Assembly (NCBI GenBank): GCA_013400975.1
Contig: WBMZ01011573.1
Location: 62,001-126,000, forward strand
DNA from: Atrichornis clamosus
Taxonomy: Eukaryota; Chordata; Aves; Passeriformes; Menuridae
Direction: 5' to 3'
DNA length: 64,000 bases
Shown here in pieces: positions 1-64,000 of the stretch (position 1 is its first letter; every line of letters starts with the position of its first letter). The notes beneath the pieces were generated by a model. That model was not told where the DNA came from, searched no databases, and saw only the letters and a program-made list of their open reading frames with translations. A program made the position numbers and the translations under genes.

Positions 1-667
1 ACATGAACACCATATGTTATCTTTCTCTGGGCATATAGATGGATGAAACCATAAGACTTCTTTTTAAAAAAAAACGGGTTTTTTGGTTCTTAAATGCTGT
101 TTGCTAAAACAAGAGTGTTTACACTGTTATGGAAAATGTCACAACCTTTTCCTTTTGACTTCCCAAATCAAGACTACTTATTTTTAAATCTTACTTTCAT
201 GAGATGGAAATACCAAGACTTACTATACACCCACTTTCAATAAGTATATATAAAAATATTTGATGCAAAGTTTCCCAAGGAACATTTTCACACGACAAAT
301 AATACAGAAAACTCCTACTAAACTAACAAGCTATCCTCAAGTTGCCTTGAGAAGAAGTCTTCATTTCAAACAATTTAGAACAAACTATTTCGTCCCAGGC
401 ACCATTACTACTATTTACAAATCCAGAGCTAACTTCTCAGCTTCTGCATCTTTTCTGATACTCATCTCTAGTTCCACACAATGATGTTAAAAATGTCTGT
501 TAGAATTAGAGAGCTCTAAAACCATCGCAACATGCTGCAGTCCTATACAATACATTTGATGAAATTTTTGTCTGTGAAACATCAAAACTACAGGAGGCAT
601 CTTACAACGAAGAAATGAAACCTTGAGCCACAGTAGCTCAGAAAAGGAGCAATCTGCTCCATCCTAC
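1..667 (-). other. UNC13B: Intron after the calmodulin-site exon (partial)
   Basis: AT-rich intron sequence starting with GTAGGATGG on the minus strand. I see no further exon, repeat or RNA gene here; the next UNC13B exon must be below position 1. Confidence 0.75.
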
Positions 668-758
668 CTCTCGAAGCTGCAGTCGAACTTTGCTAATGGC
701 TCTAATCCAATGGGCTCTTGCTGGAGGAAATGGTGGTGGCTCATTGTCACCCTGGTAG
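668..758 (-). CDS. UNC13B: UNC13B calmodulin-binding-type exon
   Basis: A 91-bp exon. The acceptor TTTCTTGCTTTCAAG gives phase 2 (AG|C, Ser), and the donor GAG|GTAGGA leaves phase 0. It encodes (S)YQGDNEPPPFPPARAHW and then IRAISKVRLQLRE. The RAHWIRAxxKVRLQL helix corresponds to the Munc13 calmodulin-binding site, where a Trp anchor (W464 in Munc13-1, W387 in ubMunc13-2) mediates calcium-dependent priming during short-term plasticity. The alternative acceptor seven bases downstream (CTACCAG) is rejected because it breaks phase. Exons for C1 and beyond follow outside the window. Confidence 0.94.
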
Positions 759-2684
759 CTTGAAAGCAAGAAACAGAAAATCACTACATGAAAAACACTT
801 ATCTGTAGCATTAAAGATTTGATTACAGGGGGCAATCACAGCTTCAGGTCTGGAAGCTCAAGGAACCAACAGGCTCCAGTCAATACAGCTCTGCATGTGC
901 TCTGGGAAGTGAGAGCCTAAAGCAGAGGTTTCCTTACACACAGGAACCGCCTTGGGAACTGATGAGCTGAAAGATACAACCTCTATAGAATCCAGACTCA
1001 GGAGGAAGATGATGTTTGTGAGAACATCAGGAATGCAGTCCACAACACCTGATAAAGCCAGTGCAACACACTGGTATCATAATTACACAGACAAAAAGTA
1101 AGGGAAGATTTTATATCCCTGTGCCTGTTGCAGGCCCCTTCTAACCACTGCCCCTTCCTACTCACCCTTCCTGCTACAAATTTACAGCCCCTCTTCAGTG
1201 GAAATACTGGCAACAGGGCCCAGCCATGTGTTTTCCCCATTCACTGAACCTTTGCCACTCCACTGCTTCACACAGCTTTTCAAGAGCACTTGTGCATCTG
1301 TCAGCAACCCTCCACCTCAGTGCCCCACATCTTGCACATCTTGCAACCCCTAGCCTCATGACACCTTGAACTTTTGGTGGCACTCCTCATTTTGTATGTT
1401 GCTGAGGTGTAAATCACTAAAACAAAACACCTCTTCCTGCCTGCAAATCACCCACCCCACAGTGCTGACAGTATAAAACAACCCCATGGCTGAGAGCAAC
1501 ACAATTCCGTGTTAGACATCTAACTAAGGTGCAGCTCTAAGGATCAACACTCAAAGCTCCACTCTGTGCACACTCCATGGAGACAGGAGAGCACTGCCAG
1601 AGAGTGGAGAGGAAGGGAGCCAGTGATGCAGGAGCATCCAAGTTAGATGCCTAAATTAGCCTGAAATAGACTATGTGAATAACCTTTCCTGTGAACAAAT
1701 ATAGGCCAGCCATTCTGGGACAAGACTCCTGCTGCTCTGTAAGGAAAAGAGGAAAGTGAATCAGAGTTTAAAAACAGTTTAACACTTCTTCTAGTCTTGT
1801 TTTCCTCTCTTCATCTCTAGTGTAAGGCTTGCCTACACATGAACTCCTGTAGTTAATTCTATCATACAAGCTCAGTGACACCAGCTGTACCCTTCAAAGG
1901 GTACAGACAGGCAGATCCATCTTCCCATGGATCTAACTGAACCAGATAAAAAACAATCCCTCATACTTATGAAAGTATTAACCATATATAGGGGCTGCAA
2001 TGACTTAGCTCAAGGAAAAATGTCACTCCCAAATTTAAGTAGTGAAATTTGAAATTCCTGTAAAACCTGTGCAAAACCTGGTACTCTACTCCCCCAAACT
2101 TTGATGAAATACTTTTGAAGGCTGTTTTCAATACTGTTGACAGCTTGGAAAACCAAAGTACAAGGACAGGAAAAGCTGCCAGAGTGAGTCAGAGCAACAT
2201 GCCTATTCATGCTGTAATTCTACAACCTACAACTACATAAACACTAACTCTAATGGTGGTAGTCTACTACACAAGAATGCAACTAGTGAAGCTCTAGCCA
2301 TGAAAACACATAGTTCTTGGTTGCTCATGCATAAACTTGAACCCACGTGATCAATGGAAGCAACTATTTTTGGGCCAGAGTAGGTTCATCAAACCAGAAA
2401 CAGAAAATACAGCAAATGTGCTCCAAGGCACTCGCTGGTGTTCCTCTTTACACACACAAAACCCATAGTTGTTCCTCTCTACATATATAGCAGACACAGC
2501 TTAAGCTTAGCCAATGTCCCATAAGCAACTGGTCCTGTACAACAGATGTTTTATATACCAGCAAAATCAACCAAGTTGTCAGAGAACGCTGCAAGAACAA
2601 TGTACATAATTTGCACTGGGAAATACCAAATAGAGGAATCCCCTCCAAACTACTTGAAAGTAACTAGGTAATAGCTTTACTTAC
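759..2684 (-). other. UNC13B: Intron between exons 2685-3011 and 668-758
   Basis: A 1.9-kb intron bounded by GTAAGT and TTTCAAG. Short open frames on both strands have no recognisable domains. No interspersed repeat was recognised. Confidence 0.8.
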
Positions 2685-3011
2685 CTCATTTGGGTACCTG
2701 CACCAATATCCTTGGGCTTCTCAAGTTCCAGGGGTAACTTAGCTGCAGAATGGTCTGCATGTTTTTCCTCAGTCTTGCAGACCTTCTCCTCCTCTCCTTT
2801 GCCGTGAGGCTCCTCTTGCTCCTTGAGCCATGCCTGACCATCCTTCTGGTAGCTGCCTGAACTGTGGTAGGAGTGATTCGACTGCCTTTCCTGGTGATCA
2901 TCTTCTTTCTCAGAGCCATGGGCACTTCCATGGGAATGTTCCAACTCGCTTAGGTGAGAGCTTTCCTGGCTGACATTGCAAGAGGAGCTGTATCTACTAC
3001 TGCCAGCAGGA
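2685..3011 (-). CDS. UNC13B: UNC13B linker exon after the giant exon
   Basis: A 327-bp exon with acceptor TTCTCTCACAG and donor ATGAG|GTAAGT, entering and leaving in phase 2. It encodes (S)[38 protein letters not shown], then a His/Ser-rich segment and a Lys/Glu-rich tail. It aligns with human Munc13-2 (SPTSSSRYGSSCNVSQGSSQLSEL, then a DDHRETDSIHSCHSSHS-like region). Joined to exon 8 it restores I-S-P exactly as in the human ubiquitous isoform. It is probably disordered, and the later part is poorly conserved. The Met at 2944 is internal, not a start. Confidence 0.93.
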
Positions 3012-4638
3012 CTGTGAGAGAATAAGAAAGTCCATCAGAAAAAAAAGTGGCTCAAAAAAACATAAAACAACCTGCACCTCTAGCAAACTGAACAGGACAC
3101 TAAATATTACTGAAAAGATATATTATGAAGTCGTATTTAACTATTATGCTCTTATGATGAATATCTAAATATAGACTTCTGAACCTAAAAAATTTGGTAG
3201 GCAGTAGAAATACTCGATACAGCCTACCAGCATACACACCACATATATTTATATATATATACACACACACACACATATATGCTCTCTCTCTATATATATC
3301 TATATACATTGGTCTTTCTTGCCCCAACTACTGCTTCACCTTACATCAGCTAGAAACTGCAGTGAAGATATTCTAATTATCAGGAATAAGAATGGAAACA
3401 CAAAAATTCAGAGTGAAAGTGTTTCTGTCTTCTGTAGTTTTGCTGCAGCTAGGGTCTTTTCCAGGATCCCCTTAAAGATGACTATTGTTAAAAAATAGAG
3501 TTAACGTTCATTTTATTCTTATATATTAAAAGTTTATCATAACATACACTGCAGTCAAGATTAAGACTGTCAAGACTTTCAACTTTCAACCTTTCACAAA
3601 AGTGGAGCAATTTTTCAAATGAGAGCCACGTGTCTCACTCTAGCAGAGCTTTCTCAATAATTTATTTTATATAAAAACCCCAGCATCACAAGGGTGTCAC
3701 CTCTGTGATTCAAGACACTGCTTTCAGGACTGAATTCCTACAGTCCTCAAACAACATACAGTAGATGGGAATTTCTCATGCAGTTAGGAAAACTATGGCC
3801 AAGAATTAAGCAGCACTCATGTTTTTCTCTTGCAGTCTTAGGAGAATTTGGAGCCAGGAAGTTCTGTGAGTGCAGAGTTGCAACTGGATGATCAAAGTAA
3901 CAAGTTTCACTTGTATTACACAGAAATATATAAGCTTAGTGAGTCTCTGGTTTGATTTTTGAAGACAATTGTAACTTAGCACATAAACAGGACTGAATAC
4001 AGACTCATGAAATACTGATATGTTCCTCTGGTGTTTTTCATAACTGCATGAAATAACCTTCACACAGATTTTAGGAAGCATTAGAATACCTTCACTGATA
4101 TCTCTGAAAAAGTTTTAGCATCTTCAATACTGTGAAATGAACTTAAGTAGTTCTATAATGCATCATCAGGAAGTTAAATTTTTCTCTAAAATTAACAGCC
4201 TTTACCTTTCATTTCGAAAACAAATTATTTCTTCCTACCAACACATTCTACCTACTGTTACTTTTTTGTTAGCAAATATAGTACTATGATCACTAAACAA
4301 AAAAGCAAAGTGAATTATACGCAGCAGAATTACCACAGAAAGACTATAACTTCTGAAAGGTTAATGAAACTAGCACTAAAAGCATCTCATTTAGTGGGAC
4401 ACATTATAAGAACATTGGAAATTCAATCACACAGAAAAAGAGTGGGAAAAGGTGAGAAAATGGTCTAAAGGCTTGTACATAACTAGTGACTGCAGTTTGC
4501 CATATCACCTGTGACAGCCATCAGTGATATCACAAACATTGAAAACAGATAGGGACTGGGACTGGGCTACAAACATCAGACACCAAGGCCATGATCTACT
4601 GCTGCAGTATTGCATTATAAATGGTCAAATCCCATTTA
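3012..4638 (-). other. UNC13B: Region between the giant exon and exon 2685-3011
   Basis: Intronic for the exon 8 to 2685-3011 splice; possibly 3' UTR or flank for a transcript ending in the giant exon. It contains the 3242-3307 microsatellite and several AATAAA-like hexamers. No clear additional coding exon was recognised, but a microexon here cannot be excluded. Confidence 0.7.
3242..3307. repeat. Compound (AT)n/(AC)n/(CT)n microsatellite
   Basis: Runs of TATATA, ACACACACAC, ATATAT, CTCTCTCT and TATATA follow directly on one another over about 66 bases. This is a typical polymorphic dinucleotide locus and lies about 230 bases upstream of an exon acceptor. Confidence 0.9.
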
Positions 4639-4640
4639 TT
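4635..4640 (-). promoter_or_regulatory. Candidate polyadenylation signal overlapping the giant-exon stop
   Basis: On the minus strand AATAAA begins on the second base of the TAA stop. A G/T-rich stretch that could act as a downstream element (positions 4567-4587) follows about 50 bases later. Such an arrangement would give a very short 3' UTR. AATAAA is common in this AT-rich DNA (another occurs near 3661-3666), so this is suggestive only. Confidence 0.3.
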
Positions 4641-7600
4641 ATGCCTCATTGGTAACTAGCCTTTTCTCATTCAGTTGTTCCACGCTATGCAGATCTGCAG
4701 CCAGTGTGTCAGGATGAAGCACTGCTCCATCAGGAGCAGAATCAAGCCCAGCTTCTCTCAGTTCAGGCTTGTCTGGCACATGCTCTTCTACCTGATCTTC
4801 CTTCTGTAGTTCACCTGAAATCACGTTCTGCTGATCTTCTGACTCTTTGTCAAGCTTCTCTCCCAGCTCTTTGTTGGATGTATCATCAACAGCACTTGCA
4901 CCAGATGGCTCTTCAGAAAGTTCATTGTCTACAGAGTCAGGCTGCTTTGAAGACAACTTTACTTCTATATTTGCATCAGTCAGTTGATCCGAGACTGCAG
5001 AATTTGAGTTTTCTTCTGAACTGACTGTTCCTAACACCTTGTCATCTGGTTTTGACAAAGCCTGTGGTGGTACATGTGGTTCCTTTTTGGCAGAGGTCTC
5101 CTTGATGTCTTTTTGCCAGGGAAAGGAGAAATCTAGCTTTTTCCCAAATACTGCTCCTGGGGTACTCTCTGGCTTACTCACCTTTTCTTCACTACCTCCT
5201 TCAAACAGGGATAAAGAGAGTTTCTTAAAACTGGACACAAGGCCCTCATCTGTTCCTGCTTTATTAGCAGAAGGTGGTTGCTGAGAGAAGAATGACCCAA
5301 ATGACTTTCCACTATCAGAAGACGACATAAAGCTGAATTTTGGCAAACTAGGTATGTTTGGTATTTCAAAGACAGTTTTACTACTGTTTGTATCAGGAGG
5401 GACATTATTAGTTTTACCCTGTTTCTTCAAGTCAGGTTTGGAAGCAATCCCTTCTGCAGGCACCTCATCAATTGCTAAACGTTTCTCCTGTTCGGCAGTT
5501 TGCTGTTCTACCTCGCTTGTCTTCTCTTCATTCAGCTGAGGCAGATGAGCACTGGGTTCATCAGCTGGAGCTGTGGGTTCTCTATCATTACTGCTGATCA
5601 AGTCCTGCTGATCAATACCAGCACTGGCCTGATCCCCTGTAACAACGGGCTCTGATTCAAGTATAGCACTCTCGTCTAACTGGGAAAGGTTTGTGTCTGC
5701 CCCATTAGCTTGGGCTTCCATTTCCAGTGCCAGTTTGTGAGTAGAACCAGTGTGAACTATGTCAGTGGCTGCCTTGTCAGTAGGAGCAGCTTCTTCCTCT
5801 GCTACAGCTGAAGACCCTACATCTGGTTGGAAAGTACCTCCATCAGTCTGGTCAGTGGCCTCGGCCTGCACTGTATCAACTGCACCACTGAGATCAGACT
5901 GGCATGGCTGAGAACCTACCACCTCAGAGGGCTGTGCTTCCCCACCCTGTTGCAGAACCTCGAGGGCTTCATTCTCACCAGAGATTCCTCTTTCTGGAGT
6001 GGTCCTCAAAGGTTCCTCTTTAGAGGTTTCCAAGCTCTTTTTCTCCTCAGTTTCTGTTTTCATTGGAGACTCTTTTGTGGGGTTCTCTTCTGTTGAAACA
6101 GGTAATACATCCTTCTTCACAGAGCTGGAGACATCTCTTTTGGACTCTCTGAGTGCAGCTGTGTATTCTGTCTCCCTAGACTCTTTTGCAGGAACAGACC
6201 CAGGGATATCTTTTACACTAGCGCTTTGAGGTTTAGGGGTGGATTTTGGAGGCATCTCTTTTGGAGACTCGTTTGGACCTTTGAAGATGCCAAATATATC
6301 ATTTGTGAAAGTTGATGCTGGGCCACTTGGGAGGGATGAGAAACCAAAGAAAGAGGAGCTCCTCTTCTGTGCAGGAGGAGGTGCAGTAGCTTGAGGTTGG
6401 GAAAAGAAACCAGATAACGTTTTAGGTGGTTTCATTTTTGTCATGAAACTTGAAAACATTTCAACTGAAGAATCCAAAACCGATTTATCACTCTCGGGTT
6501 CCTTTGGTTTGCTTTGCAAATTAGGTGTCTCTGGCATTTTAGGAGGAAAATGTGGATGTTGTGCTTGTTGTAATCTGTCAGTTTGTTGAGGTGTTTTATG
6601 TTCTGGCAACTCATTCTGTACACATACTTTTACAGAGACCACTTCACTTTTCATGTCACTCATACTATTTAAGTCATTTAGACCCTGGGAATCCATCTTA
6701 TCATCTGAGGCCACACTATAATCAACCTTTTCAGAAGTTTGCTCTTTGGAAGAATAAGGCTCTTCACCAGTATGAAATGCAACACTGTCCAATTTCTCTG
6801 TGTTACCCAAAGTACCATCTCCTGTCCCTAGGGATACACTCGGTTGGTCCTGAGAGCCCTCCTGCACACTGGGAGTCTGAAGGCAAGGACCAGAAGCAGG
6901 CAAATTGGTTACTGCAGTGTCCTCAGTCTGTGGAAGCTTTTCTAAGCCACTCTCTTCACTGGTCTGTGGAAGCTTTTCTAAGCCACTCTCTTCAGCTACT
7001 GCAGCAATACTTTCTACATTTCCCACTGCTGGCATTTCTGATTTGTTTTCTGGGATCATGACATTATCAGATGTTTGTTTGCCAGTCACTGCTGCAATAA
7101 TATCATCAACTTCCTTTTTATTGTCTGCATCTTGTGGCCTGGTAGAACTGCTGGGTTTGACACCAGAGTCAGTGGAAACACTTTGCTTCACATGTGGCTT
7201 AGAGCTCACTGTTTTAGCTGGTTTTGCATTACTCTCCTGTCTAGGAGCAGTTGGTGGCTTAGAGTTCACTGGTTTGGCTGGTTTTGTATTATTGTCCTGT
7301 CCTGGAGCAGTTTGCGGCTTTTCATCCAAAAATGATGTCAGATTGAAGAAGCTAAAACTAGTACTTCTTTGAGGTACACTCTTGTTGGGAGCTGGACTAC
7401 TGGAGAAGAAGGAGGGCAGATGAAAAAGCCCCTCTGTTTCTTGTTGCTTCCCACCAGGAGGAGCAGTAGCAGGTGCTGAAGCCTTTGGTTCATCGGATCC
7501 AGTGAAGAAGGAGAATATGCTCTTACTGGCTGGCTGTGATTTGGGAGCAGTGATGTCAGGAAAGCTGAACGGCAAACCGAAGCCCGATTCTTTGGGTGGC

Positions 7601-10600
7601 TGGTCTGGCTTTGGTTTTGTCCCATTAGCTGTGTCTCTGGAGCGATCTCCGTGTTGCTTTGGTGTACCCGTGGGTGTGCTGCTCTGCTGCACAGCTGGCT
7701 GGCTCAGCTGGCTTACTCTGGGACCTGCACCCATTGGCTTCTGTGAAACGTTTCCAGAAGGCATTTTTTTACTCTCAGGAGACTCCTCCACAGCTATTTC
7801 GCTTTGCTGTTCCACTTGCACCCTGGGGCTAGGAGAGACATGCTTGTCCATGCCTTCTGTTGTCAGCCTTTCCTTAGGGGTAGAGGACAGACATGGCATA
7901 CTGGCACTCTGAAGACCTCCAGACTTCTCAGGTTTTTGTCTTGGCTCAGCCACAGTTCTGCTGTTGGTTTTTGGCAGAGTTGTAGTACTTGGGGTTGGTT
8001 GAGACGACACAGGCTCCACTTTGAAGAGATCTCCGAGGGATCCAAATAATGATGAGATGCCGGACGTTTCCTTCTGTTCTGGCTGTTTCATCTCTTCTGG
8101 TTTATGACTTTGACTTTTCTCCAAGTCTGGTGATGGCTGTGGTGCTTTGCTTACTTGTGTTTTAAAGAAATCGAAAAATCCAGAAGCCTGAGTTTTGTTG
8201 GCAGTTGAGCTTGCGGGAGAATCTTCTCCAAGACTGAATAATTTCAGAGCACTTTTAAATAACGTCTCCTCAGGCTCAGGGGCTGGTTGGCTCTGATTTG
8301 GCTGTGACTGACTAGGTTCATTAATGCTTGCATGCCTTTCAAGACGCCTGGAAGCTGGTGCTGCTTTAACAGGTCTCTCTTCTCGTATGGGCCTGCCATC
8401 TGCAGCAGTTTGGCCCAGTTGAGAAGGAGATCTTGTTAACCCAGGCTTTTTAACATGGATGTTTTCAGCCTGATGTAATTCCGGCTTTTCATTTCTAGCA
8501 GCCTCCAAATTAAGTTCTGACGAAGTATTTCTTCTTGGTTCTGACGTAACAGGAAACTTCTGCCCTGCCTGTTCTTCATCTAATTTTCTGTTTGGTGTAA
8601 GTGATAAAACATCCGTTTTATTTTCAGATGGTATCGACCGTGTGTCTGTTCTCTTCAAGGCAGAATCTTCTGATGTCTCAGAGCCAAGGCTTGTAGACTT
8701 TCCAATTAGCCCACCCAAAGCAGAAAATAAAGAGCTAACTTTGTTCACTGGTGTTTTCCTATCTTCCTCAGTCTTTTTTGCCTCTGTTACTCTTTCAGTA
8801 GATGCTGCAGTTTCTTCAGCCTTAGTAGTAGACTGGAACAGTTGGAATCCAAAGAATCCTGATGACCCACTCCCAGAAGTTGTCACAGGGACAGTCTTAT
8901 CAACTTCCTTACCCAATGATTTATTGAAACCCGCTCTGGAATGTGTTCTGAGATCAAGGGTTAATGGAGGCTCCTCTGAATGATTCAGGGTTTCCTTCTC
9001 AGGCCTAAAATCTACTTTGAGTTTTTGAAGTTTATAACCTGAGAAGTCTAATGGCTGCTCTCTCTGATAATAAATAGACTCCTCAAACATTTGTGAAAAA
9101 GTTTCCAAATTCATGTTCATTAGCTGGTCACTCCTCTGCAAAGCTACTGACAAATCCAGGGGTTTATTTGTTGCATAATCATCTAGAGACTCTTCTTCAG
9201 CAAACCAAAACAGCTCATCTTCACTGCCAAGAGGGACTTTAAAACCACAAACAGCAATTGTGTTGTCTTCTAGCACAGCTCTTGGAATGGAATCCATCTG
9301 GAAATTGTAATCCCAGCAGTCCAGGTAGGAGTAAGTTTCAGGAGCACACACATAGACATACTGTCCGGTGGGATCAGTGAGCAGTGAATACACATACTGG
9401 CTATCACTGTACATGTAGTATCCACAGTCACCATCCTCTGATGGCCACCATATGCCCTGCTCAAGCATCATTATCCACTCCTGATACTCCCGGCTATAGG
9501 ATGAGTACATCAAGCCCTCATCCATGCTTAAAGTCTCCTGGTCAATGAGCGTCCACATTGTTCCATCACAGCCAGAGGAGTAGCTTAAATCCATGGGCAA
9601 CTCTTCGAATGAGTAACTGCCATCTCTTTCAAAGGGTGGGAAGTTACTGTAACTTTCACTCAGAGAATTAGCAGTCCATGCATCATTTTCTTCTAAACAA
9701 ATGTCTTGAAACATTAACTGGTCAAATGACTCATATGACATCGCACTTAAATCTAAACTCTGCCCATCAAAATTGGCATTAGTCTGCCAATCCATCACAT
9801 TTGCATTCCCATCCTTTTTACAGAGATTCACTACTACATCATTTTCAGGCCAGTCCAAGAACTGAGGCGGCAGAACAGAGTTCTGGTTTAACACATAGTA
9901 AACCGGTACAGCTATTCCATGACTGTCAGCCAGTTCCCCCACTTCATATTCCCATTCAAAGCTAGAATGGCTTCTTGTTTCTTGATAAGCTGAGTACTGC
10001 TCTGTAGTGTTATAGCTTTTATTAGTCAAATTGAGAAATTCATTTGATCCTTTGTTTAAAGGAGTTGGAAGAACTCTAGATTCTGCATCCTGGTGAGGAA
10101 TATGCCTACTATTTAAAGGCTTTCCAGATAAGTCCTGTACCTTGTCTTGCAGATTTAGGGCCTCAGGGAGCACAGGACGCCCACAGTGGGGAACACGGGG
10201 CTCAGCTGTTTTATTTACTCTTGCACTGGACAAATGGTCAGTAGTGGAAGATTCCACTGTTTTCACAGTATCCTGTTTCTCCTTTGGTTTGGGCAGGAGA
10301 TTTTTTAAGAAGCTGGAAGCTTCCTGCTTCTCTACAGTGCTGCTTTGACTGTCAGAAGACATTCCTGAATTGCAGGGTTTTGTCTCTGAGCTAGAATCCT
10401 CACCTCTATCAAAAAGCTTCATGAAGCCCAGAGAATTTGTTTTTGCCTTCTCTTGCTTACATTCAGACAAGTTTTCACTTGAGGCAAACCTAAATAAGCC
10501 AGAAAATAATCCAGGAGAAGTGTTTTTCTGGCTATCTCCCTCACTTTTAGCAGTTGAGTCTTGACTATTGGCTGTGTTTTCATTGGAAGAAATGCGAAGA

Positions 10601-13399
10601 AACCCAGAAAGAAAACCTGGTGTGTGCTTCTTGTGTGTATCAACTCCACTTGGAGCTTCTGGGCCTCTGGCTGAAGAGGTGGATTCAACTGAGCCCTTGC
10701 TTAAGTCTGCTGGATTTACTCCTTCCTTCATCAGCCGTCCTTCTACATTTCTAGATTCTTCCTGAGTACTCTTAGTCCTCTGCAGCTCTTCTTCAGCCTT
10801 AAAGAGAGCAGAGGCACTCTTCCAGCGTTTTTCCCTGTTTACTTGGACACTAGATAGGTTTTCTTTATTCACGCTTTTCCTTTGTAAAAATTCCTCCTTA
10901 TGGTTTAATAAATTTGGAACCGAGCTAGATTTAAACGAAATGGCATTTCCTGACTTGCTGTTTCTGTCTTCAGGCAAAGAACTGCCACTAGAACCCTGAT
11001 GACTTTTTTGATCCTGTGTAGGTGCTAGATTTTCTGCAGAAGAAAATCTAAATAATGATGAAATAAAGCCTGCCTTCTCATTCCTCTGTTCCGGCTTTGC
11101 TGAAGAACCCAGCCCACTGAAAAAAGGAAGTTTTCCAGTGAAAGGAAATGAGTGCTCTTCCTTTGAAGAACTATTTTGCCTTATATCTTCCTCAGATTTA
11201 TGGCCTTTAAAATATTCAGAAGGACTTTCTTTCGGTCCTTGTTCAGCAGAAGGAAGCAACAATTGACTGAAAGACTTTTTGAGTGGGCTGAAAAAACTTT
11301 CAGATGCAGTCCCCTGATCTTGAGGCTGTGAATTAGGTTCCACATTACCTCTGTTTTGCTTGTTTGCCAGTCCATGGCCTGCTCTGTGTTGATCCTCTGA
11401 GTGATTTGCCGGAGGCTGTTCCCTGGCAGTGGGAGCACCCTCTTTCAAATTGGCATCTGGCTGATTTGTAACAGGATGCAAAACTGGTTGCTTCTGTGGC
11501 ACATCTTGCTGCTTGGGAGCCAAGAGACCATCAAGATTGGCTTTTAGACTGAAGGAACTGACTGAGTTTGTGAGCCTGCCAAAGATGGAAGACACAGAAG
11601 TGCTACTTGCGTTTACCTCTGCCTCACTTCTAGTCTCACTTTTCTGCGCCTCTGGAACAATGCTGCTGGTCCTGGTTGACATCTGTCCAGATGGCGTTTC
11701 GCTCCTTTTTGACTCCTCAACTTTCACAGCCTGGCTGTCCTCCTTGGTGTGCTCCTCTTTTGTGACTTCTTGTTTTGGTGCTTCCTTCTCAGAGAAGATC
11801 TTTAAAGGATTAAACATGCCTAGAACGGAATTCACAACTGAATGCTGGTTCTGCTGGCTGTCGGCAGGAGTTCCTTGTGATTGCTGGGGATGATGAGGTG
11901 TGGAAGCCTTAAGGTCTATCTCAGTGGTTTCTGGCTTGTTGGAGTTTATGTTCTGGGCTCGTTTATCACCACTCACCTGGGATGGTAGCAAAGACTGAAT
12001 GGAGAACTTGGTGTCAGCTTTATTATCTGCTGCCCCTCCAGAAGAAGAACCTTCACTTTTAGACTTACTAGTAAATACATTCAAGATTCCACCTTCTGAT
12101 GAGTTTTTGTTTTCTGTATTCTCTGGAGTGGAAGAAACAAGTTTTTCAACAGAGGCTGTGAGCTGCTTTGTGCTTGACCCCACCTTTTCCGTGAAAGAGC
12201 TGAACAGGGAATTCATTGTATTTTTCACACCTGACAAGTCTGGAAGAGATTCAGATTTGCCCTTGGTAGTCTCCTCTGCAGCAAGATGTTTGGTCTGTTC
12301 AGACTTTTTAGCTTCTACTGAATTATCAGCATTATCCTGCTTTAGTGGCACACTCTCAACATTTTTTTTTGTTTCTGGCAATGTACCAAATTTGCTGATT
12401 TCTTCCTCCTTTTCAGCCAAGTATTCTGAGACTGACTCTACCAGACACTGAAGTTCATCCATCGTGTCTATGTACTCCTCACTGGGTTCTTCAACAGGAG
12501 ACAGTGTTAAGTCTTGCACTGGATGACCATGCTTGCTCTCTTTAGTTTTATGCTTTTTATCAGAGCTAGCCTTTAACTGGGAGCCCACATTTGCAGGGCA
12601 ATTAGCAGTTATGTTTCTCAAATGGCTGATGTCAGAATCACACCATGTTTTTGAAAGTGTAGCCAGTTCCTCCATCTCATCATCTGAAACAGGTGAGTAC
12701 TGGAACTCATCAGAAGCGCTGCTGTCAAATTCCTCAAGGATATCCACAGGCAAAAAAGTGTTCTCTAGCATCCCCATGTGTTTCATGTCCTCACTGTTAC
12801 TCAGCTGAAGTGAGTCCTCATGGTTCATTCCCTGTTTGTTGGGCAGTTTTCCACTTTTAACCATTAACCCGTTTTTGTATGGACGCAAGATCGGATAAGC
12901 AGGCAACTGTTCCTTACTTTCAGAGTTACTGGTGTATTTTCCACTTCTGTCATATACGGGGAAATCATCAATGGGTTCAGAATTAGTTGCCACACCATTG
13001 AAATAAACTGCCTTCTCCCCAGCAAACTGCAGACCTCCATTACTTTGCAGGCTTATTTGTTCTCTGTCTTCAAAATTGTATTGCAGCTTCTTTTTCCTTC
13101 TTCTATCGATTGTAGCATATTCCTGAGGATATCTAGGGACATCTACTGACCCTGACACCAGACACACATTTTGGCAGCACCTTGATCTTTCACAGTGATT
13201 GAAATTTTCTCTTTTTGAGAGAGTTTGCATCTTTTTTATGTTTTTCTCATGCCAACTTCTAGTTTTATGAGTTTTTTCTAAGAATTCCTCTATTAGCAGT
13301 TTTCCTAGCTCTTCATAGTTACTCTCCTGTTCCTCTTCTCCATCTTCAGTGTTAAATGGAATGATCCTGACTCTTTCATTTCTAGCTAGAGGTCCTTGT
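4639..13399 (-). CDS. UNC13B: Giant alternative UNC13B exon, 2,919 codons plus stop
   Basis: An uninterrupted reading frame of about 8.76 kb. The acceptor (long pyrimidine run, then CATCTTAG) lies just above 13399, and the first base completes an AGA codon with the exon 8 donor, so it continues the UNC13B frame as I-R-QGPLARNERVRIIPFN. Open-frame sequence between 13400 and 13572 is intronic. Content (numbering Q=1): a Cys cluster and basic RRRKKK patch near residues 65-105; long Ser/Lys/Glu/Pro/Gln-rich, probably disordered stretches; over 20 short Phe/Leu clusters; a Tyr/Trp-rich acidic island around residues 1130-1415; PxDLS-like motifs at residues 1214, 1268, 1413 and 1449; and acidic C-terminal sequence ending RLVTNEA-stop. 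Size and openness make chance impossible. I recall long UNC13B isoforms in vertebrate annotation but could not verify homology. Its 3' end is unsettled: the stop may be terminal, or a donor may exist that I missed. Confidence 0.88.
6922..6993 (-). repeat. Two-copy 36-bp in-frame tandem repeat in the giant exon
   Basis: Two adjacent near-identical 36-base units encode EESGLEKLPQTS and EESGLEKLPQTE. They differ in only a few bases, so the duplication is recent. The length is a multiple of three, so the frame is kept. Confidence 0.92.
7201..7320 (-). repeat. Two-copy 60-bp in-frame tandem repeat in the giant exon
   Basis: Two adjacent 60-base units encode related 20-residue blocks containing TAPGQDNNTKPAKPVNSK and TAPRQESNAKPAKTVSSK. 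The copies have diverged more than the 36-bp pair, indicating an older duplication. The frame is kept. Confidence 0.9.
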
Positions 13400-16300
13400 C
13401 TAAGATGAGAAATAAAGGGAGTGGGAGGGAAAGGAAGAGAGGCAGCGAAAAAAAACAGGAAGGGAAAAATAACAGTTTTTTTAAAAGCTATAGAAAGGAC
13501 AGAAAAAATAGTAATGGAAAAACATGCATTAAATAAACGAAAATTAAAATCAGAAACATTCAGAAATAACAAAATTGAAAACCTGCCAATCTACCACCAT
13601 TACATTTCAATCAAATAGTCAAAAAAAGCAGCATGGGTTGTGAGATTCCACCAGTTATGTCTGCACAAAAATTAGAAATGCGTTTCTGAGGGAGAACAGC
13701 TTTTTGTGATCAAGTGAGGGCACACAGCTTAGGCTGTACCAGTACTCTGCTGTAGCTTTTTTAGGCATGCTGAAAAGAAGTCACTTATTGCAGTAACAGG
13801 ACTACTTTGAGATACAGTGCCCACACCCACGTTCCACTATGCTGTGCCTGCATTTCGGTCACTCTAGGCTGCAGACTTTGTTTCAGCAGTATTCATAATG
13901 CACACAGGGATTCTGTGTCTCCCAGGGGTGGCTACAGAGCAGACGTTTCATCTAAAGACTTGGGAGTCACTGGACTTCAAGCAAGTGGGGGCAGGGGACA
14001 AATGCAAACCATGCACACCAGCAACATGAGGTGATTCAGCTACTCTATCATTCCTCTTTGCTGGAAGAGTTCTCTCTAATGGCCTCGAGGTGCCTCTATC
14101 AACACAAGGTTAAGATTCTCAGAGCTGTTACTGGATCAGAAGGCAAAACAAAACAGGGGCGCTGGATATGAGCCCATCATAAGCCTCAGATGCCTTCAGG
14201 ATCCGTACTTCCCATTCATAATGCATCTACACAGATCCAGCAGTTTGTACTTGTCCATTGTTGGAGAATGGATTAAAGCTGTGAAACAGTCTGATGCTTC
14301 CTAGAAACCTAAGTAAATGACCCTTGGGATTTTGGTATTAATTCCTAGCCCTTGCTTTAGTGCTGCATTTCCACCAGTATCAGCTAACTTAACACTAATT
14401 GGAAAGATGCTCATTACTTTAAATGAGTCCTGTTACACACAGTTTAGAACACTTACTACACTTCTTGCTCACAATTTTAAACCATTAACTGAAATAATTT
14501 TCTTTCAAAAGCTAACAGAATTTTAAAGATTCCCAGGGCCACCATTGTTACTGGATCAAGCCCTTCCAAAACTCAGTTGAAGGCAACGGGAGCTACATGA
14601 ATGCCTGAAGAGCCATTATCCGTAAATGCTGAATCAAAAATTGACTAATTTAGGCATCAAGGAAATTACTTTTCTTTCTAATTGAGTTCCTTCCCCTGTA
14701 TGTGTTTCCCCTGCTCTTCCACAAAGCATCCCTTTTACTAGAAATAAAGCAATTATGAGGAATCCAACATATGAGAGGAGAAAAAGACATCAGCCCAGAA
14801 TTTAACTACTACAGATCTGAAAAAGAGCTGAGGCAAGCAGCGAGTATCAGCTGGAAGGCACCACAGGACCACTTCACAGCAGCAACAGTGTGGAGACAGG
14901 CACACAGGTGCAGAAAGGGCAACCCACCTTTCTGACAGATCTAGAGAGACTCAGATGTGGGCCCTAGGTCAGTATGGCCACTACCAGTGGAATCTATGTT
15001 ATCACACCACCTTGGGAGCAAATAGAGCAAGAGTAGGGAGACATGGAGGACAAACAGTTAAAGAAAATGAGCATTGCAAAGAAAAGGTAGTGCTTAAACA
15101 AAAAAAATCAGAGGGGAGGATGTCTGCTATTCTGAAGCCAAACTTGCTGTTGGCAGCAAAACACACTCCAAGGACAAATAAGAATATTGTTTGTCATCCT
15201 TAGGAAAGGGTGGAAGAAAATTCATGTAGTTCTATCAAAGGAATATGATCACATCTAAGAGCTAATAAAGAGAATCAGAATTTCTCATCAAATACTGTAG
15301 GAAAAGAACCCAGGGATTAAAACAGACAGTTTCAACTGAGGGATTTTGGCACTGACAACAACTTTTTGCCCAGTTCAAGACATGTTCTGGCAGGTTCTTG
15401 TATGGTTACTCTGGATCTGCCCAAGATAGCCTCCTACAAGCCACCATTCCTCAGCAACCACTAACTGCAGTCTGCCAGGAACACTGATTTCATCAGGTAA
15501 CTGCCTGGTCCACAGCACTGAGAGCTGCTAGGACCAAAAATCAAACAAAATTTGGTTTTGCCATACTCAGCTACAACTTTGTTTTGAAAATATTTAAGAT
15601 CTACCCACTGCTTCTTTTCAGCCAGCTTGTTAGAAATACCTTTCTGGTAAGTAAGAGAATCCCACGTAGCTTCTTTGGAAAGCTTATTTGCATATTTTAA
15701 GTTTTAAGATTAAAAAAGCAGCAAAAAATCTTGTTGGCCATGTGGAAAATGCACATGGGAACAGGAATGCTCAGATCACCATCTAGGACTCACATTTCTG
15801 GACTGAAAGTAATTTTAGACCATAGCACACTACAAAGCTCATAGTTTTAAAGCAAATTTTATCAGTGCTGATCCTTTCATATCAATATCTTCAGGAAATC
15901 AGAAAAAAAAATAGAAATATATTCCAGCTTGGTATTCTCTAACAATTCAAACTAGAAGTGTTTCTTTGGAAGGTCTGACAAAGACATTTATCCATTAGAT
16001 ACAGATAGAAGTTTATATACATGCTGACTGCAAGCAAGGTGAGCCATGAAAAACTACTTGTATTGTCAACACCACCCCAAGAAGTCCCACAACAGCAAAA
16101 ATACACAGCCACCATTGACTTTCCCTGGCTGGGGGCCCAACAGCACTGTTCAGTTCAGTTCTCCCACAAAGAAAAAGCCTCAGCTCATCATCAGACTCTC
16201 AGTTAGGTCTTCAGCAATTTTATCACTGCAAACCAGCAGCACAGACTCACTTGGGAAAGGAAATAACTTTCTTATATAATACATTTAATGAACTAGGAAT

Positions 16301-17393
16301 AGAGCACTAGGAATGACACATCACGCTGCAGTAAATGTATTTTGTTGGCACATTTGCCTCTATTCTTGAAACCTCAATAACAGTAATAACATCAAATGTT
16401 ACCATTAAACTTCACCCTCTACCATTAATGACCATACACCAAGAAGAGCAAAATTAGCCTCAGTCACAGACCCCTGAGGACAACTGATTTCAGGTTCAGG
16501 CTTCAGCAAACAAGAATGTTCTCACCACAGCAGATAAGGTAGAACAAATCAGTTATAAAACATCTAAAACTCTGCGCCTCTAACTGTGATAATGCTTAAG
16601 TAACTGCCTGTTCCTTCCACACCAAAGGCAGAAGCAGCAGCAGCATGACCTATTCTGCACACCCACTCTTACCAAGCTGACCAGCACTATCCAAAATCTT
16701 CCTACACAACCACCTCTAGTTCACACACATTGAGCCTGGTAAGTTAATGCTATAATGCTCAATACTTAAGTTAAAAACAGTTGCGAAACTACTGATTTAT
16801 GGTAAAAAAAAAATAATTTAGAGCAAGTAAGCTATCTCTCATAGAGCTCAAAGTACAACAGAGAGAAAAGAGAAAGCACACCGTTCAACAGTCTTATATG
16901 ATAACAGGAACAAAAGAAAAAAACCCAACAACAACAACTAATCAGTTACACACTTTCTTCTTGAATACATTGTTTTGGCAAAGCTAATGGAACTGGAGCT
17001 AATCCAGAACAAAAAATAAATCTGCACCAAGAAAGAAGCTCCCAGTAGGATAGCTCTGCTGGACTGTGCTTCACTGGCTTGGGAGGCACACCTTTGCAAT
17101 GGTACCAGAGCAACCAACTACCCCCTACCGTGGCCTTCAAAGGGCATGGGGAATGACCTCAAAGTTGATCATATCTTTCAAAGGTAACTCCCTGAACTGC
17201 TGGATCTGGTGTAACACATAGCCTCCTGTGTTTTTCCTGGTTCACAGCGGAACCCCAGTGTTAACAACACAAATAACACCTACCTATCAGAAGACTTTTA
17301 GAGCCCTTGACCTGCCCTCCCCTGCCAGCACAACAACCGTGGTCTGCCACGGAAAAACAACGGGAAAAGGAGCGCTACCCATGAGACACCCAC
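13400..17393 (-). other. UNC13B: Intron upstream of the giant exon
   Basis: A 4.0-kb intron from the exon 8 donor GTGGGT to the giant-exon acceptor. The last roughly 170 bases before the acceptor happen to be open in frame, but their translation is a pyrimidine-tract hydrophobic run (Phe/Leu/Ile) and is not taken as coding. No recognised repeat. Confidence 0.75.
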
Positions 17394-17616
17394 CTGATGG
17401 CCACGTGCTCCCGGTAATCCAGATCGTAATTCTGCAGGGAGTCAGCACAGGAGTCCCGCAGGACCCCTTGCTGCTGCAGGCGGGACGGGCCCGTGAACTG
17501 GTGCACGGAGGCGTTGGGCTGTGCCGTGGTGTGGTACGGAGGGGGGATGCTGCTGCTGGTCTCGCTGCGGTAGTCACTGTCCCGGTCATCCACGGCACTG
17601 TCACCATCCTCGAAGG
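17394..17616 (-). CDS. UNC13B: UNC13B exon 8 (linker with Ser/Tyr-rich segment; alternative splice hub)
   Basis: A 223-bp exon with acceptor GTCTCCTAG and donor ATCAG|GTGGGT, entering in phase 1 and leaving in phase 2. It encodes (S)[20 protein letters not shown], then a [17 protein letters not shown] stretch, and ends [16 protein letters not shown]. All of this aligns with human Munc13-2 ([28 protein letters not shown]...SYDLDYPERRAI). The phase-2 end can join either the giant exon (AG|A, Arg) or exon 2685-3011 (AG|T, Ser), so this donor is where the two isoforms diverge. Confidence 0.96.
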
Positions 17617-20600
17617 CTAGGAGACAAAACCAGTTAAGGGCACAGCTCTCTGAGGTTGCCTCGCTGGGACAGTGAAGCCCATTTTTGGAAGAATGACAGC
17701 AAACCACTATTTCTGCTGTGGTTGTATCTCCATGTGGGAGCTGGCTATAACCTCCAGTTCTCTAAAGTGTGCACCACGGAACTGCAATCATTGGAAACAA
17801 ACCCTCCTTTCCCTCTTCCTATCATAGGAGTTTAACTCTCTTTAGTCATTACTAATTAGCAGAGTAACACAGTTTTATTTAAAACAAATTTTAAAACCCC
17901 ACAACAAACCAACAACACCAACAAAAAACCCCAGCATCTAAAATTCCAGGTACTTTTCTGCTGCCAAAATGAACCTTTAGATGTTGGAAATGGAAAAAAA
18001 AAACCAAATCCAAAACCATTTCTTTATGGAAAGGAGCTTTTTCTGAAAACTTTTCAATCTTTACGCTGCAATAATGTCTTTTCTTCTCAGCATTCGTAAC
18101 CAGAACTTTCATGTTCTAGACAGTTTTTTCCGTGCCTTTTTTTCTTCTTTTTTTTGTAAAAGTATCAGTTTAAGTTAAGAGAAATGAATGTAGAGTACTC
18201 AGCAGGAAAATCAGAAGAACTGGGGGAGCAGTTGTGCTTATAAACAATTATACTAGTTCTTATGGGGGAAAATTGCTACATTTACCACATACAGGTAAAT
18301 TAGCTTAAGTATAGGACTTAACACTAATAATAACTATCACAAAGGAAAAAGCTCCTTTCCAGTGAGTCCCTCTCCCTGCTGAAACACTTTTGCTTCTTAA
18401 CCCTTCAGGAAAGGAAAATGCCAAGTTATAGTGAGGAAAGGTATCAAAAATATGGCTGTGTATGGTTGTACAGGATGTATTATCTTTGCAAGCTTAAAGT
18501 GAAATACACACACACACCACAGGGCAGTGGAGTGCACCCTTAACATGCTTGAAACAAAAGAAAATAAGGATCAGCCATTATTCATTCTCTACGCCATGGA
18601 AAGTCTGTCTAAAAAGGACAATCAAATTAAAACCCTCTCTGGTGAGTTATCCAATGGTGTGTGTCCTACACAGTCATCGACCATGAGAATGAACAATAAA
18701 AGTGAAAGTACTTTTTAAAGTGCCAGATCCTTAAAATCTGCAGCATTTAAGTGCTGAAATTCCAAGCAGATGGAATGCAGCATCAGGGAACACCTTTTTC
18801 TTCCACTGGTGCTTCCCATACCTCTAATTCCATTTACATTTTTTTAATCTGAGGTAAAATTTGACCTTGGTGATCTTTTCAGTTCCTTCACAATACAGTA
18901 AAATTAGTGCCCTGAAGTGTATGGAAGAGGAGAAAAGAAGAGCAGCCGAAAACATGTCTGCAAAATACGGGTCACTAGAAAAAGCCCGGCTCTACACTCT
19001 TGAGTAGAACCAATTCAATTTGATTGTCCACACCAAAAATGCTTTTTAGCAGTTTAAAGGCTGCAGAGTTCTTGTCAGTCTCTAGTCAACTGAATAGAAA
19101 TGAATAGCAATCATATGCTGCTTTATTCAGCTTTATTAAAAGCACAGTGTCCATCAATTTTATCACAGTTCAGTGCTTAGGAAAAGCATTCAAGATCTAC
19201 TACACAGAAATGATTTCATATGCCAAAGTGCCAAACCCCTCTGAGGAGCACCAAACTTTCAGCCTGTGGAGCAAGGGCCGATCTATTTGTCAATCACGAG
19301 GCTCACACTGTTCTCAGAAGAACAACCACCTATTACTCAGCTGAGCAATGTCATTGTCATTGCTCAACACTTGAGCCATTACCATCTAATGAACAATAAT
19401 TACTTCTATTGGGACAGAAACACTCTGTTCCAAAGAGTCTTTTATCGCCTCACTTTGCTGCTCAACTAATTTCTTTGTCCCATCAGATGTAACTGTCATT
19501 TAAGGTAAAGCCCAAGTAACTCTGGCGATGGAAAGTTCTTCAGCTGTGGCTGCATAATCATCACAGCACCTGTAGAGGCTGAAGGCAGCCTAACTGAGAT
19601 ACAGGTTTGGGATCTAGTAAAAGCCACCAGACCAACAGTTTCTGGGATAAACAATTTAGTTAACGTCAAAAGTATTACAAAAATTCCAAACCAGTAGTAC
19701 AATTGTCCGGGTAAGAAAAACACAGATTACAGTGACTCACTGAGCATGCAAAGACTTACATAGTAATGATTATCAGGAAGCAGGACACTGCTTCTATAGG
19801 TCAGCAACTCTGCCCAACTGACAGGCTCAGAAAATTCCAAGTGAGTCAGACTGTTGCAGAAGCACTATCTGGATTTGTTAACTAGGCATCGCATCTCACC
19901 TCTGCACTATCATATGAAAATTTCCCACACAAACCACAGTATCTCTAAGCAACATCCAAAAATAGCAGATTAGCTTAAATGTTAATCAAACATTTAGAGC
20001 ATATATGTTTATAAAAGCTGACACCAGAATTTCTCAGAGTTCTTACCACTTTTTAGCATGAGGACGTCTCTTTGAGGTCATGACACAAAATGCCTCCCTG
20101 AGGCATGTTTAAAGGATGCAAGGCTCCATGAGGAAGGAACGTGTTTTTTCTCTGATGTATGCCCCCTGAACCCAACAGCATCCATAGATGTTAATACCAG
20201 ACAGAAATCCTCAACTGACTCATAAATAAGAGCCAACTCGAAAAACTCTTATTCATGCTGAACTGCAACTTCCCTATGAGCAATCTCACTTTATCTAACA
20301 GAAGTGCTCTCAAATGAAGACATTGCTCAGCCTGATCAAAAGCATCAAAACCTTGCCCATATGTGGCTTATAGCACACATTTCCTTTGCAAAAAATTATT
20401 TTGTGAAATGCCAACATATAGCAATGATCCCATTCATTAACATACTTGACACAAATTTTAATGAAGCAAGAGACTGACAAGAGCTTACAGAATTGGCTTT
20501 GGGGATGCAATGCCCCTTCAAATGGAGGCATTACAGCACATGTTTCGGCAAAATAGCCCTCACAACACACATGGTGTGATAAATTCAAGTACTATTTTCT

Positions 20601-23600
20601 TCAAACAGATGATACAAGTCTTCCGTAAGTGAAGTTGGAGCTTAGCCTCAGTCTCCGAAGATCAGTTAAATTAGTAACGAGACACATAACAAAAAACACA
20701 AAATTGTTTTACCCCAGTTTGAGAAATTTCACATATACCAAAGAGCTCTCAAGGGATGACGACTGTCACCGGACCCACTGTGTAGACAGCTGTGGGTGAG
20801 GCTGAAGGGGCAGGGCAGAAGCATGCTGTTCACATTCCGTAATTGAATATTCATGCATATAGGCAGCATAAGAAAACCCACTGGGTACTCACATCACACA
20901 GTAGGGTTTTTTTGGAATGGGGAAAACCAAGAAAGGAGATGCCTTCTCTACCTAGTATTCCTCCTCCTTATACCTGCCCCCAGAAGTTATTGCACAACTA
21001 CTGCAGGGTAGAGCACATACAGCTTTTAGTATCTCAACCTCAAAAGCACTTCGATAGTCCTGCTATGCCAGCTCAACTAGACACATTTAGCCTCTGGCAA
21101 CTTTCTTTAAATCAAACTTCAGGACATGAAGGAAAGCAAACAGCAAAATTATTACAGGTGGCTGGATGAATGCACCTGAAGAAGTGTTTTTGTTGGTTTA
21201 AGGTCCCAATGCACAGCAGGAGCTCGTCTCAAAAGATTGTATTCAGTTGAAATTGCCTCCTGCTTTTCTAGCACAATGTGTCATCAGCCCCTGGGAGCTG
21301 AGGTCCAGTCCTCCAAGCTTAGTTATCCTCCACAAACTTGAGCAAAATCTTGGACAAAAGCAAAATCCTCACTAGTTCTCCAAAACAAGCACCGAGCTTT
21401 TCACAGCTTTTGTCTATTTCTATAATGGTAGAAGAGAATAAAGTGTACTAACTGAAGAAATGACTTCCAGTCCAAGTCAGCAAAGGTCTCCGCCAGCTCC
21501 ACACCAAGGGCCTTTGCAATTCAACCATTTAAACTTCTTTTCATGATAGCTGCCAACAGCTTCTTTCCTGAAGTCTCAGATCCCACTGCTCCATTGTCTA
21601 ATGAATCACTGGTCACTTCTGACAATCATACCACTTCCTAAAATCTCATAATCAAAATTCATACTAGTTTAAAGAGGCCTACAGAACAAAAAAAATCTCA
21701 AAAGGACACAAGGGTAACTTCTGAAGCTCTTTTATAACTCTCTATGCTAAAAACTCCTAGGTTTTGAGAAATTATTTAGATGCAACTTTTCAAGTTGTTA
21801 GTTCATAGTATTGCTCTCATCACTTTAAAATACATTAGAATTCACATAATTTTAGGACATCAAGTTTGCAGTAGTAAGTCTTCAGTTTAAGAGCTTTCAC
21901 AATCCTGTTTTTCCCTCTTGAAAATACTCTGCTGCTGAAACACTCAAAAGCCAAGAACTGACAGGCTGAAGTGCAAAGACATCTACCCTACTTCTTCAAG
22001 CCTTTCCCTTTCCTAAAATGAAACCAGGTCAGCAGTACAAGATGTCCCTCTCCTAAAGTGCCCTCTGCCCATCTAGTAAGGGTCTGGCCTACAACGCTTC
22101 CCCTGCAAGAAGCTCTCACCAGCAAAGAGCTTTTCAGCTACAAACATGCTGTTTCTGTTGCTTCCTTCTCAGCTGATGTTTAAAGTTTACAATTAGAACT
22201 GTATTTTTCATTACATTGTCAAGACAATGCAGTTCACTTGGAAGTGTCATCAACACTGTCCAAGCCTGCCTGTAAGGATGCTAACATGATTTCAAAGAGG
22301 ACAGCACAGCAAGGATGAAGGAAAATGAAGGACTCATGATTACAAGTACCTTTTAAAGCAAAAACACCACACACCAACTACAGATAAACAGGAGAAATAC
22401 CCCTGCACAACCCTCTCAGAACTCTCACTGACTAATGCCTAAGTACCCCATTTCCCTCCCAAATATCCAAACTTGGAAAATAAAGCTATTTAGGACACCA
22501 ATCTTTGTTTTGGTAGTGTAAAAAAGTTAGTTAGTTACCTCTCAGTTATCCTACCACACCTCTTAGCATAACTCCAGACAATTGAGACATCCAGCACTGG
22601 CAGCACAAGCAAGTTGGTTCACAAAGAACTGACATTTGATCAAAGACAGGCGAACAAAGAGGATAAAAATATTGAGGGAGAGGAAATGGGGAAGTCACTG
22701 GTGGAAGACTTGCAGAATGCAGAACAGATCCATGTACGAAACGCACTTTAACATTAACTGGACATTAGACTCAGAGGCAGTAAGGGCATCCTCTCCAAAT
22801 TTCATTACATAAAAAATGGAAAAGCACAAGTCAGAATCTCCTCCCTGCTGGATGCAGTCACAGTGATTTTCCTCTGCATGTTCCACTAAGCAACACTCTC
22901 ATTCTTGGCTTTTATGCAGGGAACACACACCTTCATTTTAAGACTGATGGATCAACCCTTGCAGGTCCCTACAGACCACAAAAGCCACACACTGTATCTT
23001 GAGCAGAAGCCTTGCCTCTTGGGGCCTGTAGCACTTTCAGAAAGTCAAGATGTTTCATGTACATTTTCTGGAAAAAAGAACAAAAATTTTGCGGCCTAAC
23101 CGCAAAAGAAGTTACCACATCAGTCTTCAGGTGTGGCATCAGCCCTACAGATCACAGACAGCTGCAGAATCTGAATTTTACCAGTCCAAGGCTGGTAAGC
23201 ACTGGTTAAAGCAAAGCCCTGCTACTTTTGCCATAATACTGTCTCACTGAGGTTGAATACAATACAATACCTACAACCTCACTGGTGTGCACCAGCCATT
23301 TCTGCTTCGAGATTTACTCCTATTTGTTGTATTTGGAATTGTGTCCACACACTGTGTCTTTGTATCTTAGTGTGACAATGACTACAGATTCCCTTGTGTT
23401 TTTCCATTACTCCAAATGTGGGCTTCCATAGGTATGAAGACCAACATGAAAGATGTACACAAGCAGAAAACTAGAATCACTTTTACAGGAAAAGAATAAT
23501 AGTCCAATTCTGCCACCATGCCCTCAAATTTCAGTAGAAGCCACAAGCAATTCATTTAAAACATGACCAAAACAAAGCTAAAAAGTGAAAAAATGAGCAG

Positions 23601-26600
23601 CCATCCATCCACACAAATATGAAGACTAAGTGAAAGTAAAAGAAAATACAACAGAACAGACTTTTAATATGCATGAATATTTCCGCTTTTCCTTGTACTG
23701 AAGCATGCTGCATCACTATACAATCAGAAAGCTTGCAAGAAATCAAACTGTTACGTACTCAGCTGCTCTCCCCATCCGAAATAACTCCAGTTGCCTGCAT
23801 GTAACACAAATGGCAGAAAAGAATAGGAATGGAAAAAGAAAGCTTAGAAAAAACAAACCACAAGCATACTTTTCATGTATTTAAAATGCCTCATAGATTG
23901 TGAATTTGGGATTTTTTTCTTTATAAATACAACATTTAATTTATGTTGGGGCTTACTCCTTGTGTTCAGTTTGTTTCCAAGACATTCTGAAGACTAAGAC
24001 CATTATAAACTCTTGGAACTGCTAAGCAATTACGCATTCATTAACACAATTAGACAAAATACTTATCCATCACCACACTACCTAGCAAGAGCAGTTGAAC
24101 ACTGTTATTTCCTAGTACACTTGTTATCAGGATTACAGCCAAAATGTCTCAGAAACCAGAGTCCAGTTTAGAGCAGTGTCTCAGCTACTAAGAGCAGATT
24201 TCAGGCTAAACTCTGCAAGTCAAGTGGCAAAAGTTGCTTCAAATTTCCATTTCTGTCCCCCTTTCCAGAAACCCAGTGGTGAGAGCACCACTCCAGGAAA
24301 AACAGCATGAAAAACTGTGTGCATGTAAACTACCATGAAGTGAGGAGTACTTTCTTAGGCAGATATACACACTGGTAAAAAACGTTAAGAGCTCTCACTA
24401 CATTTCTAAGGATGCAACCAGCCACAGGTTAATTATGGAACAGTAAACAAACCTCTCCATGTTAAAATTGAAGGTGAAAACAAACGCATGCTAAAGTTAA
24501 ACTGTAAATTGGTAAGAGAGACAAGTTATTACTTATCAATATCCATGTTGTCACTCCAAGGTCATAATCATTACAATGCAGGCAACAAACTAGTACATAC
24601 AGACCTCAAAGCACTTCAGTAGCATGCACACAACTTGCAACTCCAAGAAATGCTTCAGAACTAGCATTTCTAGAAGACAGGGTGCATAACATGCCTTAAA
24701 AAGTGACATTTACAGGAGTGTTGATGCATCAAGTACAGCATATAATAAATAAATTCTTCACATGTAGGCAGAGAACGAGCAAGATTTCTGTCTTGGCTAC
24801 CATCTCTAGCTACCAGCCAGGCACACATTTTCAGAAGTATGACAGCTCAGAGGATAAAGCATACTCCCTGACCTCATTTGTAACAAAAGTTAAAAAGCTA
24901 GAATGGGTGAGTTCTTGCGTTAAGCTAAAATTGCAAAAAACAGCTCGGGAAAAAAAGGTATCTTTTTCCTTAAAAAAATCACCACCAGACTAGTACCTAA
25001 ATAACAAATAACTAATCCTGATGAGTAAGTTGGCTTCTCAAGGGTTTAGTACCTATGCACCTGCATTACAGAGGGGCTCTGTTGTTACTTCAAGTCTACA
25101 GGGAAATGGAAGGTGTGCAGGAAAAAGAAAAATAGGCACAAATGTGGACTACTCCAAGAAAAAAAAAAGGCAAATTAGGGCTTAACCCTCTCCGCCTATC
25201 TGAGAAATAATGGTGCATCAGAGCTACTACCAAGTTGCTACTTTCTTCTCAGAAACAAAAGGTTTACAAAGCAACACAGTCCCTCAGATACACATCAGCA
25301 CTTCAAGGTCCATGGACCAGGCTCTGACACACACGTGTGGTGCTTTGTACAGGCACAGGCATTGATTGGGTTCAAGTGGCACTTTCATGTCTGGCAGAGT
25401 TTCAAAGGTAGGCCACTGTCTTCTGGCTCCTATGAGAGTAGTTAAAAAAAAGCAAACACATATATGTTTGCTTTGGTCATTAAAGGAAGCAGCCCTGATC
25501 AAATGGAACAAATTCAATGACAGTTTCTACGATGCTGATTTAGAAAGAACCACATATTGAACTGGTATAATGTTGAACACATGCAGTTTCCATGGAGTAT
25601 GAAAGGGTTATTCCTCTCCTGTTTACAAAAGTTCTTGTTTACTGAACTTAACAAGAGAGAAAGACTGAAGTCCCTCGAGTCAAGCACCAGCAATCTACAG
25701 CCTGAGACAAGACAAACGGCACATCCCTGGCCCACGGCAGCCAGTGTGACAATGCACCTATGCCAGGTGTACTGGCAAGACGGAGATGCACCCAAACGCA
25801 TCAGAAGTCTGCCAGGATCCACCCAACAGTGTTTGCATGACCCTGACCACAAGGCTATCCCCTCAGGCTTGTTTTTCACCACACCAAAAGCTTAAATATC
25901 AGTTCTGACAGAGGTCTGAGTGTTATTTCAGGGGGGAAGGAGAGAAAAGGAGGAACACACAACCAAGCTGGCAAAGAAAACTGAAATAAAAGACATGTGG
26001 CAAAGAGAGAAGGGGAGACAACCAGTAGAAAGAATATAGAAACCAGAAGCAGGGGGAGCAGAGGCACTAGAGAGGGGCATGGGGAGAGCGCTGAGGGAAA
26101 AAGAGCAAGATGTTGACAGAACTGTGCACTGAGCTTTAATTTGGTGTAACCAATACTTCCCCTTAAAAAGAAGACAATTTCCTGTTAATGTGTAAGTAGA
26201 ACAATAGCTTTGTATATCTCGTTCCTGAAAATCTCAAGACACTAATGCAGGTAATAGCAACCCCAGCACATCCTTCCATCAAAAAGTCTGCATTTCAGAT
26301 GAACAGTAAGAGACAAAGGAAAGAGCATTCAGACATTTGCAGCTTGGATTACTATTAAAGATCCAGAAAAACTCTGTAGTGACACAGCGTTATTATATAC
26401 ATGCTAGTGAAACGCATGTCATTATTCCCAAATTAATGCACATGTAACACCCCAAAGCAACTGGAGAAGAAAAACCAGAAGAAAACTATAAATTTCCAAA
26501 GCTGGTATGTAGATCAGAAAAACCACAGAGGAAATGGAGCTTATCTGTTCTCCAACTTTCACAAAGATAAAGCTCCCAGACTTCCAGCCTCTGCACAAAC

Positions 26601-29600
26601 CACTGTAATCAATCTCCATGGAGGGAATGAGTGGCTCTTCAAGGGAAGGGCCTTTTCTGACCTCTGAAACCCGCTGAGACTGTTCTTAGCCATTATCTCC
26701 TTGACAGGAAGAGATCTGATGGTTGGCACAACACTACTCATAATTTAAAACTGCAACAAGGAGAAAGCCACCAAGTGCTAAAACAGACCTCATGGATATA
26801 AGGTCCTTCCTTGGAGGAGAGGCATTACCACCTCCACAGACAAAGAGTCCTCAAACTGACAGTGACAACCCTGAGCCAGCTACTTACCTGTCCACCTCAC
26901 AGCTACCAAGTTCCTTATGAACAGCATGAAAGCCCCACAGACTTTCCTTCCATGCCCCAGATAAACAGCAGTCAATGCCAAGCAGGGCAGAGCACAGAGA
27001 GAATGTGTTTTCTCACACTGAGAGCTTGGGTCTTGGCTAACCAGGGTGTCCCTACAACTAGAGACTGACTGGGCAGACAGTGCTGCAGGAGCAAGCAGAA
27101 AGAGATGCAGTAACAGAGAGTAAAGGATTTTCAGCCAGAAGCTCAAAACTCTGCTTTTGTTTGTTTTTACTAACACCCACTTCACTTTAGTGTCTAACAT
27201 TTTGGAATAAAAGATGAATTTATTAAAGATTCAACACATATGCTGCTTCATTTAAGATTCAGGAGCTAACAGTATATATCTCAGTCCTTCAGCATAATCG
27301 CAGAAGACCTGGGCTGACAGTCTTGATATTTTGAAGGTTAATGAAAACAGAATTTCTTTTTAGCCTTTTCAAGTTGTTTTCCTGCTTCATAAAAATCATA
27401 TGCATAATCACGATTTGTTAAGAAAAAATCCCTTCCAGATCACCTTTAGGAACAAATTTAAACCTGTACAAATTTGAATTAAAAACACCAAGTCTAAACA
27501 GATAGAAAATGGAAAGCTGTAACTCTAAAACCATAAAACAACATACAGTAACACTGGAATACATGATACAGACAAGTCAGATCAGTCACTCCATGTGCTC
27601 TTAAATACCAACAGTATGTGTCTTGGTTATCACATTATTTTGTATTTGTAAGTTTCAGTACTCAAAAAATGAGGTTTCATATAAACCTCCAATTAAGGAC
27701 TAAGCAATGCCAGCAGCCTGGTGCCTTGGAAGCTACAACATTTTTGTCATTAACACATTTTATAAAGAACAGCTAAGATCCCACTGTTAGCTGAATATAA
27801 CATATGCTTGTTCTGTGCCTCAGTTATGCAACTATTCAAGGAGGAACTCCTCCTCCCCACTTCACACTGTCAAGCCTGGATCAGCAGGGACACTGTATAA
27901 AAGCAGAATATTCCAAGTTTTTCATGCAGTCTAATTTGACTGCCTATGTACCATTTTGTTTCATTTTTGTTTACAACCCTCTGAGAGTGGTTGGGGCCTA
28001 CTATCCCTGTCAGAACATTACTATTTACTGCTGTCCACTGCTTACAGTCATGCTAGTGAATTAGTTAATCTTCCTGTATATACCCTATGCTTAGCACAGG
28101 CAGACATTATCTTCATAAGTTTATAGAAGTAAACTAAGCTCCAGATATTACAGTATATTTCATTCTGAAAAAGTACTGTTTGCAGAATGCAAACAGACCT
28201 GGGAAAGTTCTGGTCAGTTCTTTTTTCTAGGTTTAATAAATCTCCTTTTTCCCTGGCTAACATCCTGAACACAGCGGGAACAGATCTCAGATTCCATAAA
28301 AATCGACATTCTTCCACAATTCAATGTGCTTCCCAAAACTAAACAGGTAGTATTTTAGTGGAATAAGCTTCTAAAACACAAAACATAAACTGAATAGCTT
28401 TTCAGAAGGAAGGCAGGCTTTAGTAAGCAGGATGATCAAGAAGGTTTCATAACAAGTACCACCATTTCCAGTTCAGTTTTGGAGCACTACAGACTAAGGT
28501 CTCTGCACAAAAGGAGATAAGAAAGCACAGGAGGCAAATGAGCTGAAAGGATTTGACAGAGACAGGAACAGGCACTGGAGTGTGACACTAGAGTGCTCTC
28601 CTTGCTCCCCGATTCACCACATTCAGCCTACGCTGAAATTTTTGAGTATTTTATTTCACTAGATGAAATGGCCCTTCTGGCCACCTTTATAATGGCTACA
28701 CTAAATCAGATTGAGATCTGAGAATTTAAGCAGGGCTTGGATCACCCACTAAGTTATCACAAGCTTGTGCAACTCATTAGTAACCATAGTAAAAAGCATG
28801 AGACAGGGTGCCACCTAATTTTATCTACAATGGAAAAACTGCAACATTTCTCTCACTGCACTGATACCTGACGTGGCAGTCTCGTCTTCCAAATTTCCAG
28901 GCTACCAAGTCACACAGATTATTTGGCCAAGAGGTGTAAACACAACTACAGACAAAAGATTTATATACTCCTCATAAGATACAATTTTGGACTGTAGAGG
29001 ATGACCTAATATTACATATATGCGTAATAGCAAAGAGGAATATAATATTCTACAGCAGCTGACGTAAAAGATTTGATTTTTTATCTTGGACTTTTAGTAC
29101 AAGCCTCATTGTCCAACGACACATATTTGTGCATGAAGTTGGGCAATCATTTTTCTGTCTATTAAAGTATAAAATCTTTAATCTCAATTTTAAAAACCTT
29201 ATATTTCACTGTGGTAACAAAATTCAAATTAATTTGCTCCTATTGTTATGACATTAAAGGATGACTAATAAAGTTTTAAAGTCCTTAAAAAAATCCACAC
29301 TAGAAAAAAAAGGAAGCTCTCATGAAGAGCACTAGGCAAATTATGAAAGCTAGAGTGTTTAACTAAGCGTTTGCTTTGTTTGATCATTGCTTATAGAGAC
29401 ACACATCAGTGCTTGCAATGTTCACCATTTCAGTAAGAGCTTTATATTTGGGGCTTATTTAAAAGTAAAAACTTTATTTCTTTGTCACTACCTTTCAGAA
29501 TGCAGCTCTTACTCTAGGAAATATACTCTAGTATATTTAGCAGATCAGCAGCAGAACGGAAGCCATAGAGTTCTCTGGAGTTTTCTACAGACCAGCAGTA

Positions 29601-30002
29601 CATCAAACTTTGTTACTCTATAATCTCCTAATATAGCCAGTATTCTTATTTTTAAATTCCATATGCCGAGTACTTTTCCTTAGACATATCCAGTCCTGAA
29701 GCAGCACTTTTATCCTAAAGTTGCAGGCAGACATTTTAGAGTAAAACCTTAAATCTGTGTTCCTTTTAGCAGATCTATCATGCCTTCAGCCAGCCCAGAC
29801 AGTGAGTACCACAAAGCCAGAAGAAAAAAAGTATTCTGGAGGAGATTTATCCTAAAAAAGGAGAAACAGAAGCTGCCAGTCACCCAGAAGCAGAGAGGCC
29901 AAGGAACTCACTTTCCCAGCCCATCAGTAAAGAACCACAAAAAAAGTCTTGTACAATGATTCCCCTTGTATGGATTAAGGCAGCTTTTCCTTGGCCTAGC
30001 TT

Positions 30003-30024
30003 AAATAAATAAATAAATAAATAA
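30003..30024. repeat. (AAAT)n simple repeat
   Basis: About five tandem AAAT units in intron 7. Confidence 0.85.
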
Positions 30025-31319
30025 AGTTATTCATGTGTGCTGTTTTAATTACACTTACACTGAAGTCTTTGAGTTGTAACTACTCTGTTGCCAGAAGTTC
30101 TACTCTTACCAGAGCACAGCTTTTCAATGACTGCAGCATGATCTTCAGTGTCACCTACCCTTGAGAAGGGTAAAATAATTATTGACTTCTTCCTTACCCT
30201 TCCCAAACTGGCATGGACAAGAGATGTTGTAGGTGGCTGCTGACCTCTGTTGTTTAACTGCAGCATCAGGCTGGTAACCAGAAAAAACCTGCAAGAATCT
30301 TGATGTATAGCACACAACTTTACAACAAGGAGGGCAGTGTCACCTCCCAGCGTTCTCAGACAATTATGCTGCAAGACCCTCCACTACCACAGCCCATATA
30401 CCTCTATGCATAATCAGGAGGGTCGAGTTCTGGCCTGCTTAAAAGTGTTTTGATGCAGCCTGGCCTTGAGAGACGGGTACAGCAGATCACTTTTTTAATA
30501 TATTATTATCAAAGAAGAAATAAAGCAAATTCTCTGCCATTTGCTGCCATAGGGTCAGTTCACCCTGCAGCAGGGTTGGATGCCCCCAACCCAGGGGCAC
30601 TTTAATGGCAGCAGGGAGATGCTGCACCCACAGTACAGCACAAACAGTTCTGTGTGGGAGGCATCAGGGCTTGCTGGGGAGTCAGGGCAGGGAAGGCAGT
30701 CACCTGGCTGTTAAGCAGACAAAACTCCTCATCAGCGCCATGGAAAGCACCGCCACCTCGGCATTACAGTCAGTCTGCTCAGAGGAATGAACAAGCCCTC
30801 CTGATGTACCAGGGGAATCTGAGCTCCCAAACAGAAAACCACTGCACGTCAGGAATGAAACCTCTCAAAGCCAGCCTTTGTGGTAGCTTTGAAATAGTAG
30901 TGCATGTATAGGTATTAAAAGAATTTTGCCCTTATGCATTTTGCAGGAACAGATTTCTTCAAATATTAGTGGGAAAGAAGGGTCACCATAACAAAGTGGT
31001 CTGACATCAAATGACATCCATTCCTATCATGCCTATAAAACATTTTTCCATATTTTAAGTAGATAAAAATCTGCTTATATATCTTAAACAAAACTGTAGC
31101 ATTTTTTTCTTGCATGCATGTGTACACCCACACGCTCCAGAGAGCATTAAGAGATGTAATCTTGCTCCTTTCTCTCTCATCTTACAGCAGACCAAGCACA
31201 GGCCAGCTTTGGTTCCTTTTGCTGATACAATAGAGTATCAGAGCCTATTGCTTCTTTTGTTGCTAGCACCAACTCACAATCAAGAGCCAAGCAACAAATT
31301 TATCTTCTTTCAATAAAAA

Positions 31320-31480
31320 AGATGCACACCAAAACCTGTAATTAAATACACACACATCCAAAAAGAAAAGAAAGAAAGAAACACAACACACACAAAAAAC
31401 CTCATAAACAAAAAAAACCCAACAAACAACAAAAAAAAAAACCACCCACACAAAAACACAACAAAACCCACCACCCACCA
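31320..31480. repeat. A/C-rich low-complexity tract
   Basis: The plus strand is almost purely A and C, with AAAGAAAG, ACACAACAC, CAACAAAC and ACCCACCACC runs and very few T. Conversely the minus (transcribed-sense) strand is a G/T-rich tract. It is simple sequence with no gene content; hydrophobic minus-strand open frames across it are by-products. Confidence 0.8.
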
Positions 31481-34221
31481 CAGGCCTGGTAACCAGGGAT
31501 TTTACAGAGCAAAGGATTGAAGGAAAGGGAACAAAAACACAGAAGCAGAAAAGGGACAATAAAGCATTCCCAGAAAGATTATCAGTCAGTGATAAGAGGA
31601 CTGGCATAACTGGTTGATTCAGTGGCACGTAGGTTATCTTTCCTGAGAATCATACTGAACAAACCTGCTCTCTTTCACAGTTGTAAACCCTCTGACAAAA
31701 GGTGCAGGGCAGTATTTACAGTAACTGATATTAACCAAGTCTGCCAAATTAATTCCACAAAGATGAAGAATATGTTTCTCATCCCAGTTTGCACTGATCC
31801 AAGTCAGAGCTGCATTTAAAATGCTCACAGTGTGACTCACTTGTGGATTATAATGGACTTTTATGTGTCCAGAAATGATCTTGAGCTTACAAGGAAAATG
31901 TATCTATAACTCCTCACAATGAACAACTTAGAGCTTATTGACTCAATGCCAAAGTAATCAAATAACATGTTTTCAATCTTCTTAATTCTAAGTGAATTTC
32001 CAGACAATAAAACCTTGCTTTCTTTTTAATTTACATTTAATTTCAGGTTGCGGGTAAGAGCCAATATGGAGATGCTGCAGTTTTCTAAAAATGATATATC
32101 AGAAAATTAATAATTATGACTACATTTAATAGAAAGGCAAACAAATTGGATCCATGGACACTACAGTGCTTTGCTTATTGCTTGGGATCACTGAAAGTTA
32201 AATCAGTTGGAAGCATGTGATCTTTCTGGGGCAGGAGGAATATATATAGGGAAGAACAGCAGCTGGGACTTAAAAATGAAATGGTTAAGTATGATAAAGG
32301 AAGAGGCAGGAAGTGCCAAAATCAGCAGGGCTTAGAAAAGAGTGTATATACAACAGGACCACCTGTTCCATTTAAGAATAGGTGGGAAGCCCAAACCACA
32401 CATTACCCCAGAAATTATGGGTTAGACTCTTTTAAGAACAAAACAGCATTTTTGCTGTGAAGGGGGGCCTGAAAGCTCAATAATCTCGGGAAAAATTAGA
32501 GCTCCTAGTGTGGGCTGAGATTTCCCACAGTACCACACCAAGGCAGCAGTCAATATATAACCAGAGACCAAAACCCACCCTCACAGGTCAGAGGATGGCT
32601 TTCAGACTGGGCCCACCTCTCTTCTCTCACATCCTTCTCCCCTCTTCTACTCAAGGGAGATATCAAAACAAGTGGCATCCAAGCAGGAGGTGGGAAACAA
32701 ACCACAAGAAAAGGTGGCTTGGGACAGGGAACAGATGTGTGGAAAGTACAGATGCAGAAGTGTAATTTAATTTTAACATGGAAGGAGATGTACTTCTGTA
32801 ATTAATTAACCTGATCCTGCCTGCTGGAGTAGTATTTTCTCTAGCTAGAACAAGGAAGTCAGAATTGTCTTCTGAGAGCTGTAAGAGGGCTAAGCAGGAC
32901 ATCGGTGGTATGTGCAGTTTATATACCTTTTTGTTTTTAAATGCGAGCTATATTAAGTGTTTTGCAGCACTTTTGTTCTATAATGCATCAGGTTTTATGA
33001 TAATTTTGTATTTTTTTAAGGATTGGGAAGCCATTCTCATGGGGCAAAACCTACTCACACTGAGAAGCTTTTTTCCTCCTAAATAATTACTCATGCTGCT
33101 GTCCAGCTGACTGTGTCCTGCTCCCAGCACTGACCATACCTCATGCAGCACATCTAGATGATGAAAATGAAAAATGATGTGATGGAAAATTGGATGAGTC
33201 TTAAGAGTGTTCTTGAGGATGTTTTTATTATATCTAAAAATATACCAATCAATTATTTACCCAGATGGTAAGAACACTCCATACTGGACACATTTTAGTG
33301 AAGGACACCCACTCCGCTCCTGTGTAAAAAAAGGTTGAGCTCCTGTGTCACATGCAAAGGTCAGGTCAGCTTCCAATAGAAATACAATCTGTGAATGTTC
33401 TGGGTTAAACTCTTGAGTCCCAAAGGACTGTGTTATATTCAGGCAACCTGACAACTCTTATGCATAGGCGGAGTTCATTTTACAAAAGTACCTCTACATT
33501 AAATATCTATTTTGTATTTTTCCATGTAAATAGATATTCATAGATATCAGATACTTGCAGGCAGTAAACAAGCCAAAGTACATGCAGTGCCATGAGCTTT
33601 ATTGAAAATTCTTAAATACATTAACAACAGACTGCTAGGAAATGTTTAACATCCATTCTAATGAGTGTTTTAATCCCATGAATGATTATATTAATTCTTA
33701 TGAGACATTAATTGTTCAAACCAGGGGCCTTCAATTAAATACTGTAAAAGGTCACTTTCCAGCAAGATGCAGGCTTTGTTAACAGGCAGCACAACAAGGA
33801 TGGCTGTAGTGCTGCTCTGTAGTGCTGCTCCTCGCTGTGCCTGTCTGCAACCGCAGAGCTGGTTCTCCAGGGGAGAAACCAGCTACAGGGGGATGTAAAA
33901 GCACCCTGCTGTGGGAACAGGTGCAGCTATTTTCCCTACACAGAAACATTCCTTCTAATTTACCCATATATCTCAATACTTAAAGGAGTCAATCAAACCA
34001 GCCTCCCTCAAACAAAAGCAAAGCCCAGGGCACAGAGCCAGAAAAATAATTTCAGCAAATAATACGTTCATTTCTTGGACACTTTATATCAGACAGTTTT
34101 TTTTTGACCTTTTTACATTAGGGGTTCTGCATACTATGTTAGTAGGATTTAATCACACATTAATTTCTCCCAAAATGTTTCTTATTTGTAGGCTTAACAA
34201 ATCAATTGTACCCTTTTGACC

Positions 34222-34300
34222 ATTTAAAAAACAAAACAAAACAAAACACACACAAAAATCCCAAAAAACAGGCCAGCAAAAGCAAAACAAAAAACCCAAG
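34222..34300. repeat. (AAAAC)n and A-rich low complexity
   Basis: About four AAAAC units followed by CACACACA and A-rich sequence on the plus strand within intron 7. Confidence 0.75.
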
Positions 34301-35414
34301 CAAAGCATCCCTGGTTTATTCTTTCCATGCACCTTTTTCTTTTTTTTTTCAAAAAGGGAGGACACATTCAGTGTTACCTAGAATGAAAGTATTGCTGGAA
34401 TACTTTGATATAGAGCTGTACATGTTCCAGCTACACAGGACAATCAGATTTCCTAGGCAATTGGTTCACGTCCACAGTTGGTTGAAGATACTTTTAAGAT
34501 AACATAACAATAATACAAAGAAATTACTTCTACTCAAAAAAGGTAAACAGTAATTAGCATTTCCTAATGTTATCAGTTTTGAGGAGATCCTATAATCAGC
34601 CTAATGGATAAACAGCCTGCAATGTGTAATATGCACGTCTTACAGGATTTGAAGTAGAGGATAAAAGATTTGTTTAAATTATGAGACTTGAATTTTATTA
34701 ATGATGTTGCCATAAGTAGATAAGACATTCACAAGAGACATCACTGAGCTTTCATCTATTATACACTAAAAGCAATGTTTCAGAAATCTAATTTTGCAGA
34801 CCATCAAATACAGCATATCCTATGTTATATTTCCATCCACGTTTTCAGAAGCACAAAAAATGCAAGACAAGATAAGCCGAAATTAGTAAAAGTATTTTTT
34901 CCATCCATCAACGCAGCATTGAAAAGTAATATTGAAGAAATTAGACATCAAGTACACAAACCTCTGGTACATTTTAAAAGGCTACCAGCAGTACTTGTCT
35001 CCATCTATTTTCTGCCTTTTAAAATTCCGTTAAACAGTAATAAAAACGATAGTTAACACAGGACTGTAAAGAGAACACAGCCTGACTTAGTCACATGAAA
35101 AAACACAGCATTTTCCTACTGCCATAAATATTACAAGGGCCTGACAATCTAGGTGACTTTGAACACATTTTCTGGTCCTATTGCACACAAGGACAACAGC
35201 AGGGCAAAGACTCAATGCCTGATTTCACTTCCCCGTATCAGAAGCTTTAGAGAAACATTTTGAGGAGCACAGCTTTTCATGACTGCGTAGAGATTTAAGT
35301 ACTTCTATCAAGAAAATATTGTTCAGACATACCATCACTTGATAACTAACCATAGAAGGAAATGAAGTACACTGAAAGAGGAAAAAATATTGAGAAGAAA
35401 TAAGTCTAACTTAC

Positions 35415-35472
35415 AACACTGGGAGGCAGCACTGGGCAATGGTTTCTTCTGGACTTCCTCCTGAAAGGAATA
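35415..35472 (-). CDS. UNC13B: UNC13B exon 7 (short linker exon)
   Basis: A 58-bp exon, entering in phase 0 after CTCTTTTAG and leaving in phase 1 at T|GTAAGT. It encodes YSFQEEVQKKPLPSAASQC, matching human YSSQEESQRKPLPTAAAQC. A second AG lies 15 bases inside the exon (CTTTCAG); using it would remove YSFQ-E and still keep phase, but the longer form fits the human protein better. It begins the probably unstructured region between C2A and the calmodulin site. Confidence 0.93.
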
Positions 35473-38400
35473 CTAAAAGAGGGAAAAAAAATAGGAAGGA
35501 ACAGAGACAGATAAGAAAGCAAACGGTAACTTTATGACAGCATGCCTGGAAGTATCAAAGTATAAAAACTATAAGCATAATATCTGTAATAGATTCTCCA
35601 TAATACCTGTATTTAAACACAATCCCAGAAGCGTCATCTTTTTTCATGTCAAAATCACGTTAAAAAGTGTACATCTGGTTAAGGTGAACTCTGCTTTCGC
35701 AAAAGCACAGGCCCAATTATGAATTCTGAGACCTGAAAATAGACATCTGAAAGACATGATTCTCCACACCACAATGTCAGTGTGACAGGGAGCTCCAAAC
35801 TGAGAATAAGCCTGCTTATATTTAGACACTCCAGCACAGCTGCAACAGTTCAAAACTCATGTGGGTTCACAACAACTCTGCAGTAGGAGATGTAAGCAGT
35901 AAGGTAATTAGTATGCCTGGCAGGGCAAGAACACAGTGTTTGCCCAGCCAACACTTGCAAACTCTCCTGTGATCCACTTTACATCCAAAGTGAAGAATTT
36001 TTCATCTCATTTAATACTAAATTAGAGAACACAGAGGTACTTCAATTAGCCAGCTTTGGCTTTTTACAAAGCTGTTTGTTACAGCATCAAAGCGTTCCCT
36101 AGAGGAATGCCAGTGGTTTTATTTTGTTATTCTCTTCTATCTTGTATTACATAGAGATATGAGAAAATTAGGAGAATTGACCAAAATAATGAGAACAACC
36201 TTTGCTAGGAAAAAAAGGTCTGACAAGAAAGGAAGTAGCAAACTTAGCAAGCTGGTGCTGCAGCCTGTGCAAAACAGGGCCACCAGACCGTCTCTCCTTG
36301 GATTTGGTAGGGATTAATGAGCGGTTCTTTGCATGGAAGGCGACAACCCGCAGACTTCCGCTGTGGTTATCTTCCAATCTGTGCTATTAGAAAAGCACAA
36401 GGGATCCTGAAAGGTGGTTAGTCTTATCATCAGCAAACTGCCAACCCACTGAGATAATCAGGACTGTGGAAACAAGAACTGCCGGATCTCACAGCACCGA
36501 CTGGTTGACAAAGTGGTGAAAGGAAGTCTGTTGATGAGCAATTTCAGCAGCACAGGACAGCAGCGGGTTCTGAATTATTATTCTCAGAGATCCCAGAATG
36601 ACAGCAGTTTGTTCTTTTTAAGGCATCAGCCCGACTGCTATCAGGAGTCCCAAAATGAAAACAGAATATTAAGTGTTTGTAGGAAGAGAGGCTGGAAAGC
36701 ATTTTTATGACACCATATGAACTCCAAATGAACCTGCTTCTTGAGTACTCCTGAGCAGCTTTCGTCTGTTCACTCATCGGCTCAAACAGAGATAGCTGAA
36801 CTTAACATACAGAAAAGAAGACAAAGGCACAAAGTTGTCCTGTGCTAAATACCACTGTGCAGACCAGGATTCTGCAGCCCAAAAGGTGAGGTCTCTAAAG
36901 CTGAGTGGCACAGACTGGATGCATGAGGATCAGTCATTTAATTTCTTCAAATAAACGTGCCTCCAGCTAGTTTCTCAAACACCGGGTTTGTTTGCTCAGA
37001 GCAATTAAGAAATTTCTTCAGGCAATGCACAATTAAGGTGCTGAATTCCTTTGTGAAAACATAACTGACCTGGGTGCATTTAAAGGGCAACTGACATCCA
37101 CAAAAGAAAAATCCACTGGATGCTGTTCAACACAAGGATACTGCCTCTGGCTCTGGAAGTTCCTGAGCTACAAGTCAGTGTCAATTGGGGGAATATGCAA
37201 GGAAGATCTCATCCCCATTCTGGGTTCTCCACACATGGAGAACTTCAGAAGAAGAACCTTAGTTCAGGCCCTGCACAAGTTTTTCTCACTGGTGACAGGG
37301 AACATCCACAATAAATTTGGGATCATTAGGTCACAAATACAGAGGTACTACTTTGCTACTGCTATTTGATAAAAGCATGCACTTAGCAGACGGATGGGAG
37401 TGCAGGAAAAGGGGAGTCTCAGAACGCTGAGGATATTTTTCAGGAAGTACGAGCTCAGTGAAGCACTAGAGGGCACCTGAGCCTCGCTGAAGTACCTGGA
37501 CTGCTACTCCAGCCCGCGGGAGCAGGCAGACACCACAGCAAGCATCACTGGCAGGACAAATCACAGGAGGAGAGGCTGCCCTAAAGTCATTATGTTTTTA
37601 TCCACCCGAGTATTGGTCTGTCCTCAGGCAAAAATAAAATCCACCTTATTTTCCTTGTCTGCACAGTAAACCAAATGACTCTTATAAGGAGCAGAAAGGA
37701 ATAGATGAAGGATCCCAGAACAAAAACCTCCTAAAGTCATTACATTGGTAGAATATTTTGCAATTTATCTTGCTATGGAAAGAGACCTATCAAAGAGTTT
37801 TAGCAAGCACCACATTCTTCCTCAATGATGTTCACATCGACACCTGAGTATTTGGGTTTTTTAAATGCTGTATTTCTGCTACAGGCATGAACGTGTTAAA
37901 TCATACTGCAAGCAGTATGAACTGTAAACAAAATTTTAGTCATGCAACAGCCTCCCTTGGAAAAAAAAGAGTAACCTTTATTTTACAGCTGCTTATCCAA
38001 GTACACACTAGACAAGCCAGGAAACCAAAGCTATAGCTAGCACGTATTCTAATACAAGATTCATATAAACTGAGCCATTAACAACTGGATTAGGACAAAA
38101 ACCAACAGCTCCAACAGTCCTCAGTTCAAATAAAGGTTCACTATCTTGCTTTGTCTTCTTCAAGGAAACAGTCAACTGCAAAAAAGTCCTTTTTGACTTG
38201 ATTTCACAGAAAGAACCTACCACAGCCTGTCAAAACCGGTTTCACTCTCTGTTGAGGTAAAGAATGGTGTTGCCTTTCATTTGAATATATGCACGTCAAC
38301 GAAACACTATTGAAGCACTTCCAGCATGCAGAAAAATACTCCTCTCCTTAACATTAAACAGTACACTTGAGAAAAGAGTTCTGTAAACAATTCATGGAAG

Positions 38401-38515
38401 ACTTGTTAATGATCAACATTTAGTAGTCACCCTAATCACAGGGATCCAACACAAAGAATAAAGGCTAGTTTTAAGACATTCAGGGCTACATTAATCTTTC
38501 AGTTTAGATATTTAC
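35473..38515 (-). other. UNC13B: Intron 6
   Basis: A 3.0-kb intron from GTAAAT to TTTTAG. No repeat, RNA gene or additional exon recognised. Confidence 0.8.
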
Positions 38516-38586
38516 CTCATCATCTCCCAGTGAATTTATTTGTTCTAATTTTCTGGTCCAGTATCTGGCCTCTTCTTCAGGGATAT
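38516..38586 (-). CDS. UNC13B: UNC13B exon 6 ([10 protein letters not shown] segment)
   Basis: A 71-bp exon with acceptor TGACGTAG and donor GAG|GTAAAT, entering in phase 1 and leaving in phase 0. It encodes (D)[20 protein letters not shown] followed by DDE. This is the conserved helix directly after the C2A domain in Munc13 proteins ([15 protein letters not shown]). It has no initiator Met and was found by reading the conserved peptide directly. Confidence 0.96.
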
Positions 38587-41500
38587 CTACGTCAAAAGAG
38601 TAAGTCACACCACCTTATTAACCAGGCAACTTCGAATTTATCACCATTAGCATTAAAGATCACACCACAAAAAACCCACATGTGATTCTGAAGAAATAGG
38701 ACTGTCTTAGGTTAGCACTCAGATGAAAAATAAACACTGTAAAGAGTAACACAGTTCAAGGGCTTTCTTGTTTAAAGTTGATTAACCAAATGCCCACTTC
38801 ATAAAGGTAGGAAAGAGAAAGACAGACTGGTTCACGTTAAATTCAAGTATTAGTTTGATGGAGAGCAATTTCACAATGATATTTTAATACACTTGCTATT
38901 TGCTTGGTAACACGTAACAAGAGCCTCTTCTGGAGGCCTTCTGTAACCTCAGCAGAACAAGAGCTGCCTTTGAACAGCACACCTTACCTACATTTCTGGT
39001 GTGACATAAATTCAGTACCAAAAAATAGATGGTCTCTTTTATTCCTTTGCCAGCAATAAGCCAAATCTTTTGAGGTAATTAACAGTGTTACAGGCGGTCT
39101 TATTCACAGGAAAGCACAATCCTACTTTTACACCACACTGCAACTTCACTGTGAAATGAATCACAACAGTTATACCGTCTAGAAGACTGACCAATCTGGC
39201 AACAAGTAGCAAGCATTATCACCTTTATTTTGGTAACTATTTTCTATTTCACACTTTGAAGTAATATAGTGTCCTAATGGAACACAGACTTCTGCCACTC
39301 AAAGTTTCACCTTTCAAAGCACACGCCTGGAGATGCAGATAACCTGCTGTGAAAAGCTTAACAGAAAATCATTTAGAGATGCGGTGGTGTGAAATCACTG
39401 GAAAAGCAAGAAAAGGATTTGGGGGTTGTTTTGTTTGGGTTTTTTCCTAGTCACTCAATATTACTGATTGCAACAGCTTCTGAAATCTGGCTATTTACAG
39501 CCTGAAACTGCACCAATGCAGAAATTTCAAATCTCAAAAAGGAAGGAAGTGGAGGGAGTGCTTCAGATAAACACCACCAGCCCTGCAAGCTGACAGGAAG
39601 ATGGTGCTATACCAGTTCAGCTGGTTTTCACATCTCCTGTAACTCTTTACGCTCTCAGGTGGCTTCAGAAGGAGTCAAGAAGTTTACATCTAAGAAACAT
39701 CTTTGTTTTCCTGCCATGAACTGTACCCCATGAACACCACCACAATCACACGTTAAGTTATCCATTAGCGAGAGTGGGAGAAGCAGGATAGGATGGCCTC
39801 CTGATTCTACGAGTTACAACCACTCGCTCCTCACTGGAAAAAGAACAAGATTTACTGGCAGGTGAACATGCCATTGGAACCCATGATGCTTTCAAAAAGG
39901 AACAAGTACTGCTTTCGTCTTGTATTTTGAGGGAATATCTGTTCTACACGTGTCCTGTCCCAGCCACACAAATCATCATCTTATGAAGGCAGTGATACCA
40001 CAGTATTGGAGATAATAGTGGACAGTGTAGTAGAACACAAGTAACTATCAACAGAAACATGTCAGATTTAGTGGAATTTCAAGTTTCAGAAGTATTTCCT
40101 TAGACAACAAATTCATATCTACGTCTTTGTAACAGAAACACCACTGAATTTTTATGCAATTAGCCTCACCCAGACAAGGGCTTAAAATAGTCCTCACTTG
40201 AGAAAGTTTTATGGAAACATAGTACCTGGCTCCCAAAAACCTGCATTAAGAAGAAAAAAAGGCAACCCATTTCTCCTTGCTTGGAGGGAGACCAAAATAA
40301 TTTATTTTAATCAAAACATACAAATCCAGTTGCTCTTTCTGATGTACAGTACATTACTTTGTTGTTAAAACCTATGAGAAAACAAGATAAGAGAAACAGG
40401 AGAGAGTCTTCTACAGCTACAAGAGTTGTAGAAAAACATACATGTTTTTGATCATCAGGGCTGTGGATCACAGCTGCACAGATTTATCAGATAGTCTCTG
40501 CACAAATTAGGGTTGGCATTCAAAGCAAATCTGGACAGAACTGACCTAGAAAAAAGGCATTAGTGAACTGAATGGCTATCAGCGTACAACCTGAGGAGAT
40601 TTAGGAGGACCGACTCCAACAATGACCTGAAACAATAAAAATTACAGCAAAGCCCATAGAATTATCTTTGGAAGCCGGCACTTCTCTAAGAGATGAAGAA
40701 AAGCTCATGAATTGAGGACTAAAGGTCAGAGCCCAAACAACTCAAATCTGGAGCTTGGAATCAAGACCAAATAGAGTGGGGGGTGAAGCAATGATTACCC
40801 ATTAACACTGCAGAATCTGAGGATGTCTCAGGGTGGGCCTCAATGCTTTCCCATGGTGTAGTGGCATGCCCAGGCATTAAGGAGCACCACTCGTCTCTTG
40901 GATTTACCATACCTATCTTGCATTCCAGATGCCCATTTCATAAACAGAGCTATCAGATTTTTTCTGCAGGATCGCTGCTTCTATTGAAACAGCTTCTTAT
41001 GTAAGTCAGAGATAAAAATCAGCTACTGTCCAGATAACAACTGCTTTAAGGATGTCCTCTTGATCTTAGAGAAACTCTTGTCATCAATACTAATAACAGG
41101 AAAATTAATGTACAGCTAACTTTAAATATGAAGCAACCAGCCTATGATCTTGAGTCAAGATACCTGCTCAAAAGAAATCCCAATGAGACAGAATTTTTCA
41201 TTTTTTGAGGAAGCAGTTTATTTTTTGCTTTCACCATTCCATTGTGTCTTGCCAGTCCGCAGTTTTGTTGAAGCTGCTTCTTTGGAATGCACAGAATGGA
41301 AATCCCTAGAGCAGAGATCACAGATTGCTTGCTTGCAAAGCCACATCCACTGGCCAACTCCTGCATCACTGCTCAACTTTGACTACAATGGGAATTACTC
41401 CACTATACTAACTTTTGCTTACAAGATAAAAAGATGAACTAGTCCAGACAGAGGCCACCTGATGCCACCTCAGGACTCCACTGACATCATGCCTGCTGAA

Positions 41501-44500
41501 CGACAGGAGCAATGCCATACATCAGTGAAAAAAAACTGCTGAAAAAGAACAGAGGAGAAGGGTAGCTATGTTCAACAGCTTTTGGGACTTATTAATTTGA
41601 AATCAACACAGAAACACTGCAATCTTTCCTGTCCTTGCTCTTATTGCCGTCTTCAGCTGGAAGCTGAACCTCATTTTCTCCAGGCTCCTGGAGTTAGGAA
41701 GCAGTGAGGTATGGTTGCTCCCTAAGGGAGGGGAGGATCCCATGGCTGGCAGGGCAGAGAACTTGCCAGCTAGGGCTCTGCCTTACAGCATCTAAACAAC
41801 GTGAGCAGAGCAGGCCCAGAGATTGTGGCAGGTTCAATGAGGAGCCCAGATCAGCAGGCAGGTCCATGGGGACAAGGTAGGTCTGACACCAAGCCAGGAA
41901 GTCAGTCCACACCTGGGCGCGAATCTGTGAGGTTCATAAATAGGCACAGACACAGCAATGGCTGGGGTGGGGAATTAGTAACTCCCACAGCATCACTCAG
42001 GATTGAAGGCTCAAAGCTGAGCTGACGTGGGATTCCTGGGCACATGAGCAGGGGTGTGGGTGGAGGTCCCAGGTAAGGCTGGTCAGAGCAAATAAGTGCT
42101 CTGACACCTGGAATGGAAACACAGCAGTACAGTGGCTTATCAGACTGAGGACGAAAATAAAGGAGAATTTGGTGCATCCATACAGACCACTTCACTCAGT
42201 TAGATCCCCTCAGGTAGCTAAATATGAGAGCATTCCTGCTTAGAGATCTCTAGCTTGGCAATGACCAGGCATTTCACCCCTAAAGCTTTTCTTCTCCTCA
42301 GGTGCAGTGGTCCTTGCTCTCATCCTTCCACCTAGCATCCTTGCCTCCTCAGTTTTTCCTGGGGAGCAAGTTCTGGGCTGGGGCATAAGCCAGTTTGGCA
42401 GGAGTGAGAACACGTGCTGAAAATAGAAGTGATACCCTCTCTCTCCCCACTTTCCTACCAGCCTTCACCTGGCTTCCCCTCTTCCCAGCACCAATTTCTT
42501 CCCTTTTCCAATGTACGGGAATCTTCACAAGTTCTCACTGAAGGGACTTTCTGAGTTGAGTGTTTCTTTCTGTTCAGCTCCCAAGACAATAAAATAACAA
42601 AGCACATTTACCCCACCTGATGGCTAGATGCAGATCAGCATGCTCCCAGCCTGGGAGTGCTACGAACACTAAAAGCATCTTCACTCCAATTATGAACTAG
42701 AAACTGCTTGGCACAGAATCAAACTGCTATAGTTTGGGAGCCAAAAGCATTTTTGAGTACTGCATCCTGTGAGGGATTTGCACATAGTCACTGCACTTCT
42801 AAAAAAAGGGAAACAGAGTAAAATTGCTTGCAAACAGGACAATTTTACACTCGAAAAGCAGCATCCTGAAAAGTCTGTGCCAACACACATTCACTGCATC
42901 AAAACAATAATAGCAAGATTTGTCTTCTCCCTACCAGAAAATTTTCTAAACCAACCAAGAAAAGCTTGTATCCCTTCTTTGGGGATATTTCTGTCTTGTT
43001 CCTAAGAAGAAACTGATATGATCAGTGAAGAAAATGCTCTAACTTTCTTGGCTAACAGCCACTTCTTGCCATGAATAAGGCAGTGTATTGCCATTTTTAA
43101 TAGACTACCAAGCATAAAAATGCTTCTCACCCTACGGGTTAAACTCTCACTAATGCTTCACATTTCCCATGTTCACTCTTTGCTGCACTTTTACAGAAGA
43201 GGGTTTTCAGTCATTCTGTTTCTGTGAGACTGAACATTCAAGAACATGGGGCTGGCAGAGAGTATCAAATGACAGTCCCCAGCACTGCAGTCCATCACAG
43301 AGAAACGTGCAACACAGAAGGGCCCACAGATTTGTTCTCCCCTGTTCAGCACATGCTGATGTCACACCAACAACACAACTGACCACAAGGCAAGAGCTGC
43401 ATCTGGAACATGCAGTGGGACACATGGGAGATATATCAAGACCACCACAGGTGTTCTTTGTCCCATCAGAAATCTGGGCATTAACGAAGTTTAACTCCTG
43501 TATGACCTCAGGAAAGCTTATCTTCTATGACCAGGAGCAGAGACTCCCACTAGCCTTTGATAGGAGATGATTGCTTCCCAACTCCAAGCCTGGCAAACAC
43601 TTGAAAACAACTTTATATTAAGACAAAAAAAACCCTCTAAGTTGCCTTCATCATGTACTACCGCTATCAGCACTAGCACGTTCTGCATTTATTTCAGCTT
43701 TAGCTGTTGCCAGTTCCCAGAGTACCAGGAGAATAGATACCAGGAAGGAAGAATCTTGAATGTATCAGGTGGAAGCAGAAGCAGCAAACTAATCTGGGAT
43801 AAATATAGTGCAAAAAACAAACTAGTTTCTAAACCTCTTTGCATACACAATCATGTTTTACATCAAGGACTTCAGCTTTTCTGGTTTTCAAGTTCATTTG
43901 TTCTCTTTTACAAACCCTTAAAAACCTCTCAAGCTCCACCTAAACAAAATGAAATATTTTAAGTACACTGAATAACCTGAGGTATTGCATCCGTGTGCAT
44001 CTAAATGAAACAGCATCCAGAAGTGATAGAAAAAGCAGAGAAGCACAGCCAAACAGGAGAACACACAGTTTTTTTTAAAGCTGCTATCCCAGGCAGCAGT
44101 GTTTTACCCAACTTGGAAAGCAGCACAACTGTACATGTGCACACACATCACTCTGGTTCTCGTTTATCTACAACAGCCAGGAGATCTTCACCTGGGAAAC
44201 AAAACATGATACACAATGTTCCTAAGTGTCACTCCAAACCTGCTGCTATTAAAATCTTGCCTCTACGGCACAGCTGCTGACTTAAGAACTTCCACAGCAG
44301 ACCAGTGATCCATTTAGTTCCCCGTGTAGGTTTAAAGCAGCAGTTCCCAAATCATATAACAAAGAGTCTCAGCATGTAGGACACTAAGAATCCATATTGC
44401 TGCCATCCAGCTAAAGGGAAATTGACCTACAAATCCATCAGGAGAGATGCAGAGGCAGCGCTGTGAGCTACACGCATCCCTCCAAGTCTCACAGCACCTG

Positions 44501-46726
44501 GGCAAGGAGACAGAGCCTAATGCACCCTGCAGAGTCCTTCTCTAACCCAGAGGTGATGGCAGGAGACACTGAGCCATGGTGTGAGGGGAAGCACCACTGG
44601 AGAAAGTGGTACAGGTAGATGCCACTATGTGGAGGAGTACCACACACCTGTAGTGCCTGCTGCCTTTCAGCCTCCCTCTGACCTTGCCGTGGCACCTCAG
44701 GCTGAAAATGGAGATCAAAGCAAAAACTGCAGCACTCTTCAAGGGAAGAGCAGCCGAAACCTTGAAAAAGCTAACTCCTGCACTCGTTTTTTCCTGGACA
44801 TTATGAAACCCTGGGCAGGCGGACAACTTTTCACACCCTAAAACAAAAACCCTTCAACACAGCAGTGTGGAATCCCTGTTATTTCAGTATTTGGCATGGC
44901 AGGCAAAGAAATAAGCAATAGATGTGCTTTAAACGATCAGTTGCGCTAAAAACAGAAGAATCACAAAAATCTTTCTATTTATATAGTGTTCTGCATGAAA
45001 TCCTATTTCTCCAAATGTAAAAATTTAAAATAGTAGTACAAATCAGCCCAAAAGAAATAAAAATTCCTTTGAGCAGTAGGAAGAAAACACACTATTACCT
45101 GAAATATTTTGGTTTTTTTAAATCCGTACGCTGTTGACACATTTACAGGAAGTCTGTTTTGTTATACTTTTAAAAAAAAACCCTCAAAATGCAACGCAGT
45201 TCAAAACATGAATTGTAGAAGAAAGCAAATTCTCTTTAGGACACTCTCTGAATACAAAGGGAGACATCAAAACTTCATTCTCTTTTAAAGCAGTAACACT
45301 TTACAAGCAACTGTTTCAGAATAAACTTAGATGAGAAGGTAGTGGCTACAAGCCTTGCCTTCATCTGTGTATGGTTTTTCTCTCCCTCCCAGAAGCCTCA
45401 ACACTTGCCCCAAAGAACCAAGATTCCCCTGTGAAGTGGAACAGGCTTGTGCCTCCTCCTGCATAACAAGCAATTTCAGCAATGAACTTCCCACTGACAG
45501 GGCGACAGCAGCACCAGGACATCTCCATGGGGAAGAGGGATGGCTTCTGACCAACATCAGACAGCTGTCAGGACAGCTGAGGTGTCAGGTACATTATCAC
45601 CTTTGCACACTGGACTGTAGTCAAAGAGCAGTGCTCACCCTCCAGTACCACCATCCAGGGGACTGTGCACTCAGAACACTGCACTCAGAGCACAAAACAC
45701 AACTTGTATTGATGGTCCTGCTGCCAGGCCAAGGCCTGCATCCTGCCCTGCACCAGGAAGGGGGGTATGACACTCAGAGATGTTCTAGCTTCTTCCCACA
45801 ACAGATGGCCAATCCTGACAGGTGCTGGCCAAACGCCGGTGCCTGCACAAATGCTCTACCCCTGCTTAGTACAAATCGCTCACACTGACAGGGGCTTTGC
45901 AGCAGAAAAGATGCAACAGGCAGAGGGGGATAGATGAGCCTTGCAATGACAGGCAACTTTGACATACTTCAGTGCCCAGTGCATGAAACAAAAACAGCAC
46001 AAACTCCAAAAGTATCATCTCTGTTCTTGATTCCAAGCATCAGTAACAGCTAAAAACAGGAGCTATGTAAGTCTGGGGTGCATTCTGGCAAAGGTCTTAT
46101 TTTTGGGGTTTATTTCCTTTGGGGTTTGTTCTTGTCTGCTTAAGTAAAGTAAAATCTTAAAATTACATACAACTTCACCTGAGATCAGTTTGCTCCAATT
46201 AGCTGCTTTTCCATGTTCTGTATTTTTCAACCACAGCTAATTGCCAGAAAGGCAGTTCTTACAACATCAAGTTATTTATATACTCTGCTAATGATAATGT
46301 GCAGGAGCACCAAGCATTAATGTTTCACTTACTGAACTGCACACATCTAAGAGGGCTATGTGCATTTACCACAGAACAGCTCTAACAACTCACTTGAACT
46401 CTTCTAGAGACAAATTTGTCTAGATACAGAAAAGCAAATGCTCCCTGTTCAGGAAAAAAATGTGTGACTACACAATCCTGAAATGGTATTAGAAGAAAAA
46501 ACAGCTGCTAGTCTAAACATTCCAACACCCAGGGACTTTCAAATATTCCATATTTATTTGGATCATGTTAAAAAGAAGCCAAATAAAAAATGAATACCCG
46601 CAACTTGACATCCACGGAACTATACTGAGTGAACTGAGAATGAACACAACTCGATTGTAAAACTCAAGTTGTTCCCACCTTCTCTCCCTTGTCAGCACCC
46701 TGGGTAAGCTATGGCAATGCACTCAC
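38587..46726 (-). other. UNC13B: Intron 5
   Basis: An 8.1-kb intron from GTGAGT to GACGTAG. It contains a few chance open frames, the longest being 177 codons on the plus strand at 45355-45888, which lacks any recognisable domain and is not called. No CR1 or other repeat was recognised. Confidence 0.78.
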
Positions 46727-46850
46727 CAAAAGGTAATTCAAATCTTGTGTCCAGCAAAATTTTGTGAGGAGTCGGGTTTTTGGTTCCACAGATTTCATCA
46801 TGTTTCATTACAACTTCTGCCTGCAACGTAGACCACTCCCCAGGACCTTC
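46727..46850 (-). CDS. UNC13B: UNC13B exon 5 (end of C2A domain)
   Basis: A 124-bp exon with acceptor ATCCACAG and strong donor G|GTGAGT, entering in phase 0 and leaving in phase 1. It encodes [20 protein letters not shown] followed by [21 protein letters not shown]. This closely matches human Munc13-2 ([12 protein letters not shown]..., [24 protein letters not shown]). It completes the C2A domain used for RIM binding. The split Asp (G|AT) leads into exon 6. Confidence 0.96.
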
Positions 46851-47800
46851 CTGTGGATCACATGCCTTAAGTGAATAAACATTCAAGTCTGAAGAATTTC
46901 ATGCAGCAATTCTCACACATTTGCTAAAAGACTCCAGGAAGAGCTTTACAGCATTATCAACCGCTGCTACTCTATTGTAACATCAAATTACATCCATTCA
47001 GCATACTCTGGCTTCTTCTTCCAAATTGAATTTCTTCCAAATCTCAGAGGTCTGTGCCACGACAAGCAGCAAATGCTTCCTGTAAGAACTGCTGCCGTCT
47101 CAGTGGAACTGCAAAGGTAAGTCCTCAAAGGCAGCACCTATGAGTGCCTGCACATGAGAGGAGCTGAGCACCAGCCAGACCTCATGGCCACACTGCTGGG
47201 CATCCCCACTCCTTTCCTTTTATGGAAAATATAATTTATCTCTCCCTGCTCAAATCCAATAATCTTCTAAACAAATATCCCGAAATTTGAGTTAAAAATG
47301 CTTAGCTGCAACAACTGCCAAACTCAGTAGTTAAGGCAGTTACAGTAGTTAGGGCACATCCTACTTCCTACATTTTTCCATATATTTTAGCACTAGTAGA
47401 CTCCCTCTTAACACTGCAACTAGAAGCCCCAAGAAAATAATGCAGATGTGCTCTGGACCTACTTCGGCAGCCGGACAAGGCAGCGGTCTTTAGCAGGAAG
47501 TCATAGAAATTTGAGCATCAGACCAAGTAGCCAGTCCTTGTCTGTTATGTTTTCCTTAACACATCGTACCCTAGTTCCTGAGTCCACATGAGTGAAACGA
47601 GACCAAAGAGTCCTGTCTAAGCTCAGCTGTGATCTCATTTTAAATTCAAAACCAATGTGATCAGACAGCCCTCTCGGCTCACTCAGCCTTCCTGACTTTG
47701 CAAGTGGAAGATTTTGTGAGGAGCTCAGTCTAGGCTGCACAGATTTTTAAGGCATTAACTATCAACACTGGAGCAAATAAGGGTTCTCTGTCAGCCTAAC
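46851..47800 (-). other. UNC13B: Intron 4
   Basis: A 950-bp intron from GTTAGG to CCACAG, the shortest complete intron in the C2A region. Nothing else recognised. Confidence 0.85.
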
Positions 47801-47918
47801 CTCATCAGATTGGTGAATGGCCTTCAGAGCAATCCACACGGTCCCAACCAGGGTGTCCCATATCAGTCCTTTGTTCCATACTTCCACAATCAGGCCCAGG
47901 TCCAACCGACTGATCTCA
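47801..47918 (-). CDS. UNC13B: UNC13B exon 4 (C2A domain)
   Basis: A 118-bp exon with a pyrimidine-rich acceptor TTCTTGCAG and donor GAG|GTTAGG, entering in phase 2 and leaving in phase 0. It encodes (F)[19 protein letters not shown] and then [20 protein letters not shown]. The residues [11 protein letters not shown] and VGTVWI are hallmarks of the Munc13 C2A beta-sandwich. The frame joins exon 3 by TT|T (Phe) and exon 5 directly (SDE-EGPGEW). The donor GTTAGG is less canonical at +3, but it is fixed by the reading frame and family alignment. Confidence 0.96.
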
Positions 47919-50900
47919 CTGCAAGAAAAGTAAAGGCAGCACAGGTGAGAAAAAAAGCAGAACACAATCTAATTCTGTTTCATGTTCTGCATTACCACCA
48001 TGATTATACCAGTGAACTCTTTCCACATGGCTGTGTCAAGCTACAGAGAGCTCCTGGAAGCATGTGGCTGAGGCAGCTCACACTCACGGGGAACGCTCAT
48101 TTCTCACAATTTAATACTAATTACACAAAGATTGCAAACCAAACTGAACTATGTCATGCATGAACTGCCAGTTGGGAACTCATCTCTGCAGCTGTGTACA
48201 CAGGAGGAGGAAGTGTACCTTGGGCCAAAACCTAGAGGTGAGCTGTTCTTTGTCAACAGGCATCCCATAACGAAGTGGGTGTCTCCCTTGGCAGCACAGC
48301 AACACAAGTGTACTCTGGCAGGTGCACACATGCCAATACTCACCTGTGAGTGGAGCTACTCCAAGACAAAAGTAACAGTCCCAAATCCAGCACAGCTGCA
48401 TCAGCAGCACTACCTATTTCTCAGGGCTGTGTTGCACCACTTCTGCTCCAGCACTAGATACTTCCACTCAGCTACTGTGTCATAGATTCTTGGAATTACT
48501 GATCTGAAGGTTTTCAGGAACATCTTCCCTCTCAGAAAGGAAAGAATGCATCTCAAATTTGCTTCTTCCCAATGTTTCATAGCATTTATGCCTCGCTCTT
48601 GCATGCTGGTTTATAACATGCCTACTTCAGAACAGCCTCACACATACACAGCTGGTGAAAACAACAAAGAGGACAAGAATCCTGAGCTGTCTGTTGATAA
48701 CACAACTGTCTCACATTTATCATGAAGAAAGACTATCACTCCTAATTTTTCAGGCTCTGGGGATTGCAAACTTGTTAATCCCCAAAAGTAGGTATCTTGG
48801 ACAGTCAGTGCCGCTGCCTTCTTCCCAAATGTATCCATGTTACACCTATCAAGGAAATTTAAAAGCATGTTAGTCCCTTATTTCTACAGACTGCCATCAT
48901 GGCCAAAATAAGAAAGAACTGCTTCAAATCCAAGCATCCACTTGAACTTTACCTCCTTCTTGCAACTAAAAGAGAACATCATATCTACAAGGTGCAAGAC
49001 AAGCCCTACAGCTACAGCAAAGCACATTAATATCTATTTTAAATCCAAGTGCTTCTGTTCTTGTTTGAGACACAGGAATTGAGGTCAGGAGTGTCCAGTA
49101 CTTGGATGGTTCAGTCTACAGCAGTTCAAAATCAAGCTGTTACACAGCCTTTTATGAATTTGCTGCTAGCATCTTGTAATCCAGTCTCCAGCATCCTCTG
49201 TTTGGATAGGGTTACTCAATACGGCCAACAACTGTACCACCACTGCTCTGCCCTCACACTGCTTGATATTTATCTGACTGCAGGCTGATGATGACTGGCT
49301 GAAACTGTGTGGGGAAGGGAAGGGAAGGGAAGGGAAGGGAAGGGAAGGGAAGGGAAGGGAAGGGAAGGGATAAATACTCTGTTTTCAGTCACAGTGCAAA
49401 ACCACGTACTTTGCTTTAACATGCATTGACAGCTCAAGACACATGATACACCCAATGGGCTCCTGTACAGATCTCCAAAGGATAGGTTACCAAGTAAGAA
49501 TAACATATAAAAAGAATTTCTGTACAGTGGCTTTGATTGCCTTTGTGCCTCCCTTTCTCCACCTCCTGGTTAGATGCAGAACAGCTTCTAAGAACAAAAG
49601 AGCTGAGATCGAAATGTGGAGTCCCTCCCTTTAAATATGCACATAGCATTTAAATGAAAGACATTTCTAACAACTTGGACACCAATTTAATCACCATGTT
49701 CTAAACATCAAGTTGCACTTTCACTCAAGAGGAGTTTGCTGCAAATATGCAGCAAATATGCAGTTCTTTTAAAGCTGCTTCAAAATTAGATGTCTCCCAA
49801 GTAATACACCAAAGTGCTTTAATGGTCTGGTAAATAACCAAATCTCCAACAACCCCAGCGCCCCAAATTCTGAAGTGTTATGTCTCACAAAGAGTTTGGA
49901 AGCAAAACCAACAAACACAGACAGAAAGCATCTTCTTGCTTGTAGTCTATTCTTCTACTATGCCTCATGAAAAAGGTAAACACAAGCAGAGACAGGGAAA
50001 AGCTGCTGTGTTCAAAATCCTTTTCCAACTCCAGAAAGAAAAAGAGAAAAACTAGACAATAGCAGTATTGGAATACCAGCAGTATTTCTCCTGGGACAAC
50101 TTAATGTACACAGGATCATGCAGAACACATTCATTCGCACATGTAATATTTCTGTTATAAAGAGACACCAGAACCACTGTGCAGTTGCCTGGCTAAAGCA
50201 GGGACAATAATGGCGAGGTAGTTCAGCTAATATTCTGCTTCTATATTCCCTAGCAACTAATTAGGGAGTGTCTCAGTGACCTTACAGCATGCCAGCTAAG
50301 CTCCCAGCTGATACCAGAGTGAGGGGAGGGAGGAGGAGCACCACAGGAGCCTTCATCCAACACTTTCAAGTGCCTTTCTTAAGTCACTGCTGAGCAGTCT
50401 CCTCGGTAGCTGGCCATGCTTAAAGCTAGTTCCTGTTCACATGATGAGCACCGATCACAAGGAATGAGTTCATAGTTTGGGTATGGGCATGTGATTTGCT
50501 AGACAGGTACAATTCCTTGTCCCAGCCTTACCCAGTCTCGAATGGTTTACATCAGTGACAGCCCCAGCCTCTGTCTGACCAGGAACTACAGAGCCAAGCA
50601 GATGGTGGTGTTCAGGAGCCTGTGTATTTCATCAGATGCCAAAGGACTGGATCCAGACTCTCTGTGCAGGAGCACACACCTCTCATGCAGCTCCAAAAGC
50701 AGCACCACCAAACAAGGGAGGTGGGAGTACAGCTACAATGGCAACTCTGTACTGATCCAGGTGAAGTCCTTCACCACAGGCAAAAGCTTCCCCCTTTCAA
50801 CTGAGGAGAAACAACTGCTGCTGGATTGGGAAATACACTCACAAAATCACATGTGGGTCTCTTACTACAGATACTACGTAAACACCTCAAACCCACTCAG

Positions 50901-51737
50901 AACCAGCAGCAATAGCTTGGACTCCACAAGATGAATACAACATAATTCCCTCCCATTTAGTAAACTTAGTTCAATTTGCCTTAAAAAGCTACAGAAACAG
51001 AAGCAGATGTAGTATAATCAATAAGTGTCATTCATCCACCAGAAAAAAAAACCAACTTCATTCTAAAAGATACTGGGAAATCCTTGGCTACATGTCAGGT
51101 CTATAAGGCCCAAAGCAAAGCAGAAGTGCCAACTGCACCAGAAGCTCTGGGAAAGCTGGAATGCACTGGTTCTGCTGCTCATGGAGCAGCTCTCACACTG
51201 AGGTAACCAAGATCACTGTGTGATCACCATGTGAGGCCCTGAGTGAACCAATTACTAATAGCCCTTAATTGCCCTGCCCAGCCTCTCCTGTGGCCAACAC
51301 CCACACCTTCTTCCTTTAGTCCAGAAGCTCCATTTAAACTCAGTTATTGGCCTGTAGTCCTTGCCTAAGCTATGCTGTAGGTGTGTGTGTCTCGAGCTTA
51401 TAGCCGCAGCTGTGCACACACCGGCCAAGGACAACAACAACCCAGCCCCAACCCACAGAGAGACTTCCCAGCTCAACCTCAGACTTGACTCCTCACCACA
51501 GACCTGGTGGCAACTTCCAGTCCGTGGCACCAGCAGAGACAATCCCCCAACACACACGTCCCTCACCACAGGACAGTGTGTACAACAGAAAAGAACATTG
51601 TTTAAGTTGTCACCAGGCTTGTGCATTTTACCTACCCAAATATTCCAATTCATACACAGAATAGCAGCTCTATATGAATGCCAGTGCTGCAAAAGGACTC
51701 AACCACTCAGCCTCATACTGTGCACCACCATACTTAC
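47919..51737 (-). other. UNC13B: Intron 3
   Basis: A 3.8-kb intron from GTAAGT to TTGCAG. It contains the (GGGAA)n tract at 49311-49370 and a small direct repeat of CAAATATGCAG near 49740-49762. Plus-strand open frames of about 130 codons have no recognisable product. Confidence 0.8.
49311..49370. repeat. (GGGAA)n pentanucleotide repeat
   Basis: About twelve nearly perfect GGGAA units on the plus strand, with the CCCTT complement on the gene's sense strand. The tract is pure purine/pyrimidine and G-rich. Confidence 0.95.
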
Positions 51738-51837
51738 AACATAAAATCCTGTTCCCAGCAGGGTTGGTCACCTCGCACGGCCACCGTCGTGCTCTTCACA
51801 TTTTGCACTTTCAGGGTCACATACGTATTGAATTTAT
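51738..51837 (-). CDS. UNC13B: UNC13B exon 3 (C2A domain core)
   Basis: A 100-bp exon with acceptor ACCCCAG and donor TT|GTAAGT, entering in phase 1 and leaving in phase 2. It encodes [21 protein letters not shown], then [12 protein letters not shown] and a split F. This is nearly identical to the Munc13-1/-2 C2A core. The lysine of the QNVK segment, equivalent to Munc13-1 K32 at the C2A homodimer interface, is kept. Family knowledge: this C2A does not bind calcium; it homodimerises or binds the RIM zinc finger. Oddity: the usual QPSWEQDF reads QPCWEQDF here, a Ser-to-Cys change. Confidence 0.96.
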
Positions 51838-54800
51838 CTGGGGTACAAGACACAAAGTGTTATCTCCATCATCACCCTTTAATCACATATGCACAACACT
51901 TCAAGGGTTTCAGTTCATACAGTGTATCCAGAGAAATCCCAAAGAAAAAGCACATATGGGAAGACATCACGGGGTTTCAGGGGCCAAAGGTTCAAGAAGA
52001 TTTTCACCTGCCATCAAATTTTCAATCACAGCTGTTTTAGAAATCCAGGCACAAACAAATAAAAACAGGCAAGTATTCACTTGCAGGAAGACAAAGAATA
52101 TAAAATCCTAGGCAACAGACAGTTAGCAAGATGCTGTTGTTGAAATGCAGACAAAAGGAAGAAAAGACAGTCTGAAGAAACAGGACTCAACGTGAAGATC
52201 AAGAAGAGTGACAAACAAATTTGCCAAACATACAAGCAAGCATTTGGGTTGATCATATCATCTCTTCCCTTCTGACCCAACTACTCTCCTAGCTGCAACC
52301 TTGTTTCCCACCCATGAGTCCAGAAACAACCTTATAGGCCAGTCAGGGGCAGAAGGAAAATACAGATTTATTGGTAAGTGTGCTGAAACTGACCTGACCT
52401 AGAAAAACCACATTATACTCACATCTTGACAAGACAGGCTCTCTTTAGATGGTTTGCTTTTTATTTTAAATCCAAAAAAAATTCCTGGAATAACTTTTTT
52501 CCTAGTTCCTGCTATCTCTTTGCTAATAAAACCAAAAGCAGACAAGTATAGACACATTCAAAGTTTGAGTATCAACAGTCAAGAAGTAACAAACTCCTTT
52601 CTAAGGGGACTGATCACCTCAGGCCTATCTATCAGTTTCAAACAGCCTGGAACAAGACATGCTAAGTAGCCAGAAAGCAGTGTACATATTTTAATACTTT
52701 GATGTTCTGCTGCATCTATTCCCAGCGTAAATTTGGTCACAGTCCATTTTAATATTGTCAGCATTTCACATGGAAAACAAAGTGGTGATTGGTAACAGCC
52801 AGAATGGCTTTCCAAAAGGGAAATCACAGCTGACAAATCTGATGACCTTCTATGGCAGGGCTACAGCACTGGTGGGTAGGGGCAGGGTGGGTGACGTTGT
52901 CTGCCTGGACTTACGCAAAGCGTTTGACACTGTCCCACACGACTTCCTTGTCTCTAAGTCCAAGAGACATGGATTTGAAGGATGGAGCACTCTCTGGATA
53001 AAGAACTGGCCACACACAAAGGGCTGTGGTCAGTGACTCATAGTCCAGGTGGGTATCAATGACGAGTGGGGTCCCTCAGGGGTTGGTACTGGGCCTGATA
53101 CTGTTCAGTATCTTTGTCAGTGACAGGGACAGTGGGATTGAGGGCGCTCTCAGCAAGTTCACTGATGACACCAAGCTGGGTAGTGCAGTCACACTCTGGA
53201 TGGAAGGGATGCCATCCAGAGGGACCTGGACAGGTTGGAGAGGTGGGACTGTGCAAACCTCATGAAGTCAGTTAATGAGTAACTCAACGTGAGCCAGCAG
53301 TGAGCCCTAGTAGCCCAGAAAGCCAAATGTGTCCTGGGCTGCATTCCAAGGAGCATGGCCAGCAGGTCAAGGGAGGTGATTCTCCCCCTCTACTCTTGGG
53401 AGACCCCTCCTGGAGTACTGTGTGCAGTTCTGATATTCCCAACACAAGAAGGACCTGGAGCAAGTCCAGAGGAGGCCGCGGGATAAAAGAGGACAGGAGC
53501 ACCTCCCTAACAAAGACAGGCTGAGAAGGTTGGGGCTGTTCAGGCTGGAGAAAAGAAGGTTATGTGGAGACCTCATGGTGACCTTCCAGTATCTGAAGGG
53601 GCCTACGGGGAACTGGAGAGGGACTCTTTGTCAGGAACTGTAATGACAGGACAGAAAATAAAGGGTACAAATTGAAAGAGGGAAAATTTAGGGGATATTA
53701 AGAAGAAATTCTTTACTGTGAGGGTGGTGAGGCCCTGGCACAGGTTGCCCTAGGAAGCTGTGGATGCCCAACCCTGGAAGTGTTCAAGGCCAGGTGGGAT
53801 AAGGCATTGGGCCTAGGGGGAACTGTCCCTGCCCATGGCAGGATGGGGTGGGACCAGATGATCTTTCAGATCCCTTCCAACCCCTTAACATTCTATGATC
53901 ATATGACTGTCATGTGTCATTGCTGTGGGTTACTATAGCACATCTCAACATCTAGCTTCCAATATCCTCACATAAAGGGAGGAAAGGGAAATTACATGAT
54001 CCAGAAGCTCAGGAAGAAGTAGGAGTTACTGAAAGTCAGATTCCTTCATATACCATTACTCATTTTTCATTGTGCATTACTCCCGCCCATCTGCATTACT
54101 CCTGCATTCTCTTGGGATGCTGGGCTTGTCAGTGGAACCACATACCTTGGCCGAGTTAAACCTAGACTAGAGGACAAATATTTTGCATCTGAGAGCAGGC
54201 TTCTTGATTAGAGAAAGGATAAAGTACACACTATCTCCCTTCCAGTCTGGGCACAGCTTTCCTTTTCTGGAAATTCAAGGTTGGTGCACAGGCAGATCTT
54301 GACCTGCCATGGAATATGGATAAGTCCTGAAAAGTTTTCTGCTACAATCTGAGGACATCTATATCCAAAAAATAAAGGTGAACAAATAAGTTATGAATAC
54401 AGCTCGGCAACTGTTTCAGAGCTAAACACCTGAATAAGTGTTATTCCAGAAGTTTTTATTTATGAACACTTTAGATAAGTGCTTATTCTTTTGCAAACTA
54501 CACATCAAAATTCATCTTATAAATCTATTTGCTTGTGACGGGATTCCTTGCTAGCTTCTGAACCACATGAAAAAAAACTGCCTCGACTGTGGAGTCTAGG
54601 TGTTACCAGCTGGTTTTTTTAGATTTTATTATGCAGACACAAAATCTAGTGGATGGGATTTAAATTCCAAGCACACTATTATGGACCACCACATAAGAGA
54701 ATGATTCACTTCTGCAGTTCCATCCAGCAATCCCAATCAGGATCCAGAAGGCACTGAATCTACAGAGAGACACACCAGTTCTGCTTAGCGGACATTTTCA

Positions 54801-55130
54801 CACCCTGTTTTCAACAGGGACAGAGGCAAGGTGAGACAAAAGGGCAATGTGGGTGGAGATGGGTGACAGTAAAGGAACACATTTCCTCATTCATCACCTG
54901 TTCAGGTCAGATTGAGCAGATACAGGCTTCTTACCACTGTGACACCAGGCCACAGCCTCAAGTTTTCTATTAACTCAAGCTGCCTGGATTCTTAAAGTAG
55001 GTTTTGTCACTCCTAAGGAGAATATGGAGGAGCTGAGAGGAGGTGGATGAAAACTGGAAGGAACAGCACAAACAGCAGTGAGAGAGCAGGTGTCCCCATT
55101 GCTGCAAACAACCAGTAGAGCATGGCTTAC
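51838..55130 (-). other. UNC13B: Intron 2
   Basis: A 3.3-kb intron from GTAAGC to ACCCCAG. It hosts a CR1 LINE fragment at about 52766-53906, inserted opposite to the gene. The rest (53907-55130) shows nothing else recognisable. Confidence 0.8.
52766..53906 (+). mobile_element. CR1 LINE, 5'-truncated and degraded
   Basis: A non-LTR retrotransposon fragment on the plus strand. The first part encodes reverse-transcriptase sequence: a TNL block, then VVCLDLRKAFDTVPHDFLVS, then SGVPQG, LFSIFVSD and FTDDTKLG. The last corresponds to the RT catalytic [FY]ADD motif with Ala changed to Thr, both Asp kept. The frame is broken near 53036 and after 53265. At about 53265-53285 the element jumps to a later part (GAGCCAGCA...), consistent with an internal deletion of roughly 100-200 bases. 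It then runs through the conserved CR1 3' end (AAATTCTTTACTGTGAGGGT, CCCTGCCCATGGCAGG) to a terminal ATTCTATGAT repeat. It is incapable of retrotransposition. Boundaries are approximate at the 5' end. Confidence 0.93.
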
Positions 55131-55160
55131 CTGGAGGTCCATGGAGTTTAGCTTTTTTTA
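55131..55160 (-). CDS. UNC13B: UNC13B exon 2 (C2A, first beta-strand region)
   Basis: A 30-bp mini-exon. The upstream side is a long polypyrimidine tract ending in ACAG, and the downstream side is a GTAAGC donor. It enters in phase 1 (needs one base from exon 1) and leaves in phase 1. It encodes (V)KKAKLHGPP followed by a D split with exon 3. This matches the start of Munc13 C2A, where the human proteins read VK-[KR]-AKF-x-G shortly after the initiator Met. Seven consecutive A residues follow its first base. Too short to be found as an open frame, it was located by working upstream from exon 3. The phase match with exon 3 and the family alignment make it secure. Confidence 0.9.
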
Positions 55161-58100
55161 CTGTAAAGAGAAAAAAGGAAAAGAAAAAGAAGAGGATGTT
55201 AGTGATTTCCTCCTTCTACAGTTTTCTTCGAGTTAAAGCATCACAGCGCGTCATATTAATCGGACAACATCCCAAGTAGATGCCTAGTAGCTGGAAATCC
55301 ACACTCAGTTGAACAGATTTGGAGACAAAAACTCCTTTGTACCCCCTGGCACCTCTCTAAAGTGATGCATTTAAAAAACAATCATAGGATTAATGTCTGG
55401 AAAACAACGTGATATGGCTAATGCAGAGCATTCTCAAAATAAGCCCTTTGCAACCAGGAGCTACTGCTGCTTAGCATGATGTCATTTCATACCACCTCAC
55501 TTACAAAGTTACTTACAAACACTCTAGAAAAAATAAACACTTCTTTATAAACAAAGAAATTCTACTAACACTGTATAGCGCACTTTCAACCACAAATTGA
55601 AAATAATGAAGCCTGAAGAGCAGCTCCATAAGTAGCTCTATACTGTGACATTGTCAATTAAATTAACTAAGCCAAACAAATAGCAGTGTAAACTCATGTC
55701 ATTTTTACAAGCTCTCCTCTGCTAATTTAATTCCAGGACAGTATTTATATATAAAAATTGAATTGTTAAAACATAAAACAGTATTGGCTCTTATCTCACC
55801 AGATGGAGAAGGTCCATGTCTAGCTAGGGGAGATTTTGTTTACATTTCCCTTTTGCAAGCTCATATCCTCACTAGAATTGCTAAGGGTAAGCACTAAGAG
55901 AAGACATCTCTAGGCTCCAGCTAGTTTTCCCACTGGAAAACTAACAATAAGAAGAAAACTTACTTAACAAGCTATGAAGCAAGATATACCAGAGAGCAAA
56001 AATATTTAAAAGTTGGTGTAGTGAAATTTCCTCCAGAAAACAGCAACCAGTACTTACTAGAGGCTCACAGTGTCCAGCTTTCAAGATAAAAGTTCTAGAA
56101 AAAAACATTACAAAATTAAAATGAAATGCCCTTACACAGTTACATGCAGAGCTGCAAGGGAGTATGGTGCTGGAGAACACTCTTGCTTATTTGAAAAATT
56201 CTCCTTTGAGAGCATTTACAGTCCAGGCAGATGTTTGCATGAAGGAAAATGCTGTACCAGGTACAGTATGAACTGTTTAAAGTTAAAAGAACTATAGCTT
56301 TCACCTAGACTGACAAGGCAAATGAGCCTTTAGGTCCAAAATAAATTGGTTCATTTTCTTCCAGATTCAGGGCCTGAAGCATTCCTGATGCTAAACCTAA
56401 TGATGCAAGCAAAACACAGAGTAGCATGGGCCATCTTGCTGACTAGATACAGATTCCTTTTCATCTCCAAATCAGTTCGTTTAACCACTGGGAAATATGC
56501 AGGACAATCTACTCACTTTCTAGATGCCTTTGCACACCACACAAAAGCAGACATTTCATTAAATATTGCCCTGGGGTGGGCAGGCACCAGCTTATCTCTG
56601 AACCTCTCCTCTCCCCTCCTTTGCAAGAGGCAGGAGACAAAGAAACAAGTGCATGCGCTTGGAGAAAAAAGGAGAAGGAGGGCAAGGGACACACAGGGAG
56701 CTTCAGCTGGCCTCTCCCTGATTGTAACAAGCTCCACTACTGTTAGCAAGGAAGTAGAGGCAACCCTAGTGTAGAAATTTGGTATTATTTGCTGAAAAAG
56801 GCAGCAGGAGCGGGGCACTAACACAGTCTCCTAAACACAGAGATGAGGCACTTCTCTGCAGTGAGCAATATACAAACTAAGAGACCGATGCGGTCTGTAC
56901 ATTGTGGTCTCAGTCTCTAAATATTCAGAGGTTCCTTTGATGAAGGGCAGCAAATCCTGCACTGCCGTGGCAGCTGAGAAGGGTGCCTGTGTGGGGCTTT
57001 CAGGGCTTGAAGCAACAGGGCCATCCCGGGGCAGCAGCCAGACTAAACAAAGATCACAAGCCTGCTACAGACCCACATAACAAAACTGGAACCTTTAGTA
57101 ACTCCAAGGAATGAACATGATGCCTCTAGAAAAACTGCATGTAATAAAATACACCTTTAGCTGCAGAAACAGGGCTTATAACTTAGAGCTGAATCACAAA
57201 CCTGTGAGTCTCGTCTCACCAGTAACTCCTTGCTATATCTGCAAGTCTACACAGCATGTCCAAAAAGTTCCCATGAAAAGTGACTTAGATGTATTTTCAT
57301 TTTGTTAGCCCCACGGGAAGGCACTTCCTAGGGGTGTGTAAAAAGCATGGCAAAGGTGCTGCTCCCACAACACCTCAGGATCAGGACTGGCTGGGAGACT
57401 GAAGGTTTGTCCATCCAGCAGCCTGAATGTGTGGGAGCTGAGGGCTGGAATGGGCTGCGAGGCACTGCCTGTTCGTCAGCGCCGGGAGTTCACAGGTCGA
57501 GGTGCATTGCACTGAACTGCAAGCTCCATGCCCTGCCGAAGGACCACTGCTTTCCAAAGGCACACTGCTTTGAAAACTTCAGTACCCACACCCCTCCTGC
57601 TGTCGGGTTAGAGCTCCTCTATGCCAAGCACTCAAGAAAGGACTCAAAGGAGTTACAAAGCTGTAAAAAAGCCTGATGCATTCATTACTCAGCCTTACAC
57701 CAAAGGCTGAAAAGTCATTGCTACATGATGCAGCATGACAGCACCTTGAAATCAAGCCATGTGTAACACTACATTTTTATTATATGAAATCTCATTTTTG
57801 TAATCTAAAACCTGTACCACAAAATGAAAGACTTCTCCAGAGCACCCAGCAACATCAGGTTTTTAGAGATACAGTTGCTCCTGCATTGCCACAAAGTAAA
57901 AACCTAAACATAAAGTAAATTAAAGGTCTAGATCAAGTATTTCCTGAGTCACTCCCGTTAATCCCACAGCACTCCTGGTCTCTGGGGAAGCTGCATTTTT
58001 AAACCATCTGGAAATGTTAAATTCTATTCAGTCTCAAATGGCTTGTCTCAGCAAACTGGGCAGCACAGAAAGTCCATCCATTCAGAGGAAAACATCGAGC

Positions 58101-61100
58101 TATGCTGATCCTCCTATGCCACTGCAAAGGACACCAGAGAGGGAATGAAAACGACATAAAATTAGAAAGGAAAGCAAGACCTAGAGCTTTGCACTGCCAT
58201 GTGCAAGCACATCGTGAAACAGATGAACAGAGATGCAGCTGCCCTCCCTGCATGCAAAGATTCATTTAATCTAACCAAAAAACACTTGAGCACATCAGAG
58301 ACACAACTACTGCAAGGAGTTATTAGAAAGCAGGCAAAACTTGATGTAAACATTACATTCATCCAGAGATTTTTTTCTTTTCCTTCTGGGCGTCTCTCAC
58401 CATTTTGTCATTTCTCTAATAAAGAGACAAGAAATAAATTAAGTTGAAGTCTTTTCTCCAACTTAAAAAAAAAAAAAAAGCACCACAGCAAGGTTCCAGA
58501 TGCTCTACAGCCATTGCTTACAAAGGGCTGGAGGGTCGGACAAACTGCTCCAGACTAGGAAAGGAAAATACAAGCCAGGGATTGCAAAAAAAGGTCCAGA
58601 ATCACCGTGGAAGGATGAAAAAACAACAGCAGAGCATACGTCAGAGTACTCTTAAACTCAGTTCTATGGAGAAAGTCTTGCTATCCACATATTTTTTTCC
58701 AACAGTCTGAATGATAATTTTTTTCCTGACTAGGTGCTGCACACACCAATGAGAGAATTAAAATTGAGCATGCCAAATTACTGCAAGGTTCAGGGAACAC
58801 CCTGCTCAAACCTCCTAAGCAGGTACACAGTCATGTTCAGTTAAAGGAAACCCGAATGTTCTGAACACCTGCACATCCGAGATCACCTTTAACGCTTGCA
58901 AATGAGAGGAATGCAAGACAGGGAGTGCCTGAGCAGATGGCCAAAAGATTACATTCTAACTAAATCCAGCACATGACTTATGAGATGGTCACTCCCCACA
59001 CAAGAACAAAACCTACATCCCTTTGCATGGCAAATAAAGTGCCATGGAGGGGCTGTGGGAGAAATTAGAAGAATGGAAGGGCGCAGTGGTAATTAGCACT
59101 CTTTTAAAAAATGCAGTGCTGAAAGCAGAGCATTCAAAATGCATTTTCCTGATCAGTTATTTGATAAATAGCCTCCTCCTCCTCCCTGTGAAACACAAAT
59201 GCAGGTTAATGTGTTTTCAAGAGCACTCTAACTTCTACAGTAACTTTCCCCAGCTGACCAGCAGATTCAATGCATATTCCCATTTCACGCTGCTTTTCTC
59301 ACCTTCTCCAGGTGCTCAGACTTCAGTGTACAGTGACACGCAGCACTGGGTGCAAAGGTTGCTTAAACAGAAATAAGAGACCACAGCAAGCTATTGGTAC
59401 TACCCAAGCCTAAGTCAACACACCAAATTCACAGCCTGTGCACCCTCAAGGAGGCAGGCAGAAGGGAAGGAAACCCTTCTGGTAGGGATGCAATGGTTAG
59501 GCAGTGCTCCAACCCTTCACCTGTGCTACATTTTCTATAACTGAGCCTTTGGAAACCATTTTTCTGTCTGAACTCTGAACCAACAGTTATAGCACATGTG
59601 CCCACTGCACAGCCAAAAACTCAACAACTCCTACTCACTTCTTGAAAGTTATTTATAAAATCCGGGACAAGCTGCAAGTGGCACAAGACTGGCACTTTTA
59701 AAAAGGACTGCTCTGTCCCTGGGGATCACACCCTGACACACAAGGACCTTTCCCAGAATCAGAGAGTGGGTAAGGCTGGAAGGGACCACAGTGTGTCATT
59801 TGGTTCAACCTCCCTGCTCAAGCAGGGCCATCCCAGAGCATGTGGCACAGGACTGAATTCAGAGAGTTCTTGAATATCTCCAGTGAGGGAGACTCCACAA
59901 CCTCTTTCCCTGCCCTGGAAATCCAAACATGCAGAGACTCTGCACACCCTCATCTCCCACCTGAGGGTGAGGAACCGTTGTCTTTCCCACCACCCGAACC
60001 CAAAAGGTGCTCCAGGCTGGAGAAAGCAGAGGCCAGGCAGTGACCTCACCTCTGATTTTATCTCGGTCACTGTTTTGTTTTGCACAATCCCTGTTAAAGC
60101 CCAGCAACATCAGTTATGCAATTACACACAATTGCATGTGCCCTGGTAGAACAGCAGTACTGACTGTGCCATGAAACTCTTCTCCCTTCATAATACCCAA
60201 GAAAGAAAAAGCTGGATTAAAAAAGCAGTTTGATGCTTTCCCAAGTCTGTTATGAAGATTCGACCTGACACAGCCACCTTGGTATTCCCAGCCTGACATA
60301 GGTCTAAAAAGGAAGGTTCCACTGTATTCTCATATGTTCAGAGCTAAATTATGTTCAGAAGGAAAAGATATCCCTCAACTAGCTCAGAGGAAGGATAATT
60401 GCACAGGAGGGACCCACCAGCACTCAGAAGCACCTCAACAGCCTCTGCTGTAATGCAGACCCCACAGCAGGGTCCACTTGGGTTCCAACTCCTCACAGCA
60501 GAGCCCTGCAGAGCTGGGGGTGTTATTGCAGACCAGAGACTCCTTCGCCTCAGGAGTCACTGAGAAACACAGGACCCAAGCCACATTCATTATTTTATAC
60601 TTTGTTTTTCAGCCAGGCAAAGCAAACCACTGGATTACATATAAACATTGTTCCACTCAAGCAGGGAAGAGAGTACTTTATGCCCCAGTGTATTCTCTTT
60701 GAGAATGACCTGATGGAAACACAGTGGGTACCTTCATGGACCAACAGTCGTAAAAGCTGAGACCAAATTCACAGTACACAGAGGATAACATTCTGTTATT
60801 GCTTAATGTGAAAGGAGGGCTGGGCTGATCAGAGAACTGCTCTGCTGCCAGAAGGAAGACGACCCACTCTGCTTGGTAACCAGCAGGAACATAGTGCAGA
60901 TTTTCAACAGTACCCAAAGAACTAAGGTTGTATCTAAGGGCAGAATTTTTCTGACTGAGTCCTTGAAAAAGTCCTTAAAAAATCCATTACCTCTTTGATT
61001 GAGACAACTGTGAGGGAATCCAGATAGCAAAATTTATTATCAACTGAACCGAGGGATCGATCTGCTTTAATAAGTAGTCCAGAATAAATGGAATAGACAC

Positions 61101-64000
61101 GACATGAGTTCATTAATTTTTAATAGTTCGTAGAAATGAAAAAAAAAGCCAACATACCACAAAGCACTTATATATGGCAGTTCCCAATCATGCAGCAAAG
61201 AGCTTTCTTCAATTTCACCGCACTGAATGCCCACAGGACAGCCTGACTTGCCCTTCCCAAGGCCTTGGGAACCATGTCAAACAAAGGGAAGATACATTCC
61301 CTTCAGCAACCAGCAACCAACTCGAGGATTCTTCTCAGGAAGGGGGCGGAGAAAAAAGAGATTCTAATCTGTTGTCTGTGATAGAAAACTGATCTACCCA
61401 AGAGATTTCTGTATTGCCAGATGTCTTGAAAATGAATTAGAATTCTTCCTAATTCACATGAATTAGCATCTTCCTGCTCAAATGATCAGCAAATTTATTA
61501 CCCTGTCCAGAGACACACAAAGCTACTAAGTTTATTTGATTTACAATACAATTTCCAACAAACAGCTTTCTACCAGTCACTCCACCCTGGACTCTGACTG
61601 ATAGCAGCTGGGACACGTGACTGCTTGCAGGGTTTTCCAAATTTCTGTGCTAAGAGGACAAATACTCAATAATAACTCCATTCAAGGTTCAGCACCATTT
61701 CATACAGGATTTCCAAGAAAGCACTACATAAAGTACACATCCCAGTGACTCTCTACACTGCCAAACCTCACTAGATGCTCCCCTGTTCTTCTGCAAATTC
61801 TCTAGTCAGTTAAGATCCAGGCCTCACACACACGTAAGCGTCAGAACCTGCAGGTAGATAGCACCTCACTTGCTTCCCTCCATAGTCCAGACACTCCACA
61901 ACCTGGGGCTCACAGATCAGTCCAAACCATTGCTGCCTGGTTCTGATTACTAAGCTTCTGTTTCTTGACAGATTTTTCACCTGTATGGGACGAACTTTGA
62001 TGAGCAAAGATGAAACCCACCAAGAAAATGCCTAGCTTTTATAAGTAAAAGCTATGTTATCAGTCTTGTCTAAATCTCTGTTACTGCCATAGCCCATGGA
62101 CATCAGAGCAACACAGCACAGTGGCTGGCTATCTACACAAACCTGAGCAAACCCACAGTTAATACACTGTGTTGAACCAGTTAAAAATTAAAGATAGATA
62201 TGACTATTTTGCTCAAGCATCCAGTTTGATCTCCTTAGTGAAGTAGGTAATTTCACACCTCCTGCAAATACTGTCACTTTTCAGCTTTTGCATAAAGCTT
62301 TTTAAGTGTATACAGCACAGCTCAGCTTGCACCACAGCTTCATAGAGTTCCACTTCTTTCATCCCTACCAAAATTGCTAGATAATGTAAACAGAACAAAT
62401 AAAAAACTGTGTAGGAAACCCTTTCTGGCATTTGCACACACTCCAATCAAATCCACATTCTCACGACATACCTGGAGGAGCAGAAAAAACTTTGCAAATC
62501 CTTTGGCAAGAGTTGTTTAATTGTGGGGGTTATTTTATAATAAAACTCAGTCCTCATCTGCAAAAGAAGCCTTCTTTTAAAAGGTTCTACTTCTCTAAAA
62601 GGTATTTCATGTGACAGACGGGGTGGCAGCCCAATTTACTTTCTATGCTGGTTTAGTGTACTAGGCAGTTAATGTAAGTAGACTTCTAAACACTTTCAAT
62701 GACAAAATAGATCCAGACAGTTAGAGACACATCTGGGTCTTGTTTACAGGTTAATCTGTTACCAGATCTAATTTGACACACTGACTTAACATCACACAGG
62801 TTTTCAACTTCCTGAACTGAAGGGTTTCATATGTATTCTTGTTTGTTGCACAGATCAAGAACGTACCTGCCTGAAATGCACTTTGAACTATCTCAGCAAC
62901 AGAAATTCACACGTGAAGAAAACACTACAGCAACTTAAAAAATAAATTATAAATAGTGCTGCAGAAGATATACTTTGGGGATTGCAGTTGTGGACAGAGT
63001 TTTAGACAGAAGAACGAGATGCATCTCAAATAACTAGCTGAGTGTTTTACCAGGAAACTATAGAAAAGGAAAAATGGAACTTAAACTATGCAAGTTGTAG
63101 AAAGCAACTGTGACAGGGAACTAAATGCAACAGGAAAGCTAAAAAAGTCTGCAACTGGTTCCTTCCTGGATATAGACACCAGTTTGCTCTTCCAAATCCT
63201 TATACCAGCATTTCTCTAGGGAGTAGTATCAGGTTGGAAGGTCAGGCTGTTTGGTGGTTTCAAAACAATATTTGAAGTAGAGCAACTAGGACAAGGGTTC
63301 ACAGAGAGGAAGGGTGGGAGGAGACTCACAGAACAACAGGTCCCAAACCCCAGAAGTAACCTGATCTCTGAACTTTTAAGTAAATATGTTGATTTTACTA
63401 AAAATCTAGCACCGAACAGGATCTACACTGGCAAAACATAATCAATTCACCATAACCATTCAGCACTGCAAAAGGAATCCAGCATTTTAAAACATGCAGA
63501 TCATTTTAGCCAAAACAGCCCCAGGAGATCGCAACAATAAAATGCTTAAAACATTGATAAGCTATTTGGTAAACCACAGCTCAAATCTTTATTACATTAA
63601 GCATTAGCACTTAGTGAAACTTCTGCTTTGCAATACGGAAGCTGCAAGAAGTTTACTTACAGCTGATCCCAGAAAAAGCTTCCTGAAAGGCAGTAGGAAG
63701 CATTCAATTGATTTCAGATAAAGAGCAGCTGAAATAAGCTTGACAATATTGTTTCTTCCGACCATGAGGGGAAAAAAAAATAAACATATTCATGAACCAT
63801 ACAGCCAAGAAAGCTGGAATCAGATGTTGGAAGCAGTAGAGAAAGTAGGAACATGCAAATCTTGAACTTTAAAACCTCCTGAAACGGATTAGCACTGCCA
63901 GTGTATCTAGGGTGCCAATAGCCCAATAAATATTTTCCAGTTTTTACATTAAATATACTTGGAACCAGAAGAAGCGCAGAAACTTCTACTTCCAGGCAGC
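55161..64000 (-). other. UNC13B: Intron 1 (partial)
   Basis: At least 8.8 kb upstream of exon 2, ending at 55161 in CTCTTTACAG. I looked for exon 1 (MSLLCV-like, phase-1 end) and a CpG-rich promoter and found neither, so the start probably lies beyond 64000. Contains a CR1 fragment at about 59757-59915 and a 15-A run near 58465. Otherwise nothing recognised. Confidence 0.75.
59757..59915 (-). mobile_element. CR1 LINE 3'-end fragment
   Basis: The plus strand reads AATCAGAGAGTGGGTAAGGC, then TGGAAGGGACC, then CCCTGCTCAAGCAGGGCCA, then TGAATATCTCCAGTGAGGGA and GACTCCACAACCTCT. This is the reverse complement of the well-known CR1 3' region. The match fades after about 59915, with weaker similarity possible to about 60040. 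Orientation is the same as UNC13B transcription. Confidence 0.85.

Follow-up and report, generated by a model that had tools for sequence, protein, structure and literature searches.

A conserved cluster of PxDLS-like motifs in a giant exon of avian UNC13B (Munc13-2) as a candidate docking site for CtBP-family proteins

Introduction

The PxDLS motif is regarded as an established ligand of CtBP proteins, a premise on which the sequence-only reading of this locus relied and which is supported by the precedents reported for EVI1 (PLDLS), E2F7 (PIDLS) and RAI2 (ALDLS). EVI1 is described as binding CTBP2 through its PLDLS motif, while a PxDLS-like PFDLT in the same protein fails to bind; PLDLS is uncommon, at 41 human proteins in the same account, whose main text does not name UNC13B (PMC11095456). 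E2F7 is reported to bind CtBP1/2 via PIDLS (PMC4063256). RAI2 carries two ALDLS motifs 21 residues apart, each of which is reported to bind at about 5 uM with its central LDL paired to a CtBP strand, and together the tandem links CtBP tetramers into filaments (PMC11187106).

PxDLS-like motifs have also been described in presynaptic proteins of ribbon synapses. Piccolino has been reported to bind RIBEYE via multiple PxDLS-like motifs (PMC6539712) and Bassoon is said to use PxDLS motifs for RIBEYE too (PMC11242772), and a RIBEYE-binding peptide covering a putative PxDLS-like motif is described as having no acute effect on release (PMC7699581). Piccolino has further been proposed to tether vesicles to ribbons via an ALPS motif (PMC13394108). 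Among the Munc13 proteins, ubMunc13-2 is reported as the sole one at photoreceptor synapses, and retinal ribbon synapses are said to use Munc13-2 (PMC7660176). Our literature search returned no report, in the accessible text of open-licence papers, that Munc13-2 (UNC13B) binds either CtBP or RIBEYE, and a CtBP/RIBEYE-type segment in Munc13-2 appears not to be discussed in that literature. Here, we describe such a candidate segment.

Results

The window, which is the whole 64-kb stretch of DNA analysed, contains an open frame of 2,983 codons (4639-13590, minus strand) whose translation encloses the giant exon of UNC13B. The exon itself spans 8,739 bases (4661-13399 (-)), from the acceptor TTAG/ACAAGG to the GC-type donor AAAAG/GCTAGT. 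An avian UNC13B model, P0008 (4552 aa, with Pfam C2, C1 and MUN domains), gave a collinear tblastn match over the window and placed the giant exon between the C2A exons and two downstream exons. On the upstream side, the neighboring exon was matched at 17393-17638 (-) and the C2A-bearing N-terminus at 35398-35472, 38516-38602, 46728-46853, 47801-47917 and 51737-51841 (-). On the downstream side, the next exon lies at 2687-3011 (-), with acceptor TCTCACAG/TCC, and a further one at 668-760 (-), and the 4661/3011 junction is in frame as it is in P0008. The giant exon is part of a Munc13-2 (UNC13B) isoform and is spliced between the C2A and the C1/MUN exons. In a protein search with the motif-bearing segment, the closest named proteins among the matches listed were avian, with up to 95% identity.

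The GC-type 5' splice site AAAAG/GCTAGT at the end of the giant exon (4654-4668 (-)) joins 3003-3019 (-) in frame. Read-through of this donor (4639-4660 (-)) appends RLVTNEA followed by a stop codon, which is overlapped by AATAAA, and the resulting product consists of C2A plus the giant exon, without C1, C2B and MUN. The RLVTNEA terminus was present in 7 of the 13 bird rows inspected, with a one-letter variant in another 2. The GC donor seems to be conserved, since read-through proteins from turtle, lizard, marsupial, rodent, amphibian, sturgeon and eel share K-R-[PL]-V at the exon boundary. The known ubMunc13-2 and bMunc13-2 forms appear to be without the giant exon. A bMunc13-2 peptide (rat residues 703-742 onward, as given in PMC7017353) found no convincing match within the 64-kb window, so the bMunc13-2 N-terminal region is encoded elsewhere. 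One of the introns holds an open frame of 181 codons on the opposite strand (45343-45888 (+)), for which a Pfam search up to E 1 gave no match.

Four PxDLS-like motifs had been read from this exon, and translation of 4639-13590 (-) confirmed the position of each exactly: SLDLS (motif 1; 9745-9759 (-), residues 1278-1282 of the translation), PMDLS (motif 2; 9583-9597 (-), residues 1332-1336), PLDLS (motif 3; 9148-9162 (-), residues 1477-1481) and PLDFS (motif 4; 9040-9054 (-), residues 1513-1517). Motifs 2 and 3 are exact PxDLS words, while motif 1 has S in place of P and motif 4 has F in place of L. Motifs 3 and 4 are separated by 31 residues and motifs 2 and 3 by 140, the latter interval holding an orphan aromatic module, EYQEWIMMLEQGIWWPSEDGDCGYYMYSDSQYVYSLLTDPTGQYVYVC (9346-9489 (-)).

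A protein of some 2,900 residues rich in S, P, D and L could yield PxDLS-like words by chance, an explanation we regard as highly improbable for the cluster as a whole. Against 3000 composition shuffles, which gave a mean of only 0.11 strict words per exon, the giant exon contains three; its best 240-residue span holds two strict words (P 0.001) or four relaxed ones ([PSAV]xDL[ST] or PxDF[ST]), a number reached in 0 of the 3000 shuffles. The cluster exceeds chance on these counts. Because both patterns were picked after the motifs had been seen, conservation outweighs the shuffle test. The chance explanation does draw on motif 1, which is not conserved, and on the third strict word of the exon, PADLS (10699-10713 (-)); taken here as a control, PADLS was kept in 0 of 8 aligned bird rows, one of which has AADLS. 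Motifs 2 to 4 are too widely conserved for this explanation to be likely, motif 3 being retained all the way from teleosts to mammals and the other two ranging between non-teleost ray-finned fishes and mammals. The explanation still holds for motif 1 and PADLS.

Conservation was followed in an ortholog set of 193 proteins, of which 120 of the 121 matches above threshold came from a first search and a further 73 from the best 120 of 298 matches to the sturgeon ortholog. Motifs were counted in a single alignment of 108 named, clade-labelled proteins of this set, one per species, with unnamed rows and additional rows of the same species excluded; primates make up 13 of its 25 placentals. Motif 3 is the most widely kept, with P-x-D-L in 107 of the 108 species, from teleosts to mammals. 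Its exact form, PLDLS, is present in all birds (22/22), turtles (3/3), squamates (13/13), marsupials (6/6) and non-teleost ray-finned fishes (4/4), as well as in 22 of 25 placentals (PLDLT, PIDLS and PVDLS in the other three) and 27 of 30 teleosts (PFDLS, PLDLT and PLNLS in the rest). Amphibians have the exact word in 1 of 5 species and PLDL followed by a gap at S in the other 4.

Motif 2 reads as PxDLS in every amniote (69/69) and non-teleost ray-finned fish (4/4) and in 4 of 5 amphibians, the fifth having LMDLS. It is degraded in the 25 teleosts, of 30, whose letters were inspected, and eel and arowana have AMDLS and VMDLS close to its site. Motif 4 is kept as PLDFS in 73 of 74 tetrapods and in 2 of 4 non-teleost ray-finned fishes; in teleosts it is degraded too, the inspected rows being mixed and P mostly replaced by A or G. 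Motif 1 is SLDLS in 19 of 22 birds and SIDLS in the three turtles, squamates are mixed, no such word was found in the mammal rows inspected and all 34 fishes have a gap. Judged by this alignment, SLDLS belongs mainly to birds and should not be counted in the docking set.

The motif cores were also compared with their flanks and ranked by percentile among the 5-residue windows of the region, using the 108 proteins with clades weighted equally. Mean information was 4.25 bits in the core of motif 3 vs 2.60 in the flank (100th percentile), 3.97 vs 3.04 for motif 4 (98th percentile) and 3.69 vs 2.30 for motif 2 (90th percentile), while the core of motif 1 ranked at the 44th percentile of regional conservation. 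The expectation that the motifs are conserved in amniotes, with cores above flanks, was therefore borne out for motifs 2, 3 and 4 and failed for SLDLS. Motif density was compared in the window and 63 chosen proteins, which left 62 rows after P0019 and P0051 were dropped for want of an anchor. Three clades had no strict motif outside the segment; in the five that had any, the density of strict motifs inside it exceeded that of the remaining exon 16- to 156-fold.

Other sites of this kind are found in fishes. Besides motif 3, all 13 ray-finned rows inspected have an ALNLS/VLNLS-like site 104-128 residues ahead of the module, as well as an AFDLT/AVDLS/VIDLS-like site 148-162 residues past it; at about the same place as the latter, where ray-finned fishes have AFDLT, AVDLS or VIDLS, the window has TLDLR (8947-8961 (-)). 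Words of the relaxed pattern number 3 to 6 per inspected row in ray-finned fishes, 2 or 3 in amniotes (PLDFS uncounted) and 1 or 2 in amphibians (n=3). These counts are suggestive of sites that may turn over while several usually persist, as expected for multivalent short motifs; they are only suggestive because the relaxed pattern is our own and amphibians fit it poorly.

Conservation extends to the sequence between the motifs. The orphan module is the best conserved part of the giant exon from teleosts to birds, and of the five 100-residue windows with the highest conservation in the exon, four fall at residues 1314-1563, with 50-56% identity to six non-sauropsid orthologs vs an exon mean of 28%. 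The module is predicted to contain a helix and strands, with pLDDT 87-89 at residues 11-50 of an AlphaFold2 model of 9181-9510 (31 sequences), and Pfam, PDB-sequence and fold searches with it gave no usable match. Between motifs 3 and 4 lies a second conserved stretch, DQLMNMNLETFSQMFEESIYY (9067-9129 (-)), mostly predicted as helix, with a block pLDDT of 48-60. In a larger model (18 sequences, mean pLDDT 49), motif 2 has a pLDDT of about 29, motif 3, whose final three residues (model 159-161) are not below 50 and include one called strand, is flanked by blocks of pLDDT 39 and 48, and motif 4 sits in a block of pLDDT 58 between helix and strand. The low confidence at motifs 2 and 3 would suit flexible stretches, short of proving that they are accessible.

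Since the inter-motif sequence is also conserved, selection may act on a folded unit, and the motifs could be kept as parts of a unit, folded or bound to a partner other than CtBP, with the aromatic module and the motif 3-4 helix at its center. We hold this to be unlikely, although it has real points in its favor: the module and the helix are themselves highly conserved, the module core is confidently modeled, motif 4 stands just ahead of a predicted strand and motif 3 includes the strand residue mentioned above. However, low-confidence coil makes up motif 2 and most of what surrounds motif 3, the cores are more conserved than their flanks, and the retained P, D, L and S, with M, I, V or L in second position, fit the PLDLS, PIDLS and ALDLS ligands.

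Outside the segment, a home-made ALPS filter marked six ALPS-like stretches in the exon: the amphipathic QKETSGISSLFGSLGDLF (8023-8076 (-)), PVNKVSSLFSALGGLIGK (8698-8751 (-)), STSVSSIFGRLTNSVSSF (11551-11604 (-)), DLSGVKNTMNSLFSSFTE (12187-12240 (-)), SGPASTFTNDIFGIFKGP (6274-6327 (-)) and GLVSSFKKLSLSLFEGGS (5191-5244 (-)). Shuffled exons gave a mean of 1.5 such windows and 1 of 300 reached six; fourteen orthologs had 3 to 11 windows vs shuffle means of 0.72 to 3.05. Piccolino's own peptide is picked out by this filter. The filter is nonetheless a weak one, since it also picks 2 windows in 1367 residues of a folded Munc13 control, little below the density in the exon (6 in 2920 residues). 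F-rich repeats of the form S/G-F-F-x-x-F/L also run across the exon (4661-13399 (-)), several of them ALPS-like. The repeat pattern has 16 matches at 11 places vs 1.1 in shuffles, and a repeat is present in 7 of the 10 non-segment windows among the 14 best conserved windows inspected.

Discussion

Taken on its sequence, the segment is a fairly probable multivalent docking site for CtBP-family proteins in a giant-exon isoform of Munc13-2. Such an isoform would run from a RIM-binding C2A domain through about 2,900 mostly low-complexity residues to C1, C2B, MUN and C2C, or to an early stop. Motif 3, joined outside teleosts by motif 2, is the part that we infer to dock CtBP1, CtBP2 or RIBEYE: PLDLS and PMDLS would each bind as an extended strand within the PxDLS cleft, which in RIBEYE is that of the CtBP2-derived B-domain. 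PLDFS would be a weaker or accessory site that assists docking or serves another role. As CtBP is tetrameric and RIBEYE self-assembling, two or three sites of micromolar affinity would give avidity and possibly bridge oligomers, and the isoform would then act at synapses, ribbons included where it is expressed. Some observations weigh against docking, in that PLDFS is off consensus, motifs 2 and 4 decay in teleosts and 4 of 5 amphibians are without the S of motif 3. The failure of PFDLT in EVI1 shows that a PxDLS-like site need not be a binder, and the RIBEYE-binding peptide without acute effect on release, like the seeming absence of the giant exon from the ubMunc13-2 and bMunc13-2 forms studied so far, counts on the same side. 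PxDLS has been reported as a ligand of BMAL1/CLOCK too (PMC4231743), and the motifs might in principle serve such another reader; nuclear clock factors would be unlikely partners for a presynaptic protein, and we consider this extremely improbable.

A further question is whether docking would take place at ribbons. The isoform might instead bind CtBP1 or CtBP2 away from ribbons, for example on transport carriers or at conventional synapses, much as Bassoon and Piccolo are described as doing with CtBP1. Such genuine docking, with no specificity for ribbons, is a serious possibility to which we give somewhat less than an even chance. The docking domain is common to CtBP1 and CtBP2, which are described as handled alike in the case of RAI2 (PMC11187106), and a presynaptic role of its own is reported for CtBP1 (PMC7034063). 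Retinal Munc13-2, moreover, has been placed at the active zone and its loss described as mild (PMC11536687, PMC13394108, PMC7660176, PMC6539712): it is assigned to the arciform density with Bassoon and RIM2 (PMC11536687), the retinal form is described as ubMunc13-2 in a study that counts it among the active-zone components and reports that deletion of Piccolino leaves the other proteins of ribbon and active zone in place (PMC13394108), and loss of Munc13-2 is said to leave docked vesicle numbers unperturbed and to lower the b-wave by about 30% (PMC6539712, PMC11536687). On the other side, the ribbons of photoreceptors with ubMunc13-2 are reported to hold RIBEYE and CtBP1 as well (PMC11536687, PMC13394108).

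The giant-exon isoform might be recruited to photoreceptor ribbons. As this form would share the C2A start of ubMunc13-2, an antibody to the C2A end might detect both. Recruitment to hair-cell ribbons, which the sequence-only reading had included, is unlikely, given the report that inner hair cells function in the absence of Munc13 isoforms (PMC7660176), with the caveat raised in a review that the hair-cell Munc13 mutants were studied in culture (PMC7699581).

The ALPS-like stretches and F-rich repeats support, without proving, a more elaborate role, in which giant-exon Munc13-2 would combine a priming factor with a tether of the Piccolino kind, using C2A for RIM, several of the ALPS-like stretches for vesicle capture and two or three PxDLS motifs for anchoring to RIBEYE/CtBP. 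We consider this rather doubtful. If true, the tether would couple a ribbon or CtBP scaffold, the vesicle and the priming machinery in a single molecule, and the read-through form without MUN would act as a tether alone, much as Piccolino relates to Piccolo.

The docking reading touches on the layout of the release machinery on ribbons and on what leads photoreceptors to retain a Munc13 that can be lost with mild effects. A conserved candidate segment for CtBP/RIBEYE docking offers a testable physical link and points to the isoform to seek, since cDNAs and antibodies built on forms of 1.6-2.0 thousand residues may have missed it.

Among the described systems, the giant exon of UNC13B resembles in outline Piccolino and Bassoon, which are very large presynaptic scaffolds with PxDLS-like motifs for the RIBEYE B-domain. 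Piccolino, found at ribbons, is a truncated splice form of Piccolo whose ALPS motif is reported to bind vesicle-like liposomes (PMC13394108), and the UNC13B exon offers a parallel in its PxDLS motifs, its ALPS-like stretches and its read-through form with an early stop. The RIBEYE motifs of Piccolino are taken here from their published description (PMC6539712, PMC11242772), and the likeness carries no claim of homology. Unlike Piccolino and Bassoon, the UNC13B exon is tied to Munc13 domains, namely C2A and optionally C1, C2B and MUN. Within the Munc13-2 family of forms, the ELKS1-binding N-terminal region of bMunc13-2 is likewise isoform-specific and is reported to help recruitment to particular synapses (PMC5830537).

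Among CtBP ligands, the likeness to RAI2 lies in two CtBP-type motifs joined by a short linker, of 21 residues in RAI2 and 31 between motifs 3 and 4. RAI2, however, has an identical ALDLS pair in random coil and acts in nuclear foci, whereas in UNC13B the second motif is the non-canonical PLDFS and a conserved helix is predicted in the linker. With EVI1, E2F7 and the other CtBP ligands that carry a single PxDLS, the PLDLS or PIDLS core is shared letter for letter, but those proteins are transcription factors, while UNC13B would present several motifs on an isoform of a presynaptic priming factor.
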